Source of the DNA: Cytophagaceae bacterium ABcell3 | GTDB lineage: Bacteria; Bacteroidota; Bacteroidia; Cytophagales; Cytophagaceae | Assembly (NCBI GenBank): GCA_030913385.1 | Contig: CP133159.1 | Location: 2,316,584 to 2,380,583 of the forward strand | Length of the DNA: 64,000 nucleotides | Reading direction: 5' to 3' | Shown: positions 1 through 64,000 of the stretch, piece by piece | How positions within the stretch are numbered: the first letter of the stretch is position 1 | How the letters are laid out: every line of letters starts with the position of its first letter | Program-made: the position numbers and the translations under genes | Notes under the pieces: generated by a model | Told to the model about the DNA's origin: nothing | The model's database searches: none | The model's input: only the letters and a program-made list of their open reading frames with translations

Positions 1-1
1 T

Positions 2-2680
2 GTAACGGGGGAGTTTATAGACCCCTTGGAAATGGAGAATATTATTGTTAAGGATGAAAAGCTGGATATCGTTTATCTGAGGGACATAGCAAAAGTAGAG
101 TTTGGGTACAAAGATAAAGAAAGTTATGCCCGCTTAAACAAACAGCCAGTGGTAATGCTTGATGTGGTAAAGAAAAGTGGAGAAAACTTGATCAATGCTT
201 CGAAGAAAATCAATGAGCTTCTTGCGCATGAACAAAAGCATTTTCTTCCGGCAGACTTGATGATTACAATTACCAACGACCAGTCGCAAAATACTGTAGA
301 TCAGGTTTCCAGTCTTGAGAATAATATCATATCAGGGGTTATATTGGTCGTATTGGTTTTACTGTTCTTTTTAGGGTCCAGAAACTCTCTTTTTGTTGGA
401 GTGGCTATACCTTTATCCATGTTTCTATCCTTTATGATCTTGGGTCTATTGGGCATTACCATCAATATGATGGTGCTTTTTGGCTTGATTATGGCCTTGG
501 GTATGTTGGTGGACAATGGGATTGTGGTAGTAGAAAATGTGTATCGTTTGCGTGAAGAGGGTTTAAATGCCATAGATGCGACCATTAGGGGAGTAGGAGA
601 AGTCGCATTTCCAATTATTTCTTCTACGGCTACTACACTTGCAGCTTTTCTTCCTCTGGCTTTCTGGCCTGGGATCATGGGTGAGTTTATGAAGTTCCTC
701 CCTGTTACACTGATTATTACCTTAGGCTCTTCCTTGTTTGTTGCCTTGGTCATTAATCCTGTGCTTGTAAGTTACTTTATGAATGTACAAGAAGAGAAGA
801 AGGTGAATAAGCTAAGGGTATTCATAGTTTCAGGAGTTCTTGTGGCATTAGGAATCGTTTCGCTATTAAGTCAGTACATGTCTATAGGAAACCTGCTGAT
901 TATATTTGCATTGATCAACCTTGTCAATATCTTTTTATTGGGTCCATGGTCCTTGAAGTTTCAAAACTTCGTACTTCCAAAGCTGGAACGAGGTTATGAA
1001 AAATTGCTTAGTAAGGCAGTTAAAACAAACCTTAGTGCTTTTGCTTTTTTTGGCGGTACTGTTGGTCTATTAGTATTTTCCTTATGGTTGCTGAAGGTCA
1101 ACTCTCCCAAAGTCTTGTTTTTCCCGGAGAACGAACCTCAATATGTCAATGTATTTATTGAGTTTCCTGTAGGTACGGATATTGAAGTGACCAATAAGTT
1201 GACTGCACAATTAGAAGACCGGGTCTTTGATATCATTGCACCTTATGAAAAAGCCGTTGAATCAGTAGTTGCTCAAGTAGGAGAGGGGACTGGTGATCCT
1301 CAAAGGGAAATGGTAGCTTCTGGAAATACCCCGCACAAAGGTCGTATTACGGTAGCGTTTCACAAGACCCAGCTCCGTGATGGTATTTCGACCACAGAAG
1401 TTATGGAGAAACTTAGGAGTGGTATTAACGACTTCCCTGGTGTTTCTTTGACTGTTGACAAAAATGCCATAGGGCCACCCGTAGGTAAGCCTATCAGTAT
1501 TGAGGTCGTTGGTAGGGATCTTGAAAAACTGTATGAACTGAGCGAACAGTTAAGGGTGAAAATCAACAATTCAGGTATTAGTGGTATAGAAGCACTTTCT
1601 AACGATATGGAAGTGGGTAAGCCTGAACTGATTGTTGATATAGATCGTGAAAAGGCTCGTAGGTTTGGTGTTTCCACTGTTCAAGTGGCGTCTATTCTAA
1701 GAACGGCACTGTTTGGAAAAGAAGTTTCTAAATATAAGGAAGATGAGGACGATTTCCCTATCCAGGTCAGATTGGACGAAAAGTATCGTCATGATATAGA
1801 TGCTTTGATGGAGCAACTGGTAATCTTTAGAGATCCATCTACCGGAAAAATTCATAAAGTGCCTATTTCTGCAATTGCTAAAGCCCGGTATAGCACTACT
1901 TCAGGCTCTATAAAAAGAACAAATCAACAAAGGGTGGCCAATATTACCTCTAATGTACTAGATGGTTTTAATGCAACAGAAATTAATGACCAGATTCGGG
2001 TGTTGTTATCTGATCTAAGTATTCCGGTAGGGTATGAGATTAAGTTTACTGGGCAGCAGGAAAAACAACAACAGGAAATGGAATATCTATCAGGTGCTTT
2101 GCTTTTTGCGGTATTTTTGATTTTCCTGATTATTGTGGGACAGTTTAATAAAGTGTCTGCGCCATTTATTATTATGACTTCTGTATTGTTTAGTACCATT
2201 GGGGTATTCCTTGGTTTGGTTATTTTTAATATGGAATTTGTGGTGATTATGACCATGATCGGTATTATCTCTTTGGCAGGTATTGTTGTGAACAATGCTA
2301 TTGTATTGATAGACTTTATTGAGTTGATAAAGAGACAGCGGCAACAGGAGTTGGGTATTGAAGGTCGTTTGCCTATGCCTGAACTTATTAAAGTGATTGT
2401 AGATGCGGGAAAGACCAGGTTAAGACCTGTATTGCTGACTGCTATTACAACTATACTTGGACTTATACCTCTGGCTGTAGGTTTAAATATCGACTTTTTA
2501 GGTTTTCTTGAGAACTATGACCCTCAAATTTATACTGGAGGGGATAATGCAATGTTCTGGGGGCCTATGGCATGGACGATCATTTTCGGTCTGACTTTTG
2601 CTACATTCCTCACATTGGTTATCGTACCGGTTATGTATCTGTTAATAGAAAAGTTCAGATATAGGTTTATTAAAGCTTAA
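2..2680 (+). CDS. RND-family efflux permease, 3' part
   Basis: Inner-membrane permease of the resistance-nodulation-division superfamily, which exports drugs or other compounds using the proton gradient together with a periplasmic adaptor and an outer-membrane channel. The frame is open from the left edge, so the start lies outside the window; about 890 of the usual 1000-1100 residues are present. Two membrane bundles flank a large periplasmic loop. Family motifs include the TM4-type segment ALGMLVDNGIVVVEN, carrying the conserved Asp of the proton relay, and the TM10-type segment AGIVVNNAIVLIDF. It resembles the HAE1/AcrB-like clade in general layout, but substrate cannot be assigned. The adaptor gene would be expected upstream, outside the window. 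A strong terminator follows directly, so this is the last gene of its operon. Confidence 0.93.
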   Translation, partial: VTGEFIDPLEMENIIVKDEKLDIVYLRDIAKVEFGYKDKESYARLNKQPVVMLDVVKKSGENLINASKKINELLAHEQKHFLPADLMITITNDQSQNTVDQVSSLENNIISGVILVVLVLLFFLGSRNSLFVGVAIPLSMFLSFMILGLLGITINMMVLFGLIMALGMLVDNGIVVVENVYRLREEGLNAIDATIRGVGEVAFPIISSTATTLAAFLPLAFWPGIMGEFMKFLPVTLIITLGSSLFVALVINPVLVSYFMNVQEEKKVNKLRVFIVSGVLVALGIVSLLSQYMSIGNLLIIFALINLVNIFLLGPWSLKFQNFVLPKLERGYEKLLSKAVKTNLSAFAFFGGTVGLLVFSLWLLKVNSPKVLFFPENEPQYVNVFIEFPVGTDIEVTNKLTAQLEDRVFDIIAPYEKAVESVVAQVGEGTGDPQREMVASGNTPHKGRITVAFHKTQLRDGISTTEVMEKLRSGINDFPGVSLTVDKNAIGPPVGKPISIEVVGRDLEKLYELSEQLRVKINNSGISGIEALSNDMEVGKPELIVDIDREKARRFGVSTVQVASILRTALFGKEVSKYKEDEDDFPIQVRLDEKYRHDIDALMEQLVIFRDPSTGKIHKVPISAIAKARYSTTSGSIKRTNQQRVANITSNVLDGFNATEINDQIRVLLSDLSIPVGYEIKFTGQQEKQQQEMEYLSGALLFAVFLIFLIIVGQFNKVSAPFIIMTSVLFSTIGVFLGLVIFNMEFVVIMTMIGIISLAGIVVNNAIVLIDFIELIKRQRQQELGIEGRLPMPELIKVIVDAGKTRLRPVLLTAITTILGLIPLAVGLNIDFLGFLENYDPQIYTGGDNAMFWGPMAWTIIFGLTFATFLTLVIVPVMYLLIEKFRYRFIKA

Positions 2681-2720
2681 GGAGCAGGAGTAATTACTTC
2701 TGCTTCCTTTATTATTTTTA
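2681..2720 (+). terminator. Rho-independent terminator after RND permease
   Basis: Directly after the stop codon, GGAGCAGGAGTAATTAC pairs with the following TTCTGCTTCC in a near-perfect stem at 2681-2707, followed by a T-rich tail. Confidence 0.75.
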
Positions 2721-2852
2721 TCACAAAACTAGTTTGTTGACCTAAATTCAGATATCCATAGGGTTTGAATGATATGTTTACAATTTTTGTAGAGGGAAGG
2801 TCGAGGTGAAATTTACTGGTTTTAGTGCACATGCAAGGTTAAATACCAAGGG

Positions 2853-4106
2853 ATGAGAGAAGTAATTGTTTCAATGTTGTTTTTCGCCTTTTTTGGAGGC
2901 ATTGATATATATGCGTTTCAGGCAGTAAGGGTAGCTTGCCAAAAGGTAGGAAAAAATAAAAAGAAAATTATATATGCTATTTACTGGTCTGTAAGCATCT
3001 TTGCCTTACTAGGGTTTCTCGGATTTATCTTTCGTATAGGTCAAGTACCGCATAGTTTTAGGGGTGTTTTCTCCGCTATCGTTCTTACTGGATACCTTAC
3101 AAAATTATTTATAGCGTTTTTTGTTTTAGCGGATGATATTAGGCGGTTTACCCTGTGGGTGAAGCGTAAACTCAATACAAGTCCTGCCAAAAGTGAGGGT
3201 GGAAAAGGAACTCCTATTACCCGTTCTCAGTTTTTGGCAAAATCGGGTTTACTGGTTTCCGCTATTCCCTTTGCTTCCATGGTCAAAGGCGTTTTGCATG
3301 GCATACATGACTATCGAATCAAACGTGTAAGGCTTTCACTCCCTAACCTGCCAGACTCTTTTGTGGGCAAGACCATAGCTCAAATATCCGATATTCATAG
3401 TGGGAGTTTCTTTGGCCTAGACGAAGTCAGAAAAGGGGTACAGATGCTTATGGCGGAGAAGCCCGATGTAGTTTTTTTTACGGGCGATATTGTTAATAAT
3501 AAGGCAGAAGAGCTAGATCGGTTTTTAGAGGTTTTTAGTGAAGTGAAAGCTCCTATGGGTGTTTATAGTATTTTAGGAAATCATGATTATGGTGACTATG
3601 TGAGGCATTGGACGGCTGAAGATAGGGAGAAAAATATGGTGCATATGGTCAGGAACCAGCAGGAGATGGGATGGGACTTGTTGAGGAATGAAAACCGTAC
3701 ATTGAAGATTGGTAATGATGAAATTGCCATAATTGGCGTGGAAAATTGGGGCAAGGGTGAACGCTGGCCAAAGTATGGAGATATGGAAAAAGCTTACAAA
3801 GGGGTAGAAGACAAACCTATTAAACTGTTGCTTTCTCACGACCCTAGTCACTGGAGCCATGAGGTGATACAGAAGTTTCCAGATATAAACGTTACCTTCT
3901 CAGGTCATACACATGGTTTTCAATTTGGTATTAGGGCGCCCGGAGTACAATGGAGTCCGGTACAGTATGTGTATGACCATTGGGCTGGTTTGTACCAGCA
4001 CCAAAATCAATTTCTTTATGTCAACGTTGGCTTTGGCTTTATTGGTTTTCCTGGCAGGGTCGGTATGCCTCCTGAAATAACCCTATTTGAGCTTGCCAAG
4101 ACATAA
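2853..4106 (+). CDS. membrane-anchored metallophosphoesterase
   Basis: Calcineurin-like phosphoesterase of the YkuE/YaeI type. About 150 N-terminal residues contain three or four hydrophobic segments (about 5-25, 40-60, 72-93 and 128-145); the catalytic domain follows. All dinuclear metal motifs are visible: SDIH (D180, H182), TGD (D212), GNHD (N243, H244), SHD (H329) and GHTH (H352, H354). The active site is therefore intact. Relatives cleave phosphodiester or phosphomonoester bonds, some in membrane lipids, but the substrate here is unknown. It stands alone on the plus strand, converging with 4114-4491 across only 7 bp. Confidence 0.9.
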   Translation: MREVIVSMLFFAFFGGIDIYAFQAVRVACQKVGKNKKKIIYAIYWSVSIFALLGFLGFIFRIGQVPHSFRGVFSAIVLTGYLTKLFIAFFVLADDIRRFTLWVKRKLNTSPAKSEGGKGTPITRSQFLAKSGLLVSAIPFASMVKGVLHGIHDYRIKRVRLSLPNLPDSFVGKTIAQISDIHSGSFFGLDEVRKGVQMLMAEKPDVVFFTGDIVNNKAEELDRFLEVFSEVKAPMGVYSILGNHDYGDYVRHWTAEDREKNMVHMVRNQQEMGWDLLRNENRTLKIGNDEIAIIGVENWGKGERWPKYGDMEKAYKGVEDKPIKLLLSHDPSHWSHEVIQKFPDINVTFSGHTHGFQFGIRAPGVQWSPVQYVYDHWAGLYQHQNQFLYVNVGFGFIGFPGRVGMPPEITLFELAKT

Positions 4107-4113
4107 AAGCAGT

Positions 4114-4491
4114 TTAGTCGCAGTTTTGGGTAATCAGTAAAGCTAATTCTGCAAGCTGCATTTTTTTATCTGATTGGAACAATAAAGCCTGTTGGTCTTC
4201 TTTTTCGATATCGTTTTTAGGCTCTGCCATCGCTACCTCGTCATGGTAGTGGTGAATCATTTTTTCTAACCTTTCAAATAGGTCTTCTGGTTTGTTGATT
4301 TGTGGGAAACGCTCATTGTCTGAAAAGATATAATCACAATTACCTTTTTCATAAATAGCGAACAAAGGGCCTGCCAATTGGTCATTGATAGGTTCTAGTT
4401 CTTGCCATTTAGCTATAAATTTATGGGACTTTAATCCGGGTCTTTGAAAGGCGTCCCAAAATATTTCTTTAAACTGCTGCAAGTTGTCCAT
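4114..4491 (-). CDS. conserved hypothetical protein, 125 aa
   Basis: A small acidic protein with no signal peptide or membrane segment, predicted to be mainly helical and soluble. I do not recognise a family. Its start lies 10 bp downstream of the histidine kinase stop on the same strand, so the two are probably cotranscribed and it may act with the kinase, although nothing in it resembles a receiver or HPt domain. The length and clean convergent boundary with the phosphoesterase gene support a real gene. Confidence 0.7.
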   Translation of the reverse strand: MDNLQQFKEIFWDAFQRPGLKSHKFIAKWQELEPINDQLAGPLFAIYEKGNCDYIFSDNERFPQINKPEDLFERLEKMIHHYHDEVAMAEPKNDIEKEDQQALLFQSDKKMQLAELALLITQNCD

Positions 4492-4501
4492 GATATGGTT
4501 T

Positions 4502-5845
4502 TTAAACTAAAGGAATTGAAACAGTAAATGTTGTTCCCTTCCCTTTGGTACTTTTTACATTAATAGTTCCGTTGTTTTTCTCTACAAGTTCTTTACAAAT
4601 AAGTAAGCCAAGACCGGTGCCTTGTTCACCACTGGTACCTTCTGAACTATAATTTTGTCCGATGGCAAATAGTTTCGTCAGCCCATCCTCGCTAATTCCA
4701 ACTCCATAGTCAGTTATGTTCACCTCAAGGTAGTTTTTATTGTTTTTTGCTGTAATATCTACTTCACTCCCTTTGTTGGAAAACTTTACAGCATTAGAGA
4801 TGAGGTTTCTCAAAACAGTGAGCAGCATGTCTTTGTCTGCAAAGACTAAAGCATCTGTTGATACCTGATTATTCAGCTTGACATTTTTTTCCTCAGCTAC
4901 TAACATGGTTTGTTCTGCCGCTTCTTTAGCAAGTTCTTCAAACTTAAAACTTACAGGCGAGAATTCCATGCGGTTCATTTGAAGACGAGACCAATCCAGT
5001 AAGTTTTCTACCAGCCTGTAAAGATTTTGCGTGGAACGGTTTAAGTGGTCTAATACCGTCCGTTGTTGCTCAGGAGGAACCCCTTGGCTTTCCTGAAGCA
5101 TTTGGGTCAGAGCGGCAATGCCTCTTATTGGCCCTTTCAAATCATGGCTGATGATTGTGAAAAATTTGTTTTTGTTCTCATCCAGTTTTCGGAGTTCTTC
5201 TTCTGTCTTTTTTCTTTGGCGAATATCTTTCCTAAAGGACATTATAGCCAATGTGCCTAAAGCAATGGACAAGATACCAACAACAGAGAGGCTCCACATA
5301 GTAAAACGGAGAGCATTTGCTGAATGGCTTTTTCTCTTTGCAAGAAGTTCACCTTCTTCTTTTCTAATAACCTGAAAAAGCGTGTCGATCTCTTTGATCA
5401 TTTGGATACCTTCTTGGATAGGGAGTAGGATTTCCTCTTTTGATAAAGCACCATTTTGCTTAGATATTGCTATGTTGTCTTTGATATTTTGTTCTTTCTG
5501 AAGTACTTTATAAGATAGAAGCGCAAATTTTTCAAGGACAGTTTCGCTGGAAATAAGTTCGCGAGTTTCATCGAGAAGGTCGCGTGTTTCTATCAGGTTT
5601 TGATTAATTTTTTCTTCTATTACAGGATTGCTGGAAATGTAAAAAGCTCTGACAGCAGATTCTGCTTTAGTTATTTTGCTCTCAATGGCCTCAAAGTTTC
5701 TTATAATCTGATAGGTTCTTTCTACGTCATCGTAGCTTTTGCTCAGGTTGTCCGATATCCTGAATGCAACCAATATAAGTATGATCAGGACGACTACCGA
5801 AGAAGCCAACGCTTTTAATATTATTTGGATATTCCTTCCCCTCAT
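4502..5845 (-). CDS. sensor histidine kinase with CHASE3-like sensor domain
   Basis: Membrane sensor kinase. Order: TM1 (about 11-29), an all-helical extracytoplasmic region (33-175) resembling CHASE3 sensors, TM2 (183-203), a short coiled-coil linker, HisKA with the H-box SHDLKGPI (phospho-acceptor H234), and a HATPase_c domain with N-box NLISNAVKFS (347-356), G1 DYGVGIS and G2 GTGLGL. All catalytic motifs are intact. No response regulator lies beside it, so the partner is encoded elsewhere; the 125-residue gene 10 bp downstream is the only cotranscribed candidate accessory. Signal unknown. Confidence 0.93.
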   Translation of the reverse strand: MRGRNIQIILKALASSVVVLIILILVAFRISDNLSKSYDDVERTYQIIRNFEAIESKITKAESAVRAFYISSNPVIEEKINQNLIETRDLLDETRELISSETVLEKFALLSYKVLQKEQNIKDNIAISKQNGALSKEEILLPIQEGIQMIKEIDTLFQVIRKEEGELLAKRKSHSANALRFTMWSLSVVGILSIALGTLAIMSFRKDIRQRKKTEEELRKLDENKNKFFTIISHDLKGPIRGIAALTQMLQESQGVPPEQQRTVLDHLNRSTQNLYRLVENLLDWSRLQMNRMEFSPVSFKFEELAKEAAEQTMLVAEEKNVKLNNQVSTDALVFADKDMLLTVLRNLISNAVKFSNKGSEVDITAKNNKNYLEVNITDYGVGISEDGLTKLFAIGQNYSSEGTSGEQGTGLGLLICKELVEKNNGTINVKSTKGKGTTFTVSIPLV

Positions 5846-6092
5846 TAATTGTTGTTGTTTGTTTTTATAAAGTTCATAGCTAGGGCTTTAAAGGTACAAA
5901 AAATACCATAAAGGTTTTTTAGTGTGTAATGTTTAGTTGTTTATCTGTATATTTTTGCACTTGAACCTTTAGCTGTAGAAGCATGATTGTAATATGTCTT
6001 TTGTATAAAAATGGCGTTTCCCATCTATGAAACGCAAAAAACAAAAATCTTGTTCTTTATAAGGAAATAGTGCAGGAAAAAATTCTGGGAGT

Positions 6093-6539
6093 ATGAATTA
6101 TTGTCAAAATTACAATGTGTTTCGTGACCTGATCAAGGATATTAAAATTGCTATGCTAAGTACACAGGATCACTTGGGGTGTATTAGAAGTATACCTATG
6201 ATGACAATGAAAACTGAGTGTGAAGGCGTAGTATGGTTTTTTACTAATTTTAATACAGAAAAGGTTAGTGAGATCAGGGAGAACAGGTGTGTAAATCTAG
6301 CTTATACAGATGTAGAAAGAGGTATTTACGTATCTGTTTCAGGTAAAGCTGAAATTGTTAATAATAGAAGTAAAATGCAGGAAATGTGGAAACCATGGTT
6401 AAATGAATGGATTTCTGCAGGCCTGGAAGATGAAAGTCTTGCACTATTGAAAATTCATATGGAGAAGATCGAGTACTGGAATGAGGAGGAAGGAAAAATG
6501 GTGCAGATCTGGGATCAAAGCCAGGCTGTGTATAGCTGA
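6093..6539 (+). CDS. pyridoxamine 5'-phosphate oxidase-like flavoprotein (general stress protein 26 type)
   Basis: A 148-residue single-domain split-barrel protein of the pyridoxamine 5'-phosphate oxidase-like FMN-binding superfamily. The opening (disabling of Ile/Ala/Met, then IRSIPM) and the centre (WFFTNFNTEKVSEIRENRCVN, then YVSVSGKAEIV) are typical of the general-stress-protein-26 group. Such proteins usually bind FMN or related flavins; the exact substrate is unknown. It is monocistronic, with a strong hairpin right after the stop. A TATTTTTG box (5950-5957) matches the Bacteroidota -7 consensus TAnnTTTG but lies about 135 bp upstream and has no clear -33 element. Confidence 0.85.
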   Translation: MNYCQNYNVFRDLIKDIKIAMLSTQDHLGCIRSIPMMTMKTECEGVVWFFTNFNTEKVSEIRENRCVNLAYTDVERGIYVSVSGKAEIVNNRSKMQEMWKPWLNEWISAGLEDESLALLKIHMEKIEYWNEEEGKMVQIWDQSQAVYS

Positions 6540-6547
6540 CTAGTTTT

Positions 6548-6580
6548 AAAAGCTGGTCTAAAACCTAGACCAGCTTTTAA
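6548..6580 (+). terminator. hairpin terminator after PNPOx-like gene
   Basis: AAAAGCTGGTC (6548-6558) pairs perfectly with GACCAGCTTTT (6568-6578) around a 9-nt loop. The A/T-rich flanks make it usable in both directions. Confidence 0.75.
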
Positions 6581-7303
6581 TAAATTTGCAACAAAACACT
6601 CTCAGTGTTCCTGTTTTTTATTTTTTGCATACCCCAATTTTGCGAGGCATGACTGTAGAGCTGATTTCCTATCGGCTAAGCGAAGCTATAATGTAGTGCC
6701 AATTTTTTTATCGGCAGGTTATTTAGCACTTACGCTGTCAGGTCCCAAAGGACGCTGACAGGTAATAATCAAGTTTGATATTTAATACTTTCTCTCAAGC
6801 AATCAACTAACACAGTTCACCGCAATCAGATTGCCTCGGCCTTTTTTTATAGAAACTAAAGGCTGAAAATTTTAAACCAAGAATTTTACCACCACTATCT
6901 CGCGCCTCGCAATGACGGTTAGATTTTGGTTTTAGCCGCTGACACCGGCGAATATTTGCTAATTTACATTCCTGCTTTACTCCAACTGTCCCTCGATGAT
7001 GCGACGTTTAAATTTAGTGCCGATTTTTTATCGGCATGAACTATATTGTTTGTTTAGGTACCTTTTACCCCAACATCGGTAGGAGGTACGACGAAGCAAT
7101 CTCATCGTCAGGTTTAATATTATCACCCTAACAATCAACTAACATAGCTTACCACCAACAGATTGCCGCGGCCTTTTTTCATAGAAACTAAAGGCTGAAA
7201 GTTTTAAACCAAGAACTTTACCACCACTATCTCGCGCCTCGCAATGACGGTTAAATTTTGTTTTTCTGCTAATTACAGCCCTTAATAGTAACCTGTCATT
7301 CAG

Positions 7304-7321
7304 TCCCGATAGCTATCGGGA
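7304..7321. repeat. perfect palindrome TCCCGATAGCTATCGGGA
   Basis: An 18-bp perfect palindrome sits inside one unit, splitting a CCTGTCAT...GGAATCTGT module that is uninterrupted in other units. It is a recurrent intergenic palindrome type in Bacteroidota (from memory). Confidence 0.6.
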
Positions 7322-8541
7322 GAGGAATCTGTCAGCCGCTGACACCGGCGAATATTTGCTAATTTACATTCCTACTTTACTCCAACTGTCCCTCGATGAT
7401 GCGACGTTTAAATTTAGTGCCGATTTTTTATCGGCATGAACTATATTGTTTGTTTAGGTACCTTTTACCCCAACATCGGTAGGAGGCACGACGAAGCAAT
7501 CTCATCGTCAGGTTATTTAGCACTTACGCTGTCAGGTCCCGAAGGACGCTGACAGGTAATAATTAAGTTTGATAATTTAATACTTTCTCTCAAACAATCA
7601 ACCAACACAGCTTACCACCAACAGATTGCCGCGGCCTTTTTTTATAGAAACTAAAGGCTTAAGTTTTAAACCAAGAACTTTACCCACCACTATCTTGCGC
7701 CTCGCAATGACGGTTACACTTTGGTTTTAGCCGCTGACACCGGCGAATATTTGCTAATTTACATTCCTACTTTACTCCAACTGTCCCTCGATGATGCGAC
7801 GTTTAAATGTAGTGCCGATTTTTTATCGGCATGAACTATATTGTTTGTTTAGGTACCTTTTACCCCAACATCGGTAGGAGGCACGACGAAGCAATCTCAT
7901 CGTCAGGTTATTTAGCACTTACGCTGTCAGGTCCCGAAGGACGCTGACAGGTAATAATTAAGTTTGATAATTTAATACTTTCTCTCAAACAATCAACCAA
8001 CACAGCTTACCACCAACAGATTACCGCGGCCTTTTTTTATAGAAACTAAAGGCTTAAGTTTTAAACCAAGAACTTTACCCACCACTATCTTGCGCCTCGC
8101 AATGACGGTTACACTTTGGTTTTAGCCGCTGACACCGGCGAATATTGCTAATTTACATTCCTGCTTTACTCCAACAGCCCCCCGATGATGCGACGTTTAA
8201 ATGTAGTGCCGATTTTTTATCGGCATGAACTATATTGTTTGTTTAGGTACCTTTTACCCCAACATCGGTAGGAGGCACGACGAAGCAATCTCATCGTCAG
8301 GTTATTTAGCACTTACGCTGTCAGGTCCCGAAGGACGCTGACAGGTAATAATCAAGTTTGATAATTTAATACTTTCTCTCAAGCAAAAAAACAGCACAGT
8401 TCACCGCAATCAGATTGCCGCGGCCATTTTTCATAGAAACTAAAGGTTGAAATTTTTAAACCAAGAACTTTACCCACCACTATCTTGCGCCTCGCAATGA
8501 CGGTTAGATTTTGGTTTCTGCTAATTACAGCTTTGATAATA

Positions 8542-8662
8542 ACCTGTCATTTCGAGGAACGAGGGATCTGTTAGCCGTTGGCACCTACCATTGTAGTAGG
8601 AGCAGATAAAGACATTCATGCTGATACCCCAAACAGATCCTTCCTTCGTCAGGATGACAGGT
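8542..8662. repeat. 121-bp MITE-like inverted-repeat element
   Basis: The left arm begins ACCTGTCATTTCGAGGAACG and ends GGATCTGTT. The right arm is its imperfect inverse complement (AACAGATCC ... GATGACAGGT, about 8631-8662). No coding capacity. The left-arm sequence also occurs, without its right arm, in the array units near 9559, 9945 and 10327, so the array units appear to have captured half of this element. Confidence 0.65.
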
Positions 8663-8923
8663 AGAAGTGTTAAGGGCAGAGGGTAATATTAGCATTGGTA
8701 TCATTACTGGTCAATTAAACAACCATCCCTTTTTAACTCCAACAGACCCCGCAACATGTGCGCGGAGACAGCTATAGTGTTTACTTTTAGAGCTTAAAAC
8801 ACCATCCTAAAAACTAACACCCAAAGCCAGCGATAACCTCCAAACCGGTAAGAGCCGAATAGTAGACAAAAAGGTTAAACTCCATAATCAGCAGTCCGGT
8901 AGCTACTAAGGGTGGGAGGGGAC

Positions 8924-9126
8924 TCTATGGCTGGCGTGGGCATATTGCGGCTTGTGGGGTGCCGGATTTTTAAAAATGCCGCCATAAAATACTGCCTTTG
9001 ACAATGAATCGTCAGTTAAGGCATTTTTTCTGGCAGGGAGGGACTGTGCGTTTAGTGCGTGGCAATATGCCTTTCAGCCATAGTGTCTTTTTTTGGTTAC
9101 CTTTTTTGGACAAGCAAAAAAGGTAA
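8924..9126. repeat. nested inverted-repeat element inside the array
   Basis: An arm with CTATGGCTGGCGTGGGCATA (from 8925) is mirrored by GGCAATATGCCTTTCAGCCA (from 9061). Inside, AAAATGCC pairs with GGCATTTT. Immediately after, TTACCTTTTTTG (9097-9108) pairs perfectly with CAAAAAAGGTAA (9115-9126) around a 6-nt loop. Not found in the other units. It resembles a non-autonomous mobile remnant or a strong transcription-stop block. Confidence 0.5.
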
Positions 9127-10711
9127 GAAAAAGTGGAGAATGAGCTTTAGGTGACATTAGCTCATTAAGTTTTTTAAAGATATATTGGTGATGTGGTTAT
9201 TTAATAAGTCGATGGTGTTCTCACCGTCAGGTCTGGTATATAACACCTACTATTACAACTCACCCAACCACGTCACCGGTAGGAGGCACGACGAAGCTAT
9301 CTCATCGTCAGGTTATTTAGCACTTACGCTGTCAGGTCCCGAAGGACGCTGACAGGTAATAATTAAGTTTGATAATTTAATACTTTCTCTCAAACAATCA
9401 ACCAACACAGCTTACCACCAACAGATTGCCGCGGCCTTTTTTTATAGAAACTAAAGGCTTAAGTTTTAAACCAAGAACTTTACCCACCACTATCTTGTGC
9501 CTCGCAATGACGGTTAAATTTTGTTTTTCTGCTAATTACAACCTTCATAATAACCTGTCATCCCGAGGAACGAGGGATCTGTTAGCCGTTGGCACCGGCG
9601 AATATTTGCTAATTTACATTCCTGCTTTACTCCAACTGTCCCTCGATGATGCGACGTTTAAATGTAGTGCCGATTTTTTATCGGCATGAACTATATTGTT
9701 TGTTTAGGTACCTTTTACCCCAACATCGGTAGGAGGCACGACGAAGCAATCTCATCGTCAGGTTTAATATTATCACCCTAACAATCAACTAGCATAGCTT
9801 ACCACCAACAGATTGCCGCGGCCTTTTTTTATAGAAACTAAAGGCTTAAGTTTTAAACCAAGAACTTTACCCACCACTATCTTGTGCCTCGCAATGACGG
9901 TTAAATTTTGTTTTTCTGCTAATTACAACCTTCATAATAACCTGTCATCCCGAGGAACGAGGGATCTGTTAGCCGTTGGCACCGGCGAATATTTGCTAAT
10001 TTACATTCCTGCTTTACTCCAACTGTCCCTCGATGATGCGACGTTTAAATGTAGTGCCGATTTTTTATCGGCATGAACTATATTGTTTGTTTAGGTACCT
10101 TTTACCCCAACATCGGTAGGAGGCACGACGAAGCAATCTCATCGTCAGGTTTAATATTATCACCCTAACAATCAACTAGCATAGCTTACCACCAACAGAT
10201 TGCCGCGGCCTTTTTTCATAGAAACTAAAGGCTTAAGTTTTAAATCAAGAACTTTACCCACCACTATCTTGCGCCTCGCAATGACGGTTAAATTTTGGTT
10301 TCTGCTAATTACAACCTTAATAATAACCTGTCATCCCGAGGAACGAGGGATCTGTTAGTCGCTGGCACCGGCGAATATTTGCTAATTTACATTCCTGCTT
10401 TACTCCAACAGCCCCCCGATGATGGGACGTTTAAATGTAGTGCCGATTTTTTATCGGCATGGTCTGTATCGTTAACACTTACGCTGTCAGGACCAAAGGA
10501 CGCTGACAGGTAATTTTTCTGTAAAACGGTACATGCTACTTTACCGGAACTTGTTCCGGCATCTGTTTGAAATAATTAATATGTAATTTTTTTGTTTTTA
10601 AACCTTTACATGCTGTTTGTAATCAACTTTTTTATATAACTTGTCGTAAAAGTATATCTGCTGACCAACAGAAGGGCTGAAAAAAAACTGCACAAGTACT
10701 CTTTTAAGGAT

Positions 10712-12049
10712 ATGAAAAACCTAAAAAACAATATTTATTTAAAGCTTTTAGCAATAGTAGTCATTACCTTGTTGTTGTTGATCCCAACTTCCATGATAAA
10801 AAGCTTGATTGTGGAGCGGGAAATGACCCAGCGGGACGCGATCAGTGAGGTAAGCTCAAAATGGGCTAGGGGACAAACGATTTCAGGGCCTTTAGTTTCT
10901 ATCCCTTATTATAGATATGTGAAAAGGTATTCTAAAAAAGACTCTGTAGATAAAGTGGTGCAAGTGAAAGAGTATTTGCACCTGTTGCCAAACAAACTCA
11001 ATATTTCGGGAGATATTAGCCCTGAAAAAAGGTACAGAGGAATATATGAAATTGTCGTGTATAATTCTCAGGTGGAAATATCTGGGGTTTTTGATGCTAT
11101 AGACCTTAATGCTTATGATATCAAGGTAGAAGATGTTTTATTTGATAAGGCAGAGTTTGTTGTGGGTATTAGTGACTTACGAGGTATTGAGAAACAGGTG
11201 GAACTGGACTGGAACAATGATAAGGTTCTTTTCAATCCTGGTGTTTCATCCAATGATGTTGTGAAAAATGGTATAAATGCACAGCTTAAGTTAAACAACA
11301 ATGATAGTTTGAATTATGCATTTAGCATGAACCTTGAATTGAAAGGCAGTCAATTGCTTTACTTTACCCCTGTTGGCAAAGTGACAGATATAAACTTTTC
11401 TTCTATTTGGAATAATCCCAGTTTTAATGGAGCCTTTCTTCCGGACAACCGTGAAGTGTCAGAAAATGGGTTTAAAGCACATTGGAACGTATTGCATCTG
11501 AACAGGAATTTTCCGCAATCATGGACTGGCAATACCCATTCCATCAATGGGTCTTCTTTTGGAATAGACCTCCTGCTGCCAGTAGATAACTACCAAAAAT
11601 CTTTTCGATCTATTAAGTATGCTATTTTATTTATCACATTTACTTTCTTAGTCTTCTTTTTTATTGAAGTGATGAATAAAATTTTTATCCATCCGATACA
11701 GTACATTCTTGTAGGTATTGCGTTGGTTGTTTTCTATACATTATTATTATCTATATCTGAGCATGTAGAGTACAATTTAGCATTTATAATTTCAGCTTTT
11801 TCAACATTGTTGTTGGTTTCAGGCTATGTAAAAGCCATTCTGAAGTCAAAGAAGTTGACAATACTTATTTCTGGTATTCTAACCGTCCTTTATGCCTTTA
11901 TTTTTGTATTGATTCAGCTTCAGGATTATGCTTTGTTAATTGGAAGTATAGGAGTATTTGTTATCCTTGGACTTGTAATGTATTACTCCCGTCAAATTGA
12001 CTGGTATAGTTTAAGCCTTCAAGACAAAGAAGGTGGAAGGGGGATATGA
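10712..12049 (+). CDS. creD: CreD-like inner membrane protein
   Basis: A 445-residue CreD-family protein, close to the usual 440-470. One N-terminal membrane segment (about 9-30) is followed by the family signature region (residues about 31-66, containing MTQRDAISEVSSKW and GPLVSIPYY), a large extracytoplasmic beta-rich domain to about residue 300, and a C-terminal cluster of about six membrane helices. In enterobacteria creD is the main target of the CreBC two-component system and affects envelope integrity and colicin tolerance; the role in Bacteroidota is not established. No creBC homologue is adjacent. The gene follows the repeat array with 186 bp between and ends 25 bp from the convergent radical SAM gene. 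Confidence 0.9.
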   Translation: MKNLKNNIYLKLLAIVVITLLLLIPTSMIKSLIVEREMTQRDAISEVSSKWARGQTISGPLVSIPYYRYVKRYSKKDSVDKVVQVKEYLHLLPNKLNISGDISPEKRYRGIYEIVVYNSQVEISGVFDAIDLNAYDIKVEDVLFDKAEFVVGISDLRGIEKQVELDWNNDKVLFNPGVSSNDVVKNGINAQLKLNNNDSLNYAFSMNLELKGSQLLYFTPVGKVTDINFSSIWNNPSFNGAFLPDNREVSENGFKAHWNVLHLNRNFPQSWTGNTHSINGSSFGIDLLLPVDNYQKSFRSIKYAILFITFTFLVFFFIEVMNKIFIHPIQYILVGIALVVFYTLLLSISEHVEYNLAFIISAFSTLLLVSGYVKAILKSKKLTILISGILTVLYAFIFVLIQLQDYALLIGSIGVFVILGLVMYYSRQIDWYSLSLQDKEGGRGI

Positions 12050-12074
12050 TGTACATTAGACAGGAGTGGGTCTT

Positions 12075-13139
12075 TCAGAACATAGATAGCTGGCTCCCAT
12101 TTCTAGGTGTAAACAAGGAGAGATTTAGGGGTTTCAGTGTTTTGTTGTTGAGGTATTTCTTGCAGGACAGTCTGAATAGGTCCCGTATGGCTTCCGCTAC
12201 TTTCCCTTCACCAGACATGCGGATGCCAAAGCGGCTATCGTTAAGTTTACCGTTGTGGCAAGCGGCAATTTGGTTCAGGACTTTATCTGCTTTTTCTGGA
12301 AATTCCCGGTGTATCCATTCTTTAAATAACTGGTCTAACGTGCCATTCAGTCTTGTGATGATATAAGAAGCGGAAACAGCGCCGGCTTCAGACGCAGCCT
12401 TTATCAGTGCCGGTATCTCATGGTCCGTAAGGCCTGGTACAATTGGCGCGGTCATTACGTTGACAGGGATACCTACATTAGATAAGGCTTCTACAGTTTT
12501 CAGACGATTGGTAGCTGTAGATGTTCTAGGCTCTAGTTTTTGCCTGACTTTTTCTTCAAGTGTAGTTATTGAAACATTTACATGGACTAAGTCGAGTTTA
12601 TTTAGTTCAGCCAATAGATCAAGGTCTCTAAGTATGAGCGAGTTTTTGGTAATTATTGCAACTGGATGTTTATATTTTAGAAATACCTCAAGTATTTTTC
12701 TAGTGAGTTCAAACTTTCTTTCAGCAGGTTGGTAACAATCTGTGTTTCCGGAAATGGTAATTGGGGTAGCTGTCCATTTGGGTTTGTTCAGGAAAGCTTC
12801 TAATAACTCAGGAGCATTTTTCTTTACAATGATCTTTCGCTCAAAATCCAAACCTGCACTATATCCCCAATACTCATGAGAGTTTCTTGCATAGCAATAA
12901 ATGCAACCATGCTCACAGCCTTGGTACGCATTTAGTGAATAAGCCAGGCCTACATCAGGGCTGTTGACTTTGTGTACGATGGTAGCAGGGGTTTCTGTGA
13001 GATATTGGGTGTTTTCGTTTGAATAAAAAGGCTCGTCTATACCTTCTATATGATCAAAAGCATAGTTTTTTGAGGAAAATTTGTTGGGTGAATTATATCC
13101 TGCAGCCCTTCCTTTTATGTTTTTCTTGTGTTCATGCAT
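12075..13139 (-). CDS. radical SAM protein, PA0069/SplB-like family
   Basis: A 354-residue protein with the radical SAM cluster motif CxxxCxxC at C75, C79 and C82 (in the string QGCEHGCIYCYAR), which binds a 4Fe-4S cluster and S-adenosylmethionine. The N-terminus (GRAAGYNSPNKF) and the ISGNTDCYQPAE and ITKN segments are characteristic of the PA0069/Rv2578c group, often annotated as spore-photoproduct-lyase-like. The natural reaction is unknown and it lacks evidence for photoproduct repair here. Convergent with creD. ORFs on the opposite strand are shadows. Confidence 0.9.
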   Translation of the reverse strand: MHEHKKNIKGRAAGYNSPNKFSSKNYAFDHIEGIDEPFYSNENTQYLTETPATIVHKVNSPDVGLAYSLNAYQGCEHGCIYCYARNSHEYWGYSAGLDFERKIIVKKNAPELLEAFLNKPKWTATPITISGNTDCYQPAERKFELTRKILEVFLKYKHPVAIITKNSLILRDLDLLAELNKLDLVHVNVSITTLEEKVRQKLEPRTSTATNRLKTVEALSNVGIPVNVMTAPIVPGLTDHEIPALIKAASEAGAVSASYIITRLNGTLDQLFKEWIHREFPEKADKVLNQIAACHNGKLNDSRFGIRMSGEGKVAEAIRDLFRLSCKKYLNNKTLKPLNLSLFTPRNGSQLSMF

Positions 13140-13201
13140 GCAGAATGAGTAACGGTATTTGTAAAAATATATTCGGCTTTTACTAAGATTTACACCCTTG
13201 T

Positions 13202-13786
13202 TTATTCAAACATTTCTTTATATTTATTGAACCATTCATAAGTCCTTAGCAATAGGAATATGCTCCCTGTTATAAATGGAATAAGAAAAAAGATGACCAC
13301 AGGGTGTATAAATATCACCATAGCCAGACATCCAGCTATGATCAAAACACTAAATAACCAACTCAATGCTACTGATGCGTAAAGGCCGATCTTTGCGGGG
13401 TAAAACCACATAGAGTTTTGCAGTTTCTTTTTGGTTCTTTGAAACTTTTCTTCGGCTCGTTTTTGGGCTTGAAATGCCTCCCAGGCACGTTTTCTTTTAG
13501 CAGCCTCCCCTTCAATGTTAATTCTTGTAAAAGGGTTTTTGTAGCGGCTAAAATCATATTGTGCTGGTGCGGTTGTGTTTGTTTCGCTAAAGTAGCGCTG
13601 GTTTTTTTTTAAGTGAAGCAGTGAATCATAGGCACGTTTGACCATCAGGAATTTTTCCCTTGCGTCCGGAGAGTCGTTTACATCAGGGTGGTACGCTTTG
13701 GCTTTTTTTCTATAAGCTTTTCGAATCTCTTCTTCTGATGCTCCGGGCGTTAAGTTCAGTATGTTATAAGACTGAAATTCCTGCAT
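13202..13786 (-). CDS. DnaJ-domain membrane protein
   Basis: An N-terminal J domain (residues about 5-60) with the HPD motif at 33-35, which stimulates Hsp70 ATPase. A charged, probably coiled-coil linker (about 90-125) and two closely spaced membrane segments (about 130-150 and 153-176) follow. There is no Gly/Phe-rich or zinc-finger region, so it is a type III J protein that would recruit DnaK to the inner membrane. Client unknown. It lies 47 bp downstream of the large helix-hairpin-helix gene on the same strand and may be cotranscribed with it. Confidence 0.88.
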   Translation of the reverse strand: MQEFQSYNILNLTPGASEEEIRKAYRKKAKAYHPDVNDSPDAREKFLMVKRAYDSLLHLKKNQRYFSETNTTAPAQYDFSRYKNPFTRINIEGEAAKRKRAWEAFQAQKRAEEKFQRTKKKLQNSMWFYPAKIGLYASVALSWLFSVLIIAGCLAMVIFIHPVVIFFLIPFITGSIFLLLRTYEWFNKYKEMFE

Positions 13787-13832
13787 GCTGTCTTTATCCT
13801 CTATATAACTTTTATAGCGTGAAAATTGATTA

Positions 13833-15893
13833 CTAAAAATTATATATGAACTGAACAGTAATATCTGTCCTTCTGTTTCCTTCTATCTGCTGGAGACCGC
13901 TGCTAATTCGGTTTCGGTCTCTGTATAAGGTTCTTGCATATCTTATCCAAAGATCATTATTCTTCCAGAGCCTGATTCTGCTCATCAAGTACTTTCTTAC
14001 GCCCCGGCCATGGTAAGCCGGAAAAGAGAATGCATAAAGCACATTTCTTTCAAAAACGTATAAGCGGCTGTTGAAATCGTCTGTGTCGAATACTGCAAAC
14101 CTAGAGCTGAAACGTACTTTGTGCAAATTTAAATTAAAATCTTGGATTATGGCATATCCTTGACTAATATAGTCCAGTTGTTCATACCTGCTCACTTGAA
14201 CCCTGCTTCTGAGGTGTAGGACAGCGTTGGGGTTAAAATCAGCATTGATCAAAAAATTACTCCTTAGCACCGGCGCAGGTGCGTTGACATGGTAAAGGTC
14301 ATTGTTGTGCAGGTTTCTGTCTTTGGTCTCACTTCTGTACTGAATTAACAGTGATGCTTGTTTTGAGGGTTTAAATTCTGCGCGCAGAAAATATTCATGG
14401 CCACCAGATGGACTATTTACCAGGTAGCGCATCCATGGAAACCTGAAATGGTCATAAAAAGCGCTGAACGTCCATTCCTGAAATGGTCGCCAGGACATGC
14501 CCCAATACATACCTATTTCGTTAATGTTGCGTGTGTTTTCGCCGAAAGCATTGCCATAGAAGCTATGGAAATTTTCTTCATACCTTCGTCCGACCATTGA
14601 AAAATCAATCTTTGGCGTCAGGCTGGCAATCATACCTTGAATGGTACCTGTGCCTCCACTGGCTGACTTGGCTATTTCTCCAAAAAAGTTAAAGTTTTGA
14701 ATAAGGTAGCGGTAATCCATACTTGCGACAAAGTTCTCAGTTCCATTGAACTCATGCGCCCTAAAAGGTGCTGCATCTCTTTTGATAGGGACACTATAAT
14801 GGTTGGCAACGGCTGTAGCCCCTATGTGCAACCTTTGGGACTTGTTCTTCCAGCTGACATTTCCGCCATAAGCTTTCTCCTGCACGGTTTTACGGTTCGC
14901 CTTTTCAGTCATTGTTCGATGAAAGCCACTGGTGCTGATGGTTTGTATGTAGCTTCCTTCTTCGGAGTCTCTTAGACGGCCATTGACAAACTGGTTAGAG
15001 TAAAACACGGTCAGATCAACTGGCCCTGTTTCAATAGTGGTAGAAATTCCTCTGAAAAAGCCAAACTCCTGCACAGACGAGTGCGGTCTTAGTCCAAGGT
15101 TGCTTCTTCTGGCAGTAAGTACCGTTTCTCCTCCTTTGCCAATATTAAAACCGGAGGAAAGGGTTAGGCCTTGTCCAAACTGGTGTTGAAAATCTCCAAT
15201 ACATAAAGATTTTATTTTCCCTTTGTTGAAAATGGCAAAATGGTAAGAAATAAAATCGAAGCCATACCAGTTGCCCGAAGGGTCCCACTTGAATGGTTCT
15301 CCAGGATCTTTTTCTAGTGTGAAACCCATGCTAAAATCACCTGGTCTACTGTTCCGAAACCTGCTGACAGTCCGCCAAGGGCTTCCTGTATATGCAGATA
15401 TGCCTTCTTCGTTTTTTATATAGCCTCGTTGGTGCTCCAAAGTCCTGCTGTTCATTATTAAAAAATAGCTATTGTCAAATTCTGACATTCTTTTGGCGAG
15501 CCCTTTAAAGCTATTTTTCAAACTGCCTTGAACAGTGATAAATGGCAGCAATTGCTTTATGGTTCTTATGTCAAGCCCAGGTACCGCCTGTAGTTCGTAT
15601 ATTTCTAAAAAAGGCCCCAGTTTTTCTCTGTACAAGATAAAATTATTGAGCTGATATTCCTTGAGAATAAATAGCGAAGCAAGTTCTTCTCTTTGTGCTG
15701 TGTTGATATCCAGAGGGTTTAAATAATATTGGTAAAGAGATTCATAAAGAATTTCATAATCTAAGTCTTCGTTTTGGTTTCCAAAAATATTTAGTATAAA
15801 GGCATCTATGTCAAAATCTTCAAGAGACGTTTGGCTCAAAACAGGAGGGTGTATAAAAAGCAAAAGTATCAGTATTAGAACTTTAACTTTCAT
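13833..15893 (-). CDS. secreted helix-hairpin-helix protein with beta-rich (probable outer-membrane) body
   Basis: A 686-residue protein with a signal peptide (about 1-20, cleavage near VLSQ). Residues 61-118 hold tandem helix-hairpin-helix motifs of the ComEA type (LDINTAQREELASL and YELQAVPGLDIRTIKQLL). The rest is rich in alternating aromatic/polar strands and ends in Phe (IYNF), as expected of an outer-membrane beta barrel. HHH modules usually bind DNA non-specifically, so a surface DNA-binding or uptake role is possible but unproven. Its start overlaps the upstream gene by 11 bp, implying translational coupling. Confidence 0.82.
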   Translation of the reverse strand: MKVKVLILILLLFIHPPVLSQTSLEDFDIDAFILNIFGNQNEDLDYEILYESLYQYYLNPLDINTAQREELASLFILKEYQLNNFILYREKLGPFLEIYELQAVPGLDIRTIKQLLPFITVQGSLKNSFKGLAKRMSEFDNSYFLIMNSRTLEHQRGYIKNEEGISAYTGSPWRTVSRFRNSRPGDFSMGFTLEKDPGEPFKWDPSGNWYGFDFISYHFAIFNKGKIKSLCIGDFQHQFGQGLTLSSGFNIGKGGETVLTARRSNLGLRPHSSVQEFGFFRGISTTIETGPVDLTVFYSNQFVNGRLRDSEEGSYIQTISTSGFHRTMTEKANRKTVQEKAYGGNVSWKNKSQRLHIGATAVANHYSVPIKRDAAPFRAHEFNGTENFVASMDYRYLIQNFNFFGEIAKSASGGTGTIQGMIASLTPKIDFSMVGRRYEENFHSFYGNAFGENTRNINEIGMYWGMSWRPFQEWTFSAFYDHFRFPWMRYLVNSPSGGHEYFLRAEFKPSKQASLLIQYRSETKDRNLHNNDLYHVNAPAPVLRSNFLINADFNPNAVLHLRSRVQVSRYEQLDYISQGYAIIQDFNLNLHKVRFSSRFAVFDTDDFNSRLYVFERNVLYAFSFPAYHGRGVRKYLMSRIRLWKNNDLWIRYARTLYRDRNRISSGLQQIEGNRRTDITVQFIYNF

Positions 15894-16716
15894 GACGACG
15901 CTTAAACTTTTTGACCAATGATAGTTGCTGGAGGAACCCTAGTTGGTAATGCATGCCAATGGCATAGTCAATAAAAAGACTGTTCCTGTGGAAGCCTACA
16001 CCAATGGTATTGATAAAAGGGTTGGTAGAGAAGCCTGTGCGTGCTACGAAATGCTCTACCATTTGGTATTCTATTCCTGCACGGAAAACCGGCTTATGGT
16101 CCAGGTCTTTGAGCGTTTCAATGTTGATTATAACCTTTTTGTCTGCTTGCCAGGAAATGCCAGCTTTCATTATGGTTGGTATACGCTCGTCTTGAAATTC
16201 ATCCACCCTTGCTTGGTTTAAGTTGTAGATATGGGCGCCTATTTTTACTTCAGGAATTAGTTCCATAATACCACCCATTTCAAAGACCAAAAATCTGCCT
16301 GTTCCAAACTCGGAAACATTGTACTGTAGGTAGTTGATTTTTACCCCTAGGTTTACTTTGTCAATACTATGGGCATAGCCAATCCCAAGGTTTTGGATGT
16401 TAAATACATCGTCGCCGAATCGGTGGGCGCTAATGGCTGGCGTTCCCCAATGCCTTGGCAATGCCAGAGACATACCTGATGTATTGAAGGCATTTAAAGA
16501 AAAGCGGTGTTCATAGCCCGCAAAGGCTTGTATAGATTTTAAGTTAGCAGTTCCGGCTATGTTATTAAACACAGCAGCAGCGTCTTCATGGGTTACAGAA
16601 GTAAAACCCATGCCTGCAGCTCTGGCACCACTTAGCCGCTCTCCTCCACCTTGTGCGTAGAGCTGTAAGTAAGACAAAAAAAATAGTCCTAATATTAAAA
16701 AAAGTCGGATATACAT
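15883..16716 (-). CDS. PorV/PorQ-like outer-membrane barrel protein
   Basis: A predicted beta-barrel protein whose start (GGGERLSGARAAGMGFTSVT, then DAAAVFNNIAGTA) matches the conserved N-terminal region of PorV/PorQ/FadL-like Bacteroidota outer-membrane proteins. I chose the ATG at 16716 because it gives a clean signal peptide (MYIRLFLILGLFFLSYLQLYAQ region); an in-frame ATG at 16752 would add 12 polar residues. The 3' end overlaps the HHH gene by 11 bp, so the two probably form one unit at the outer membrane. The ISL3 element lies 187 bp upstream and may affect its promoter. Confidence 0.78.
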   Translation of the reverse strand: MYIRLFLILGLFFLSYLQLYAQGGGERLSGARAAGMGFTSVTHEDAAAVFNNIAGTANLKSIQAFAGYEHRFSLNAFNTSGMSLALPRHWGTPAISAHRFGDDVFNIQNLGIGYAHSIDKVNLGVKINYLQYNVSEFGTGRFLVFEMGGIMELIPEVKIGAHIYNLNQARVDEFQDERIPTIMKAGISWQADKKVIINIETLKDLDHKPVFRAGIEYQMVEHFVARTGFSTNPFINTIGVGFHRNSLFIDYAIGMHYQLGFLQQLSLVKKFKRRHES

Positions 16717-16903
16717 AAGTCCTGGGTTGTTGTTTGAACTTATTTCTTCCATTAAAAAAAAATGTGATGCTAATTTATTGACACATAAGGTTTAAGTCAA
16801 TAGTTTTCTATAAAATTCATGTCCTTTTTTTGAAAAATGAAATGTAGTATGCCAACGGAAGATATTTTTTTGCAAAATTTTATGCATTATCCAGCATTTT
16901 TCT

Positions 16904-18178
16904 GGGTCTATATGATTTACTGTGGAAAGGTGATATAATGTAGTTATTTTTACAAAATGAACAGTATCGAAATATTTCAATTGGCTTTGCAGTTAACAAA
17001 GCCTTGGTCGGTAACCGATGTTAGGTTTCAGGAAGCATCCAATGGTAAACAAGAACTTCATATAACCATTAGCTTTGAGCGTGGTTTCGTATTTGAACCA
17101 GAAAGTAAAGTTCATGATACTCAATATAGGACTTGGCGTCACCTCAATTTTTTTGAACATGAATGTTATCTTCATTGCAAAGTCCCTCGAATCAAAACAA
17201 CGGATGGAAAGGTAAAAACCGTGGAAGTGCCGTGGGCTAGAAAAGGAAGTGGTTTTACTTTGTTGTTTGAGGCTTTTAGCATGGCTTTGATTGAGCGAGA
17301 GATGCCCGTGAACAAAGCAGCTGATTTAGTGAATGAGTACCCACAGCGCATATGGAATATATTTAACTACTGGATACAAATTGCCTATCGGGCAGATGAT
17401 CAAAGCTCGGTGACCCAATTGGGTATTGATGAGACTTCTGTAAGAAAAGGACATGATTATGTGACCGTAGCAGCAGATTTGGCTACTCGCCGTGTGATTC
17501 ATGTTACTCCAGGCAAGGATCGGCACACTATCGGAAGAATTAAAGACCATTTAAAAGCAAAGGGTGTTGAACATCTGTCAATTACCGACGCATGCATTGA
17601 TATGTCTACAGGTTTTATCGCAGGCATGCTCGAACATTTTCCTAACACCTCGGTAACATTTGATAAATTTCATGTAGTCAAACTGCTTAATGAAGCTATG
17701 GACGATGTACGTAAGCGAGAAGTCCGAGAACACTCAATACTTAAAGGACACAAATACACGCTATTAAAGTCCACACACAAACTTAGCGCTAAACAGAAGC
17801 AGGACCGGCAGGTACTTATTGAACTGTTACCAACTATTGGGAAGGCTTATCGGTTAAAGACCTTATTTCAGAGCTTTTGGGAGTTTAAAACAAAAGAAGA
17901 GGGCTCTGCTTTCTTGGCTTACTGGTGTGACCTTGTTGAAGAGGAAGGCTTGTATGCCTTCAAGAAGTTTGTAAACACAATAAAGTCCCACTGGCAAGGA
18001 ATTACCAATTATGTCGAGTCCCAGATTGCCAATGGTGTCATGGAAGGGATTAACAGCAAAATACAACTAGCTAAAAGAAGAGCTCGTGGATATCGGAATA
18101 TTACAAATTTTATCAACATGATTTACTTTATTTCCTCTAAATTGAAATTCAATTACCCACAGTATTCCACATAGGGCC
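16904..18178 (+). mobile_element. ISL3-family insertion sequence, complete, 8-bp TSD
   Basis: A 1275-bp element. The left end GGGTCTATATGATTTACTGT and the right end (inverse complement GGCCCTATGTGGAATACTGT) match at 17 of 25 positions. It is flanked on both sides by an identical 8-bp direct repeat ATTTTTCT (16896-16903 and 18179-18186), the duplication length typical of ISL3 elements. One full-length transposase gene fills it. The insertion is intergenic, between the PorV-like gene and the TonB-C gene. Confidence 0.92.
16957..18174 (+). CDS. ISL3-family transposase
   Basis: A 405-residue DDE transposase. The catalytic triad fits D158 (LGIDETSVRKGHDY), D215 (DACIDMSTGF) and E363 (GVMEGINSKIQLAKRRARGY, the family C-terminal signature). 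The N-terminus keeps only a remnant of the usual zinc-finger region (C70, C74). No frameshift or stop, so it is probably active. The stop codon lies within the right inverted repeat. Confidence 0.95.
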   Translation: MNSIEIFQLALQLTKPWSVTDVRFQEASNGKQELHITISFERGFVFEPESKVHDTQYRTWRHLNFFEHECYLHCKVPRIKTTDGKVKTVEVPWARKGSGFTLLFEAFSMALIEREMPVNKAADLVNEYPQRIWNIFNYWIQIAYRADDQSSVTQLGIDETSVRKGHDYVTVAADLATRRVIHVTPGKDRHTIGRIKDHLKAKGVEHLSITDACIDMSTGFIAGMLEHFPNTSVTFDKFHVVKLLNEAMDDVRKREVREHSILKGHKYTLLKSTHKLSAKQKQDRQVLIELLPTIGKAYRLKTLFQSFWEFKTKEEGSAFLAYWCDLVEEEGLYAFKKFVNTIKSHWQGITNYVESQIANGVMEGINSKIQLAKRRARGYRNITNFINMIYFISSKLKFNYPQYST

Positions 18179-18300
18179 ATTTTTCTTTATTCTTCGTAAA
18201 AATAGAGTGTAAACCTTGTCATTGGTAAATTATAGGTAATGAGGTAACTTTATACTTTGTAAATTGTGAAGACGTTAGAAACACAAAATCTGGTTTGACT

Positions 18301-18684
18301 ATGAATAAATTAGTCCTTTTGTTTTTGCTTGTGATATTTTCAGGAATGGAGCTTTTGGCTCAGGAAGAGAAAGATATGAAAGTAGAGCAAACACAATCTG
18401 CTTATTATCCTGATGGAGAAGAAGCATTGATAAATCATATTTTTTATGGGATCAAGTACTCTGATGAGGCAAAGGAGTCTAAAGCTCAAGGCAATGTCGC
18501 TGTGGTGTTTGTCGTAAATCCAGATAGTACCTTATCTAATTTTCGGATTGTGCGAGACCCTGGTTTTGGTATAGCTGAGAATGTAAAGGAAATCCTTGAA
18601 ATGGTAAAATACGTGCCTGCATTGGAAAATGGTACTGCTGTAAAATCACAAGTAATGTTAAATATCCCAGTTAGAGCTCATTAA
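18301..18684 (+). CDS. secreted protein with TonB C-terminal domain
   Basis: A 127-residue protein with a signal peptide (about 1-21, ending ELLAQ) followed by a TonB_C-type domain (residues about 35-127; GNVAVVFVVNPDSTLSNFRI and AENVKEILEMVKYVPALENG). It has no transmembrane anchor or proline-rich linker, so it is not a classic energy transducer; such stand-alone TonB-C proteins are common in Bacteroidota and their roles are mostly unknown. I chose the ATG at 18301 over a TTG six bases upstream. It precedes the MORN gene by 15 bp, likely in one operon. Confidence 0.82.
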   Translation: MNKLVLLFLLVIFSGMELLAQEEKDMKVEQTQSAYYPDGEEALINHIFYGIKYSDEAKESKAQGNVAVVFVVNPDSTLSNFRIVRDPGFGIAENVKEILEMVKYVPALENGTAVKSQVMLNIPVRAH

Positions 18685-18699
18685 ATAAAAAAATATTAT

Positions 18700-20763
18700 A
18701 TGAAAAGTATAGTTTTTGCTTTTTGTTTACTTCCTTTTCTGGTTTCGGCGCAGATGCAGCAGGATTATTATAATAATAATGTGTTGGCAGCAGAGGGTAA
18801 TGTGAAAGATGGACTAAAAAATGGTCCTTGGAAATACTTTGACATTCACGGAAACCTTAGCTCAGAAGGAAGCTACCTCAACGATTTGGAAGATGGTGAA
18901 TGGAAGGAGTATTTTGAAAATGGAGATGTGTCGCTACAGGCGGAATATAAAGAAGGTAAAGAACACGGCCATTGGAAGGAGTTCTTTGTAAATGGCCAGA
19001 CACGGGTAGATGGTTATTTTGAGGAAGGAAAAAGAAACGGTGCCTGGAAGGAGTTTTATTCTAATGGGCAAATTGCTATTGATGGGACTTTTGAAAATGA
19101 AGAAAAGGTAGGTAAATGGAAAGAGTACTGGTCCAACGGGCAAGTTAAAATAAACGGACATTTTGAGAACGGAAAGCGTGAAGGGGAGTGGAAAGAATAT
19201 TATGAAAATGGTAACCTATATTTTGAGTCTATATATAAGAATGACCTTCCAAATGCAATGACTAAAAAGTATTTTCCTAATGGGCAATTGCAAAGAGAAG
19301 GTGCTTATATAGAAGGTGTAGAAGATGGTAAATGGATTGAGTATTTTCGCAATGGAAAGGTCTATACCAAAGGGGAATTTAAAGAAGGAGAAGAAGTAGG
19401 GGTTTGGACAGAGTATTATGATAACGGTAACAAAAAAGCTGTTGGAGAATATAAAAGCAATGCCATGCATGGAGAATGGCAGTTTTTTTATGACAATGGC
19501 GAACCAAAAAACAAGGAAGTTTGGGAGAAAGGAAAGCTTTTGAGTGTAACCTCGTACTTAAACTTGAAAGGAATGCCGATCGAAGCCGGTACTTTGGAGG
19601 ATGGAAACGGACTGCGCAAAGTGTATGATAACAGAAGTCGTTTGGTTTCTGAAATTACCTATGCAGACGGTATACCGCATGGTCCGGCCAAGTCTTACTA
19701 CACAACCAACCGAAAGGTTAAGTCTGAGCTTACTTTTAAAGAAGGTAAGGAGCATGGTCTTATGAAAGAGTATCATAGGAACGGGAAACTTGCTGCGGAA
19801 ACTAATTATGTAAACGGTAAAGAACACGGCCCTTATAAAGAATATTATTCTGATGGTAAAATCCAGATAGAAGGCTTTTATAATGAAGGAGAAGAGGACA
19901 GCCTTTGGGTAGAATACCATAAAAATGGGAAAGTATTGAGCGAAGGCTATTACAAGAACGGTTACCCTGATGGCGAATGGACTGAGTATTGGAATAACGA
20001 CTCCATAGCCGCCCATGGTTTTTATAAAGATGGTAAGCAAGAAGGACTTTGGAAAGAATTCTATATTGATGGCATACCGTCCAGCGAGGGTGTTTTTGTT
20101 AAAGGCTTGAAAGAAGGCGAATGGAAGAGCTGGCACGAAAACGGGAAAGTGGCCATGGAAGGTTTTTTTATAGAAGGGCTAGAAGATGGATATTGGAAAA
20201 TTTATCATGAAAATGGCAAGCTCGAATCGGAAGGCAATTTTGCGGCAGGGGAGGAAAATGGTGTATGGAAGGAATACCATGACAATGGTGTGCTAGCAGC
20301 TACAGGAAAATACAATATGGGCAAAGAAGATGGCAAGTGGGTTTACTACTATCCTAATGAAAAGAAAAAGCAGGAAGAAGTGTATGAAAATGGCCGTTTG
20401 ATCAATGTTCTTAATGTTTGGTCGCCAGAAGGTAAAGTGATGTTGAAAGGGAGCTTTCAAGACGGAAATGGCATGTTGAAGAATTATGATGATTATGGAA
20501 ACCTATCTGCTGAAGGCCCTTTTAAAGATGGACTCCCTCATGGAAAATGGAAGTATTACCATGAAAATGGAAAAATTAGTGGAGAGGGGCCTATGGAAGA
20601 GGGGAAAAGAGAAGGATATTGGAAGTTTTACTTTGATACCGGCAAGAAAGAAGCAGAAGGAAACTATGCAGATGATAAAATGACCGGAACTTGGAAAATT
20701 TACTCACAAGGTAAATTAAAAGAAATTAAACAGTTTGACGATGAAGAAGAGTCTGATTTTTAG
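18700..20763 (+). CDS. large MORN-variant (YwqK-like) repeat protein
   Basis: A 687-residue secreted protein (signal peptide 1-17, cleaved near VSAQ). Nearly the whole chain is about 27 copies of a 22-24-residue unit of the form (E)GxWKEYxxNGKxxxEGxFxxGKE(D/H)G, the MORN variant grouped in databases with YwqK antitoxin-like proteins. In most Bacteroidota these are envelope-associated repeats of unknown role, and the antitoxin label should not be taken as function. Two breaks in the pattern (around residues 280-305 and 567-590), each reading about VTSYLNLKG / LNVWSPEGK followed by DGNG, divide it into three blocks, which suggests block duplication. It overlaps the next gene by 23 bp. Confidence 0.88.
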   Translation: MKSIVFAFCLLPFLVSAQMQQDYYNNNVLAAEGNVKDGLKNGPWKYFDIHGNLSSEGSYLNDLEDGEWKEYFENGDVSLQAEYKEGKEHGHWKEFFVNGQTRVDGYFEEGKRNGAWKEFYSNGQIAIDGTFENEEKVGKWKEYWSNGQVKINGHFENGKREGEWKEYYENGNLYFESIYKNDLPNAMTKKYFPNGQLQREGAYIEGVEDGKWIEYFRNGKVYTKGEFKEGEEVGVWTEYYDNGNKKAVGEYKSNAMHGEWQFFYDNGEPKNKEVWEKGKLLSVTSYLNLKGMPIEAGTLEDGNGLRKVYDNRSRLVSEITYADGIPHGPAKSYYTTNRKVKSELTFKEGKEHGLMKEYHRNGKLAAETNYVNGKEHGPYKEYYSDGKIQIEGFYNEGEEDSLWVEYHKNGKVLSEGYYKNGYPDGEWTEYWNNDSIAAHGFYKDGKQEGLWKEFYIDGIPSSEGVFVKGLKEGEWKSWHENGKVAMEGFFIEGLEDGYWKIYHENGKLESEGNFAAGEENGVWKEYHDNGVLAATGKYNMGKEDGKWVYYYPNEKKKQEEVYENGRLINVLNVWSPEGKVMLKGSFQDGNGMLKNYDDYGNLSAEGPFKDGLPHGKWKYYHENGKISGEGPMEEGKREGYWKFYFDTGKKEAEGNYADDKMTGTWKIYSQGKLKEIKQFDDEEESDF

Positions 20764-21361
20764 TGTCTTTATTTTTCTTTGTTTCACAAGCCTGGCGCAG
20801 GAAGTTGTTAAAACCCACTATGACAACGGTACTGTTAAGGAAGAAGGGGTGCTTATAGATGGTGAGAGGGACGGGCTTTGGAAATTTTATTTTCCAGACG
20901 GCTCTTTAAATATGGAAGAAACTTATGATTCGGGTGAACTGCATGGGAAAGTTAAAACCTGGGACATAGATGGGAACCTTGTGTCTGTAGGAATGTGGAA
21001 AAACGGACTGGAAGAAGACTCCTCTTTTATTTATTATCCAAACGGCAATATAAAAAGAGAAGGTGTTTTTGAAAAAGGCTTATATGAGGGTGAGTGGGTT
21101 AACTATTATGAGAATGGAGCCATTAAATCAAAAGGGAATTATGTCTTAGGCAAACCAGATGGACGGTGGTTTTTCTATACAGCCAAAGGAAAACTGTCTT
21201 ACGAGGGACATTACAAAAGAGGGGTAGAGGAAGGACTTTGGAAGGAGTACGATGAGAAAGGACGATTGTATATGGAAGGTGAAATGAAAGAAGGAGAGCG
21301 GGTAGGGGAGTGGAAGGTTTTTAAAGCCAATGGAAAGGTAAAAAGTACGGTGGAGTATTAG
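20741..21361 (+). CDS. MORN-variant repeat protein, 206 aa
   Basis: A second secreted MORN-variant protein with its own signal peptide (MKKSLIFSVFIFLCFTSLAQ) and about eight repeats like those of the preceding gene. The ATG at 20741 lies inside the preceding coding region (23-bp overlap, different frame), so translation is probably coupled. The pair presumably arose by duplication. Function unknown. The Rhs-type gene begins only 15 bp after its stop codon. Confidence 0.87.
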   Translation: MKKSLIFSVFIFLCFTSLAQEVVKTHYDNGTVKEEGVLIDGERDGLWKFYFPDGSLNMEETYDSGELHGKVKTWDIDGNLVSVGMWKNGLEEDSSFIYYPNGNIKREGVFEKGLYEGEWVNYYENGAIKSKGNYVLGKPDGRWFFYTAKGKLSYEGHYKRGVEEGLWKEYDEKGRLYMEGEMKEGERVGEWKVFKANGKVKSTVEY

Positions 21362-21376
21362 TAGATCGTAGTTGTG

Positions 21377-22375
21377 ATGGCGGGGTGTTATAGGTATGGG
21401 TATAACGGTAAGGAGCTAGACACTGAAGGAATGGGCGGCGGCGGAGCTACTTATGACTACGGGTTTAGGATATATAACCCACAGATAGGTAAGTTTTTGA
21501 GTGTGGATCCTTTAATGGCCTATTTCCCAATGTTAACACCTTATCAATATGCCTCTAATACACCTATTAAATCAATTGATTTAGATGGACTGGAATCTTT
21601 AGACTACAGAGAGGGCGATGAATTTGTGTGGAGAAGCGCTGGCATAGGAAAAGTTCAATTAATTACTCCTGATACTTATGGTCTTGAAAAGAATACTCCT
21701 GAGTGGAAACAATATGTAGCCGCATTTTATCAGTTTCATCTCCATAATGCTTCTGCAGGAGAAACTCTTGATCTTTTATCTGAAAAATATGGGGTATCTA
21801 AAAATCAAATTAAACAATTTAATCCTGGTATTGATAATAATTTAGCTAATGGACAGTGTATTGTGATTCCTCCAACACCAGAGGATATAGAAACTTTACT
21901 TAATGATAAAGACGTGACAAATTATTATACCAATCTTCATCGGATGAAGTTCATAAAAGCTAATATGTCACACGTCCTTGAAAAAATGATTGCTAACAAT
22001 TCTGCTTTATTGCAAATTGAAGAAAGGAAGAGATATATAATACAAGCAGCTTCTGCAGATGTTGGATTATCCCTGACTCCTGGGATTGGGCAGGTGAAAT
22101 CTATAATTGAAATTTACATTGGAAAAAATGTCACATACTATGTTGCATTCGAAGTATTAAAAGGTGAAAAGGTAGACGAGTTTAGTAATTTGGATTACTT
22201 TCAAAATACTTTAGATGTATTGCTGCCTGGTGTTAAGGCTTTAAGTACAGCAGGAAAATTAATTAAACTGGAAAACTCTACAATTCAATTAATTGAGGTG
22301 TCAGGAAACGTGAACTCTGTCATTAATGTAAGTAGGGGAGCAAATAGTACTATAGAAGAGAAAAAAAGTAAATAA
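21377..22375 (+). CDS. short Rhs-tip protein with LysM and pre-toxin-like C-terminus
   Basis: A 332-residue protein. Residues 5-70 are the end of an Rhs-associated core domain (YRYGYNGKELD, YDYGFRIYNPQIGKFLSVDPL, YQYASNTPIKSIDLDG) without the thousands of preceding YD-repeat residues found in full Rhs toxins. A LysM domain follows (about 123-167; AGETLDLLSEKYGVSKNQIKQFNPGI and QCIVIP), then a C-terminal region containing LTPGIGQVKSIIEIYIG and LLPGVKALSTAGKLIKLEN that resembles pre-toxin modules of polymorphic toxins. Only about 35 residues follow that module, with no nuclease or other catalytic motif I recognise. No signal peptide. It could be an orphan Rhs tip for recombination, or a truncated toxin. 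Confidence 0.75.
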   Translation: MAGCYRYGYNGKELDTEGMGGGGATYDYGFRIYNPQIGKFLSVDPLMAYFPMLTPYQYASNTPIKSIDLDGLESLDYREGDEFVWRSAGIGKVQLITPDTYGLEKNTPEWKQYVAAFYQFHLHNASAGETLDLLSEKYGVSKNQIKQFNPGIDNNLANGQCIVIPPTPEDIETLLNDKDVTNYYTNLHRMKFIKANMSHVLEKMIANNSALLQIEERKRYIIQAASADVGLSLTPGIGQVKSIIEIYIGKNVTYYVAFEVLKGEKVDEFSNLDYFQNTLDVLLPGVKALSTAGKLIKLENSTIQLIEVSGNVNSVINVSRGANSTIEEKKSK

Positions 22376-22377
22376 AA

Positions 22378-22869
22378 ATGGAATTAAAGGTAATTGAGGT
22401 TAAACGCACTTTAGGTTTTATTATTTTTGGGTATTTTAAAAAAATATATCTAATTTCTTTTTTTATCATTTCTGGTATTTTGTTTTTTTTTGATCATTTA
22501 GATGGGGCAATTTATTTTAAAATAAACCTTTCTATTATCTTGGTTTTGCTAGTCTTAGTTTTTGTTATTAAAGAGTATAAAGAAGTAGGGAAACTTACTT
22601 TTGATGAAAAGTTTGTATATTTGGATCATTTAAATACCAAATTAAGTTTCAAGGATTTATCAAGTTTTAATTTTTTTATTGAAGGGTATAGAGGTCAAAT
22701 GAAAATTGTCGGAACTCGAATTTTTATCAGTAATGGAGCTAATAATTATATTCGGTTCGAGTTAAGAAACTCTCAAAAGCTAAAATTTTATTTCTTATTA
22801 GAAAGTAAGGATGATTTTAATAAGTGTCAAATTGAAAAATTAAAACTTATCAGAAAAATTAATAGCTGA
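22378..22869 (+). CDS. small two-TM membrane protein next to Rhs tip (candidate immunity or accessory)
   Basis: A 163-residue protein with two membrane helices (about 15-37 and 47-65) and a cytoplasmic beta-rich C-terminal domain of about 90 residues resembling PH-like membrane proteins. It starts 2 bp after the Rhs-tip stop codon, so the two are cotranscribed. Position and membrane topology fit an immunity protein, but the family is not one I recognise. Both genes are more AT-rich than their neighbours, consistent with transfer. Confidence 0.7.
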   Translation: MELKVIEVKRTLGFIIFGYFKKIYLISFFIISGILFFFDHLDGAIYFKINLSIILVLLVLVFVIKEYKEVGKLTFDEKFVYLDHLNTKLSFKDLSSFNFFIEGYRGQMKIVGTRIFISNGANNYIRFELRNSQKLKFYFLLESKDDFNKCQIEKLKLIRKINS

Positions 22870-22892
22870 TTCAAGGGTTAGTAATTCCCTCT

Positions 22893-22924
22893 GGTCTAAG
22901 ATTAGCGAAAGCGTATCTTAGACC
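22893..22924. repeat. perfect 10-bp-stem hairpin
   Basis: GGTCTAAGAT (22893-22902) pairs with ATCTTAGACC (22915-22924). It is followed by a second short stem, GCAAG/CTTGC, ending near 22952. Probably a dispersed intergenic repeat; it lies between the small membrane gene and its terminator. Confidence 0.55.
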
Positions 22925-22978
22925 TAAAACATTGCAAGTTTGCATCTTGCGTAACGGGAGTTGAGAAAAAAGAAAATG

Positions 22979-23018
22979 AAAACCGGGAGGTCTTTTTGAG
23001 AGGCTTTTCGGTTTTTTT
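22979..23018 (+). terminator. terminator after the Rhs-tip operon
   Basis: AAAACCG (22979-22985) pairs with CGGTTTT (23009-23015), with an imperfect inner stem, followed by a run of seven T. Confidence 0.6.
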
Positions 23019-23019
23019 G

Positions 23020-23060
23020 TCTGAATCAGAATTTTCAGGATTAGAGAATTAACAGGATTT
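23020..23060. repeat. dispersed repeat copy (TCTGAATCAGAATTTTCAGG type)
   Basis: The inverse complement of this segment matches the ATTCTCTAATCCTG ... ATTCTGATTCAGA segments in the 31.8-32.4 kb repeats, so it is a repeat shared between two parts of the window. Confidence 0.6.
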
Positions 23061-23270
23061 TTAGGCAGAACAAGCACTTTCGGTTTTAAAGTCCCTGATA
23101 TAAGCACTGATCACTTTCATCAGGGTGACTTTATCATCTTCTGGCATAGTGTCCACCTCTTTAAACTGTCTGAGCAAGGCTGTGTCCTTTATGGTCATAG
23201 CGTCTGCTAACCGATGAAAACTCCAGTACCTGGCGCTGTCCCTTGCTGTGGATAATTTAAGTGGTGAGGC
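23061..23270 (-). pseudogene. C-terminal remnant of an XRE-family regulator
   Basis: An open frame of 69 codons on the minus strand ends at a TAA at 23061-23063. Its last 45 residues (TALLRQFKEVDTMPEDDKVT, LMKVISAYIRDF and nearby) match the conserved C-terminus of Bacteroidota helix-turn-helix XRE regulators as I know them. The DNA-binding N-terminus is absent: an in-frame stop lies just upstream at about 23271 and the regulator's HTH is not found in another frame nearby. Either a decayed fragment or the residue of a deletion. Confidence 0.6.
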
Positions 23271-23324
23271 TTAAATAGATAGGTTAAACCACCTTTATGC
23301 GCACATAAAAAGGTTTGCTAAAAA

Positions 23325-23362
23325 AAAGAACCTCTCAGGCTGTTTAACCTTAGAGGTTCTTT
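23325..23362 (-). terminator. terminator for 23376-23987
   Basis: On the minus strand AAAGAACCTCT pairs with AGAGGTTCTTT around a 16-nt loop and is followed by a run of T. It lies 14 bp beyond the stop codon of the minus-strand gene. Confidence 0.8.
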
Positions 23363-23375
23363 ACGTATCAGGTAC

Positions 23376-23987
23376 TTACTTTAAGCTTTTCTTTGCTAGA
23401 AATTTTCCAAGAGATTTACCTGCTTTGGCGTAAGATTCCTGGACTCTAACGCCGCTATCAAAATCAAAACCTGCCGCATCCCTTCCTGGAGATTTCTTGA
23501 TTGTAATGGTGAGGACAGGTTCTGTAGTGCCTGTTTTTACAAAAATCGCCTCCATGTTAGTATGTGCTGGTACACGAGAAACACCTACATTCCATCCTAA
23601 TTCGGTATGTGTAGTTTTTAAAATCATTGTATATTCAGCGTCCTCGAAGTTTCCAACAACTACATTCTGCTTTCGTAAAGATTTGTTTATAAGTGTTTCA
23701 AATTTAGGTTGATATCTGTTTTCTCGATCTGCAACCCAGTTTTCTTTCCACTTATCGCCTTTGCCCGGTTCCTTTTTATTGTACTTTTCGACCTTTTCGC
23801 TAACATAGTCTTCCTCTTTGTCAAATTTGCCCACACTCATTGAGCTGTAGTCGTAAACGATGTTTAGTTTTGAAATGCCTTTTATTGATTTAAGGTCTCC
23901 AGATGTGTGTTTGATTTTTTGTGCAAACCCCATAGTCCCCTGGAGCAACAAGATTGTTAAAATAAAGAGTAAAGATTTTTTTTTCAT
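23376..23987 (-). CDS. secreted hypothetical protein, 203 aa
   Basis: A clear signal peptide (MKKKSLLFILTILLLQGTMGFAQ region), then a soluble mixed alpha/beta domain with many Lys, Tyr and Asp residues. The run YTMILKTTHTELGWN followed by TITIKKSPGRDAAGF suggests a lipocalin-like or SPOR-unrelated beta-rich periplasmic protein, but I do not recognise the family. Monocistronic, with its own terminator. Confidence 0.78.
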   Translation of the reverse strand: MKKKSLLFILTILLLQGTMGFAQKIKHTSGDLKSIKGISKLNIVYDYSSMSVGKFDKEEDYVSEKVEKYNKKEPGKGDKWKENWVADRENRYQPKFETLINKSLRKQNVVVGNFEDAEYTMILKTTHTELGWNVGVSRVPAHTNMEAIFVKTGTTEPVLTITIKKSPGRDAAGFDFDSGVRVQESYAKAGKSLGKFLAKKSLK

Positions 23988-24383
23988 GACTTTGTGCTTT
24001 GTAATGTTTTCGGTTATTTGTTTTTAAATAGGTATAAAGTACGGGGTTATAGTGGATAGGGTTAGGTATTTATGTTTTTTTTGAATAATAAAGTTGTTTT
24101 TTTGATGATAAGGAATCTCCCTCTGGTGGAAAGCTTTAGCCATGGTACAGCTTGTAGGAGGGGAGGCCTTATAGATTTACATATTCAATAAAAATGTCAG
24201 AATCTTTTGTGGCGGATAAATCTGGATGTTTTATTTAAACCCATAGTGGCTTTGCTATCTTACCGGGGACTTTTGAAAAAGCGGGATGCTACCTGAAATA
24301 ATAAGTCCTGAGCTGGGGTGCTACGGCTAGTAGGGGGATGGCAGTAATATTGTAAATTTAACCTTAACTATCAGGGGGAACTA
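23988..24383. other. intergenic region, 396 bp
   Basis: Holds the first copy of a dispersed repeat (24128-24220, listed separately). No ORF, tRNA or clear promoter box was recognised in the rest. Confidence 0.6.
24128..24220. repeat. dispersed repeat, copy 1 (GGAAAGCTTTAGCCA ... TTTTGTGGCGGA)
   Basis: Shares GGAAAGCTTTAGCCA, AAAATGTCAGAA and TTTTGTGGCGGA in the same order with 29054-29137. Intergenic in both places, no coding capacity. Confidence 0.65.
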
Positions 24384-24659
24384 ATGATTAACTTAACTCA
24401 AATTATACTGTTATTTTGTGTTGTAGGATTTTTGGTGTTTAATATTTATGGACAAGTGCTTTACTATAAAATTGTTAAAGGTATTAGGGAAACAGGGGCA
24501 TCAAATAAGTATGACGAAAAAACCGTAAAGGCTCTTCATTATGAAACAAATGATTATGAGTTGAAGAGAAGTATAGCAAGGTATTTTTTTGTAAAAAAAA
24601 TGTTTAGGGCTTTATTATTACTGGCGTTTTTCTCCATAATAATTAACTGGTTTTTATAA
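24384..24659 (+). CDS. small two-TM membrane protein, 91 aa
   Basis: Two hydrophobic helices (about 3-25 and 70-90) flank a charged soluble stretch containing a predicted helix. The ATG follows an AGGGGGAACT stretch resembling a ribosome-binding site. I do not recognise a family. It is 61 bp upstream of the OmpA-type gene on the same strand, so it may share its transcript. Confidence 0.65.
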   Translation: MINLTQIILLFCVVGFLVFNIYGQVLYYKIVKGIRETGASNKYDEKTVKALHYETNDYELKRSIARYFFVKKMFRALLLLAFFSIIINWFL

Positions 24660-24720
24660 GGTTTATCTTTAATGCATCTGCTTAGCTTTACCTTGTTTTT
24701 TAAAAAATAACAATCTTTGT

Positions 24721-25194
24721 ATGAAATACCACTATTCATTTTTTCTGTTTTTTCTGGTAGTTGCATCAGGCCTTAAAGCTCAAAGTTTTTCTTTAGAGGA
24801 TTCTGTTTTTCAAAACGGTCAGACTCATATAGTTCGTAACTTATACTTTGATTATGATAAATGCAATATACGGAATGACGCTAGCATCATTCTAGATAGT
24901 TTGGCTGAATTCCTAAAGAAAAACCAAAATGTGAAGATGGAAATTGGGGTACATACTGACACACGGGGTTCTGAAATGTATTCTAGACGTTTGAGCCAAA
25001 AACGTGCTGAGTCGATAGTTAATTACCTTGTTGAACGAGGGATAAACAAGCAACGGTTAACGCCCAAAGGTTATGAAGGGTCTAATCCTTTGATCCCGGA
25101 TGTGGAAATAAAAAAAATGGCTTTAGAAGAACAAGAAAAAGCTCATTTTGTCAATAGAAGAGTCGAATGTAAAATTATTGATACTAATTTTTAG
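24721..25194 (+). CDS. OmpA-family peptidoglycan-binding protein
   Basis: A signal peptide (1-20, VASGLKAQ) is followed by a single OmpA-C domain (about 35-157) beginning with RNLYFDYDKCNI and containing HTDTRG, LSQKRAESIVNYL and NRRVECKI. Residues used for diaminopimelate binding (the Asp of HTD and the Arg of NRR) are present. With no barrel or lipobox it is probably periplasmic, tethering the peptidoglycan to an unknown partner. A stretch AATCTTTG two bases before the ATG resembles the -7 consensus, but it is not exact. Confidence 0.88.
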   Translation: MKYHYSFFLFFLVVASGLKAQSFSLEDSVFQNGQTHIVRNLYFDYDKCNIRNDASIILDSLAEFLKKNQNVKMEIGVHTDTRGSEMYSRRLSQKRAESIVNYLVERGINKQRLTPKGYEGSNPLIPDVEIKKMALEEQEKAHFVNRRVECKIIDTNF

Positions 25195-25500
25195 TGAAAA
25201 AAATGTAAGTAGTAAGGGAATTGCCCTACCTATAATTTTTTTGAAATTAAACCGATATGCTAGGACTAGGTACAGGGCTGACGCATTTAGACTTTAGGGT
25301 GTAAGGAACTGCCTTACAGGGCGTTCCGTAAGTCTCATAACCTTTATTGGGTTTATTTAATTTATGGGTGCCTTACGGGGCACTGACGATACAAATATAA
25401 TAATTTTTTAATTGATAATCAGTGTTTTATTATTTTTGGCTTGACTTTTTTCTATATAGAGAACTCCATTAAAAAATTCAGTTTCCGATTCATTTGTTCG

Positions 25501-25508
25501 TATCTTTG
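25501..25508 (+). promoter_or_regulatory. Bacteroidota -7 box of the ISAs1 transposase
   Basis: TATCTTTG matches the TAnnTTTG consensus and lies 5 bp before the GTG start, so the transcript would begin at or next to the start codon (leaderless). No convincing -33 TTG element was found. Confidence 0.4.
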
Positions 25509-25513
25509 GCACT

Positions 25514-26587
25514 GTGTCAGAACCAAGAAGAACCATCAAAGGCAATTTCAAATATCCGCTGCAGGAGATCCTGTTTCTGTGCGTAAGTGCCGTTGTCAGC
25601 AATGCGGGGGACTGGCATGAGATTGTTACATTCGGCAAAGAAAAAATTGAATGGCTACGTAAATTTTTCCCTTACCGTAACGGTGTCCCTTCGCACGATA
25701 CCCTGGAAAGGGTATTTGCAAAGATAGTACCGGATGAGTTTGGCGAGTGTTTTGTAGAGTGGGCATCAACCATGTTCAGGCCAGTCGAAAACGAGACAAT
25801 CAATATTGACGGGAAGCGAATCCGTGGATCGTATGACAGCAGAAAGGGCGCCAATGCATTGCACATGGTATCGGCTTATGCCACCGCTAACCATCTTACC
25901 CTCGGTCAATTGGCCGTGCCAGACAAAAGCAACGAGATCACAGCCATCCCCAAGCTTCTGGATATGATAACTGTTGAAAACACAACAGTGACAATAGATG
26001 CCATGGGCTGCCAAAAAGATATTACGGAAAAAATAATCCGGAAAAACGGTGACTATGTAATTGCTGTAAAGAACAACCAGAAAGAGCTATTCCAGCAAAT
26101 AGATAGGGTATTTGAAAAACAGGGGGTTGCAGATGTGCACAAACAGATAGACACGGGACATGGCAGGTTGGAGAGCCGCACCTGCAAACTGATAAATGAC
26201 CTGAGGTTCATAGATGCAGCACATCAATGGTGCGGCATAAAGTCAGTGGCAAGGTTAGAGTCAGAGCGCTATAACAAGCTTACAGGAAAGCAGGAGCAAC
26301 AGGTGAGGTATTATATAAGCAGCCATGACAAGACCGCTGAATGGCTTAACGGTACAATACGCAACCACTGGGCAATTGAAAACAAGCTGCACTGGAGCCT
26401 GGATGTGGTTTTTGGGGAAGATAGTTCCAGAAGAAGAAAGGGGTATACAGCACAAAACTTCCACATCTTGAATAAAGTGTCCCTGATCTTGCTACAAAAA
26501 CATAAATCTAAGGAAACAAAGCCAAAAAAAAGGTATAAAGCAATATTCAACGATGCTTTTAGGGAAGAAATTTTAGATGTTTTCTAA
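25514..26587 (+). CDS. ISAs1-family transposase
   Basis: A 357-residue DDE transposase of the H-repeat/YhhI type: an N-terminal associated domain (EPRRTIKGNFKYPLQEILFL), then the catalytic domain with NIDGKRIRGSYD, VTIDAMGCQKDI, YVIAVKNNQKEL and the C-terminal NHWAIENKLHWSLDVVFGED. The only available start is GTG at 25514. Upstream, the frame stays open to 25460 and reads SFVRIFGTV, which fits the expected family N-terminus, but it contains no start codon, so up to about ten conserved residues may be lost or the mRNA may be leaderless. The stop lies within the right inverted repeat. Confidence 0.92.
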   Translation: MSEPRRTIKGNFKYPLQEILFLCVSAVVSNAGDWHEIVTFGKEKIEWLRKFFPYRNGVPSHDTLERVFAKIVPDEFGECFVEWASTMFRPVENETINIDGKRIRGSYDSRKGANALHMVSAYATANHLTLGQLAVPDKSNEITAIPKLLDMITVENTTVTIDAMGCQKDITEKIIRKNGDYVIAVKNNQKELFQQIDRVFEKQGVADVHKQIDTGHGRLESRTCKLINDLRFIDAAHQWCGIKSVARLESERYNKLTGKQEQQVRYYISSHDKTAEWLNGTIRNHWAIENKLHWSLDVVFGEDSSRRRKGYTAQNFHILNKVSLILLQKHKSKETKPKKRYKAIFNDAFREEILDVF

Positions 26588-26763
26588 ATGCGTTAGCCCT
26601 GGGACTAGGTGGACTGGTAGGGGGATTTGCACGGTTATATGCAGGCATTATTTTTCTTCTGTTAATTTTATAGCTAGGGTCTGCTTAGAAATAAAAAATA
26701 GCGGCATTAAGAGGATTTTAGAACTATTTTTATGAATTTGAGGGAGTCCAAGTGCAAAGAAAT

Positions 26764-28302
26764 ATGCAGAAGACCCCTAAAAGGCGTGCACCACGCTGCG
26801 AATATTCAAGTCCCAGCCAGTTGTCAATTATTGGTTTCGAGACACCGTTTCATAATCAGCTTGACCCCAACAACCGGTGGGTTTTGCTCAGCAACAAAAT
26901 TCCATGGGATGAACTTGTCAATCTCTACAACAAACGCAATCCTCCAAAAAAGACAGGGAGACCGGCGCTTAACCCTCGTGTGCTGATTGGAGTGGTGATC
27001 ATCAAGCATATCCTCAACCTGGATGATCGTGAGACAGTTGCCCAGATTACCGAAAACATGTATCTGCAATACTTTCTGGGGTACAGTTCTTATATCAAGG
27101 AGCCTCCATTTGATCCATCTTTGTTTGTAGATATCAGAAAACGGTTGGGGCAGGAACTTATCAATGCGATGAATGAAAGGATCCATGAGTTTTACATGGA
27201 AAAAGCCCCAAAAAAAGTTGACAAAACTACGAAAGGAAAAAATGACCCTCCTTCCTTTGCCAGTGGGCAAGAGTCTAACAAAGGAGAGGCAATCTTTGAC
27301 GCAACTGCCTGTCCTCAAGATATCATTTACCCAACCGATTTGGGGCTGCTGAACAAAGCAAGGGAAATCACCCAACAGATCATAGATGAGCTTCATTGTA
27401 AAAATACCCAGGGGAAGAAACCAAGGACTTACAGAAAAATAGCTCGTAAAACCTATCTGAAGGTGGCCCAGAACAAGAATCCATCAAGAAAAGTAATTCG
27501 CAAAGGGATAAAAGCCCAGCTCCAATACCTTAGAAGAAACTTCAAGACCATTGAAAAGCAGCTGGACAGCTTTGAGGTTTTTCCTTTGTGTCATCGTACA
27601 CAGCGGTCATACTGGGTCATTCAGACACTTTATGAACAACAGCTTGGCATGTTTAAGAACCGGGGCCACCATGTAGCAGATCGGATTGTTAGTATCCATC
27701 AGCCTCATGTGCGACCTATTGTACGGGGAAAGTCACGAGCCAAAACTGAATTTGGAGCCAAGATCCACCTTAGCATGGTGGATGGTTTTTCCTTTCTGGA
27801 CACTGTGTCCTGGGAGGCTTTTAACGAGGGCAGTCATCTTGTTGATTACGTTGAAAAATATCGGAAACGGTTTGGTTTTTATCCTGCCAAAGTACTGGCA
27901 GACAAAATTTACTGCACCCGTGAAAACCGGAAGTGGTTGAAGGGAAAAGGAATAAAACTGGCAGCCAAACCTTTGGGCAGGCCATCCGCAAAGGCAGTGG
28001 AAAACCACGTAAGTCCAGGAGAGAGGAATCCGGTTGAAGGAAAGTTTGGACAAGCAAAAAACAGCTATGGGATGAACCGTATCCGTGCCAGACTTAAGAA
28101 TACCAGCCAAACGTGGATCGCCTCAATAATCCTGGTGCTCAACCTGGTCAAATTGACCAGGCAGGCACTCTATTTTCTGAGTTTTTCAGCATGGCATAAG
28201 TCAATTTTTAACATAATTCGGGGTCTGAAAGACGTATTTGAAAGGATGACAATAAAAAACCGGCCTGGCGAGCGCTCAGGGCCGGTTTTTTACATATGTT
28301 AA
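26764..28302 (+). CDS. IS5/IS1182-like transposase
   Basis: A DDE transposase of about 512 residues. An N-terminal DUF772-type domain (TGRPALNPRVLIGVVIIKHI and YLQYFLGYSSY) is followed by a long insertion rich in Lys/Arg, then the RNase-H-like fold with acidic candidates in EAIFDATACPQD, VLADKIYCTREN and NPVEGKFGQAKNSYG. The group is usually filed under IS5 or a neighbouring unclassified family; I cannot fix the subgroup. I prefer the ATG at 26764 to a GTG 12 bases upstream. An intrinsic terminator lies inside its last codons. Confidence 0.92.
   Translation: MQKTPKRRAPRCEYSSPSQLSIIGFETPFHNQLDPNNRWVLLSNKIPWDELVNLYNKRNPPKKTGRPALNPRVLIGVVIIKHILNLDDRETVAQITENMYLQYFLGYSSYIKEPPFDPSLFVDIRKRLGQELINAMNERIHEFYMEKAPKKVDKTTKGKNDPPSFASGQESNKGEAIFDATACPQDIIYPTDLGLLNKAREITQQIIDELHCKNTQGKKPRTYRKIARKTYLKVAQNKNPSRKVIRKGIKAQLQYLRRNFKTIEKQLDSFEVFPLCHRTQRSYWVIQTLYEQQLGMFKNRGHHVADRIVSIHQPHVRPIVRGKSRAKTEFGAKIHLSMVDGFSFLDTVSWEAFNEGSHLVDYVEKYRKRFGFYPAKVLADKIYCTRENRKWLKGKGIKLAAKPLGRPSAKAVENHVSPGERNPVEGKFGQAKNSYGMNRIRARLKNTSQTWIASIILVLNLVKLTRQALYFLSFSAWHKSIFNIIRGLKDVFERMTIKNRPGERSGPVFYIC
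28254..28291. terminator. bidirectional terminator at the IS 3' end
   Basis: AAAAAACCGGCC (28254-28265) pairs perfectly with GGCCGGTTTTTT (28280-28291). It lies within the transposase coding end and faces the disrupted toxin gene, so it would stop transcription in both directions. Confidence 0.85.
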
Positions 28303-28313
28303 ATTTGAGTTTT

Positions 28314-28724
28314 TCAGCAGACCCTAGCTATTTCTGGACTTAAAATTGGCAAATCTGATTTCTTAAAATCCTTACTGTTCCTGGTTATTATTCCCTCAAT
28401 AACTTTCACTCTTAATGCAGAATTATATTGAATGGCATCCTCGTAATCAGAAAAGTTGCTCTTTAAAGAGTTTCGAATTATAGAATTATCAAGAGGAATG
28501 GTGTTCACCAAATCAGCTAACTCTGATAAAAGCATAATTGCTGTTTTATGTCCACTAATTTTATTTATGATATAGTAGAGGTTGTTAAAAGATATAGCAG
28601 ATACATAGATTTCAATTTTTTCCTGTAGTTTATACTCAAAAAGTACCTCTGCGTAGTCAGAAAAAGGTTTTCTATCAGATAAAAAATCAAGCAGAACGTT
28701 AGTGTCAATTAAAAAATGTCTCAT
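28314..28724 (-). CDS. PIN-domain toxin (VapC-like), 3' end replaced by IS
   Basis: A 136-residue PIN-domain ribonuclease of a type II toxin-antitoxin pair. Acidic residues expected for metal binding are visible at the start (FLIDTNVLLDFL, D7), in FSDYEDAIQ and in IITRNSKDF. The final residues RVC and the stop codon come from the IS end. Joining the codon before the IS to the far flank (26671 down to 26648) gives IKLTEEK and a TAA, presumably the ancestral C-terminus. The catalytic core is complete, so the toxin may still work. Its start overlaps the antitoxin stop by 4 bp. Confidence 0.85.
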   Translation of the reverse strand: MRHFLIDTNVLLDFLSDRKPFSDYAEVLFEYKLQEKIEIYVSAISFNNLYYIINKISGHKTAIMLLSELADLVNTIPLDNSIIRNSLKSNFSDYEDAIQYNSALRVKVIEGIITRNSKDFKKSDLPILSPEIARVC

Positions 28725-28966
28725 TTTAAGTATTTGTCGGAGATTGACTCTTTGAGAATATTTTTGTATTCAGTTTCTGCAGATAGTTTAACAGTTCCTT
28801 TTAGTTTTGATATTTTTGAGGAAACCTGTGGTTTTTCCGGTTTTCTTGTAATCAATTTCAAATAGTTCTCTACTAATTCAGATAGACTCTGACCTTTAGA
28901 TTTTGCAAATTGCTTTGCTTTCTCTATTGTCGCATCATCAACCGATATTGTTAGTTTCTTATTCAT
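28721..28966 (-). CDS. ribbon-helix-helix-type antitoxin of the PIN toxin
   Basis: An 81-residue protein beginning MNKKLTISVDDATIEKAKQF, which looks like a DUF6364-type antitoxin with an RHH-like N-terminus; the acidic/basic C-terminal tail would bind the toxin. The ATG at 28966 fits the family start; a longer frame begins at 29017 but adds hydrophobic residues out of pattern. It precedes the toxin with a 4-bp ATGA overlap. It is probably autoregulated from the repeats just upstream. Confidence 0.83.
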   Translation of the reverse strand: MNKKLTISVDDATIEKAKQFAKSKGQSLSELVENYLKLITRKPEKPQVSSKISKLKGTVKLSAETEYKNILKESISDKYLK

Positions 28967-28996
28967 ACGTACAAATATAACGAAAATTATACGTAT
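28965..28996 (-). promoter_or_regulatory. promoter/operator of the toxin-antitoxin pair
   Basis: On the minus strand the -7 box TATATTTG (28979-28972) is flanked by ATACGTA at 28965-28971 and ATACGTAT at 28989-28996, 24 bp apart. Such paired sites beside the -7 box are typical of antitoxin operators. The ATG lies 5 bp after the -7 box, so the message would have almost no leader. Confidence 0.45.
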
Positions 28997-29053
28997 TAAG
29001 TTTGTGTTCCGCTGCATTTCCTTAATGGCAATAACTGTTAATGTTTTTTTTGA

Positions 29054-29137
29054 GGAAAGCTTTAGCCAGGGGCAGTAGGGGAGAGCCTCTCTGGGTTTAA
29101 TACTCAGAAAATGTCAGAACTTTTTGTGGCGGACAAA
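29054..29137. repeat. dispersed repeat, copy 2
   Basis: Same ordered blocks as 24128-24220. The 318-bp gap 29018-29335 that holds it contains nothing else I can identify. Confidence 0.65.
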
Positions 29138-29335
29138 CTTGTCTGTTAAATTTCTGTGAGGTCTGGCCTACATAGGGATATTATACACCATATTAGAAGC
29201 AATTATTATGCTTCAAAGTGCGTTTGGTGATTAGAGGATTGGTTGGTTAAATTGGTCTTTCCAAAGAATAATCTCACAAATGCATGTTTGCATGCCTATT
29301 TTTCCTTACTTTTATAGTCGGTTTGGTCGTAAGAA

Positions 29336-30430
29336 ATGAAAAAAAACATCCTTTTGCTTCTTTTGCCTTTGTTTATAATAGCTATAGCTTGGGCAATTAC
29401 TTACCGTGAGCCGGTTTCTATTCTGGAATTTTCTAATCTTGAAACGGCAGCATTTTCAGATCAGGATACCGATGGGGGAAAATCACAAGTATTAGCAACG
29501 GAAGACAGTGTTAACTTCAAGTCTGTTCGCTTCAATCTGCAAGAGGGGTTTATTTCTCCCTATGCAGGCGTTTCTTTTTTTAGACCTGACAATTATTGGG
29601 ATCTTTCTGGGTATGACAATATAAAGCTAGATCTAGAGATAGAAAATATTAGAAACCTTGAATTGACCATATCTACCTACCAGAACGGGGTTACCAAAGA
29701 AAATGAGCCATTGAGCTTTAGACATAATATTCTTGAAATTCCTATTTCTGACAATTTTCAGTCTTATACCTTGGCTATCGACCGGATGGCTATAGCGCAG
29801 TGGTGGCTTGAGCGCTTTAAGCTCAGGAGTGCGGAACTCGGACATGCTGATTTGTCAAAAACTCGATCATTTTCTTTTACCGGAAAAATTAAGCTTGACC
29901 AGCACAAAGATCAGGTGATCCGAATTAATGGTATTACATTTTCCAAAGATATGAAATGGTTTTACCTTTGGTCTGGTGGCTTTTTGCTATTTTGGTTTTC
30001 TGGCTTACTGGTTTATTTTAAATTTCTTCCAAAAAAGCAGGTGGCTAATCCTTCTATTCATTATAAGCCCACAGAAGGTAAAGTGCTAAAGAGGTCAGGA
30101 GAGTTGGATGCTGCACTGGAATATCTAGCAGCTCAATATCCTGATCCAGCCCTAAGTCTTCAAGGCGTAAGTGCCACTTTGAAAATTCCTGAGAAAATAA
30201 TATCTGCGGAAATTAAAAAGAGGTTCAATCTAAGCTTTAAAGAGTATTTGAATACAATAAGGATTACCGAGGCAAAGAGGCTACTTCACTTGGAGGCGCT
30301 TCATATTAGCGAGGTTGCCTATAGGGTAGGGTTCAGTAACCCCAGTCACTTTAACCGCGTTTTTAAGTCACTCGAAGCATGTACGCCTTCAGAGTTTAGG
30401 GGCAGGGTTGTGACAGAAAAAGCCCAATAA
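29336..30430 (+). CDS. membrane-anchored AraC-family regulator with extracytoplasmic sensor domain
   Basis: A 364-residue regulator. TM1 at about 4-22; an extracytoplasmic domain (25-205) with EFSNLETAAFSDQD and VSFFRPDNYWDLSGYDNIKLDLEI, a beta-sandwich pattern resembling CIA30/CBM11-like carbohydrate-binding folds; TM2 at 209-228; then an AraC HTH (about 265-356), whose second helix-turn-helix is ISEVAYRVGFSNPSHFNRVF. It could sense a glycan outside the membrane and act at DNA. It lies 114 bp upstream of the T9SS-exported GH16 gene on the same strand, which makes that enzyme an obvious candidate target. Confidence 0.87.
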   Translation: MKKNILLLLLPLFIIAIAWAITYREPVSILEFSNLETAAFSDQDTDGGKSQVLATEDSVNFKSVRFNLQEGFISPYAGVSFFRPDNYWDLSGYDNIKLDLEIENIRNLELTISTYQNGVTKENEPLSFRHNILEIPISDNFQSYTLAIDRMAIAQWWLERFKLRSAELGHADLSKTRSFSFTGKIKLDQHKDQVIRINGITFSKDMKWFYLWSGGFLLFWFSGLLVYFKFLPKKQVANPSIHYKPTEGKVLKRSGELDAALEYLAAQYPDPALSLQGVSATLKIPEKIISAEIKKRFNLSFKEYLNTIRITEAKRLLHLEALHISEVAYRVGFSNPSHFNRVFKSLEACTPSEFRGRVVTEKAQ

Positions 30431-30507
30431 AATGCATTTATCAAGCATTTTTCATAAAATGTAAAGCCAAAATACGAAAATGTAAACCCATCTGCTCAGA
30501 GAAAATC

Positions 30508-30515
30508 TATTTTTG
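30508..30515 (+). promoter_or_regulatory. candidate -7 box before the GH16 gene
   Basis: TATTTTTG fits TAnnTTTG and lies 29 bp before the ATG. No TTG was found at a suitable distance upstream; an activator-dependent promoter would explain that. Confidence 0.35.
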
Positions 30516-30544
30516 CTCAGGTTCGAACAAATAATTTATACAAC

Positions 30545-31618
30545 ATGAAAAGAGCAAATACATTATCTATGGGTAAAATTCTACTGTCCTTGTTATTGGT
30601 TTTTCCTTTTTTGGCTGTGGCTCAAGATGACCAAGATGGTCAAGAGTCTAGTAAAGATTATAAAGGGGGAGAGGTGCAGTCTAAACAAGCATATCATTAC
30701 GGAAGGTTTGAAGCCAACTTTTATGCATCTGATGTAAGCGGTATACTTTCTACATTATTTCTTTTTGAAAATGATGGCTGGCGGGATGAGCATATTTGGC
30801 AGGAAATAGACATTGAAGTTTTTGGCAAAGCACCCCGCAATACATGGCAGAGTAATGTGATCTATCAAACCAACCCTGCCGGGCCACAAATTACAGATGA
30901 AGAAACTCATACTATCCCCGATGGTGGCTCTGTGGCCGAGTGGCACACTTATGCTATTGAGTGGACTCCTGATTATGTGGAGTGGTTTGTGAATGGACAA
31001 TCATTTCGGAAGTTTACGGATGCAGATGTTCTTGAGGTTTTAGGGGCAAAGCCTATGCTTCTAATGCTCAATTGCTGGTCTCACGAGGAAGCCGGATGGG
31101 TAGGCCCTTTGGAAGAAGACCGGCTCCCTACTTACCAATTTATTGATTATGTAAAGGTTTATGAGTGGATTGAAGGTTCTACTTTTTCAGAAGAGCCTAT
31201 TTTTGAAGACAATTTTGATAATGGCTTGTCCAATTGGAACCTTTCCGAGCATACTTTTGAAGGAAATATAGCTGATTTTGTACCTAAAAATGTAGGGAAC
31301 AAAGATGGCTCTCTGATCCTGGCTTTCTCTACAAATGACAACGACAATGTGATAAATGACGCCGTAGTGCCAGAGCGGTTGACTACATCTACTCTTGCCA
31401 CCCAAGAGGATTTTCAAGTTACATTTTACCCTAACCCAGTCAACGATCAGCTAGTACTTTCTGAAGAATGTGATTGGACTGTCATGTCGTCTATTGGGCA
31501 AGTAATTGAATCTGGAAGTTCAGCGCAGGTGAATGTGTCGGACTTAAAAACAGGTATTTACTTGCTTAAGGTGCGCAGAGGAGATGCTATGATAACAAGG
31601 AAATTTGTAAAAGAATAA
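30545..31618 (+). CDS. GH16-family glycoside hydrolase with T9SS sorting domain
   Basis: A 357-residue secreted enzyme of glycoside hydrolase family 16 (beta-glucanase, agarase and carrageenase family). The signal peptide ends near FLAVAQ. The catalytic signature EIDIE lies at residues 87-91 (nucleophile E87, acid/base E91). WHTYAIEWTPDYVEWFVNG and PMLLMLNCW are family regions. The C-terminus (from about 293) has the FYPNPVNDQLVLS opening and LKTGIYLLKV closing of a type A T9SS domain, so it is exported to the surface or medium. Substrate unknown: no SusCD pair or other degradative gene adjoins it. It ends at a terminator. Confidence 0.9.
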   Translation: MKRANTLSMGKILLSLLLVFPFLAVAQDDQDGQESSKDYKGGEVQSKQAYHYGRFEANFYASDVSGILSTLFLFENDGWRDEHIWQEIDIEVFGKAPRNTWQSNVIYQTNPAGPQITDEETHTIPDGGSVAEWHTYAIEWTPDYVEWFVNGQSFRKFTDADVLEVLGAKPMLLMLNCWSHEEAGWVGPLEEDRLPTYQFIDYVKVYEWIEGSTFSEEPIFEDNFDNGLSNWNLSEHTFEGNIADFVPKNVGNKDGSLILAFSTNDNDNVINDAVVPERLTTSTLATQEDFQVTFYPNPVNDQLVLSEECDWTVMSSIGQVIESGSSAQVNVSDLKTGIYLLKVRRGDAMITRKFVKE

Positions 31619-32572
31619 GAGCAGTTAAAGGCATAGGGACATTTTGTTTCTATGCCTTTTTTATGATGGCACAAAATTCTATGAGAGAAAAGTGTAGATT
31701 TTTTTATAGAATTTTGGTAGCTATAAGCTACCTTTTGCAAGACGCTTTATTTGACGTTACGTGCTGTAGCTGCAAGCTATAGTGAGCGTAGGTTACCAGT
31801 AAACCTTCTGGAGAAAATGAATTTCCCCCATTCTGTGAATTCTCTAATCCTGTAAATTCTGATTCAGACAACAGGATCATTTTGTTTCTATGCCTTTTTT
31901 ATGATGGCACAAAATTCTATGAGAGAAAAGTGTAGATTTTTTTATAGAATTTTGGTAGCTACAAGCTACCTTTTGCAATACGCTTTATTTGACGTTACAT
32001 GCTGTAGCTGCAAGCTACAGTGAGCGTAGATTACCAGTAAACCTTCTGGAGAAATTGAACCTCCCTCCATTCTGTAAATTCTCTAATCCTGTAAATTCTG
32101 ATTCAGACAACAGGAGCGCAGGGGAGATGCTATGATAACAAGGTAATTTGTAAAAGAATAAGAGCAGTTAAAGGCATAGGATCATTTTGTTTCTATGCCT
32201 TTTTTATGATGGCACAAAATTCTATGAGAGAAAAGTGTAGATTTTTTTATAGAATTTTGGTAGCTACAAGCTACCTTTTGCAATACGCTTTATTTGACGT
32301 TACGTGCTGTAGCTGCAAGCTACAGTGAGCGTAGGTTACTAGTAAACCTTCTGGATAAATTGAATTTCCCCCATTCTGTGAATTCTCTAATCCTGTAAAT
32401 TCTGATTCAGACAACAGGATCATTTTGTTTCTATGCCTTTTTTATGATGGCACAAAATTCTATGAGAGAAAAGTGTAGATTTTTTATAGAATTTTGGTAG
32501 CTACAAGCTACCTTTTGCAATACGCTTTATTTGACGGTACGTGCTGTAGCTGCAAGCTACAGTGAGCGTATA
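31573..32572. repeat. 543-bp tandem duplication that includes the GH16 3' end
   Basis: Copy A starts in the GH16 coding end at 31573, copy B at 32116. Copy B reproduces the GH16 terminal codons, stop and terminator, with changes. Within each copy the segment starting ATTTTGTTTCTATGCC occurs twice, at 31641 and 31879, then 32184 and 32422, a 238-bp inner spacing. Each inner unit also has GTAGCTACAAGCTAC and TGTAGCTGCAAGCTACA palindromes. The order was therefore inner duplication first, then duplication of the pair. Confidence 0.88.
31627..31662 (+). terminator. terminator of the GH16 gene
   Basis: AAAGGCATAG (31627-31636) pairs with CTATGCCTTT (31650-31659), followed by T. A second copy lies at about 32170-32205 because of the duplication. 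Confidence 0.75.
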
Positions 32573-32634
32573 AGATAGAAGGGGCAAAGGCATGTTGAAG
32601 GCGCCTTAAATGTATAATAAATATGGCCTTAAAC

Positions 32635-33030
32635 TTAATCCATGCCTGGAAAACTATCAACTACTTGGACCTTGATGTCTGGAAATTGATCTACCACTTG
32701 AACCTTGAAGTCTGGGAAGTTATCAACTTTCTGCCATTGGCCACATTTGTTTGGGAAATTATCAACAAACTGTACTTTAATATCTGGAAAGCTTTTTACA
32801 TACTGTATTTTGATGTCGGGGAAACTCTTTACAAATGTCACCTTTCCATAAAGCTTGATGTCTTTATAGGAACAATTACCTTTAAGCATATCCGTAATAA
32901 CTTCTTTTTTTTCGACATCATTCAATTCTGAAAGTGTTTTGCCTAAAGTTTTTTTATCAATAGCAGTTGATCCGCTTATAAACCCTATGCAAACTAAGCA
33001 TAATAGAAATTTTAAAATAAAATGTTTCAT
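32635..33030 (-). CDS. secreted repeat protein, probable 7(1) septoil knot fold
   Basis: A 131-residue protein with a signal peptide (about 1-20). After a short helical region (25-52) it becomes a chain of six 10-14-residue units of the form (V/I)Q(F/Y/V)V(D/K)xFPDIK: VTFVKSFPDIK, IQYVKSFPDIK, VQFVDNFPNK, QKVDNFPDFK, VQVVDQFPDIK and VQVVDSFPG. This matches my memory of the Pfam family named 7(1) septoil knot, a deeply knotted beta fold predicted in bacterial secreted proteins. Function unknown. Two Cys (C53 and C96) could form a disulphide. Confidence 0.72.
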   Translation of the reverse strand: MKHFILKFLLCLVCIGFISGSTAIDKKTLGKTLSELNDVEKKEVITDMLKGNCSYKDIKLYGKVTFVKSFPDIKIQYVKSFPDIKVQFVDNFPNKCGQWQKVDNFPDFKVQVVDQFPDIKVQVVDSFPGMD

Positions 33031-33141
33031 AAATGAAGGTGTAAAATTGGCTCTATTTAAGTTATACGATAGAGTTTCTATATGAGGGGGAAAATAACAC
33101 TAAATCACACTTTTGACAAAGTATTTCCGAAATGCTTCAGT

Positions 33142-33220
33142 CCTGAAATTAGCAGTAGAACTCCTGTATGGCAAAAAGTAGCTTTTTTGCTTTATTTTAG
33201 AGTTCTACTGCATTTTCAGG
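33142..33220 (-). terminator. long hairpin between the protease and septoil-knot genes
   Basis: CCTGAAATTAGCAGTAGAAC (from 33142) pairs with the inverse complement of GAGTTCTACTGCATTTTCAGG (33200-33220). An inner stem GCAAAAA/TTTTTGC sits at 33171-33190. It follows the protease stop codon on the minus strand and is the likely terminator, though unusually long. Confidence 0.6.
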
Positions 33221-33233
33221 GGGAAAGATAAAC

Positions 33234-36200
33234 CTATTTTTTAATTACCTTCATTACCTGTACTTCTTGACCCAACATTAGTTTTACCGTGTACATACCT
33301 GATGGAACAAACGATAAATCTATCGGGTATACTGCATTATCTCCATTAATTTGGGTTTTTTGGAAAAACACCTCTGTTCCAATGGAGTTGTAAACATTAA
33401 TGCTCACCTCTTGTGCAGGGGCTTCTATAGACAAGTGGAAAATACCATTTGACGGGTTCGGGCTGACGCTTACCTTGCTGTTCTGTTGCTCCCTTAAAGA
33501 TGTTGTTCTAGTAATTTCAATTGGTACAGAGAACATATTATTGCTTATATCCGATTCTTCTACCTCCCCTTCATAATCAATATAATATAAGATATAGTAC
33601 TGCCCTTCAATATTGTTAGGAATACTGGCTTGGGTGTTAACCTGTTCACTGCTTGAAGCTTCTATTGAACTAACTTGGGCACTGCCTAGCGGGGTGGCTT
33701 CTTGGCTATAGTTACGGTGTTGAGACAAGAAGAAATGGACACTAGTCGGAGTAGATGTTGCAGTGCCAATATTTTGTACAATACAGGATAAGTTTATATC
33801 AGATCCAGCTACTGCATTGCTGGGGTTTAAAGGAGTAGAAATGGTCAAGTCTGGCAAGTAGCTTGATCCGCCAGGGCAAGAGACATAAGCTATAAATCCA
33901 CTTTCTGTAACACTTGCATCGGTGACCATCCTGAGCGTTAAGGCGCCCGCCGGGTTTGTTGCTGTTATATCTTCCGGTAAGGAGAAGCCGGTAAGTCGGC
34001 CTAGTAATGGCGCTTGTGTGGATGTGCCATCGTAAACATAAAGGTTGTCATGCCAGTCTTCAATTTCAAAATGTATGAAACTTAAGGTTAGCATCTCGCC
34101 TTCACGTTCAGGATATAGCACAAGTGTTCCATCTATATTATCAGCATAATTAGTTTGATACCCTGCATGGTCTGTTATTATTTGCGAGCAGGTGGTCATA
34201 CTTTCCTGACCAGATTCAGGCATTGTGTGATGTGCTGTGGCTTCGTCTGTTATTAATACAGGTATGTATGCAAACCTAGCTTCATCATCTTCTCCTAAGT
34301 AAGGGTTGCTGTTTTCACGTATAATAATATAGTAATTGCCGAGACTAATATCTTGCGGTATGTCTAATCGCTCATTAATTGTAATAGAACTATTATATGG
34401 GATTGTACCGCTTTGATAGGAGCCAAGGTATCTATCATTTTGACTATAGTTTATGTCATTGGACAAGTAATAGCTAATGTTGCTATGGTATAATGTGCCG
34501 CTTCCATTGTTTGTTAAAGTCGCAGATACTGAAATATATTTGTCAGGAAATGCTGACTGGAAATTAACCGCTGCGCTTTCTATAGACACATCAGGTAAAG
34601 GTTTCTCGTCTAGGCAGGAGATTTCTGCTTCAAACCCACGGAACTCTATACTGCCATCTGAATAAAAGCGTAAAGTTAATGCCCCACCTTCCTGTGTAGC
34701 TACAATATCATGAGGGAGATCATGGCCACTATATTTCCCAAGTAGAGGGGAGGATGTAGTAGCGCCGTCAAAGATTTCCAGATAGTCAAAGTCTTCTTCA
34801 ACTTGGAAACGGGTAAAGGAAAGCTTTAAGTAAGAAGTTTGATCTTCTGGGTGTATAGTTAGCGTACCGTTGGCATCAGGAGAGTAGTTGCTGTTTCGTG
34901 CATGGTCACTGACTGAGCCTGTACATGTCGTTATTGTTTGTGACCCGGTATGTGGAACAACATATTGATCGTCTAGCGTAATATTGATTGGTTCAGTATA
35001 GGTGTTGTTACTGAGATTTGTTTCTTCTATCTCTCCTTCGAAATTTACATAGTACAAAATGTAGAATTGCCCAGAAATATTCTCAGGGATACTTGCTTGT
35101 GTAGTTATTGACAAACTCTCTTCTGGCTCTATCGAATTAACCTGAGAGCTCCCTAGGTTGATTGCATCTTGGTTATAATCAGGCTTTTGAGACAATAAGA
35201 AATGGACATTAGTAGGAGTAGATGCCGTGGAGCCAATATTCTGTATAGTACAGGATAAGTCAATAGAAGAACCTGCTATTGCATTGTTTGGGGTAGTAGT
35301 TGTAGAAATGGTCAAGTCTGGTAAATCATCGCTTGTTTCTGCTTCAGGGCAGGAAACATAAGCTATAAACCCGCTTTCTGTAACACTTGCATCGGTGACC
35401 ATCCTGAGCGTTAAGGCGCCTGCCGGGTTTGTTGCGGTTATATCTTCCGGCAAGGAAAAGCCGTTAAGTCGACCTAATAATGGAGCATGTGTTGACGTTC
35501 CATCGTACACATTAAGGTTGTCATACAAGTCTTCAAGTTCAAAATGTATAAAACTTAAGGTTAGCATTTCGCCTTCACGTTCTGGATAAAGTACAAGTGT
35601 GCCATCTATATTATTATCATAATTGTTCTGAAACCCTGCATGGTCTGTTATTATTTGTGAGCAGGTAGTAATGGTTTCTTGGCCAGATTCAGGCATTGTG
35701 TAATGCGCTGTGGCTTCATCTGTTATTTCTATAGGTATGTATGCAATCCTTGCTTCGTCATTTTCATCTAAATAAGGATTGTTGTTTTCATATAATATTA
35801 AATAGTAATTTCCTTGGCTAGTATTTTGTGGAATATTTAATACTTCGTTTATCGTAACAGAGCTATTAGGTGGAATTGCTCCATTTTGAGAGGAGCCAAG
35901 GTGAATATCATTAGGACTATAGTTTATGTCATTGGACAAGTAATAACTTATGTTGCTATTGAGTAATACACCACTTCCATTGTTTGTTAAAGTCGCATTC
36001 ACTGAAATGTATTTGTCAGGAAATGCTGACTGGAAATTAACTGCAACGTTTTCTATAAACACATCAGGTAAAGGCTTTTCGTCTATGCAGGAGATTTCTG
36101 CTTCAAATCCACGGAATTCTATACTGCCATCTGAATAAAAGCGTAAAGTTAATGCTCCTCCTGCCTGTGAAGCTACAATGTCATGAGGGAGGTTGTGGCC

Positions 36201-38795
36201 ACTAAATTCGCCAATCAGAGGAGAGGATGTAGTAGCGCCGTCAAAGATTTCCAGATAGTCAAAATCTTCTTCAACTTGGAATCTGGAAAAGGACAGTTGT
36301 AGGTAGGAAGACTCGTCTTCTGGGTGTATAGTGAGTGTTCCATTAGAGTTTGGGTAATAATTGTTGTTGTGTGCGTGGTCACTAACTGGGCCGCTACAAG
36401 TGGTTATTACTTGTGACCCAGTATATGGTATAACATATTGCTCGCCTATTGTGATAGGGGTAACATGGAAATTGTCTCTTTCTATGGTTTCTTCAAGATT
36501 TCCGATATAAGCTAATATGTAGTATTCATTATAATCAATTTGATCAGGTAGCGTGAACACGTGATCTCCAGGCACAGTTGCGCCAGGCCTTATAACGCCT
36601 GCTGTGTAAGTTCCTATGAATGTATCGTTTTCGTCCCATTGATCGTCGGTAGAGAAAAAGAAGTGTAGGTCATCATTGTGAGTAGTTCTACCGCCTGTGT
36701 TGGCAATATTAAGACTTGCTATTACTGTACTTCCTGGGGCTACTGTTGAGGGAATCAGGTCTACAGATTCAATCGCTAGTTCAGCATCGGGTACTTCGGT
36801 AACACACTCAATATTGGCAGAAAATCCTGGAGCGATAATAGAATGGTCTGTTACAAACCTTAAGGTAATGGCACCAGAAGAGGTGGTTCCGTAAACATTT
36901 CCAGGATTTTCGGTTCCTGTAAAAGTGCCAATAAGTTCTGCATTTGTAGATGTGCCATTGTAGATCTCCAAATAGTCATAAACGGGTTCGAGGGAAAATT
37001 GAGTAAAACCTAATTGAATCAGTTGACCTTCGGTATCTGGATAGATTGTTGCCACGCCATCATTGTTGTTTGAATAATAGCCATTAGGGCCTCCAGAATC
37101 ATGAATAGATCCTGAACATGAAGTTATTTGAATACTACCATTTTCCGGTACTATATATTCACAGTCGCTTTCACTTAATGGAACAAATAAGGAGGTGGAG
37201 AAGGCAGTTTCCTCTTCGCAGCTTATTTTGCACCTGTAGTAGCGGCTTTCGTTTTGAGTTATAGTGAGCCTAAAAGAATTAGCGCTACTTATGCTTGTCC
37301 AGTCAATATTATCGAGAGAGTATTCCCATTCATATGTAGTGCCAGCACCTGCAGTTGCATTCGTTAAGAACAGGGTAAAGGGTGACCCTTCGCAGACCAC
37401 TTCTTGATCTGTTTCAACCTCACCTCCTTGAATAGGTCCTGCACAAGGGGCTTGGTTGATGTAACCTCCATCAAGGGTGGTAACTCCAGAATTGTTCGGG
37501 TCTAGCCAATCTTTAAGCCTGCTAGTGGCATTTGAACCTGCATCCCATGAATAAGAGAATTTGCCATATAAATCATAACCTGTTAGGTTTGTGCATGAAG
37601 CATCTCCTCCATGCAGTTGGCCTACAATTCTTTTGTTTTGGTCAAATAAAGGGGAGCCGGACGAGCCTGGCTCGGTAGTGGTGTTCCTATTCCAAATTAC
37701 CTTCCAATGTGTGTCGTTATTAAAATTATAGTAAGCGTCTGAAACGGGGTTGTCATCATCAAATGATATTTTTTTGATGTCTGAGGATGGGTGGTGAATG
37801 CCAACTGTATTGTTTGCAGGTTCGTCCATGTTGTTCCACCCTGCATAAAATACATTATATTCTAAAGGGGGCGTTTCTTCTAACTCTACAAGTAAAAAAT
37901 CGGAAGGGGTATCTTTAGCCCTAAGCTGAGCACCTGATACGGTATGGTTTCTTGGGCCTTCAATGTTTGAACAGTTAGGGCTTTCATAGTTAAAAACAAA
38001 AATCCATTCGCCTGTGTCGTCTCCTCCGAGCAAACAATGGTCTGCTGATAGCAGAAAAGGCCTTCCATCTTCTAAAGTGTTGTTGATTATAGATCCTGAA
38101 CACGTAGAGCCACCAATAATAATCATAGCTACAGCGTCTCTTTGTTCTTGCCAATCAGAACCATCAGGGCAATTGACATTCATGTTACAACTGCCTGATC
38201 CTCCAAAATTAAATGATTTCTCTTTACCGAACCCTAATATATCCTTATAGGCATGTACAACTTTTCCTAATTCAATTTGACCTTGTCCCTTTACATTTTT
38301 CGGCTCATAATATTCTAAAACAATAGCATCGCCCTCTATAGGTGCAATACTGAAAACCCCGCTTTCTTTATTGTTTCTATTTGTAAATGCACCTAAAACC
38401 TCAGTTTTTGTCTGATTATATACAAATAGTTGTGCATTTGCAGGTAAATTATACTTTTTAAAGATTAAATTTATGGAAATGGCATTTGTGGAGCGGATGC
38501 CAAGTCGCCAGACTCTTCCTCCTTCGCCTAAGTCTTCCCATTTGCCAGAGTTATTTAAGCTGAAGTCAACTTTCATTTCATGGCCAAACCTAAATGGTTT
38601 GCCTAAATCTTTATTGATAGAATCTTCTTTTAACAGTTTTTCTACATCGACGGCCGGCATGTCAATAAACTCGACACGTGATTTTAAGTTTCCTTTAAAG
38701 CTTATCGGCTTGCCACCTTCACTTAATTGGCCATAAACTACTGTTTTGATAGAAAAGCAGCATACTGCTAACAAAACTTTAACAAAGAGTTTCAT
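33234..38795 (-). CDS. giant secreted serine protease with five CUB/CARDB pairs and T9SS domain
   Basis: A 1853-residue surface or secreted protein. A signal peptide (1-22), a propeptide-like region to about 200, then a lysyl-endopeptidase-like chymotrypsin-fold domain (about 200-440) with H253 (SADHC), D299 (SDFLLVEL) and S379 (GSSGSPLF), so the triad is complete. Five CUB-type domains follow, each opening TTCS/SCSG and showing DYLEIYDG-like cores, alternating with five CARDB-like domains (openings PDAELAIES, PDVFIEN, PDLTIST, PDVSIES, PDLTIST). The end (SPNPSNGIFHLS to VQVMKVIKK) is a T9SS sorting domain. DNA at 33901 and 35374 is repeated 1473 bp apart, i.e. a 491-residue in-frame duplication of two CUB/CARDB pairs. 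Confidence 0.92.
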   Translation of the reverse strand: MKLFVKVLLAVCCFSIKTVVYGQLSEGGKPISFKGNLKSRVEFIDMPAVDVEKLLKEDSINKDLGKPFRFGHEMKVDFSLNNSGKWEDLGEGGRVWRLGIRSTNAISINLIFKKYNLPANAQLFVYNQTKTEVLGAFTNRNNKESGVFSIAPIEGDAIVLEYYEPKNVKGQGQIELGKVVHAYKDILGFGKEKSFNFGGSGSCNMNVNCPDGSDWQEQRDAVAMIIIGGSTCSGSIINNTLEDGRPFLLSADHCLLGGDDTGEWIFVFNYESPNCSNIEGPRNHTVSGAQLRAKDTPSDFLLVELEETPPLEYNVFYAGWNNMDEPANNTVGIHHPSSDIKKISFDDDNPVSDAYYNFNNDTHWKVIWNRNTTTEPGSSGSPLFDQNKRIVGQLHGGDASCTNLTGYDLYGKFSYSWDAGSNATSRLKDWLDPNNSGVTTLDGGYINQAPCAGPIQGGEVETDQEVVCEGSPFTLFLTNATAGAGTTYEWEYSLDNIDWTSISSANSFRLTITQNESRYYRCKISCEEETAFSTSLFVPLSESDCEYIVPENGSIQITSCSGSIHDSGGPNGYYSNNNDGVATIYPDTEGQLIQLGFTQFSLEPVYDYLEIYNGTSTNAELIGTFTGTENPGNVYGTTSSGAITLRFVTDHSIIAPGFSANIECVTEVPDAELAIESVDLIPSTVAPGSTVIASLNIANTGGRTTHNDDLHFFFSTDDQWDENDTFIGTYTAGVIRPGATVPGDHVFTLPDQIDYNEYYILAYIGNLEETIERDNFHVTPITIGEQYVIPYTGSQVITTCSGPVSDHAHNNNYYPNSNGTLTIHPEDESSYLQLSFSRFQVEEDFDYLEIFDGATTSSPLIGEFSGHNLPHDIVASQAGGALTLRFYSDGSIEFRGFEAEISCIDEKPLPDVFIENVAVNFQSAFPDKYISVNATLTNNGSGVLLNSNISYYLSNDINYSPNDIHLGSSQNGAIPPNSSVTINEVLNIPQNTSQGNYYLILYENNNPYLDENDEARIAYIPIEITDEATAHYTMPESGQETITTCSQIITDHAGFQNNYDNNIDGTLVLYPEREGEMLTLSFIHFELEDLYDNLNVYDGTSTHAPLLGRLNGFSLPEDITATNPAGALTLRMVTDASVTESGFIAYVSCPEAETSDDLPDLTISTTTTPNNAIAGSSIDLSCTIQNIGSTASTPTNVHFLLSQKPDYNQDAINLGSSQVNSIEPEESLSITTQASIPENISGQFYILYYVNFEGEIEETNLSNNTYTEPINITLDDQYVVPHTGSQTITTCTGSVSDHARNSNYSPDANGTLTIHPEDQTSYLKLSFTRFQVEEDFDYLEIFDGATTSSPLLGKYSGHDLPHDIVATQEGGALTLRFYSDGSIEFRGFEAEISCLDEKPLPDVSIESAAVNFQSAFPDKYISVSATLTNNGSGTLYHSNISYYLSNDINYSQNDRYLGSYQSGTIPYNSSITINERLDIPQDISLGNYYIIIRENSNPYLGEDDEARFAYIPVLITDEATAHHTMPESGQESMTTCSQIITDHAGYQTNYADNIDGTLVLYPEREGEMLTLSFIHFEIEDWHDNLYVYDGTSTQAPLLGRLTGFSLPEDITATNPAGALTLRMVTDASVTESGFIAYVSCPGGSSYLPDLTISTPLNPSNAVAGSDINLSCIVQNIGTATSTPTSVHFFLSQHRNYSQEATPLGSAQVSSIEASSSEQVNTQASIPNNIEGQYYILYYIDYEGEVEESDISNNMFSVPIEITRTTSLREQQNSKVSVSPNPSNGIFHLSIEAPAQEVSINVYNSIGTEVFFQKTQINGDNAVYPIDLSFVPSGMYTVKLMLGQEVQVMKVIKK

Positions 38796-39150
38796 TGATG
38801 ATAAGGTTAATTTTGAACCCGTGAAATTACATTAAAAAAATTATATTTAATATTTAATTTTATTATTTTGCTTGTACAGGGTGGTGTAAGTGTCGCTTGT
38901 CGATGGATTGGGAGCTGTTGCTGTATATCAGAGATGGTGTTGAAAAGAATTGCAGGCAGTGGGGTAGGCTGTAATTGTAAAGAGTTTGTAAGAGTGGAAA
39001 ATGAAAAAAATATCAACTATTTTAGAAAGCAGCTCTATAGTTGATTGATAAAGGGGGGAAATTAGGTGCCTTATCCCTTTGTATTGTATTTTACTGGTTT
39101 ATATAAAAAACGCCTTTAATAGTCTTGGCAAATAATATCCATTTGCGTAA
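38796..39150. other. intergenic region, 355 bp
   Basis: Very A/T-rich just upstream of the protease gene, as expected of a promoter, but no exact TAnnTTTG box was found. The short ORF at 38807-39016 has no family features and is probably spurious. Confidence 0.5.
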
Positions 39151-39915
39151 TCAATTTTTAGAGCAGAAGTATATAATTTCCTCAGCCGGAAGGGCATATC
39201 GTTTTACTTTCTCTTCTGGCATTTCCATTACAAACTTATCTTCTTTAACCGTAAAACCAGCTTTTTGTAAAATCTGACCATAATCAGTGCCGTATTGTCT
39301 TACATGGTCGCTTTGCCCATAGACTTTTTCCCTTTTTGCAGGGGTGTCGGCGTTAGGGTCTGAAAAAGTTTTTTCTAAATTATAATCAATAGGTGATTGT
39401 ATGATGGCCCAGCCTCCAGGTTTTAATACCCTGTATATTTCTGACATGGCTTTCAAGTCATCTGTTACATGCTCCATTACATGATTGCAGAAGCATACAT
39501 CAAATGTGTTGTCTGGAAAAGGAATGTCATGGACATCCATCTTGACTTTTGCCAAAGGGGATTCAATGTCTGCTGTTATATAGTCCAAGTTTTTTAAAGC
39601 TTCAAACCTTTTGATAAAGCAATACTCTGGGGCCATGTGCAGTACCTTTAAATTTGCGGTGAAAAAGTTTGTTTTCTCTTTTAAATATAACCACATCAGA
39701 CGATGCCGCTCAAGGGTCAAAGAGCCTGGACAAAGGGCATTTTCTCGCGGAATGCGTCCATAGGGAAGAAACTTTCGGTAGGTTTTGCCTGATACAGGGT
39801 CTTCAACTTTGTTGCCACGGTAAAAAAAAGCTACTATGCCTAGTACAAAGTGGCTGACTTTCTGTAGGTATTTCCGTGGTACTTTTCGTATTATAAAACT
39901 TATCAGGTGCTTCAT
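39151..39915 (-). CDS. class I SAM-dependent methyltransferase
   Basis: A 254-residue methyltransferase of the type-11 class. The glycine-rich SAM site appears as LKVLHMAPEYCFIKRF, with the ribose-binding acid in YITADIESP; FDVCFCNHVMEHVTDD and YRVLKPGGWAIIQSPID are motif regions. The substrate is unknown. The first 80 residues lack homologous landmarks and may bind substrate. Standalone, with 318 bp of empty sequence upstream. Confidence 0.87.
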   Translation of the reverse strand: MKHLISFIIRKVPRKYLQKVSHFVLGIVAFFYRGNKVEDPVSGKTYRKFLPYGRIPRENALCPGSLTLERHRLMWLYLKEKTNFFTANLKVLHMAPEYCFIKRFEALKNLDYITADIESPLAKVKMDVHDIPFPDNTFDVCFCNHVMEHVTDDLKAMSEIYRVLKPGGWAIIQSPIDYNLEKTFSDPNADTPAKREKVYGQSDHVRQYGTDYGQILQKAGFTVKEDKFVMEMPEEKVKRYALPAEEIIYFCSKN

Positions 39916-40233
39916 TTTACTTTGTTAAATGCCAAATATAAGTAAAACATTTTTTACTAGCCTATATTGCATGAACCCTTGTGCTAGTCTTTCCCATAGT
40001 TTACTTTCCTGTTGAGTATTAGTTTATGGTTTTTTGGGCTTAAGTGGGGTCTGAATATCTTGTTTTATAAGAAAGAAAGTTAAAAAGCTGACTTCTACTA
40101 TAGTTGATTCAGTAAGAATAGTTATATTTAAACTCCGATTTCTATGGTTGGAGTTTTCTGGTTAAAAGGACGGCACGGATTGAGTTAGTTTGCTTAACGC
40201 TTCATCTGTTGCTATATTAAAATAATCTTGTAT
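39916..40233. other. divergent intergenic region, 318 bp
   Basis: Presumed promoters for both neighbours. TAATCTTG at about 40223-40230 deviates by one base from the -7 consensus but touches the ATG region, so it is not convincing. No repeats or hairpins were noticed. Confidence 0.45.
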
Positions 40234-42981
40234 ATGAAAAGCTATAAAGTTTTTGTCATAGTCTTTTTTTGCTTGTGTTCTTTAGCAAGCTATGGTCAGA
40301 ATATTAAAAGTATTAAAAAGAAGGCTGATAAAAATTTTGAAGCAGGCAACTACTACAGGGCCTTGCATTTCTATGAAACCTTAGATGCCGAAAAGCCCGG
40401 CGATGCCAAAACTTTGGCTAGGATAGGTATTTGCTACCTAAAGACGCGACCGGCAACAAAAGCGCTTGACTATTTGAAAGCAGCCAAGGAAAAGAAATAT
40501 AAAAAAGACTATATAGATTTTTATTTGGCTAAAGCATATCATGCCCACCACGATTTTGAAACAGCTATTTCTATTATGGGGCAATGTCGTTCAATGTACA
40601 AAGACCTGCGTGAGGAGATAGAGACGGAGATGAGCCATTTCAGGAACGGTCTGGAGTTGAGTAAAAACCCTGTTAAAGTAAGCATAGAGAATCTTGGAGA
40701 GGAAATTAATTCTGAGTTTCCCGAATACCGGCCAGTTATTTTAGGTGATGAGCGAACCATGTTTCTGACAGCTCGACGTCCGGGAACAACCGGAAACCTG
40801 AAAGATGAACAAGGGCAGTATTTTGAAGACATCTATGTTTCTTATTATGAAAATGACAAATGGCAGAAACCGATCAAGTTGTCTGGTTCTGTGAACAGTT
40901 CTGGTAATGATGCTTCTCTTGCCGTTACTCCTGATGGCAAAGGCTTGTTGTTAGGTCGGCAAGACTTACGGGAATCTTCTGGAACCAATATTTACTATTC
41001 GGAATATGGCAAAGGAAAATGGCAAGACCCTAAAAAGTTGAGCATTAACACTTCCGGTGAGGAGAATAGTGCCTGTTTATCGCCAGATGGTAACACTCTT
41101 TACTTTTGTAGTGATAGAGAAGGAGGTTTTGGGGGTAGCGATATTTATGTTAGCCATAAGCAGGAAGACGGAGATTGGGGAAAGCCGAAAAATTTAGGAT
41201 CCTTGATTAATTCACCTTACAATGAGTCTTCTCCCTTTTTGCATGCAGACGGGGTGACCTTGTTTTTTAGCTCTGAAGGACATAAGTCAATAGGTGGCTA
41301 TGATATTTTTAGTACTACTTACGATCCTGAAACGGGACTATATTCAGCTCCCGAAAACTTGGGTTACCCGATAAATACTGCTGGTGATGAGAAGTTTTTC
41401 GTATGGTCGGCAGACGGTACTAGAGGATACTTTTCTTCAGTCAGGGAAGATGGTTTTGGTGACTATGATATTTACATGATCACCCGCCCAAACGTAAGCT
41501 TGTCTTTTAGTTTCTACGATGGTCGAGAGCCAGATGGTTTTAAGCCTACTTCTGGAAACCTTTTTGTATATGATGCCATTACCAATGAGTTAATTACTAA
41601 ACGAGACTCTACTTCTTTTGAAGGAGAGTGCAATATTATGCTTAAACCCGGGCGGAACTATGCTATTTCTATAGAGGCTGATGGCTTTTTGTCTCACTCC
41701 GAAAATGTAAATGTACCAGTTAACGATTTTTATGTAGTAGATAAATCTGTTTTTTTAACTCCTTTGGAAAAAGGGGGACTTATTGTTCTCAATAACGTAC
41801 TTTTTGAAAAAGGTAGCTGTAAATTGAACCAGCAAAGCACGCATGAGCTAGACCGGTATTTTGAACTGATCAATGACAACCCCTCACTGGTTATCGAAGT
41901 TGCTGGGCACTGTTTTGAGATGGAATCGAGTAAGGAAAATATGGAAGTTTCCCAAAAAAGGGCTAAAGCGGTTGTTAACTACTTGGTGAGCAAAGGTCTT
42001 AATTATGAGAATCTTAAACCAGTTGGTTATGGTGATCGGTTTGCCAGTTCTGACGAAGATCTAAGCCGAACCGAGTTAATTATAAAAGAAAACTTGAAAG
42101 AGAATCCTGATTATAAACAAGCTGGATTGGGGGCTTATGATGGGATACTTAAGGGTAAAAAACAACGGACTGGGGTTGTCAATAATGAAAGTAAGCCTGG
42201 ACAAGAGCAGCATGCATCTAAGAAACAGAAAATGGTCAGCTATCTTATGAAAAAGCAGCCTGGGTTTTATGTTTTCTTTGATAGCGCGGCTTATAAAAAA
42301 GAGGTCTCTTTGCGTGATGCCATAAAAGACAGTGTAGAAGCCGGTAAGCTGGAGCCTGTTATTGTCAAAGGTAGTGTTCAGGACAGGGAGAAAGGTGTTC
42401 CCCTGGCTGCTACGGTGCAAATGAGTGATCACTTTGGGGTGGACTTGGAAGAGATGACTTGTGGAAACGATGGTACTTTCTCTTTTAAGGCTTTTAACAA
42501 AAAGGATGTTAAATACTCTGTTACGGCACGAATAAATGGTTATAACTATTTAACGCGCAGTGTTAAAGTTCCTGCGAATCGTCCAGAAGTTCAGGAAATA
42601 GAAGTAGAACTGGTTTTGACTGAACTAGCAAAAGGGCAGGTTTTTCAATTGAGAAACATTTACTTTGATTTAGATACTTATAAGTTAAGTCCTGAGTCTT
42701 ACCGGGAGCTAAAGAAACTTGAGAAATTGCTCGTAGAAAACCCTGAGCTGAAGATTGAAATTTCAGGCCATACAGACAATGTTGGAGATAAAGACTACAA
42801 CAAAACTTTGTCGAGGAGACGTGCTCAGTCGGTAGCAGATTATTTAATTAACAAAGGAATAGATATAAAACGTTTACGTGTAGAAGGATACGGAGAGGAA
42901 AGGCCTATTGCCTCGAATGATGATGAAATAGATGGACGTGAGATAAACCGTAGAATTGAATTTAAGGTAATTGAAAACTGA
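40234..42981 (+). CDS. PorE-like TPR/PD40/OmpA outer-membrane-associated protein, first paralogue
   Basis: A 915-residue protein with the domain order of Porphyromonas PorE, a T9SS envelope component: signal peptide (1-22), TPR-like helices (about 25-130), a PD40 propeller (about 145-420, with SPDGNTLYFCSDREGGFGGSD), a carboxypeptidase-regulatory-like beta domain, an OmpA-like domain (about 515-625), a second regulatory-like domain (about 705-800) and a C-terminal OmpA-C domain (RNIYFDLDTYKL, HTDNVGDKDYN, NRRIEFKV). The internal OmpA-like domain keeps the fold pattern but has HCFEM in place of HTD and TELII in place of NRR, so it probably no longer binds peptidoglycan. ATG at 40234 preferred to a TTG six bases upstream. 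Confidence 0.88.
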   Translation: MKSYKVFVIVFFCLCSLASYGQNIKSIKKKADKNFEAGNYYRALHFYETLDAEKPGDAKTLARIGICYLKTRPATKALDYLKAAKEKKYKKDYIDFYLAKAYHAHHDFETAISIMGQCRSMYKDLREEIETEMSHFRNGLELSKNPVKVSIENLGEEINSEFPEYRPVILGDERTMFLTARRPGTTGNLKDEQGQYFEDIYVSYYENDKWQKPIKLSGSVNSSGNDASLAVTPDGKGLLLGRQDLRESSGTNIYYSEYGKGKWQDPKKLSINTSGEENSACLSPDGNTLYFCSDREGGFGGSDIYVSHKQEDGDWGKPKNLGSLINSPYNESSPFLHADGVTLFFSSEGHKSIGGYDIFSTTYDPETGLYSAPENLGYPINTAGDEKFFVWSADGTRGYFSSVREDGFGDYDIYMITRPNVSLSFSFYDGREPDGFKPTSGNLFVYDAITNELITKRDSTSFEGECNIMLKPGRNYAISIEADGFLSHSENVNVPVNDFYVVDKSVFLTPLEKGGLIVLNNVLFEKGSCKLNQQSTHELDRYFELINDNPSLVIEVAGHCFEMESSKENMEVSQKRAKAVVNYLVSKGLNYENLKPVGYGDRFASSDEDLSRTELIIKENLKENPDYKQAGLGAYDGILKGKKQRTGVVNNESKPGQEQHASKKQKMVSYLMKKQPGFYVFFDSAAYKKEVSLRDAIKDSVEAGKLEPVIVKGSVQDREKGVPLAATVQMSDHFGVDLEEMTCGNDGTFSFKAFNKKDVKYSVTARINGYNYLTRSVKVPANRPEVQEIEVELVLTELAKGQVFQLRNIYFDLDTYKLSPESYRELKKLEKLLVENPELKIEISGHTDNVGDKDYNKTLSRRRAQSVADYLINKGIDIKRLRVEGYGEERPIASNDDEIDGREINRRIEFKVIEN

Positions 42982-43086
42982 ATATTTTAATGTATTAAAA
43001 TTTAAACTTTTCATTGATTCTCATAACTTTTAGTATCGCCCACAGTAATTCTTATAAGGGTAAGAACTTATCTAAAGGTTGGGATT

Positions 43087-45774
43087 ATGAATGGGAAGTA
43101 TCTAATAAGTTTTTTCTTAATGCTTTGTTGCTTTAATGCTTCTGCTCAGAGCGATTATAAAGCAATAAAACGAGAGGCCGCAGAACTGTTTGAACAAGAA
43201 GACTACAAGGATGCACTGGTTTTATATTTGGAGTTGAATGATAATGAGCCAGGAAACCCTGAATATTTGGCTAAAATTGGCATCTCTTATACTCAGACTC
43301 CCGAAAAACTGAAAGGGAAGGATTATCTTGAAGAGGCTTGGGATTTAGGCTATAGGGATGACGGTATTGAGTTTTACCTTGGAAGAGCCTACCATCTTCA
43401 TCATGAGTTTGAAAAAGCCATTGATTATTATGAACTCAGCCTCTCTGAATCTAAGGATTTAAAAGATAAGGCAAAGCGGGAAATAGAAAGGTGCAAGACA
43501 GGTATTGCGCTTAGCGGAAATCCTGTTGAAGCAACTATTGAAAACATTGGGCCTACCATTAATACTTCTTATCCAGAATATGCTCCTGTTATTTCAGCCG
43601 ATGAAAAGGTGCTAATTTTTACATCCAGAAGACCAAATTCTACAGGGGGCTTATTGGATGAGAAAGGTGATTTTTATGAAGATATTTACATTTCTTACAA
43701 AGAAGACGGAGAGTGGACTACCCCTATCAATTTGCCCGGTGAGGTAAATACAGAAACGCATGATGCCAGCATTGCTTTTTCTGCAGATGGTCAGGAGTTG
43801 TTGATTTATAAGAACGATACTGTCCATCATGAAGGAGGAAATATTTACTTTAGTAGTAAAAAAGGCAAAGAGTGGAAGCAGCCTGAAAAACTGCCAGATC
43901 ATATTAATTCAGAAGGGTGGGAGCCCAGCGCAAGTATTTCAGCTGGTGAGGAGTATCTGTTTTTTTCTAGCGATCGAGACGGGGGATATGGTGGCACGGA
44001 TATATATGTGTGCAAAAAGCAGGATAATGGAGAATGGGGCGAAGCTGTTAATGCAGGGCCAGAAATCAATACCCCTTATGATGAAGACGCACCTTTTATA
44101 CACGCTGATGGAAAGACGCTTTATTTCAGCTCAAAAGGTCATGATGGTATAGGAGGTTTTGATATATTTACCGCCACTTTTGATAAGGATAGCTTTAAGT
44201 TTTCGGAACCTGAAAATATTGGATATCCTATTAACACCGCTGATGATGAACTCTTCTTCGTTTGGTCTCCTGATGGAACAAAAGGGTATTTTTCTGCTAT
44301 AAGGGAAGATGGCCATGGCGATCATGACCTTTATACAGTAACCAGAGAAAATGTTAATGTGGACTTAATCCTTTTTAATGGTAAAATAACAGACGAGGAA
44401 GATAGCCTTGTGCCGTCTTCTATAAAAATTATTGATAATGAGACTAATGAGGTTGTTGCTGAGTATGACTCTTCTAAAGTCAAAGGTGACTATACTGTGA
44501 TGCTAGAGCCTGGGAAGAACTATGGTGTTTATATCGAGTCTGAAGGTTTTCTTTCTCATTCCGAAAATATTGATTTGCCTTTGCATGGGTTTTACAATGT
44601 TCGGAAAGACATTGGCTTGACCCCGCTGGACTCTGGTGGAAATATCGTTCTAAATAATATATTTTTCGAAAGCAAGAGTGCAGAATTAAAAGAAGAATCT
44701 TTCCCTGAGCTTGATAGATATTGGGAGCAGATGGAGGAAAATCCGCATTTGGATTTCGAGATTTCTGGGCATGCCTACGACTTTGAGTCTAAACGGAAAA
44801 ACAAGAAACTTTCCGAGAAGCGGGCCAATGCTGTAGCTGACTATCTCGTAGAAAAAGGTATAGAGAAGAAACGTCTTAAGCCTATCGGGTATGGCGATAA
44901 ATTCCCTTTGGTTGAGGATGCTGATGAACTTAACAATCGTAATGAATTAATAATAATTGGCAATGACCGTAAAGATACTGCCAAAAGTATTCCTGACAGA
45001 CTTGGTTATTATGATTACCTGATTTCCAAAGGAGACTCTTCTTTTATTGACCAAAGGAAAGAAGAATTTCTCAAGAAAAAAGTGGAAACCGGAGAGGAAA
45101 AGCGCGAACGCGAAAGACGGCAGGTGGAAGCAAAAAAGGAGGCGTTGAAAAAACCTGTTGTGGTCGAAGGTATTGTATATGATCAAAATACAGGTATTAG
45201 GTTAGAAGCTAAAGTGATTCTCTATGATGAAGATGGAGAGACTATTGAGGAAATGGTAACAGAAAATGACGGGGCGTACAGGTTTGAAATCAATCCTGAG
45301 AAGGAAGGTGCATATAGTGTTTCAGCCCAGAAAAAAGACTATGGGTATATTGCAGAGGAACTAGAAGTGCCGGCTATTTCTGATAAACTCCAAAAAGTGT
45401 CTATGGACCTTTATTTAGGAAAAATAGAAAAAGGGGACATTGCTAGGATAAGCAATATTTACTTCGACTTCAACCAGCATGAGTTGAGCAAAGAATCATA
45501 TAAGGAATTAGATAAACTTGCCGAGTTCCTCAAGGAAAACCCTCAGGTGAAAATAGAAGTAGCAGGGCATACGGACGATGTAGGGGCTGCATCTTATAAT
45601 AAGGTTTTGAGCCAGAGACGATGTGAGTCTGTGGTAAATTACTTGATATCTAAAGGTATAGAAAAAGAACGCTTAGTAGCCAAAGGATATGGCGAGGAGG
45701 AGCCTATTGCGCCCAGAACAGAAGAGGGAAGGGCAAAAAATCGGCGTATAGAGTTTATAATTTTGGAAAATTAG
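43087..45774 (+). CDS. PorE-like TPR/PD40/OmpA outer-membrane-associated protein, second paralogue
   Basis: An 895-residue paralogue of the preceding gene with the same domain order and a similar length; signal peptide ends ASAQ. The propeller repeats (FFSSDRDGGYGGTDIYV), the internal degenerate OmpA-like domain (HAYDF for HTD; NRNELIII for NRRIE) and the terminal OmpA-C domain (ISNIYFDFNQHEL, HTDDVGAASYN, NRRIEFII) all align. A Lys/Glu-rich linker near residue 650-700 is longer here. The spacing (105 bp) with no terminator suggests cotranscription. Tandem paralogues of this type may work with different cargoes or partners; true T9SS membership is not shown. Confidence 0.88.
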   Translation: MNGKYLISFFLMLCCFNASAQSDYKAIKREAAELFEQEDYKDALVLYLELNDNEPGNPEYLAKIGISYTQTPEKLKGKDYLEEAWDLGYRDDGIEFYLGRAYHLHHEFEKAIDYYELSLSESKDLKDKAKREIERCKTGIALSGNPVEATIENIGPTINTSYPEYAPVISADEKVLIFTSRRPNSTGGLLDEKGDFYEDIYISYKEDGEWTTPINLPGEVNTETHDASIAFSADGQELLIYKNDTVHHEGGNIYFSSKKGKEWKQPEKLPDHINSEGWEPSASISAGEEYLFFSSDRDGGYGGTDIYVCKKQDNGEWGEAVNAGPEINTPYDEDAPFIHADGKTLYFSSKGHDGIGGFDIFTATFDKDSFKFSEPENIGYPINTADDELFFVWSPDGTKGYFSAIREDGHGDHDLYTVTRENVNVDLILFNGKITDEEDSLVPSSIKIIDNETNEVVAEYDSSKVKGDYTVMLEPGKNYGVYIESEGFLSHSENIDLPLHGFYNVRKDIGLTPLDSGGNIVLNNIFFESKSAELKEESFPELDRYWEQMEENPHLDFEISGHAYDFESKRKNKKLSEKRANAVADYLVEKGIEKKRLKPIGYGDKFPLVEDADELNNRNELIIIGNDRKDTAKSIPDRLGYYDYLISKGDSSFIDQRKEEFLKKKVETGEEKRERERRQVEAKKEALKKPVVVEGIVYDQNTGIRLEAKVILYDEDGETIEEMVTENDGAYRFEINPEKEGAYSVSAQKKDYGYIAEELEVPAISDKLQKVSMDLYLGKIEKGDIARISNIYFDFNQHELSKESYKELDKLAEFLKENPQVKIEVAGHTDDVGAASYNKVLSQRRCESVVNYLISKGIEKERLVAKGYGEEEPIAPRTEEGRAKNRRIEFIILEN

Positions 45775-45776
45775 AG

Positions 45777-45811
45777 AAAATAGAGGCTGGTAAATACAGC
45801 CTCTATTTTTA
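45777..45811 (+). terminator. terminator after the PorE-like pair
   Basis: AAAATAGAGGCTG (45777-45789) pairs perfectly with CAGCCTCTATTTT around a 7-nt loop, then T. Confidence 0.85.
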
Positions 45812-45909
45812 TGAAAAAGCTAAAATGGTAACTTTTAGGGCTTGCTGAAAGACGCTCTAGGTTGCGACACATCAACAATAAGGAGCCCTTTCATATTACC
45901 TGTCTCAGT

Positions 45910-47259
45910 CTAGAAGTTGATGCCTGTATAATTGAACGGGCTTATTTTTTTTAGTTCTGCTTTAACTTCTGAATTAACATTGAGCTCTTCAATAAATTCA
46001 TGGATCCTTTTTTCTGTGATCTTTTCGTTCTTTCTTGTAAGGGCTTTTAGCGCTTCATAAGGTTTAGGGTAACCTTCTCGCCTTAATACTGTTTGAATCG
46101 CTTCAGCCACAACAGCCCAGTTTTCTTCCAAGTCATGGTCTATTGCCTTTGGATTAAGCTCTACTTTATTAAGCCCTTTCTCTAATGAAAGCAACGCCAA
46201 GAGCATGTGTGCAATAGGGACACCAATGTTTCTGAGCACGGTAGAATCAGTTAGGTCTCTTTGTAACCTTGAAATTGGGAGCTTGGCACTGAAGTGCTCA
46301 AATAAGGCATTGGCTATACCTAAGTTACCCTCAGAGTTTTCGAAATCAATAGGGTTTACTTTATGAGGCATGGCAGAAGAACCTACTTCACCTTCTTTGA
46401 TTTTTTGCTTGAAATAGTTCATTGATATGTATTGCCACATATCCTTGTCCAAGTCTAATAGTATGGTGCTGATGCGCTTAAGATTATCAAATAAAGCACC
46501 TAGATGATCATAATGCTCAATTTGGGTTGTGTATTTGCTTCTTTGTAAACCTAATGTATCATTAACAAAGTTGTCAGCAAAAGCTAACCAATCAATTGCA
46601 GGATAGGCGATATGGTGGGCATTGAAGTTTCCTGTGGCGCCACCAAACTTGCCAGCGTATGGAATGGTTCTTAAAAGGGCTAGCTGTTTTTCAGTTCTTT
46701 CCACAAAAACCATTACTTCTTTTCCTAATTTGGTTGGAGAGGCTGGTTGCCCGTGGGTCTTAGCTAGCATGGAAATGTCTTTCCATTCTTCAACCAATGC
46801 TTTTAATTTGTTTTGTATATCCTGTATTTTCGGAAGCAGGACTTCGTTAACAGCGTCTCTTAACAGCATTGGTACAGAAGTGTTGTTTACATCCTGTGAG
46901 GTAAGTCCAAAATGGATGAACTCTTCGTATTGCTCAAGACCTAGTTTAGGAAGACGGGCTTTGATAAAATACTCGACAGCCTTTACGTCGTGGTTGGTTG
47001 TTTTTTCTGTCTCTTTAATTTCTTGCGCATCAGCTTCTGAAAAGTTTTGGTAAATATCACGTAGCTTGCTATAGACAGATTTGTCAATATCTTTTAATTG
47101 AGGAAGCGGTATTTCACAGAGCGCAATAAAATATTCAACTTCTACTGTTACCCTGTACTTTATAAGCCCAAACTCAGAAAAATAAGGAGCTAAGTCCTTC
47201 AGTTGGCGTCTGTATCTGCCATCAACAGGTGAAATGGCGGTGAGTGCATTTAATTCCAT
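45910..47259 (-). CDS. purB: adenylosuccinate lyase
   Basis: Catalyses two steps of purine synthesis, releasing fumarate from SAICAR and from adenylosuccinate. The family signature SSAMPHKVNPIDFENSEGN is intact; TSQDVNNTSVP and KTHGQPASPT are the other active-site regions. The start ELNALTAISPVDGRYR is typical, so I choose the ATG at 47259; an in-frame ATG 21 bases upstream would add MCHNNID. 449 residues, normal for the long PurB group. Single gene with no neighbouring purine genes. Confidence 0.97.
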   Translation of the reverse strand: MELNALTAISPVDGRYRRQLKDLAPYFSEFGLIKYRVTVEVEYFIALCEIPLPQLKDIDKSVYSKLRDIYQNFSEADAQEIKETEKTTNHDVKAVEYFIKARLPKLGLEQYEEFIHFGLTSQDVNNTSVPMLLRDAVNEVLLPKIQDIQNKLKALVEEWKDISMLAKTHGQPASPTKLGKEVMVFVERTEKQLALLRTIPYAGKFGGATGNFNAHHIAYPAIDWLAFADNFVNDTLGLQRSKYTTQIEHYDHLGALFDNLKRISTILLDLDKDMWQYISMNYFKQKIKEGEVGSSAMPHKVNPIDFENSEGNLGIANALFEHFSAKLPISRLQRDLTDSTVLRNIGVPIAHMLLALLSLEKGLNKVELNPKAIDHDLEENWAVVAEAIQTVLRREGYPKPYEALKALTRKNEKITEKRIHEFIEELNVNSEVKAELKKISPFNYTGINF

Positions 47260-47624
47260 ATCTATATTATTATGGCACAAAGATAAGGAATTTATATAAT
47301 TGATTGAATTTTATAATAAGGCACCTCGAAAATTTTAGTAATGCTTTATTTATAGAAATATTAAAAAGGGAGGTGTCTTTGAAGAATATTGCGCCCCTTT
47401 GGGGGCTATCATCCATTATTATATTATTACGCATCGTTGGTGCTAGAAATGTATAAAAAAGACCTGTTTTGAGATTAACAAGCTCCAAAGGAGCGCAATA
47501 AATAACTCAAGGTGCGACCCTGAGAACTGAAAGGTGGAAGCTCCACCAAGCCCCGAAAATACCTATAGGGTCACAAAGACCAATGCCAGCTTCCAGAATC
47601 GGGCATTATAGCTTCCCAGCAAAA
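47260..47624. other. intergenic region, 365 bp
   Basis: Contains several short inverted repeats (GCGCCCCTTTGGGGGC near 47390, GCTCCAAAGGAGCG near 47483, GGTGGAAGCTCCACC near 47531) but no ORF of interest. They resemble scattered intergenic repeats rather than a single structured RNA; a terminator for the upstream operon (which ends at 47625 on the minus strand) may lie here but is not obvious. Confidence 0.5.
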
Positions 47625-48413
47625 CTACTTTTTTACCTTCATCTCTGCTTCTTTCTTCCAATCCATGCCAATGGCTGATAGATATTCAGACTCATTCCAA
47701 TGGTCTCGTGAAACAGGTTTACAGATAAGCGTTTCATCTAAGGGGGCGCTTACTACTTCCATTCCGCAACTTCTGATGATCGCTTCCATTGCAGAAGGAT
47801 TTGGAGCCCACCAATTTGTAGGGTCACCGGCATATTTTTTCTCAATAAATGCCATCTTTGGCCACTCATCTTTTAGAAAGACTTCTCTCTTTTCTAGCGA
47901 CACATCATCTGGTACATGTTCTTGCTTTTCGCCAGGCATAGATAGGGTTTGGAAAACTAACATTTCCTTTACCTTTCTAGAAAGAATGTCCATAGCCAAT
48001 AATGGGTACCGAAGGTGGTAAAACACACCCATAAACCAAATTAGGTCAAAATCTTCGTTAAGGTTTACCAGGTCATAAACTTGCATTTGCTTAAACCTGA
48101 TTTTGTTGGGTAGCCTAAACTGCTCTGCGACCCATTCTGCTTGTCGTAAATAGTGTGGGTCGAGATCTATTCCAAGTACATCAGCGCCGCGTTTTGCCAA
48201 CTCTATGGAATAGAATCCTGCATTGCAGCCTATGTCCAACACTTTCCACCCATTGAGATCGGCAGGAATATGGTCTTTTAAGGCCTGCCATTTGAAAGAT
48301 GGGAAATCTCCGAGAAAATGATCAGGAGCCGTTTGTACTCCACTAGGCAAATGGATGTTGTGGAACCATGGCTGCATTGATTGTATCTGGTCGGTGATAT
48401 CCTTTTCTTTCAT
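47625..48413 (-). CDS. SAM methyltransferase, TIGR04290-like
   Basis: A 262-residue methyltransferase. A SAM-binding glycine motif (LDIGCNAGFYSIELAKRGA with LGIDLD) is followed by the distinctive C-terminal region LVFQTLSMPGEKQ, WPKMAFIEKKYAGDPTNWWA and PSAMEAIIRSCGMEV, which I recognise as the signature of NCBI family TIGR04290, usually found beside glycosyltransferases and sugar-modifying genes. It may methylate a sugar or lipid-linked sugar. It is the last gene of the operon, 74 bp after the preceding stop. Confidence 0.83.
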   Translation of the reverse strand: MKEKDITDQIQSMQPWFHNIHLPSGVQTAPDHFLGDFPSFKWQALKDHIPADLNGWKVLDIGCNAGFYSIELAKRGADVLGIDLDPHYLRQAEWVAEQFRLPNKIRFKQMQVYDLVNLNEDFDLIWFMGVFYHLRYPLLAMDILSRKVKEMLVFQTLSMPGEKQEHVPDDVSLEKREVFLKDEWPKMAFIEKKYAGDPTNWWAPNPSAMEAIIRSCGMEVVSAPLDETLICKPVSRDHWNESEYLSAIGMDWKKEAEMKVKK

Positions 48414-48487
48414 GTAATAAAAAGTTTTATGTAAATAGTATATACCTCTTGTTTATGATGTTTATGTAATTATTGCTTATTTTATCT

Positions 48488-49564
48488 TTACACATTAATG
48501 CCTATATCGGTCAGCTCTCTCACGTATTCTTCAAGTTCTGCTGCTCTGTGTGCAGCGGTATGGTTTTCCATTACTACTTTTCGTGCATTCTCACCGATAC
48601 TCCTTCGCTGACTGTCTGGTATTTCCTGAAGGAAAGAAGTGGTATCGCTAGTTTTTCTGGCTATCAAAATAGATTCTTCTTCTTTAAACAAAGTTGTTAA
48701 ACCATCCCAATCGTCGCTGATAACGGGTGTTCCACAAGCTGCAGCCTCAAAGAGTCTAACGCTAGGAGAGTACCCTGCACGTATCATATCTGCTCTAGTA
48801 ATGTTCATTGTAAATCGTTGGCTATTATAAAAACAGCTGTGGTCAGCCGGGGGGAGGTGGTGGATATGCTCTGTGTTTTTTGGCCAGCGTAGGTTGTCTG
48901 GATATTGGGCTCCTGCTACAACAAATCTTTGTTCAGGCAGTACTGTGGCTGCTTTTAACATCAGGTTATTTAAAGGTGGCTGCCTGTCTGTGCTATAGGT
49001 TCCCAGGTAACCTAGGTCCCATTTCTTTTCACAAGATACTGGATGGTATAGGTTTGGGTCAAAAGAGCAGTAAAGAGCTTTGGCTTTAGGCGAATTATAT
49101 TTTTTTTCTAGCAGGTCTAATGTTGGGCCTCCTGTAAAAGAAAGGTAGAGGTCGTAAGCTGGAATGAGTTCTGGCTTTAGGTACTCATAATCTTTTCTTT
49201 CAAGTTTTGCTAAAGTTACCGGGGTATCAATATCGTAGAAAGCAGCAATCCCTCGGGTAGTGTTTTGTACCCACTCACCAACTTTAACTCCTTGCGGGAC
49301 ATAGGAACCGACTATAACAAGATCGGCATTTTTGATTGTCGTGTGCCACCGGTCTTTTAGTTCTTCCAAACTTTTATAAAGGTGCAAGTCGCAAAAGTCT
49401 GGGTTGGGCAGGTCCCTGCTTGAGGCATACCAAGGGACATCTCTTTCTAAAAAAGTAACATGGTGGTTCTTTTTAGTAAGTTCTTTTATTAGCCCTCTGA
49501 AAGTAGTGGCATGTCCGTTGCCCCACGAAGAGGTGAGCGATAAACCTAATATGACGATTTTCAT
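48488..49564 (-). CDS. CgeB-like glycosyltransferase, third copy
   Basis: A 358-residue GT-B-type enzyme. Its start MKIVILGLSLTSSWGNGHATTFRGL is close to the openings of the two genes before it. The C-terminal group-1 donor-binding region reads RADMIRAGYSPSVRLFEAAACGTPVISDDWDGL, with the acidic residue of the EX7E-like motif replaced by the FEAA run usual in CgeB-like proteins. The donor is presumably a nucleotide sugar. The three consecutive copies differ from each other, so they probably add different sugars or make different linkages. 3 bp from the next gene. Confidence 0.83.
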   Translation of the reverse strand: MKIVILGLSLTSSWGNGHATTFRGLIKELTKKNHHVTFLERDVPWYASSRDLPNPDFCDLHLYKSLEELKDRWHTTIKNADLVIVGSYVPQGVKVGEWVQNTTRGIAAFYDIDTPVTLAKLERKDYEYLKPELIPAYDLYLSFTGGPTLDLLEKKYNSPKAKALYCSFDPNLYHPVSCEKKWDLGYLGTYSTDRQPPLNNLMLKAATVLPEQRFVVAGAQYPDNLRWPKNTEHIHHLPPADHSCFYNSQRFTMNITRADMIRAGYSPSVRLFEAAACGTPVISDDWDGLTTLFKEEESILIARKTSDTTSFLQEIPDSQRRSIGENARKVVMENHTAAHRAAELEEYVRELTDIGINV

Positions 49565-49567
49565 TTG

Positions 49568-50662
49568 TTAGACTTCTACGTTTTGGTCAATGTTTTCTTG
49601 TAATACCGGGTGCAATTCTTCTGCTCTTTTTGGATAGGTATGGGCAGAAATGACTTTCTTTCTGGCTGCTTCGCCAATTTTGGCAGCTGTATTTGGCGAA
49701 AGGTCTTTAAGTAGAGCAGCTACTTCTTCGCCATTATTGGCCACGAGTATTTCTTTGCCTGGTTCAAAGAAGAACTCTATACCTTCCCATTGATCACTGA
49801 TTATGCATGCACCGGCTCCGGCTGCTTCAAAAACCCGGGTAGCGGGGGAAAAGCCATACCTGGCCATACTGTCTCTGCTAATGTTCAAGACTGCTTTGGA
49901 TGTACTGTTGAATGCATTGTGGTCTTTGGTATATACATGCCCAATGTTTTTAATATTGGATGGCATAGGTTTGTCGTGCCATCCGCTTCCGCCTATGATG
50001 AATTCTTTATGTGGGCACAGACAGGCTGCTTTGATAAAAAACTCTTCTACACGGCTTTCCCGGTCTGGTAAGCGGTTTCCTAAGAAAGCCAGATCTGCTT
50101 GGAATCTTTCATCTGACTTTACTGGAAAGTGCGTGTTTGTGTCTAAAGCATTATATACCGCTATGCATTTTTTTGCCCCGTGCGAAGTATATGCTTTAAT
50201 TACAGGCTCTCCTCCGCCATAGGTCAACACCATGTCATATTGAGGAATGTGTTCATGAAATGGATCTTTAGGATCTTTTTCGATTCTGTCTAAAGTGGCA
50301 GGAGCATCTACATCCCAAAAGATAATTTTGTTTTTACTGGTCTTCAGCTTAAGAACTTCTGCTTCCAAAAGTTCGTCAAATACACCCACTCCACTGGCTT
50401 TTATTACAATATCTGCCGAAGAAGCTTTTTGCAGCATGTCAAATACAGCTTTTTCGGTGGCTTTGTAAACCACTACTTTTGAATATTCAGGGTCTGGTAT
50501 GTCCCTGTGCTCTTGGCGTTGGTAAGCGTCTGGCTCAAAAAAAGTAATGTCGTAGCCTAGATTGTGCAGCGCCCTAAGTATGCCCCTATAATAAGTAGCG
50601 GCACCATTCCAATATGCTGAAATAAGGCTAGAGCCAAAAAATGCAATGCTTTTATTGTTCAT
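49568..50662 (-). CDS. CgeB-like glycosyltransferase, second copy
   Basis: A 364-residue paralogue (SLISAYWNGAATYYRGILRAL near the N-terminus, RYGFSPATRVFEAAGAGACIISDQWEG in the C-terminal domain). Cytoplasmic, no membrane segment. Substrates unknown; it belongs to the same operon, 3 bp from the neighbour downstream and 7 bp from the one upstream. The high similarity of layout to its neighbour points to duplication followed by divergence. Confidence 0.82.
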   Translation of the reverse strand: MNNKSIAFFGSSLISAYWNGAATYYRGILRALHNLGYDITFFEPDAYQRQEHRDIPDPEYSKVVVYKATEKAVFDMLQKASSADIVIKASGVGVFDELLEAEVLKLKTSKNKIIFWDVDAPATLDRIEKDPKDPFHEHIPQYDMVLTYGGGEPVIKAYTSHGAKKCIAVYNALDTNTHFPVKSDERFQADLAFLGNRLPDRESRVEEFFIKAACLCPHKEFIIGGSGWHDKPMPSNIKNIGHVYTKDHNAFNSTSKAVLNISRDSMARYGFSPATRVFEAAGAGACIISDQWEGIEFFFEPGKEILVANNGEEVAALLKDLSPNTAAKIGEAARKKVISAHTYPKRAEELHPVLQENIDQNVEV

Positions 50663-50669
50663 TGAGCAA

Positions 50670-51779
50670 TTATTTATTTAATGTTTCAAACACGTTTAAT
50701 CCGATTTCTTCACAAATTGCTTCTAGCTCATCCACTCTATGCTTACAGGTATGTGCTTTTTGAATGGTTTCAAGGCCATTTTGTGCAATATTGTTTCGGG
50801 CTTCCTTATTCTGAATGAGATGTTGAAGTTGGTTTTTCATTTCCGCTCCATCTTTCACCATTAGGTAATCTTGGTTGGTTCTGAATAGGTGTTCTGTGTC
50901 TTCCCAAGGGGAGGAGATAAGCGGTATGCCACAAGCTAAAGCCTCAAAAGGCCTGATGGTAGGAATGCCTGGCAAGGTTTCTACATAAGGCCTTCTTGGT
51001 ACATGTACGGTTACTTTATATTTAGAAAACGCTTCTGGCGCTTTATAGTTGGGAAGCCATCCGCCATATTCAATTCCGGCATTTTCTAATGCCTCAATGG
51101 CTTTTTTAGGATAGCGTACGCCGTATATTTTTGCTTTTAATTTTAGTGACTTGACAGGGTTTATCAAAAACTCATGAAGTTCTTCTGTTCTTTCTTCATC
51201 GCCCCAGTTTCCTACCCATACTAGATCGCCTTCAAAGTTTTTCTCTAAAGGGCGGAATATGTTTGTGTCTGCTGCTTCGTGCCATGTCCATGATTTATTT
51301 ACTTTATGCTCTTGTTCATAAATCTTTCTGATAACCTCTCCGTAAGCCAACACGCCATCATATTGGCTTAAATCATAAGCGGCCATTGCTTCTTTATCAG
51401 AGATTATCCGGTGGTGAGTATCATGAAAAAGGAGTTTATAACCTAATCGGCTTTTTTCCTTCCCTAACCGTGAAACCACTTTTTGTTCGTTCCACTCATG
51501 TACAATGACCAGGTCTGCATCTTTTAGGGCTTGTTCATAATTGAAATTATCATGGTTGTAGAAATTGGTTTCTAGTTGAGGGTAATACTTATAGAATTCC
51601 TCAACGGCCTTGTTCCCATAGTCTTTTTTTAGGTTGCTAAGACTCCATCCATTTTCAGGCTCAAAAACTTGTACATTATGACCTCGGTTAATCAACTCGG
51701 TAGCTATACCTCTTAAAAAATGGGCATTGCCATGGTTCCAGTCTGATAGTAATGAATGGTAAAAAAGTAATATCTTCAT
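50670..51779 (-). CDS. CgeB-like glycosyltransferase, first copy
   Basis: A 369-residue group-1 glycosyltransferase with the openings FYHSLLSDWNHGNAHFLRG and a donor-binding region VPRRPYVETLPGIPTIRPFEALACGIPLISSPWEDTEHLF. Its start overlaps the stop of the GT4 gene by 4 bp (translational coupling). Chemistry unknown; retaining mechanism would be expected of the family. Confidence 0.83.
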   Translation of the reverse strand: MKILLFYHSLLSDWNHGNAHFLRGIATELINRGHNVQVFEPENGWSLSNLKKDYGNKAVEEFYKYYPQLETNFYNHDNFNYEQALKDADLVIVHEWNEQKVVSRLGKEKSRLGYKLLFHDTHHRIISDKEAMAAYDLSQYDGVLAYGEVIRKIYEQEHKVNKSWTWHEAADTNIFRPLEKNFEGDLVWVGNWGDEERTEELHEFLINPVKSLKLKAKIYGVRYPKKAIEALENAGIEYGGWLPNYKAPEAFSKYKVTVHVPRRPYVETLPGIPTIRPFEALACGIPLISSPWEDTEHLFRTNQDYLMVKDGAEMKNQLQHLIQNKEARNNIAQNGLETIQKAHTCKHRVDELEAICEEIGLNVFETLNK

Positions 51780-52915
51780 AATTCAGTAACTTTTTCTGTT
51801 TTTGCAATCCTGCTTTTAGCAGGTTTTCTAGGAAACAATAGCTTTTGGTATTCTCTAAAGTAGTTTTCAGCCATCTGTCGGGAGTCATATCTTCTGCTAT
51901 GCATTTCAGCCCGATTGGCTAAACTGGTTCTTAAACTGTCGTTTTCAATAAGCATGATAAGACATTCTTTTAAGCCTTGTTGGTCATCGTTATTGATAAA
52001 AACAGCATTGTTTTCCCATATTTCAGCCAGAGAATCGATTTGTCCAGCTACAAGGGCACATCCGGACATGCCTGCTTCTAGCATAGCCAGTCCAAAAGGT
52101 TCATAGCGAGATGGCATTACAAAAATGGAAGCTTCCGATAACCACTTGGTAATCTCTTTTTTGCTTAATTTTCCTAGAAAAACAACATTTCTGAGGTTTG
52201 TCAATTCGCCATTTGAGGGGTCTTGGTTGTCTCCGGCAATATATACAGGCCAAGGAAGTTCGGCTGCTATTTCTGCTAATAGGTTTAAGTTTTTAGCTTC
52301 GTCCCAAACCCTGCCCATTGCAAAAATGATAGGTTTCTTGCTTTTCTTTCTGAATGTGCCGATGTCGGAACCATTGTATATGACTTTAGAGTTTTTAAAA
52401 GGGCCATAGTACTCTTTGGCACAATGCATCATATTTTGAGAAGGAGCTATTACCAGATCAGCAGCTTGTAAGCCTTCAGATACTTTTTGCTGGTATGTGG
52501 ACCATTCAGTAGGAGCGTCTTCATTTTTTACAGCCTGCCACCATGATAGTACACATGAATGGGCTGCAACTAAAACTGGTTTGCCCCAAGGAAGCGAACC
52601 ATGTACATAATTATTCAGATGAATAAGATCTGGTTTGATGGATTTGTTTAGCTCGAGGAGCCAAGCGCCCGCTTTCTCTACATCTTCCCATGGGTTCTCC
52701 ATCCATTCCAATTTATAGCTGCTTTCATGGACAGTGATATTTTTTGTATATCTGACATCATATTGTTGTTCGGGAGAAAGTGGCGCTCCCATTGTTGCCA
52801 AATGTACATGTATATTGTATGGTGCCAGAACCTTTGCCAGCTCAGTCGCATATGTCCAGACTCCACCAATGGTGTCGGCTGTCATTAATATTTTTATTTT
52901 GTTATTATCTGCCAT
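51776..52915 (-). CDS. GT4-family glycosyltransferase
   Basis: A 379-residue GT-B glycosyltransferase. The N-terminal domain begins KILMTADTIGGVWTYATELAKVL; the C-terminal domain has FAMGRVWDEAKNLNLLAEIAAEL and the EX7E motif in FVMPSRYEPFGLAMLEAGMSGCALV, where both Glu are present. Members transfer hexoses or other sugars with retention. The length and motif order are typical. It overlaps both neighbours (4 bp and 11 bp), so it is in the core of the operon. Confidence 0.88.
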   Translation of the reverse strand: MADNNKIKILMTADTIGGVWTYATELAKVLAPYNIHVHLATMGAPLSPEQQYDVRYTKNITVHESSYKLEWMENPWEDVEKAGAWLLELNKSIKPDLIHLNNYVHGSLPWGKPVLVAAHSCVLSWWQAVKNEDAPTEWSTYQQKVSEGLQAADLVIAPSQNMMHCAKEYYGPFKNSKVIYNGSDIGTFRKKSKKPIIFAMGRVWDEAKNLNLLAEIAAELPWPVYIAGDNQDPSNGELTNLRNVVFLGKLSKKEITKWLSEASIFVMPSRYEPFGLAMLEAGMSGCALVAGQIDSLAEIWENNAVFINNDDQQGLKECLIMLIENDSLRTSLANRAEMHSRRYDSRQMAENYFREYQKLLFPRKPAKSRIAKTEKVTEL

Positions 52916-53936
52916 ATATCATGTCCAGGATTTCTGAAACTTTTACATACTGCCATGCGTCTTTGTCAAATTCTGCACCAGCGGCTAATTCCTCGGCCCA
53001 AACCGCAGCGGCACGCCCCATCCAATCGTCTGGTGGTTCTACCATTACTTCTGTTTTGGTGCCATAGTAAGCTTCTGCTACAAAGTCATAGAAAGAGCCG
53101 TTGATGTTTCTAAAGCATGCGCCTCCTTTGGTACCATAAAAAACGGCTTTAATTTCAGCCTCTTTTCCTGCTTGCAAATTCCATGAACAGCGTAAATCAA
53201 TAGCGGCATCATTGGCTAGGTCAATTCTGGCAATGCCATAATCTTCCACTACTTTTGCGTCTTTTGGTAATGGTTTGCCTTGGTGGAAAAGTTTGGAGCT
53301 GACGTTTTTCACTTCCGGAAAGTCCAGGCACCACATAGCCAGATCGGTCAGGTGGACGCCCAAGTCAATGACGCAACCGCCACCTGATTGCTCTGGATCA
53401 TAAAACCATGGTTTATCAGGGCCATAGGCATTGTGAAATACCAGTTCTACCGCATATATTTCTCCAAGGTTGCCTGACTTAATGAGGTTATACACTGCTC
53501 GCATAGCCTTGGTGTGGCGGTAGGAGAGGTCTACTCCCAATGAAAGGTTATATTTTTCGGCTGTTCTGACTACTTCGGCAGTTTCTTGAGCAGTCCTTCC
53601 GAGGGGCTTTTGGCAAAAAACAGATTTACCGGCATTTAATGCCTGAATCGATTGGTTGGCGTGTAATGCACTTGGTGTAGCAATAACAACACCGTCAACT
53701 TCTTCATTTTTTAATATGGCATCAAAAGAGGAAGCTTGTTTAGCCTGAGGAGCTGCTTTTAAGGCTTCTTTGGTGGTTTCTTCTGAGACATCTGCCACCA
53801 TAGATATGGTAGCTTTTTCGGTTTTTTGGACAGCCTCCATTCTGTTTCGCCCGATCCAACCTACTCCTAAAAATCCCAGTGATGGTTTAAAAGTTCTTTC
53901 AGATTTTTCTGATTGCTTAAAAATTAACTCTTCCAT
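52905..53936 (-). CDS. Gfo/Idh/MocA-family oxidoreductase
   Basis: A 343-residue NAD(P)-dependent dehydrogenase. The Rossmann motif is GVGWIGRN and the catalytic Lys lies in CQKPLGR, where the usual CEKP is CQKP (Glu to Gln, Lys kept). The second domain holds GGGCVIDLGVHLTDLAMW, with the His expected in the active site. Family members oxidise or reduce C3 of nucleotide or free sugars, or isomerise inositols. It is probably a sugar-modifying step of this operon. A 11-bp overlap joins it to the GT4 gene. Confidence 0.87.
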   Translation of the reverse strand: MEELIFKQSEKSERTFKPSLGFLGVGWIGRNRMEAVQKTEKATISMVADVSEETTKEALKAAPQAKQASSFDAILKNEEVDGVVIATPSALHANQSIQALNAGKSVFCQKPLGRTAQETAEVVRTAEKYNLSLGVDLSYRHTKAMRAVYNLIKSGNLGEIYAVELVFHNAYGPDKPWFYDPEQSGGGCVIDLGVHLTDLAMWCLDFPEVKNVSSKLFHQGKPLPKDAKVVEDYGIARIDLANDAAIDLRCSWNLQAGKEAEIKAVFYGTKGGACFRNINGSFYDFVAEAYYGTKTEVMVEPPDDWMGRAAAVWAEELAAGAEFDKDAWQYVKVSEILDMIYGR

Positions 53937-54035
53937 AGTAATAAAATGTTAATCCCAAAGTGAACCTGACGTCTTGGCGACGACCTGCTCAACTCTTGGT
54001 GAAAAAATAAACTAAATTATGGCCCTTCAAGCCGG

Positions 54036-55040
54036 TTATATTTTTATAAGCGCCTTTACAAAACCTTCTGGACGTGAAGCCATGGTTCTAAAAGCATCAT
54101 TAATTTCATCTAAACTATAAGTATGGGTATAAAGTGAGGCCGGCGAAAGCTCTGAATCAGTCACAGCCTTCAATGCGTTTCTAATCCCTTTCATATACAT
54201 TTTAGGATCTCTTTCGTGGGCATTGATAACATCTAATCCACGCCAGTTCCAAAGTTGGATGTTTACAGAGCGCATTCCGTCCTGATGAAAGCCTGCTATG
54301 ATTAAGCGGCCCCTTTCCATGGTTAACTCACCAGCCAAGTTTAATGGCCACTCCTTTCCGGTGGCTTCTATTACCCGGTCACAGAATTTACCGTCTGTTA
54401 GGTGTTTTACTTTTTCAATGATTTTCCAATGGTCGTCAAGCGGTATAAGCTCGTCGGCGCCGTTTTTATCGGCCACTTCTAAAGAAAATGGTCGCTGGGA
54501 TAGGGCAATGACGTTAGCGCCTGCATTTTTACAAAGCTGGGTTAGCAGTGCCCCTAAAAAGCCTATGCCAATGATGGCAACAGTTTGCCCTTTGCGGATA
54601 TCGCTTCGTTCAAAGATGTTCATGGCACAGCCTAACGGCTCTCCCGGAAATGGCTGCCCATAAAGCGATGGTGGCAGTTTTACCAATGCATCGGCATCTG
54701 CTATGTCGTATTGGGCAAAAGAATGGTAAGACAAAAAAGACACCCTTTCGCCAGGAGCGTATCCTTTTACATCTTTTCCTACCTCATCTACTGTGCCCCA
54801 GCCTTCATGGCCAGGATTGCCTGCCGGAATAGGGTACTGAAACCATTCACGACCTTCCCATAAAGGGATGCCTGAAGCACAAACACCACACCCTTCTACT
54901 TTTACCCTTACCTGATTGGCTTTTGGTTCAGGAATATTGACTTTCTGGATTTCAAATTTCCCAGGTTCTGTCAATACCGCAGCGTCCATTAGCTGAACAT
55001 CGGTTTTTTGATTTTCTAATGTTTCACTGGAACGTATCAA
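54036..55040 (-). CDS. zinc-type medium-chain dehydrogenase (MDR)
   Basis: A 334-residue MDR oxidoreductase with catalytic-zinc ligands in GCGVCASGI (Cys) and PGHEGWG (His, Glu). The loop with four Cys that binds the structural zinc in classic alcohol dehydrogenases is missing, a common variation. The cofactor motif GIGFLGALLTQLC begins the Rossmann fold. Family members oxidise polyols or sugars; the exact substrate here is open. It overlaps the GH-SDR fusion gene by 17 bp and is separated by 99 bp from the Gfo/Idh/MocA gene. Confidence 0.87.
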   Translation of the reverse strand: MIRSSETLENQKTDVQLMDAAVLTEPGKFEIQKVNIPEPKANQVRVKVEGCGVCASGIPLWEGREWFQYPIPAGNPGHEGWGTVDEVGKDVKGYAPGERVSFLSYHSFAQYDIADADALVKLPPSLYGQPFPGEPLGCAMNIFERSDIRKGQTVAIIGIGFLGALLTQLCKNAGANVIALSQRPFSLEVADKNGADELIPLDDHWKIIEKVKHLTDGKFCDRVIEATGKEWPLNLAGELTMERGRLIIAGFHQDGMRSVNIQLWNWRGLDVINAHERDPKMYMKGIRNALKAVTDSELSPASLYTHTYSLDEINDAFRTMASRPEGFVKALIKI

Positions 55041-57069
55041 TAGTAGCCTCCTTTTTTATGTTTTTAAATGAACTTAGTTCAATTCCTTTTTGCTTGCACA
55101 CCCATACAAGGAGGTTGTGCAAACCTTTGTTGATGCTGTTTTCAGGCCGCCAGCCTGTTGCTTCCGAAAATTTTCTTATGTCTGAAACATAGTAAAGCTG
55201 ATCTCCTGTTCTGGCTGGAGCAAACTCCACCTTTGGTGTTTCTCCTGTAAGTTTGCCTATTGAGTGTATTAGCTCGACAAGACTTGTGGTGTTTTCTATT
55301 CCTCCACCTATATTGTAGGCTTGTCCTGAGAGCTTCTCTATGTTTCTACTGGCCAATTCAAAAGCTTTTATCAGGTCTTGGACAAAAAGTACGTCACGTA
55401 CTTGTTTGCCATTGCCATAGATCGATATTGTTTCTTTCTCTAGTGCCTTGATTAAAAAGTGGGCTACCCAGCCTTGGTCTTCGTTTCCGTATTGATGAGG
55501 GCCGTATACGCAGCTCATTCTGAATACAGTGGCTGGTATTCCATATGTTCTGGCATAGTCTAAAACATACTGATCTGCCGCTCCTTTGGAACAGCCATAG
55601 GGGCTGTGGAAGTCCAGTGGTCTGTTTTCTGCAATTCCGGTATTGCACAAGTCAGTACTCTGAGGCATATACCTGTGATCTTTTTCAACAAATTGGATAT
55701 CCTTTAAAGAACCATATACTTTGTTGGTTGATGTAAAAATCAGTGGTATAGGAGCAGCTGTCGTCCTGATAGCTTCCAATATGTTCAATGTTCCCCGGGC
55801 ATTAATTTCAAAATCATTTACCGGGTTGTATAAAGAAGTTGTTACAGCCACTTGAGCCGCAAAATGGTATATCTCACTGGCATGGTTTACCAGCTTTTTG
55901 ACCACATGTTGGTTTCTGATATCACCGGTTTCAATTTCTATGTTTACGCCATATTGATCATACAGCCACTTAAGGTTTTTCTCTACTCCTGGTCTCGACA
56001 CATTGTCTAAAATCATGACTTTTTGGCCATTTTCCACCAAGCTCTTTGCTAAATTGGTACCTATAAATCCAGCACCGCCACAGATTAATGCATATTTTTC
56101 TTTGTCATTTTGTGATGCTTTTTTTAGGTATGGCATTTTCTCCTTTAGCCCAATTCCCTTTTGCTCAATCATCCTGTAAAGGAGTTTCGGAGTGCCATCA
56201 CATTTCTTTAGCCCAAAGTGATACTCCCGCTCGTCCAAATGCATGCCACCGACTGTAGGGTGTTTCGGGTCTAGGTCATACGCAGCATACCAGTAAAGCC
56301 TGTCCGCCGGAGCTTTTTGGGCTTTTTTAAACTCTTCTAGTTGCTTTAATTCGTCATGTTGCCAAGTGGAGAAACCTGCTTCTGTAATCCATATTTCTGC
56401 TTTGTGGCCATGATGGTTTAACGTTTCCCTGATAGCGTTAATATTCTTTTCCCAACCATCCCAGTGTTGGTCAAATACTTCGGGAAAACCATGAATGCCT
56501 ACAGCGTCTATATGTTCCATCGCCCCTTGCGAGAACATGTTATGCAGCCAATTGGGGTCAATGGGACTCATGCCGCCTAGTAAGGTTTTTCTACCTCTTT
56601 GCTTCATCCAATAGGCGGCCATATTGATCATTTGAGAAAACCTTTTCCAATTCAGGTCAAGGGTGTAGTCGTATTCTACCTTATTGTTCGGTTCGTTCCA
56701 AAGTTCCACCCATTCAAAATGTTGGTCATATCGGGTAATAATTATGTCCAGAAAGTCTGCATATGACTTAGGTTCTTTGGGCGGCGCTGAAACTTTGGGA
56801 GCCAAACCTATAGATGGTGGTGTGTAAAGGAAGCACGGAAGTACCTCCAGATTCTTCGATAAAAAAGGGATTAGCCAGTCATACCATTCTTTACCACCTT
56901 CTGTATACCAATCAGCCCATGAAAAACCTGTTCTCAGGTGTTCTATGCCAAGCCTTTTGCAGTCCTCTACCAGTTTTTCCACACGCTCATGTTCGCCTGG
57001 CCTCAACCATTCCAACAGGCCTGTTATATGAACATTGCTATTGTTATATATTTTGTTGTCTGAAAACAT
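55024..57069 (-). CDS. fusion of a glycoside-hydrolase-like domain and an SDR nucleotide-sugar epimerase
   Basis: A 681-residue protein with two domains. Residues about 10-305 form a TIM-barrel glycoside hydrolase of clan-A type: VELWNEPN carries the acid/base (E126) and IWITEAGFS the nucleophile (E230), so both catalytic Glu are present. Residues about 325-665 form an extended SDR enzyme: GGAGFIGTNL (331-340) binds NAD, and SPYGCSK holds the Tyr-Lys pair; the nearest look is CDP-tyvelose/UDP-glucose 4-epimerase. No signal peptide, so the hydrolase domain would work in the cytoplasm, which is unusual for such enzymes. A sequencing frameshift is excluded as cause, since a single continuous frame with a short linker spans both. 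Confidence 0.88.
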   Translation of the reverse strand: MFSDNKIYNNSNVHITGLLEWLRPGEHERVEKLVEDCKRLGIEHLRTGFSWADWYTEGGKEWYDWLIPFLSKNLEVLPCFLYTPPSIGLAPKVSAPPKEPKSYADFLDIIITRYDQHFEWVELWNEPNNKVEYDYTLDLNWKRFSQMINMAAYWMKQRGRKTLLGGMSPIDPNWLHNMFSQGAMEHIDAVGIHGFPEVFDQHWDGWEKNINAIRETLNHHGHKAEIWITEAGFSTWQHDELKQLEEFKKAQKAPADRLYWYAAYDLDPKHPTVGGMHLDEREYHFGLKKCDGTPKLLYRMIEQKGIGLKEKMPYLKKASQNDKEKYALICGGAGFIGTNLAKSLVENGQKVMILDNVSRPGVEKNLKWLYDQYGVNIEIETGDIRNQHVVKKLVNHASEIYHFAAQVAVTTSLYNPVNDFEINARGTLNILEAIRTTAAPIPLIFTSTNKVYGSLKDIQFVEKDHRYMPQSTDLCNTGIAENRPLDFHSPYGCSKGAADQYVLDYARTYGIPATVFRMSCVYGPHQYGNEDQGWVAHFLIKALEKETISIYGNGKQVRDVLFVQDLIKAFELASRNIEKLSGQAYNIGGGIENTTSLVELIHSIGKLTGETPKVEFAPARTGDQLYYVSDIRKFSEATGWRPENSINKGLHNLLVWVCKQKGIELSSFKNIKKEATIDTFQ

Positions 57070-57106
57070 TGCTTTATCTGTTTCGTTAACTAATCACACC
57101 GAAGCT

Positions 57107-58225
57107 TTACACGGTCAGTCCTCTGGTCTCTAGCTCTTTGCTTGCCTTGCTGACATGGTCAGAGGCGCTTTGGTCTTGCAGCCATTCGGCAAGCTCTGTG
57201 AGCCCTTCTTCAAAACTGATCTCTGGGACAAACCCTAAAATCTCACGTGATTTGGTCATGTCGGAAAAGCAGTGCCTGATATCACCTACCCGATATTTTC
57301 CGGTCACCTTTGGTAAAATATGGTGGTTCCCTGTTACACCAGCCAAGCAGGTAGCTATTTCATTGATGGTATATTTGTTTCCACTACCTACATTAAAGAC
57401 TTCTCCGGTGGCTTTTTCTTTTTCTAGCGCTAACCTGCAAGCTTTGGCTACATCTTTTACATTGATAAAGTCTCTTTGTTGAAGGCCATCTTCAAAAACC
57501 ATTGGTTGGTTGTTGTTCAAAAGTTGTGAGGCAAAGATGGCCAATACGCCCGTGTATGGGTTTGAAAGCGCTTGCCTTGTGCCATAAACATTAAAAAATC
57601 GCATGGCTACCGTAGGGATATTATATGCTTGCCCAATCATCAAGCACATTTTTTCTTGGTCATATTTGGTCAATGCGTAAATAGAGGAAAGGCTCGGGTG
57701 TTTGTCCTCTGTTGTGGGCACAGGAATGAGCTCATGCCCATTTTGGTTGTATAGCTCCCAATTACTTTTTTTGAGGTCTTCCAACTTTCTTTCGCAGTGC
57801 ATGATCTTGTTGCCTTGCTTGTCTAGGTAAAGCCCTTCCCCGTAAATACTCATACTCGAAGCGACAACCAATTTTCGAACCGGCTTTTCTACCAATGCTT
57901 CAAGCAAGACGGAGGTGCCTGTGTTGTTGACGTCCACATAATCATTTACCTTATACATACTTTGCCCTACACCTACCAAAGCGGCAAAGTGATAGACTGC
58001 GTCTATTCCTTTAAGTGATTCTTTTACTATATCTTTGTCCCTTACATCTCCGACGATTAACTCTGCTTCTGGGTGCAGATAGTCTGGTCGTTTACAATTT
58101 TTCCCATGTACCTGTTCAGAAAGGTTATCAAGAACTCTTACCTTATACCCACATCTGATTAATTCATCTGTTAGATGGGAGCCGATAAATCCAGCCCCAC
58201 CTGTAATCAGAACTCTTTTTGCCAT
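57107..58225 (-). CDS. extended SDR nucleotide-sugar epimerase/dehydratase
   Basis: A 372-residue SDR enzyme of the type often called dTDP-L-rhamnose 4-epimerase. It has GGAGFIGSHL for NAD binding, an SSMSIYGEG segment, the catalytic pair in IYALTKYDQ (Tyr, Lys) and FFNVYGTRQALSNPYTG, a family hallmark. There is an insertion with Cys (IMHCERKLEDL) in the position seen in these epimerases. It likely produces a nucleotide sugar for the operon's glycosyltransferases. 37 bp precede the fusion gene. Confidence 0.87.
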   Translation of the reverse strand: MAKRVLITGGAGFIGSHLTDELIRCGYKVRVLDNLSEQVHGKNCKRPDYLHPEAELIVGDVRDKDIVKESLKGIDAVYHFAALVGVGQSMYKVNDYVDVNNTGTSVLLEALVEKPVRKLVVASSMSIYGEGLYLDKQGNKIMHCERKLEDLKKSNWELYNQNGHELIPVPTTEDKHPSLSSIYALTKYDQEKMCLMIGQAYNIPTVAMRFFNVYGTRQALSNPYTGVLAIFASQLLNNNQPMVFEDGLQQRDFINVKDVAKACRLALEKEKATGEVFNVGSGNKYTINEIATCLAGVTGNHHILPKVTGKYRVGDIRHCFSDMTKSREILGFVPEISFEEGLTELAEWLQDQSASDHVSKASKELETRGLTV

Positions 58226-58256
58226 TGTTGTGTCTTTTATAAATCCTTGAAAATCT

Positions 58257-58946
58257 TTAAAAAGTTTGCAGCGTTGGGCGTAATGTTATATGGTTTACCG
58301 AAACTCCATGTGGCCGGCTAATTGCATAATAAACCGTGTTGGCCACTTCTTCTGGCGATATTGCCCCCCAGCCATTTTCATCAACCTCCCGACTGCCTGA
58401 AATTGTATTTTTAAAAAAGTTGGTCTCTGTTACGCCAGGGGCGACTGTTGTCACCCTTATACCTGGTTCTTCTACCCGTAATGTTTCAGCAATAGTCTCC
58501 AGCGCACATTTCGTAGCAGAGTAAATACCGCCGTAAGGGTATGTTTTGCCCGCCGATACAGACGAAATAAATACCACATCGCATTTCATGTTTTCAGGTA
58601 CTGATGGTACAAAAGCCCTGATCAGTCTGAGCGATCCCATTAAATTTGTATTGATTACTGTTGCCCATTTTTCAGGGTCTCCTTCGGTTAATTTTTCATG
58701 GATGCCTATGCCTGCGTTACAGACAATTATATCCGGTAGGCCAAAGGAGGTGTGAAGTTCACTGAAAAGCCTATCTACTTCACTCCCGGAGGCTATATTG
58801 CAAAGTGAAGAATATAATCCGGTGGGCAAGGGTTGTGGAAAGTTAATGTCTGCTATCGCAGTCTTAACTCCTTCACTGTTAAATTTGCTGGCTATTGCAT
58901 ATCCAATACCGGATGCGCCTCCGCTGACTAAAGCTCTTCTGTACAT
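58257..58946 (-). CDS. classical SDR oxidoreductase
   Basis: A 229-residue short-chain dehydrogenase: GGASGIGYAI near the N-terminus binds the dinucleotide, NAG follows, the Ser lies in FISSVSAG and the pair in YSATK. The start MYRRALVSGG is clean. It is the first gene of the ten-gene operon, 31 bp before the epimerase gene. Substrate unknown; a ketoreduction during sugar synthesis is possible, an unrelated role is too. Confidence 0.87.
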   Translation of the reverse strand: MYRRALVSGGASGIGYAIASKFNSEGVKTAIADINFPQPLPTGLYSSLCNIASGSEVDRLFSELHTSFGLPDIIVCNAGIGIHEKLTEGDPEKWATVINTNLMGSLRLIRAFVPSVPENMKCDVVFISSVSAGKTYPYGGIYSATKCALETIAETLRVEEPGIRVTTVAPGVTETNFFKNTISGSREVDENGWGAISPEEVANTVYYAISRPHGVSVNHITLRPTLQTF

Positions 58947-59237
58947 TTTCTATAAACTTTGTACAGGTTTAACTTCTTCTTCTGCTAATTGTTAAAATTT
59001 TACTGCTTAAACTTTAACCTCGATAATGCTATTTGGTTTTTGTTTTTTTATAAGTGTCAAATAGACAGTGTGTTTTGGTTGAGTTGCTTGCGGTGCTGAA
59101 CCTTTTATGTATTAGGGTTTTGTCTTCAAGTTTTGTATGATTTGACGGAAATGATCATGTGGTTCCGAAATCTTAGGGTAAGGTGTACAGGGATAATATT
59201 TGTTGCTGCCCGGTTCTAAAAAAATCTTTGGTAATCT

Positions 59238-59780
59238 TTACTTGCCCAATTGAGCTAGTCCTACCGATATGGCGGCCACGGAACCTGAAACTTTTATTTC
59301 TCCTTTGCTTACCATCTCTTTTGCCGCTTCCGCAGTTACTTTAACTATTTGAAGGCATTCTGTTTCGTCCGGATGCTGTGCTGAAACTTTTTCTAATCCT
59401 GTAGCCAAAAATACATGAAGCGTGTTGGTGTCTTTTGTAGGATTGTCAAATAGGGTAAGGATTTTCTTGAAACTTCCATTGCCATAACCTGTTTCTTCTT
59501 GGAGCTCCCGTTTGGCAGCGGCCAAAGGGTCTTTTTCATCATCCTCCATAAATCCGCCAGGCAGCTCTATTAAAATTTCCCCCGCAGCATGTTTGTACTG
59601 GCGTACTAAAACGATCTCTCCTTCTTGGGTTATAGGTAGAATCAAAACAACGTCAGGTCTGTCATTTACATAGTAGTCGTCAACTAATAAGCCCTTTTCG
59701 GTTTCTACGGTATCTTTTCTTATCTTGCACCATTTGTTCCAAAGTAGCTTTTCCGAGGAAATCAGTTTCCATTTTTTCAT
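59238..59780 (-). CDS. Nudix hydrolase (ADP-ribose pyrophosphatase-like)
   Basis: A 180-residue hydrolase that cleaves nucleoside diphosphates linked to another moiety. The Nudix box reads GGFMEDDEKDPLAAAKRELQ followed by EETGYG, with one extra residue between the first Glu and REL compared with the standard spacing. QYKHAAGEILIELPGG is the ADP-ribose pyrophosphatase-like preceding strand. Single gene; the 291-bp space before the operon start contains no ORF. Confidence 0.88.
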   Translation of the reverse strand: MKKWKLISSEKLLWNKWCKIRKDTVETEKGLLVDDYYVNDRPDVVLILPITQEGEIVLVRQYKHAAGEILIELPGGFMEDDEKDPLAAAKRELQEETGYGNGSFKKILTLFDNPTKDTNTLHVFLATGLEKVSAQHPDETECLQIVKVTAEAAKEMVSKGEIKVSGSVAAISVGLAQLGK

Positions 59781-60031
59781 GGCTGGAATAAAATTTAACC
59801 TGGATTATGCAATAGAATCCCCTAATGCATATTTAAGGTTTAGTAACTTAAAGTTGTTGTTCAAACATAATTATTTTTTTAGAAAGTTAAAGGCTGGAAA
59901 CGCAGACAATGTTCGTGTGGATTTGAGGCACTAGGTAAGGTATTGCACTTAAATTTATTTGTAAATGATATTCGGCAAACATTAAACTTGTGCAAAAAGT
60001 TATGTTTTTAGGGATTAATTAGTAAGTGATT

Positions 60032-60367
60032 ATGGCTGGAGAATCTAAAAAAACAACAAATCATAACCAGATTAAGAGGTGGGTAGAGGCGAGAGATGGT
60101 AAGCCAGCCTCTGTTAAAGGTACCGGAGATAACAAAAATGCAGGATTGCTTCGATTTCGTTTCGAAAATGGGCGGCAACCTAAGGCTGAACTAAAAGATA
60201 TTACTTGGGACGAGTTTTTCGACCAGTTTGAGAAGAATAAACTGCAAATGGTCTATCAAGATAAAACCAAAACAGGTAGGAAAAGCCGCTTTAACAAGCT
60301 AGTAAACCGCGAGCCTGTGAAGCGAGCAGGAACTAGCTCTGGAAAAAGCAAAAGGTCTAATAAGTAG
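60032..60367 (+). CDS. small conserved protein, 111 aa
   Basis: The core (TNHNQIKRWVEARDGKPASV, KGTGDNKNAGLLRF, ITWDEFFDQFEKNKLQMVYQ, SRFNKLVNRE) is a family widespread in bacteria that is sometimes misnamed 1,4-alpha-glucan branching enzyme; it has no such catalytic domain. A basic C-terminal tail (residues 90-111) with many Lys/Arg suggests nucleic-acid contact. Function unknown. The ATG at 60032 is chosen over a GTG six bases upstream. Confidence 0.77.
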   Translation: MAGESKKTTNHNQIKRWVEARDGKPASVKGTGDNKNAGLLRFRFENGRQPKAELKDITWDEFFDQFEKNKLQMVYQDKTKTGRKSRFNKLVNREPVKRAGTSSGKSKRSNK

Positions 60368-60908
60368 GGCCTGCTGAATAAGTCACAAGTGTGCAAGATA
60401 CGCATGGCCTTACATGAAGACGTATTGGAATACTTCGAATGTAAGGCCATAAAGTAGATTGTGCGCTTGTGGCTAGCCCAAAAAAAGTATTGGATTAAAA
60501 GTCTCTCAATTTATTGTGCACGAGAAAATAAGAAATAACCGAAAAAACCTTGTACCTATACCTCACAGTTTTTACACAAATATACATAGATCAATATTTT
60601 GGGCGTTTTTCAGCGCGCCCTAAATAAAGGAAGGGGGAGTTCCCCTTTTTTGGGCTGGGTTCTTGTTAATGATTTAAGTTAGAATCCGATTTTGTAAATC
60701 TTTACCTACAATATCATCTCTTTAGAGACAATGCTGTAGTTGGATATTGTGCTATAGTTTTTTGTCATTAAACCTGAATTATTTGCTACGTAACAGAAAA
60801 CTCTATTGCATATTTCAGCTTAAGCTTCAGATAACTAAGAAAGCAGGTCAAGTTTAGCTTGTAAAGCTGATAAAAACTAAGTTTAAAAAAAGGGGGAAGT
60901 CCCCTTTT
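60368..60908. other. intergenic region, 541 bp
   Basis: Besides the hairpin at 60404-60450 it holds AAGGGGGAGTTCCCCTTTTT (60631-60650), a second terminator-like hairpin with a T tail. No ORF with family features; the rest is featureless A/T-rich sequence. Confidence 0.55.
60404..60450. repeat. near-perfect 23-bp-arm hairpin in a MITE-like setting
   Basis: ATGGCCTTACATGAAG...GTATT pairs with AATAC...TTCGAATGTAAGGCCAT. Outside it, GGGCCTGCTGAATAAG (60368) resembles the IS end GGGTCTGCTGAAAAA at 28324, and the right-hand segment GCTAGCCC ends near 60480, so a 114-bp element of IS-end-like composition may be present. Confidence 0.5.
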
Positions 60909-60911
60909 TTA
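60885..60911 (-). terminator. terminator of 60909-61940
   Basis: AAAAAAGGGG pairs with CCCCTTTTTT around a GAAGT loop, overlapping the stop codon. Works in both directions. Confidence 0.8.
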
Positions 60912-61940
60912 CCATCTTCTGTCAGCCTGGTGTAGGGATTGTTTTTCAGTTAAGTTTACTGGCTTACCTGTTTCAGCTGCTTTAAATATAGCTTCTATAA
61001 TGCCCATATCCTTAAGGCCTTCTTCAGCATCGGCTGTAATTTCAGTGTTGTTATAGATAGCATCGGCCATAGCATCAAGTTGAGCTTTTTGCTGATTGAT
61101 GTTTTCAATATTCAGTGGGCCATTACTGGTGCTACCTTTTAGGCCTTGGTATTCAAAGGCAGGAGATAGTTCAAACCAACCTTCTTCTGTTTCCGCATGA
61201 ACATAGTCAATATTTTTGGCAAAAGAAGCTTCACAAACCGCTTTTATCTCACCTGGAAATTCTATTTCAAACTTTATTTCCCCGTCGACCTCTTCAAACT
61301 TACCATCTTGACGTGTTATTTCCGCATAGTTGATATACAACGGCTCCATTCCGGTAATGTGTCTTGCTGCCTGAATACAGTAGATTCCAACATCCATGAG
61401 CGCACCACCGCCAAACATTTTTTTAAGCCTCCACTGTCCCGGAGATCCTGCTTCAAAGCCAAAACCGGCTTTAATATGTTTGATGTTGCCAAGTTCTTTT
61501 TCCTGTCCCAGTTTTATGATTTCCTGATTATGCGGTTCGAAATGTAAGCGGTAACCAATTAGTAGTCTAACACCTGCGTCTTCACAAGCCGATATCATTT
61601 GTTTGCACTCTAATGTATTTGATGCCATCGGTTTTTCACAGATGACGTGTTTGCCTGCTTGTGCCGCTCTAATAGTATATTCTGCATGCATAGAATTAGG
61701 CAAGACAATATATACTACCTCGATTTCCTTATTTTTTGAAATATTGTCAAATGTGCTGTAATCGTAAATGCTTTCGTCTTTCAGGTTGTATTTCTCTTTC
61801 CATTTTTTTGCTTTGTCTGGAGAGCCTGTAACAATGCCTGCCAGATAGAAGCTTTCGCTATGCTCTATTGCTTGAGCAAGTTGGTTGGTAGCATATTTCC
61901 CTAAACCCACCAGCGCAATTCCATACTTTCCGTTTTTCAT
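60909..61940 (-). CDS. Gfo/Idh/MocA-family oxidoreductase
   Basis: A second member of this family, with the standard CEKP motif intact (VICEKPMASN). GLGKYATNQ binds the dinucleotide, and GGGALMDVGIYCIQAARHI is the family core. It looks closer to glucose-fructose oxidoreductase-like proteins than to the operon enzyme at 52905-53936. It is encoded separately, with terminators nearby, so the two are unlikely to share one pathway. Substrate unknown. Confidence 0.87.
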   Translation of the reverse strand: MKNGKYGIALVGLGKYATNQLAQAIEHSESFYLAGIVTGSPDKAKKWKEKYNLKDESIYDYSTFDNISKNKEIEVVYIVLPNSMHAEYTIRAAQAGKHVICEKPMASNTLECKQMISACEDAGVRLLIGYRLHFEPHNQEIIKLGQEKELGNIKHIKAGFGFEAGSPGQWRLKKMFGGGALMDVGIYCIQAARHITGMEPLYINYAEITRQDGKFEEVDGEIKFEIEFPGEIKAVCEASFAKNIDYVHAETEEGWFELSPAFEYQGLKGSTSNGPLNIENINQQKAQLDAMADAIYNNTEITADAEEGLKDMGIIEAIFKAAETGKPVNLTEKQSLHQADRRW

Positions 61941-62305
61941 AATGCCTTTTTATTAATAAACTCTTAATTGGCGATAGGGTTTGTATTTGCTAGTGAAAGG
62001 GTTGGCTTTTAGTATGTTGCTTATTTAGGTTAGAACGCGCTTTTCTGAGTTTTCTACTTTAGTTTTGAAAATAGACGGAAGTGAATTGTTTTATAGGGTT
62101 TCCCATTTAAGTCTCTAGGGAGTACTAAGTTATTTTTGTCTAAGACAAAAAGTAAGGCCCTGCCGGCGAGGCAAAAAGCCACTAAGCGAGCCTAAGTAAG
62201 CTAATAAACACATAAGATATCTAAATGGATAACCCTATTGTTTTATTTTGTATCTTTATATTGGGTCTCCTGAAAATCACTATATAGTCATTATAAGTTC
62301 TATTT
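61941..62305. other. intergenic region, 365 bp
   Basis: Nothing beyond the hairpin at 62130-62155 (listed separately) and presumed promoters of the divergent neighbours; no exact -7 box was found. Confidence 0.45.
62130..62155. repeat. hairpin TTATTTTTGTC/GACAAAAAGTAA
   Basis: An 11-bp arm with one bulge around a 3-nt loop. It is like the TTACCTTTTTTG hairpin at 9097-9126 in design, a recurrent type in Bacteroidota intergenic DNA (from memory). Confidence 0.5.
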
Positions 62306-62845
62306 ATGCATTCATTTAAACACACACTTTGCTTAATTGCTGTTTTGTTGCTGGCTTTTGCTTGTAGTAAGAATGATAAAGAAGAAATTACTCCAGAAGA
62401 AGATGCTGAGGAAAAGATTGTCAATGCTTCTTTTACGGTTGTAGGTGAAGAAAATATTCAAAAGGAAGGGAAAGCGACCTATTTTTTAACACAAATTCAA
62501 GACACGCCTCTTGTTATTGGCATAGATGATGGTGGGCAAGGCGATAGGAGCTTTTCTCTTAATATGTACTTTATGAGTGAAGAAAAAACCTACCCTGAGC
62601 CTGGTGAATATGTTATTGGGGAGGAGGGTGATCCTGATGCAGATTTTTATGTGATCTATATTGAATATGTTAGCGGTGGAGATAATCGCGGGTATAAGTC
62701 TCCTGCAAGTGGTACAATCATAATTGACCAGGTATCTGCTTCTCAAATTAAAGGTACCTTTAACTTTGAGGCTGGTGCTATGGATAATTCAGGAAGAAAT
62801 GTTAAAGTGGAGAATGGAGTCTTTGATGCATTTAGCCTTAGTTAA
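62306..62845 (+). CDS. lipoprotein, unknown function
   Basis: A 179-residue protein with a lipoprotein signal: LLLAFAC, lipidated Cys at C20. The tail is acidic (NDKEEITPEEDAEE) then a beta-rich domain with repeated GD/GG turns (DDGGQGDRSFSL, YPEPGEYVIGEEGDPDADFY). The pattern resembles small surface lipoproteins of Bacteroidota, but I do not recognise a family. Confidence 0.78.
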   Translation: MHSFKHTLCLIAVLLLAFACSKNDKEEITPEEDAEEKIVNASFTVVGEENIQKEGKATYFLTQIQDTPLVIGIDDGGQGDRSFSLNMYFMSEEKTYPEPGEYVIGEEGDPDADFYVIYIEYVSGGDNRGYKSPASGTIIIDQVSASQIKGTFNFEAGAMDNSGRNVKVENGVFDAFSLS

Positions 62846-62958
62846 ACCTGAATTTTATGCGATAGTGTTATTGCATAATTTTGGTTTAATGCCGCATATG
62901 AAGGGCTATGAAACCTCTGGCTACTTTTTGTTTGTTAAAGTATAAAAAAAGAGGGTTT

Positions 62959-63432
62959 ATGGAGACAACATTTGTGGAGATAGAGGATAGGGTAAGGAAA
63001 CATTCAATACCTGAAGTTAACGAGAGAATAGATAATGAAATTCAGGCATCGGTACGTAAATATACCAATCGGTCGAAAAGAGAAATAGATGCCAAAATCC
63101 AACAACTCGAAAAAGAGTGGAGTATCGAGCGGGCCTTAGACTTTTCGGCGTCTAGTCTAGCAATGACTGGAATTGCCTTAGGGATATTTAAAAACAAAGG
63201 ATGGCTGGCCCTTACGGGTGCCGTATCGGGTTTTTTAATGATGCATTCCTTACAAGGATGGTGTCCGCCTGTTCCTGTGTTAAGGGCTATGGGTTTTAGG
63301 ACAAGAAAGGAAATTGATTGGGAAAAATATGCTCTTAAAGTACTAAAAGGTGATTTTGATATTATTGACCCGGCCGATAATTCTGATCCGGACATAAGAG
63401 CTTACAAAGCACTGACTGCGGTGCAGATATGA
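62959..63432 (+). CDS. YgaP-like membrane-domain protein
   Basis: A 157-residue protein. The first 60 residues are charged and helical (about 1-60); then a DUF2892/YgaP-type module of two short helices (about 74-90 and 93-111) with the conserved end WCPPVPVLRAMGFRTRKEID. The ATG at 62959 fits the start of the structured part, while an earlier ATG at 62908 would add a hydrophobic stretch and is less likely. Function unknown. 113 bp follow the lipoprotein gene. Confidence 0.82.
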   Translation: METTFVEIEDRVRKHSIPEVNERIDNEIQASVRKYTNRSKREIDAKIQQLEKEWSIERALDFSASSLAMTGIALGIFKNKGWLALTGAVSGFLMMHSLQGWCPPVPVLRAMGFRTRKEIDWEKYALKVLKGDFDIIDPADNSDPDIRAYKALTAVQI

Positions 63433-63477
63433 TAATTAGTTTTATATACTAGAAAGATCTATTGCACTTTCAGGTTT

Positions 63478-63511
63478 AAAGTGAGGCTGTTTTCTTGAAT
63501 AGCCTCACTTT
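63478..63511. terminator. convergent terminator
   Basis: AAAGTGAGGCT (63478-63488) pairs perfectly with AGCCTCACTTT (63501-63511). The stop codon of the minus-strand gene lies in the stem. It is shared by the two convergent genes. Confidence 0.75.
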
Positions 63512-64000
63512 GTCAGAATACTACGAATGTCTGTTTGATATTTGTTTAGTTTTATGACCAATGCAATCTCTTCTATGATTTCCAATAAGCTAACAGTATA
63601 CATTACTTTGAACAGTTTACTATCAGGTCTTTTCATAATGAGCTTTATTAAAAAATAGGCTTGTAAAATGGCAGAAACTTTTGCGCCATAAGTATGAAAA
63701 CTTGTAATCTTGCCATACTTGATTAGGCTCAGGGTTAACTGGAACACATATAAGCCCAGTCCCGTCATCAACAGCTCTTTGTTTCTCCGAAAAAACAACC
63801 TTTCAAATTTGATAAGCGCAACAACTCCTGCGCCCAAAGTAAAAACGTCTCCTATTGAGTCTAGCATGGCGCCTTTTTTAGAGCTTATATTTTTAGCTCT
63901 GGCAATAAAACCATCAACAGCGTCTGAAATAAAATTTACCGTCAACAAACTACCTGCCTTTTTTCTTTTTCCGTGCCAGGTATAATGTAAAATTAAAGGT
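63505..64000 (-). CDS. CDP-alcohol phosphatidyltransferase, 3' part
   Basis: An inner-membrane enzyme of phospholipid synthesis that transfers a phosphatidyl group from CDP-diacylglycerol to an alcohol. The motif DG(X2)AR(X8)G(X3)D(X3)D is complete (DGFIAR, then GAMLDSIGD). Several membrane helices follow. The frame stays open to the right edge, reading PLILHYTWHGKRKKAGSLLTVNFISD before the motif, so the 5' end lies outside the window. Whether it makes phosphatidylglycerol phosphate, phosphatidylserine or something else cannot be told. Confidence 0.88.
   Translation of the reverse strand, partial: PLILHYTWHGKRKKAGSLLTVNFISDAVDGFIARAKNISSKKGAMLDSIGDVFTLGAGVVALIKFERLFFRRNKELLMTGLGLYVFQLTLSLIKYGKITSFHTYGAKVSAILQAYFLIKLIMKRPDSKLFKVMYTVSLLEIIEEIALVIKLNKYQTDIRSILTK

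Follow-up and report, generated by a model that had tools for sequence, protein, structure and literature searches.

A run of ten minus-strand genes in Cytophagaceae bacterium ABcell3, lying within the 64,000 nucleotides of contig CP133159.1 analysed here (the window), raises the question of what its glycosyltransferases, epimerases, oxidoreductases and methyltransferase might make together. We approached it through the spread of the genes across genomes, the domains of the encoded proteins and the ways in which related clusters differ.

Operon layout and phyletic spread

All ten ORFs (positions 47625-58946; Table 1) lie where the preliminary description had placed a single operon, and the coordinates agree with the spacing that it gave, namely overlaps or short joints with the largest gaps being 74 and 99 bp. 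From the first gene to the last there are gaps of 31 and 37 bp, an overlap of 17 bp, a gap of 99 bp, overlaps of 11 and 4 bp, and gaps of 7, 3 and 74 bp. The gene assignments are backed by Pfam and NCBIfam profiles; the MDR gene has two candidate starts, TTG at 55040 or ATG at 54989. Rfam yielded zero matches within the window, and scans for promoters and terminators returned signals no commoner than chance. The 19-residue hydropathy maxima range from 0.94 to 1.31 across the operon proteins, with the MDR dehydrogenase, which belongs to a soluble family, at 1.69; on this measure none of the ten products is a convincing candidate for a membrane protein.

Table 1. Genes and domains of the operon and the adjacent NUDIX gene, in window positions
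Feature	Position	Strand	Basis or remark
Short SDR, first gene	58257..58946	-	PF00106, E 3.8e-32
Extended SDR, GalE/LegB-like NDP-sugar 4-epimerase or dehydratase type	57107..58225	-	PF01370 177 bits
GH-SDR fusion, entire gene	55024..57069	-	fused in 24/32 readable groups
GH-A glycosidase domain of fusion, residues 1-316	56122..57069	-	PslG (GH39) closest
CDP-tyvelose-2-epimerase-like SDR domain of fusion, residues 325-663	55081..56097	-	9rl0/1orr matches
Zinc-type MDR dehydrogenase	54036..55040	-	PF00107/PF08240
Gfo/Idh/MocA oxidoreductase (Gfo)	52905..53936	-	PF01408/PF22725
GT4 glycosyltransferase, BshA/MshA side of family	51776..52915	-	BshA model 74.7 bits, below cut-off
CgC, CgeB-type glycosyltransferase	50670..51779	-	PF13524 124.6 bits
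CgB, CgeB-type glycosyltransferase	49568..50662	-	PF13524 125.5 bits
CgA, CgeB-type glycosyltransferase	48488..49564	-	PF13524 118.9 bits
TIGR04290 SAM methyltransferase, CmoB relative	47625..48413	-	341 bits vs cut-off 300
NUDIX hydrolase, 291 bp upstream of operon	59238..59780	-	PF00293

The gene order is shared with tens of other genomes, so these genes have not come together by chance. The operon recurs in Hymenobacteraceae and other Bacteroidota, Geobacteraceae, Acidobacteriota, Bdellovibrionota, Alphaproteobacteria (including plasmids of Sinorhizobium and Rhizobium) and Xanthomonas; for instance, the same cluster is found on pSymB of S. meliloti 1021 (NC_003078, about 242.4-253.3 kb). 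The claim of an operon thus survived the check proposed for it earlier, which asked if the gene set is conserved outside this genome. As the unit of comparison we used 33 groups of clusters, 32 of them readable for the fusion state. Their recurrent parts are the extended SDR, the CDP-tyvelose-2-epimerase-like SDR, the GT4, three orthologous CgeB-type glycosyltransferases, the TIGR04290 methyltransferase and the GH39-like glycosidase. No flippase, polymerase, transporter or exporter, or priming transferase is among the families found in at least three of the 33 groups; recurrent unlabelled ORF families were set aside, many of them resembling, by eye, shadow ORFs opposite the core genes. Our literature search found no description of the operon and no mention of TIGR04290 or of the presumed S. 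meliloti locus tags SMb20239-20243 and SMb20246.

The glycosyltransferase core is present in all 12 cluster genomes checked, even where the methyltransferase is distant. CgA, CgB and CgC each have an orthologue series of their own across phyla, with 50-73% identity, which points to a fixed product; CgB, found in 12/12 of these genomes, is the most conserved glycosyltransferase, and the GT4 the least, with 29-58% identity to its orthologues. The methyltransferase is a member of TIGR04290 (341.3 bits against a cut-off of 300, over model positions 2-226 of 226) and matches CmoB (4p7c) with E 2e-14. The extended SDR, present in 30 of the 33 groups, scores about 154 bits against TIGR01179 and TIGR04180, under the cut-off of both. 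The short SDR is confined to Bacteroidota clusters, with orthologues (47-61% identical) only in Hymenobacteraceae, g215 and one Chitinophagales MAG. In Pontibacter, Hymenobacter and Rufibacter-like genomes a NUDIX orthologue adjoins the cluster past the methyltransferase, with 42-49% identity in the other groups possessing it; we regard this hydrolase as associated with the operon, though perhaps not co-transcribed with it.

The glycosidase-epimerase fusion

Sequence and fold both place the SDR half of the fusion in the TyvE-like NDP-sugar C2-epimerase family: it matches 9rl0 and 1orr with 302 and 280 bits, where the next solved relative reaches 129 bits, and its fold matches 1orr with a Z-score of 40.9, the next being 34.0. 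T448-N449-K450 and the Y491/K495 pair (Y-x3-K) are invariant in the 26 aligned sequences, so that the catalytic triad T-Y-K is retained, the residue roles being those given in PMC13098431. The cytidine pocket retains W534 and F538, while throughout the 26 sequences M85 of the VAM segment is replaced by V (V-A-V) and W210 by H. As the VAM segment and W210 are altered, we do not claim CDP specificity for this domain. Moreover, a CDP-glucose cytidylyltransferase is absent from the ABcell3 genome and from 14 of the 25 cluster genomes; hence, the pathway probably has no need of a CDP-sugar, and we ruled against it as the obligatory donor. A TyvE-like enzyme accepting UDP-glucose has been demonstrated (PMC7851689). 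The TyvE-type nature of the SDR half had been missed in the preliminary description.

Fold searches with the whole fusion were swamped by SDR matches, so the glycosidase domain was modelled and searched separately. The model (pLDDT 86) is closest to PslG (Z-score 28.2, next 24.9), with an rmsd of 2.7-2.9 over 288-293 residues and 19% identity. It has a (beta/alpha)8 barrel with a glutamate after strand 4 (NEP) and another after strand 7; the predicted acid/base E126 (WNEPN) is conserved in 25 of the 26 sequences and the nucleophile E230 (WITEAG) in 24. The modelled fold thus supports placement of this half in clan GH-A. Since no Pfam family matches residues 1-316 at E 0.001, we call the domain GH39-like, by fold only.

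Orthologues of the fusion are 45-63% identical, and the fused state is seen in 24 of the 32 readable groups. An unfused epimerase is always accompanied by a stand-alone, circularly permuted glycosidase (8/8 groups), and every readable cluster has a copy of the domain in one form or the other; the ABcell3 genome has no stand-alone copy. We had considered this stand-alone 'beta-xylosidase' as the detached domain of the fusion; the alignment reveals a circular permutant, and some genomes carry both. The two paralogues offer a natural case of barrel rearrangement, coexisting in some genomes.

Mutual exclusion of the MDR-Gfo pair and TIGR04295

The MDR orthologues, which are 50-70% identical, are always missing where the B12 radical-SAM protein TIGR04295 is present. 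The MDR-Gfo pair occurs in none of the nine groups with TIGR04295 versus 21 of the other 24 (Fisher 5.7e-6, with related lineages treated as independent). The exclusion holds genome-wide in ten genomes, and well-supported branches of the tree force at least four switches between the two states. We infer from this that the pair and the radical-SAM protein serve a common reaction, which offers a concrete, testable function for TIGR04295. The exchange itself is not mentioned in the preliminary description.

In a PDB search the nearest solved relatives of Gfo are 6jw6 and DgpA, with 6nor lower; we take 6jw6 and 6nor to be KanD2 and GenD2, both aminoglycoside dehydrogenases. The substrate of GenD2 is an assembled pseudotrisaccharide, which it oxidises at C3'', and GenD1 of the gentamicin pathway is a C-methylase (PMC4340712). 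By analogy, TIGR04295 could be a C-methylase like GenD1, in which case the exclusivity might mean two distinct products.

The proposed product and its counterparts in known systems

We propose, giving the whole reading close to an even chance, that the operon has spread horizontally and directs the cytoplasmic synthesis of a single conserved product, a small O-methylated oligosaccharide assembled on a soluble acceptor. The C4 and C2 configurations of an NDP-hexose, which is probably a UDP-sugar, would be inverted by the extended SDR and the TyvE-like domain; the GT4 would transfer the first sugar to the acceptor, and CgC, CgB and CgA would add one residue each. One hydroxyl of the glycoside might then be oxidised and re-reduced by MDR and Gfo, a step that the B12 radical-SAM protein may carry out elsewhere, before the TIGR04290 enzyme O-methylates the product and the glycan is remodelled or released by the GH39-like domain. 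The acceptor or aglycone would most likely be inositol in lineages with inositol-3-phosphate synthase and a phosphatase, and in ABcell3 it might be imported inositol or something else. More tentatively, and as a possibility that we rate short of even, the clusters may define a new class, a cytoplasmic O-methylated oligosaccharide of about four sugars, cyclitol-linked in some lineages and found in several phyla, which is marked by the glycosidase-epimerase fusion, its permuted glycosidase stand-in and two NAD-dependent dehydrogenases interchangeable with a B12 radical-SAM enzyme. About nine enzymes kept as a fixed set, largely in the same order across several phyla and also carried on Sinorhizobium and Rhizobium plasmids, suggest that a widespread small glycan has been overlooked. 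The pSymB copy in the model strain S. meliloti 1021 makes the product and its role searchable in a genetically tractable bacterium, and the cluster variants reveal which steps are indispensable and which are exchangeable for other enzymes.

We took it as favouring a cytoplasmic product that transporters, flippases, polymerases and priming enzymes do not recur in the 33 groups and that the operon is devoid of membrane proteins. The preliminary description had likewise set the product apart from a standard capsule or O-antigen, rightly so, as Wzx, Wzy, an ABC exporter and a priming enzyme are absent from the operon and none recurs in the 33 groups. Its suggestion of a soluble glycoconjugate holds as far as one conserved, non-capsule biosynthetic unit is concerned but not for the solubility, intracellular site or conjugate nature; its other suggestion, a modified lipid head group, is unsupported, with no lipid or phosphatidyl-transfer enzyme recurring. 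Against the cytoplasmic reading count the pyruvyl transferase and FrhB-like protein, often seen in surface polysaccharide loci, whose genes occur in the extended module of Sinorhizobium, Rufibacter-like and g156 genomes. They would suit an operon that assembles or decorates a glycan located at the surface or anchored to lipid, with the export genes elsewhere in the genome, as would the CgeB-type glycosyltransferases, named after a spore-surface gene, and the kinship of the glycosidase with PslG, which belongs to a surface-polysaccharide locus. The lack of recurrent transporter, priming and polymerising enzymes near the 33 groups and of convincing membrane segments in all ten proteins makes such a glycan rather unlikely.

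In other genomes, the stand-alone permuted glycosidase is often accompanied by inositol-3-phosphate synthase and a phosphatase, an association that the earlier description did not note. Two unrelated types of inositol synthase occur in the vicinity of the cluster or of its partner module: L124 encodes the synthase, a histidine phosphatase, the methyltransferase and the permuted glycosidase as a compact unit, in L131 and L126 the same genes are close together (the L131 phosphatase being a weaker match), and Rufibacter-like genomes have the unrelated type near the cluster. These contexts would fit a glycosylated O-methyl-inositol that, like galactosyl-pinitols in plant seeds, serves as a compatible solute or protects against desiccation. 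So would the GT4, which is nearest BshA and also matches MshA, an enzyme that glycosylates inositol phosphate, and the dry or irradiated soils from which several host genera are known. However, the synthase is missing in about half or more of the cluster genomes, ABcell3 included (we searched with PF01658 too, since the short alphaproteobacterial type escapes PF07994 at E 1e-40), which rules out inositol as an obligate universal acceptor and its de novo supply in ABcell3. With neither the synthase nor a stand-alone glycosidase in that genome, the inositol part is not transferable to ABcell3. General-stress control was also considered for the alphaproteobacterial clusters and dropped despite suggestive neighbours: EcfG motifs (GGAAC-N15-18-CGTT) are scattered nearby, modestly above chance, and not systematically upstream, with one clear upstream site in Paracoccus. 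We accordingly consider such a solute unlikely.

A pseudo-oligosaccharide secondary metabolite, with an antibiotic or signalling role and chemically akin to aminoglycosides, could draw on the solved relatives of Gfo, on the cyclitol synthase nearby in some lineages and on the dehydrogenase/radical-SAM swap, which recalls the use of BtrN in place of NAD-dependent enzymes in 2-deoxystreptamine synthesis. It is decidedly improbable, as the operon lacks an aminotransferase, the 33 groups show no recurrent aminotransferase, resistance gene or efflux pump, and antibiotic loci are seldom conserved so strongly across free-living species. A pathway to a low-molecular-weight thiol cofactor, of the mycothiol/bacillithiol kind, is strongly disfavoured to the point of near-dismissal: BshA is the best-scoring model for the GT4 and MshA also matches, but both scores are far under their cut-offs (74.7 versus 273.7 and 43.9 versus 462.5 bits), deacetylase and cysteine ligase are absent from the operon and do not recur beside the cluster, and such a pathway would leave the three extra glycosyltransferases without a role.

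The proposed cytoplasmic oligosaccharide pathway shares parts with several known systems. With MshA and BshA it shares the GT4 family and, in some cluster lineages, an inositol synthase partner, but its GT4 scores far under both cut-offs and the downstream thiol enzymes are lacking. With PslG and other GH39 enzymes it shares the barrel and the catalytic glutamates; unlike these, its domain is apparently cytoplasmic, precedes an epimerase and has a circularly permuted paralogue in the partner modules. TyvE (TaTyvE of Thermodesulfatator atlanticus and 1orr of Salmonella) is by a wide margin the best match of the SDR half, with T-N-K and Y-x3-K in common; the operon enzyme differs in its fusion to a GH39-like domain, in V for M85 and H for W210, and in its setting, an operon without any other CDP-3,6-dideoxyhexose gene in a genome without CDP-glucose cytidylyltransferase. 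The NCBIfam descriptions of TIGR04290 and TIGR04295 (B12_rSAM_oligo), two families to which no function is assigned, name neither pathway nor product; the former family includes the operon methyltransferase, and the latter is found in many alphaproteobacterial clusters where ABcell3 has MDR and Gfo instead. Gfo, with GenD2, KanD2 and DgpA among its nearest solved relatives, is unlike GenD2 and KanD2 paired with a zinc MDR rather than an aminotransferase. Finally, all three CgeB-type enzymes share the PF13524 domain with the CgeB glycosyltransferases found in the Bacillus spore crust, but they have no sporulation context and are conserved paralogues within a single biosynthetic operon.

Conservation of the ten-gene cluster

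All ten minus-strand ORFs of the preliminary description are present at their coordinates, and its account of the gene joints stands, with a 17-bp overlap at one extreme and a 99-bp gap at the other. Pfam and NCBIfam bore out the families of the encoded proteins: three contain the domain found in CgeB (PF13524), and the methyltransferase (MT) scores above the TIGR04290 cut-off. A search of the ten proteins for membrane-protein character found none. The G+C content of the operon is slightly higher than in the remainder of the window (42.2% vs 38.7%). The operon was likely gained horizontally, because TIGR04290 is absent from all 18 other genomes of the same family listed in the order sample. 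A NUDIX hydrolase gene lies upstream of the operon; its Hymenobacteraceae orthologues occur downstream of the methyltransferase, such that the association is kept with a changed position. Further upstream, past the NUDIX gene, is a second Gfo/Idh/MocA gene outside the conserved cluster.

A scan of genome contigs, with the GH-SDR fusion as query, recovered 48 loci. Mapping of the ten genes revealed that the order SDR, eSDR (extended SDR), GH-SDR, MDR, Gfo, GT4, CgC, CgB, CgA (the three CgeB-type glycosyltransferases) and MT is kept in Pontibacter, Hymenobacter, Adhaeribacter and Botryobacter. The greater part of it recurs in Geotalea, Citrifermentans, Aurantimonas, a Rhodospirillaceae genome and Chitinophagales, Acidobacteria and Bdellovibrionales MAGs; MT was not found within the examined stretch of the Rufibacter loci. 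Hence, the possibility raised in the preliminary description that the gene set is not kept together outside ABcell3 does not hold. Few genomes have TIGR04290 (24 of 390 in the order; 13 of 337 Alphaproteobacteria), and in a sample of 198 genomes from the phylum only that of ABcell3 passed the cut-off. Plasmid records widen the range of the cluster to Rhizobium, Sinorhizobium, Paracoccus, Roseomonas, Azospirillum and Xanthomonas, including pSymB of S. meliloti 1021. Most of the loci cover only about 20 kb, so partner genes lying farther away may have escaped notice. The literature searched yielded no description of the cluster, which is not proof that it is undescribed.

Features of the window and of related loci (coordinates refer to the window or locus named)
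Feature	Location	Coordinates	Strand	Basis or remark
NUDIX hydrolase	window	59238-59780	-	
Second Gfo/Idh/MocA	window	60909-61940	-	
GH-SDR fusion, Rufibacter hautae	L064	9941-11998		
GH-SDR fusion, Hymenobacter cavernae	L056	9959-12010		
Stand-alone permuted GH	L155	6819-7703	-	sequence alignment
Stand-alone permuted GH	L117	5517-6446		sequence alignment
Stand-alone permuted GH	L113	6483-7445		sequence alignment
Stand-alone permuted GH	L077	15078-16052		sequence alignment
Stand-alone permuted GH	L142; L129			sequence alignment
TIGR04295 B12 radical-SAM	L117	11449-12741		mutually exclusive with MDR + Gfo
TIGR04295	L125-L128, L132, L135, L150, L151			alphaproteobacterial loci
Pyruvyl transferase + FrhB/FdhB-like pair	L113	4095-6570		
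Pyruvyl transferase + FrhB/FdhB-like pair	L142	15136-17605		
Pyruvyl transferase + FrhB/FdhB-like pair	L155	2812-5309		
582-586 aa protein	L113	9368-11116		
582-586 aa protein	L116	18277-20037		

The glycosidase and its permuted counterpart

No Pfam family matches the N-terminal half of the fusion. A model of this half by itself shows a clan GH-A barrel, with PslG as the nearest structure (Z 28.2 vs 24.9 for the next). Both catalytic glutamates are nearly invariant. As they are replaced by G and A in Rufibacter hautae, and the second by A in Hymenobacter cavernae, hydrolase activity may have been lost in some members. The epimerase lacks the GH domain in eight groups of clusters, all eight of which have a stand-alone GH, as against only 4 of the 24 groups with the fusion; therefore, each readable cluster has a glycosidase of this kind. 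The start of the stand-alone GH matches residues 118-301 of the GH domain and its end residues 17-114 (31-37% identity, six genera). On this alignment, the protein ('beta-xylosidase' in the partner modules) is a natural circular permutant of the GH domain of the fusion, cut just before barrel strand 4.

Among 20 genomes, inositol-3-phosphate synthase is present in 8/8 with the stand-alone GH and in 1/12 without it (Fisher 7e-5, with related lineages counted as independent). At L124, the stand-alone GH is grouped tightly with the synthase, a histidine phosphatase and the methyltransferase, in a unit that has no glycosyltransferases; the same genes lie close together at L131 and L126, the L131 phosphatase being a weaker match. 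Rufibacter-like genomes have an unrelated, longer synthase near the cluster. The ABcell3 genome has neither synthase nor stand-alone GH and thus carries a minimal version. Sinorhizobium and Roseomonas each have, next to the cluster, a protein of 582-586 aa that matches no Pfam family (47% identity between the two).

Mutual exclusion of MDR + Gfo and TIGR04295

When 33 groups were tabulated, MDR and Gfo occurred together in 21 and the B12 radical-SAM protein TIGR04295 in nine, with no overlap (Fisher 5.7e-6 overall and 0.009 within alphaproteobacteria, related clusters being counted as independent). A genome-wide search of ten TIGR04295 genomes found no MDR or Gfo orthologues. The CgB tree has six changes between the two states, of which well-supported branches require at least four, and places Roseomonas and Azospirillum as sisters with opposite states. 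The most economical interpretation is that these enzymes have repeatedly replaced each other at a single step; the most natural candidate for that step is the inversion of a hydroxyl, since two dehydrogenases can oxidise and reduce while a radical enzyme could act alone. Alternatively, TIGR04295 might be a C-methylase, on the model of GenD1 (PMC4340712).

Proposed pathway and relation to characterised enzymes

The analysis establishes the protein families, their conservation, the mutual exclusion and the replacement of the GH domain. In the mechanism whose substrates and order of steps we infer, the two sugar-nucleotide SDRs would epimerise the donor, GT4 would act on a soluble acceptor, the CgeB-type enzymes would catalyse three transfers, MDR and Gfo would adjust stereochemistry, the methyltransferase, a CmoB relative, would O-methylate and the glycosidase would edit. 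GT4 is the least conserved glycosyltransferase (29-58% identity), whereas the CgeB-type enzymes share 50-73%, a pattern suggestive of a chain that stays constant while its starting point varies. Beside the clusters of the 33 groups there is no recurrent transporter, priming enzyme or polymerase, which favours a cytoplasmic product. The pyruvyl transferase and FrhB-like genes of some extended modules speak against it and make a surface glycan a possible alternative. The polysaccharide pyruvyl transferase and FrhB/FdhB-like pair lies beside the module in Sinorhizobium, g156 Cytophagales and Rufibacter-like genomes.

The nearest solved relatives of the Gfo protein are 6jw6 and DgpA, with 6nor lower down; we take 6jw6 and 6nor to be KanD2 and GenD2, both aminoglycoside dehydrogenases. 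GenD2 acts on an assembled pseudotrisaccharide, which it oxidises at C3'' (PMC4340712). For the SDR half of the fusion, CDP-tyvelose 2-epimerase is the closest match in sequence (302 and 280 bits vs 129 for the next solved relative) and modelled fold (Z 40.9 vs 34.0). TaTyvE, besides CDP-glucose, acts more slowly on UDP-glucose (PMC7851689), and CDP-glucose cytidylyltransferase is absent from the ABcell3 genome and 14 of 25 cluster genomes; on both grounds, a UDP-sugar is the likelier substrate. The T-N-K segment and Y-x3-K pair, shown to matter in TaTyvE (PMC13098431), are invariant in 26 aligned sequences, whereas M85 and W210 of TaTyvE are V and H in all 26.

Follow-up and report, generated by a model that had tools for sequence, protein, structure and literature searches.

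A single gene on the minus strand of the 64,000-nucleotide window, the stretch of the Cytophagaceae bacterium ABcell3 genome analysed here, encodes a clan GH-A glycoside hydrolase (GH) fused to a short-chain dehydrogenase/reductase (SDR) epimerase in one protein of 681 aa (55024..57069). The fusion is real, conserved, and rather surprising, and the most surprising part of the finding is a circular permutation of the same barrel in related cassettes. We tentatively propose that these proteins form an unclassified GH-A family with two forms, a canonical one placed before a TyvE-type epimerase and a stand-alone one permuted at strand 4. The two would be interchangeable in one patchy cytosolic oligosaccharide cassette, probably under general-stress control in Rhizobiaceae, with the glycosidase acting as a building step and not as a degrader.

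A GH-A barrel fused to a TyvE-type epimerase

The first-pass annotation had described an uninterrupted frame holding both domains. This frame runs for 681 codons on the minus strand, which that annotation left unstated, and the plus strand over 55024–57069 reads as stop-rich. The catalytic Glu pair lies where it had been placed, with E126 in LWNEPNN and E230 in WITEAGF, and the SDR motifs are intact (GGAGFIG for NAD, Y491/K495). In line with the claimed lack of a signal peptide, the N-terminus shows no obvious hydrophobic leader when read by eye. A fusion confined to this genome had been named as a ground for doubt; the suggested search for it elsewhere found 43 other loci encoding proteins 45–62% identical. 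As these loci encode the same fusion, it is genuine far beyond chance, and a missed stop codon or chimaeric read is ruled out. An AlphaFold2 model of the full-length protein reached a pLDDT of 83.7 and a pTM of 0.80.

The SDR half (residues 325–660, 55090..56097, minus strand) is the only part of the fusion protein detected by Pfam. Its best matches to solved structures are 9rl0 (E 2.9e-88) and 1orr (E 9.4e-82), followed by a next match at 1.5e-36. The earlier assignment of an SDR epimerase domain therefore stands, while its description as a generic epimerase gives way to a closest match with CDP-tyvelose 2-epimerase (9rl0, 1orr). The former structure is that of the SDR1E enzyme of Thermodesulfatator atlanticus, TaTyvE (PMC13098431). 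The roles of the TNK and VAM segments, Tyr164, Gln205, and Trp207 are taken from the available text of that study, in which backbone contacts are assigned to the VAM segment (PMC13098431). Alignment to 9rl0 places T448-N449-K450 (55720..55728, minus strand) at the TNK segment, Y491 (55597..55599, minus strand), the predicted SDR catalytic Tyr, at Tyr164, and Q532 and W534 at Gln205 and Trp207. TNK, Y491, K495, Q532, W534, A408, and V409 are invariant in all 44 aligned fusions. V407-A408-V409 aligns with VAM (83–85), so that Met is replaced by Val in all 44 fusions; V407 is Val in 40 and Thr in the other 4. The half aligns with TyvE over its full length, and the NAD motif, the Tyr-Lys pair, TNK, and the Gln-Gly-Trp loop are identical. 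It differs in having VAV for VAM, a fused GH domain, and a cassette without visible CDP-sugar genes. Judged from these residues, the SDR half is a predicted C-2 epimerase of the CDP-tyvelose-epimerase type with its specificity residues intact except for the Met-to-Val change.

The GH half (residues 1–312, 56134..57069, minus strand) was characterised using AlphaFold2, Foldseek, and VIA-align as a clan GH-A TIM barrel with a PslG/GH39-like fold. The model of residues 1–318, built from 37 sequences, is a confident barrel (pLDDT 85.2, pTM 0.86) spanning residues ~14–312. E126, the predicted acid/base (56692..56694, minus strand), is kept in 42 of 44 fusions, and E230, the predicted nucleophile (56380..56382, minus strand), in 41; both are retained by 41. 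In the model secondary structure E126 follows strand 120–123 and E230 lies within strand 225–231. This gives a (β/α)8 barrel with the acid/base past strand 4 and the nucleophile at strand 7, as is characteristic of clan GH-A.

Comparison of the predicted structure with GH39, GH5, and GH1, as the first-pass annotation had proposed, returned PslG, GH39, GH5, and GH1 as the top matches. Three PslG entries are nearest, both by Foldseek (E 4.9e-16 to 3.1e-15, TMq 0.73–0.76) and by VIA-align (Z 25.9–26.3, rmsd 2.9–3.1, 291–294 residues, 18–19% identity). GH39 and GH1 are close behind in VIA-align (GH39 5jvk at Z 24.5, many GH1 enzymes at ~24), which re-scored only the 1000 best Foldseek chains and whose ranking rules out none of the families. 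As its lead over GH1 is ~2 Z units, PslG is the nearest yet not the sole plausible relative.

Plain membership of GH39, GH5, or GH1 was considered and not assigned, the window's GH half having no Pfam match at E≤1. It does not match the GH39 profile PF01229, which two of the four permuted homologues described below match only below cut-off. The generic Glyco_hydro_cc family is reached by 2 of 37 relatives of the GH half, at best with 4.6e-4. Among PDB sequences the profile scores best against a GH1 enzyme (E 0.022) and reaches a GH39 xylosidase at 0.85. GH39 enzymes feature an accessory C-terminal beta domain; the modelled 318 residues are essentially the barrel alone. As the half falls in no Pfam family, the substrate class is read from the fold, and here GH1 and GH5 score nearly as high.

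Purifying selection acts on both halves, with omega over 14 pairs ranging from 0.021 to 0.131 for the GH half and from 0.000 to 0.131 for the SDR half; several of the dS values are above 1 and rough. Three of the 44 fusions have lost one or both catalytic Glu. The nucleophile is Ala in one (L018), both Glu are replaced in another (L026), and a third (L029) has Gln at one catalytic site and a gap at the other. L026 is 98–99% identical to its three nearest relatives in the SDR half and 72–75% identical in the GH half. This lineage appears from its sequence to have kept the fusion and dropped GH chemistry, which counts against an indispensable GH role. As the SDR half is intact in these three fusions, GH activity may be dispensable in some lineages.

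A patchy glycosyltransferase cassette

The fusion lies in a cassette of ten genes in the window, all on the minus strand and tightly spaced or overlapping. It adjoins EPI2, a second nucleotide-sugar epimerase/dehydratase (57107..58225) present in 43/43 fusion loci, beyond which lies a short-chain dehydrogenase (58257..58946; 29/43). On its other side are a Zn-dependent alcohol dehydrogenase (54036..55040; 42/43), a Gfo/Idh/MocA dehydrogenase (52905..53936; 39/43), and a GT4-type glycosyltransferase (51776..52915; 42/43). Three PF13524 glycosyltransferases follow (50670..51779, 49568..50662, and 48488..49564), each found in 42 of 43 loci. The last gene encodes a TIGR04290 family methyltransferase (47625..48413; 29/43), which scores 341 bits against a cut-off of 300. 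In these counts the missing genes are partly edge effects, as L029 is a 3.5-kb contig and the flanks stop 10 kb out in most loci.

With four glycosyltransferases and two epimerases, the GH is encoded in a glycan-assembly cluster, as PslG is. Pfam recognises no flippase, polymerase, or bactoprenyl sugar transferase among the ten genes; the product therefore probably stays inside the cell or passes to another system. As the fusion sits among glycosyltransferases and sugar dehydrogenases, it very likely works in nucleotide-sugar or glycoside metabolism. This setting agrees with the earlier view of an intracellular-looking GH-A hydrolase tied to a sugar-nucleotide enzyme, but decides neither for nor against the accompanying suggestions of a nucleotide-sugar substrate or a transglycosidase.

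The cassette resembles the TIGR04290/TIGR04295 cassettes of NCBIfam: the window's methyltransferase passes the TIGR04290 cut-off, and an Azospirillum cassette has TIGR04295 ('B12_rSAM_oligo'). Only these parts are named by NCBIfam. No published description of the cassette was found, nor any hit for TIGR04290, 'rhizo-twelve', or the locus tags SMb20240 and SMb20242–20246, which were guessed from map position. No mention of the GH fusion or the cassette was found in the available text of PMC2912261 or PMC7851689.

The contig scan of genomes yielded 48 loci, to which five plasmid loci were added; together these contain the 43 fusions besides that of the window. The hosts are mostly Hymenobacteraceae, with a Chitinophagales MAG, three Geobacteraceae, alphaproteobacteria, and Xanthomonas sacchari. 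Among 1565 plasmid records with any match, 52 cover ≥80% of the fusion query. The cassette is rare in the window's own phylum, where TIGR04290 scores over cut-off in 1 of 395 genomes and the GH profile matches 4 of 395, near-full-length solely in ABcell3 itself. Among 58 relatives, its own genome apart, there is no full-length match and the best is an SDR-only match at 43%. GC content is 0.41–0.43 at 48–60 kb and 0.36–0.41 in the rest of the window. Given this rarity and the GC shift, the cassette looks to have moved horizontally.

The SDR tree, of 26 of the 44 fusions and 13 stand-alone domains with one outgroup, needs 5 label changes between fused and stand-alone, at least 2 of them forced by well supported branches. 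A single origin of the fusion is therefore not borne out. The stand-alone SDR of Sinorhizobium meliloti nests beside the Rhizobiaceae fusions, which points to repeated splitting or repeated formation of the fusion. Some branches of this tree, the window's row included, are flagged as long.

CDP was considered as the nucleotide, but the ABcell3 genome has no CDP-glucose cytidylyltransferase over cut-off, and another nucleotide may be used. UDP-glucuronate decarboxylase genes occur in the cassettes of Rhizobium, Agrobacterium, Xanthomonas, Sinorhizobium, and Paracoccus, and ABcell3 has a 48% homologue outside the cassette. In one cassette the gene is labelled dTDP-glucose 4,6-dehydratase. According to the available text, the TaTyvE reaction is faster once the C5-hydroxymethyl group is removed, and CDP-lyxose is discussed (PMC13098431). 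This preference and the decarboxylase genes of many cassettes make a pentose a candidate substrate, and UDP-xylose is possible. An inositol-3-phosphate synthase gene is present in all three annotated cassettes with the permuted GH (L062–L064). In ABcell3 the synthase was not found by protein search or with PF07994 (controls positive 5/14). Myo-inositol as acceptor was therefore rejected for the window's cassette and is a lead for the permuted-type cassettes only.

The circularly permuted form and a putative stress promoter motif

In loci of Acidobacteria (L037) and Bdellovibrionales (L039) the SDR is a separate gene and a GH gene follows the methyltransferase. The stand-alone GH of both starts at 'MIEA..WNEPNN'; the L037 stretch ends after 89 GH residues, too few to judge its block order. 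A like arrangement is seen in plasmid cassettes of S. meliloti, Paracoccus yeei, and Azospirillum lipoferum. The fusion GH profile matches four complete stand-alone proteins as two order-swapped blocks, with model positions 120/122–296/305 first (domain E-values 7.6e-37 to 2e-40) and 12/14/15–115/117 second (1.8e-19 to 6.2e-22). The block order identifies the stand-alone GH as a predicted circular permutant of the fusion barrel, with a new start at barrel strand 4. The Glu pair is kept in all four, and nothing was found in the literature on circular permutation of such a clan GH-A barrel.

A census of 57 sequences found the canonical GH in 44, the permuted GH in 4 others, and both forms in none. 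The remaining 9 comprise seven without a GH match, and L037 and L048 with a fragment only. On plasmids, 147 GH places were found in 146 records, with one place per record among the 60 listed. Since the S. meliloti SDR nests beside the Rhizobiaceae fusions, one GH form probably displaced the other within this Rhizobiaceae-type group.

The Rhizobiaceae cassettes also share a putative regulatory signal. All four Rhizobiaceae fusion cassettes have the sequence GGAAC-N17-GTT at 46 bp before the start of EPI2, on its upstream side, with a chance rate of 1 to 21 per 2000 order-1 resampled sequences. The motif points toward the EPI2 operon in five of seven plasmid loci (L049, L051, L052, L053, and L062), three of the five being close Rhizobium relatives. 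In L062 it lies at 140 bp, and a second copy precedes the inositol-3-phosphate synthase gene. No EcfG-type motif toward the EPI2 operon was found in L063 or L064. The motif of EcfG is GGAAC-N17-20-GTT, and several consecutive glycosyltransferase genes are among the EcfG targets of Sphingomonas melonis (PMC6599016, available text). By this match the Rhizobiaceae fusion cassettes carry a predicted EcfG-type general-stress promoter motif. To our knowledge, an EcfG sigma factor is not expected in Bacteroidota.

What the glycosidase may do

We give about even odds to a bifunctional enzyme of a cytosolic oligosaccharide or glycoside biosynthesis cassette, in which a rare nucleotide sugar would come from the SDR half, with trimming or remodelling of the product left to the GH half. 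The proposal starts from what was computed, namely the fold, both catalytic sets, the TyvE-type residues, the cassette, selection, and one GH form per cassette examined. From these we infer the two reactions, the identity of the sugar and of its nucleotide, which linkage is cut, and a product shared by the two steps. The SDR half would take an NDP-sugar of the gluco/manno or xylo/lyxo type and reversibly invert it at C-2 via a 2-keto intermediate on bound NAD. One of the four glycosyltransferases would use the epimerised NDP-sugar as its donor, and together they would assemble a short glycan. The GH half would then act on the product in the cytosol as a retaining beta-glycosidase, trimming, editing, or remodelling it by analogy with PslG in the Psl pathway.

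PslG belongs to GH39 and to the Psl polysaccharide cluster of Pseudomonas aeruginosa. It is described as an intracellular protein whose gene is transcribed together with the psl genes and whose Glu pair is important in producing Psl (PMC9075953, available text). Like the fusion's GH half, to which it is the nearest solved fold, it is a GH with a retaining Glu pair inside a glycan-building cluster. However, PslG shares 18–19% identity with the GH half, is unfused, and is reported at the inner membrane. It also acts on a secreted polymer, whereas the window's cassette has no visible export or polymerase gene.

Transglycosidases occur in clan GH-A, and the GH half may instead move a glycosyl unit from a glycoside made by the cassette to an acceptor other than water. 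This too would be a building step, and it suits the biosynthetic setting and the fusion to a donor-making enzyme. However, no sequence feature of the GH half separates transfer from hydrolysis, and PslG, whose fold is nearest, hydrolyses its substrate and is described as a retaining endo-beta-glucosidase (PMC11912335, available text). We consider transfer unlikely. An enzyme that clears stored product or aborted intermediates, making the cassette one of both synthesis and breakdown, seems similarly improbable. It is consistent with one chain carrying two cytosolic activities, and the EcfG-type motif in 4/4 Rhizobiaceae fusion loci would suit a stress compound that is synthesised and cleared as needed. 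Yet the fusion locks synthesis and breakdown to one expression level, and no sign of turnover was found. The least probable reading by some distance makes the GH half a module for scaffolding or substrate binding, without catalysis. It draws on L018, L026, and L029 with their lost residues and on the divergence of the L026 GH half relative to its SDR half, but conflicts with the retention of both Glu in most fusions and in every permuted homologue.

As the fusion shares its cassette across distant groups and related cassettes carry the permuted glycosidase instead, the glycosidase is suggested to have a job in building a sugar compound. The need for a glycosidase in polysaccharide clusters is described as an unresolved question (PMC9075953, available text). 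The cassettes offer natural experiments on it, with the glycosidase tied covalently to a donor-making epimerase, supplied as a permutant, or lacking its Glu in a few lineages. The fusion and the permutant also represent a GH-A family for which Pfam has no model, and they open a way to the chemistry of the bacterial glycoside that symbionts and Hymenobacteraceae would make.

Variants of the fusion

The GH half has lost one catalytic Glu or both in the fusions at L026 (9941-11995), L018 (9959-12007) and L029 (382-2460), all of which keep an intact SDR half. On a Xanthomonas sacchari plasmid (L050:12957-16084), the GH half begins in a different frame from the rest, and this gene is therefore frame-shifted or mis-sequenced.

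Other proteins in the window

A small, exported-looking protein (32635-33030, minus strand) is built from repeats such as VKSFPDIKVQ/VDNFPDFKVQ. Two neighbouring large plus-strand proteins (40228-42981 and 43087-45774) appear paralogue-like by eye, both with OmpA-like C-terminal ends on the same inspection.

Permuted homologues and cassette context

Circularly permuted homologues of the GH half occur as separate genes at four loci, one in Bdellovibrionales (L039:15171-16049, plus strand) and three in plasmid cassettes (L062:13001-13960, L063:16001-16942 and L064:16001-16927), where they are annotated as beta-xylosidase or glycosyl hydrolase. These plasmid cassettes also encode an inositol-3-phosphate synthase together with a histidine phosphatase (regions L062:11230-12929, L063:14608-18069 and L064:13499-15222). 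In the Rhizobiaceae fusion cassettes L049, L051, L052 and L053, a conserved EcfG-type general-stress promoter motif lies 46 bp 5' of the start of EPI2, the second epimerase/dehydratase gene adjoining the fusion.
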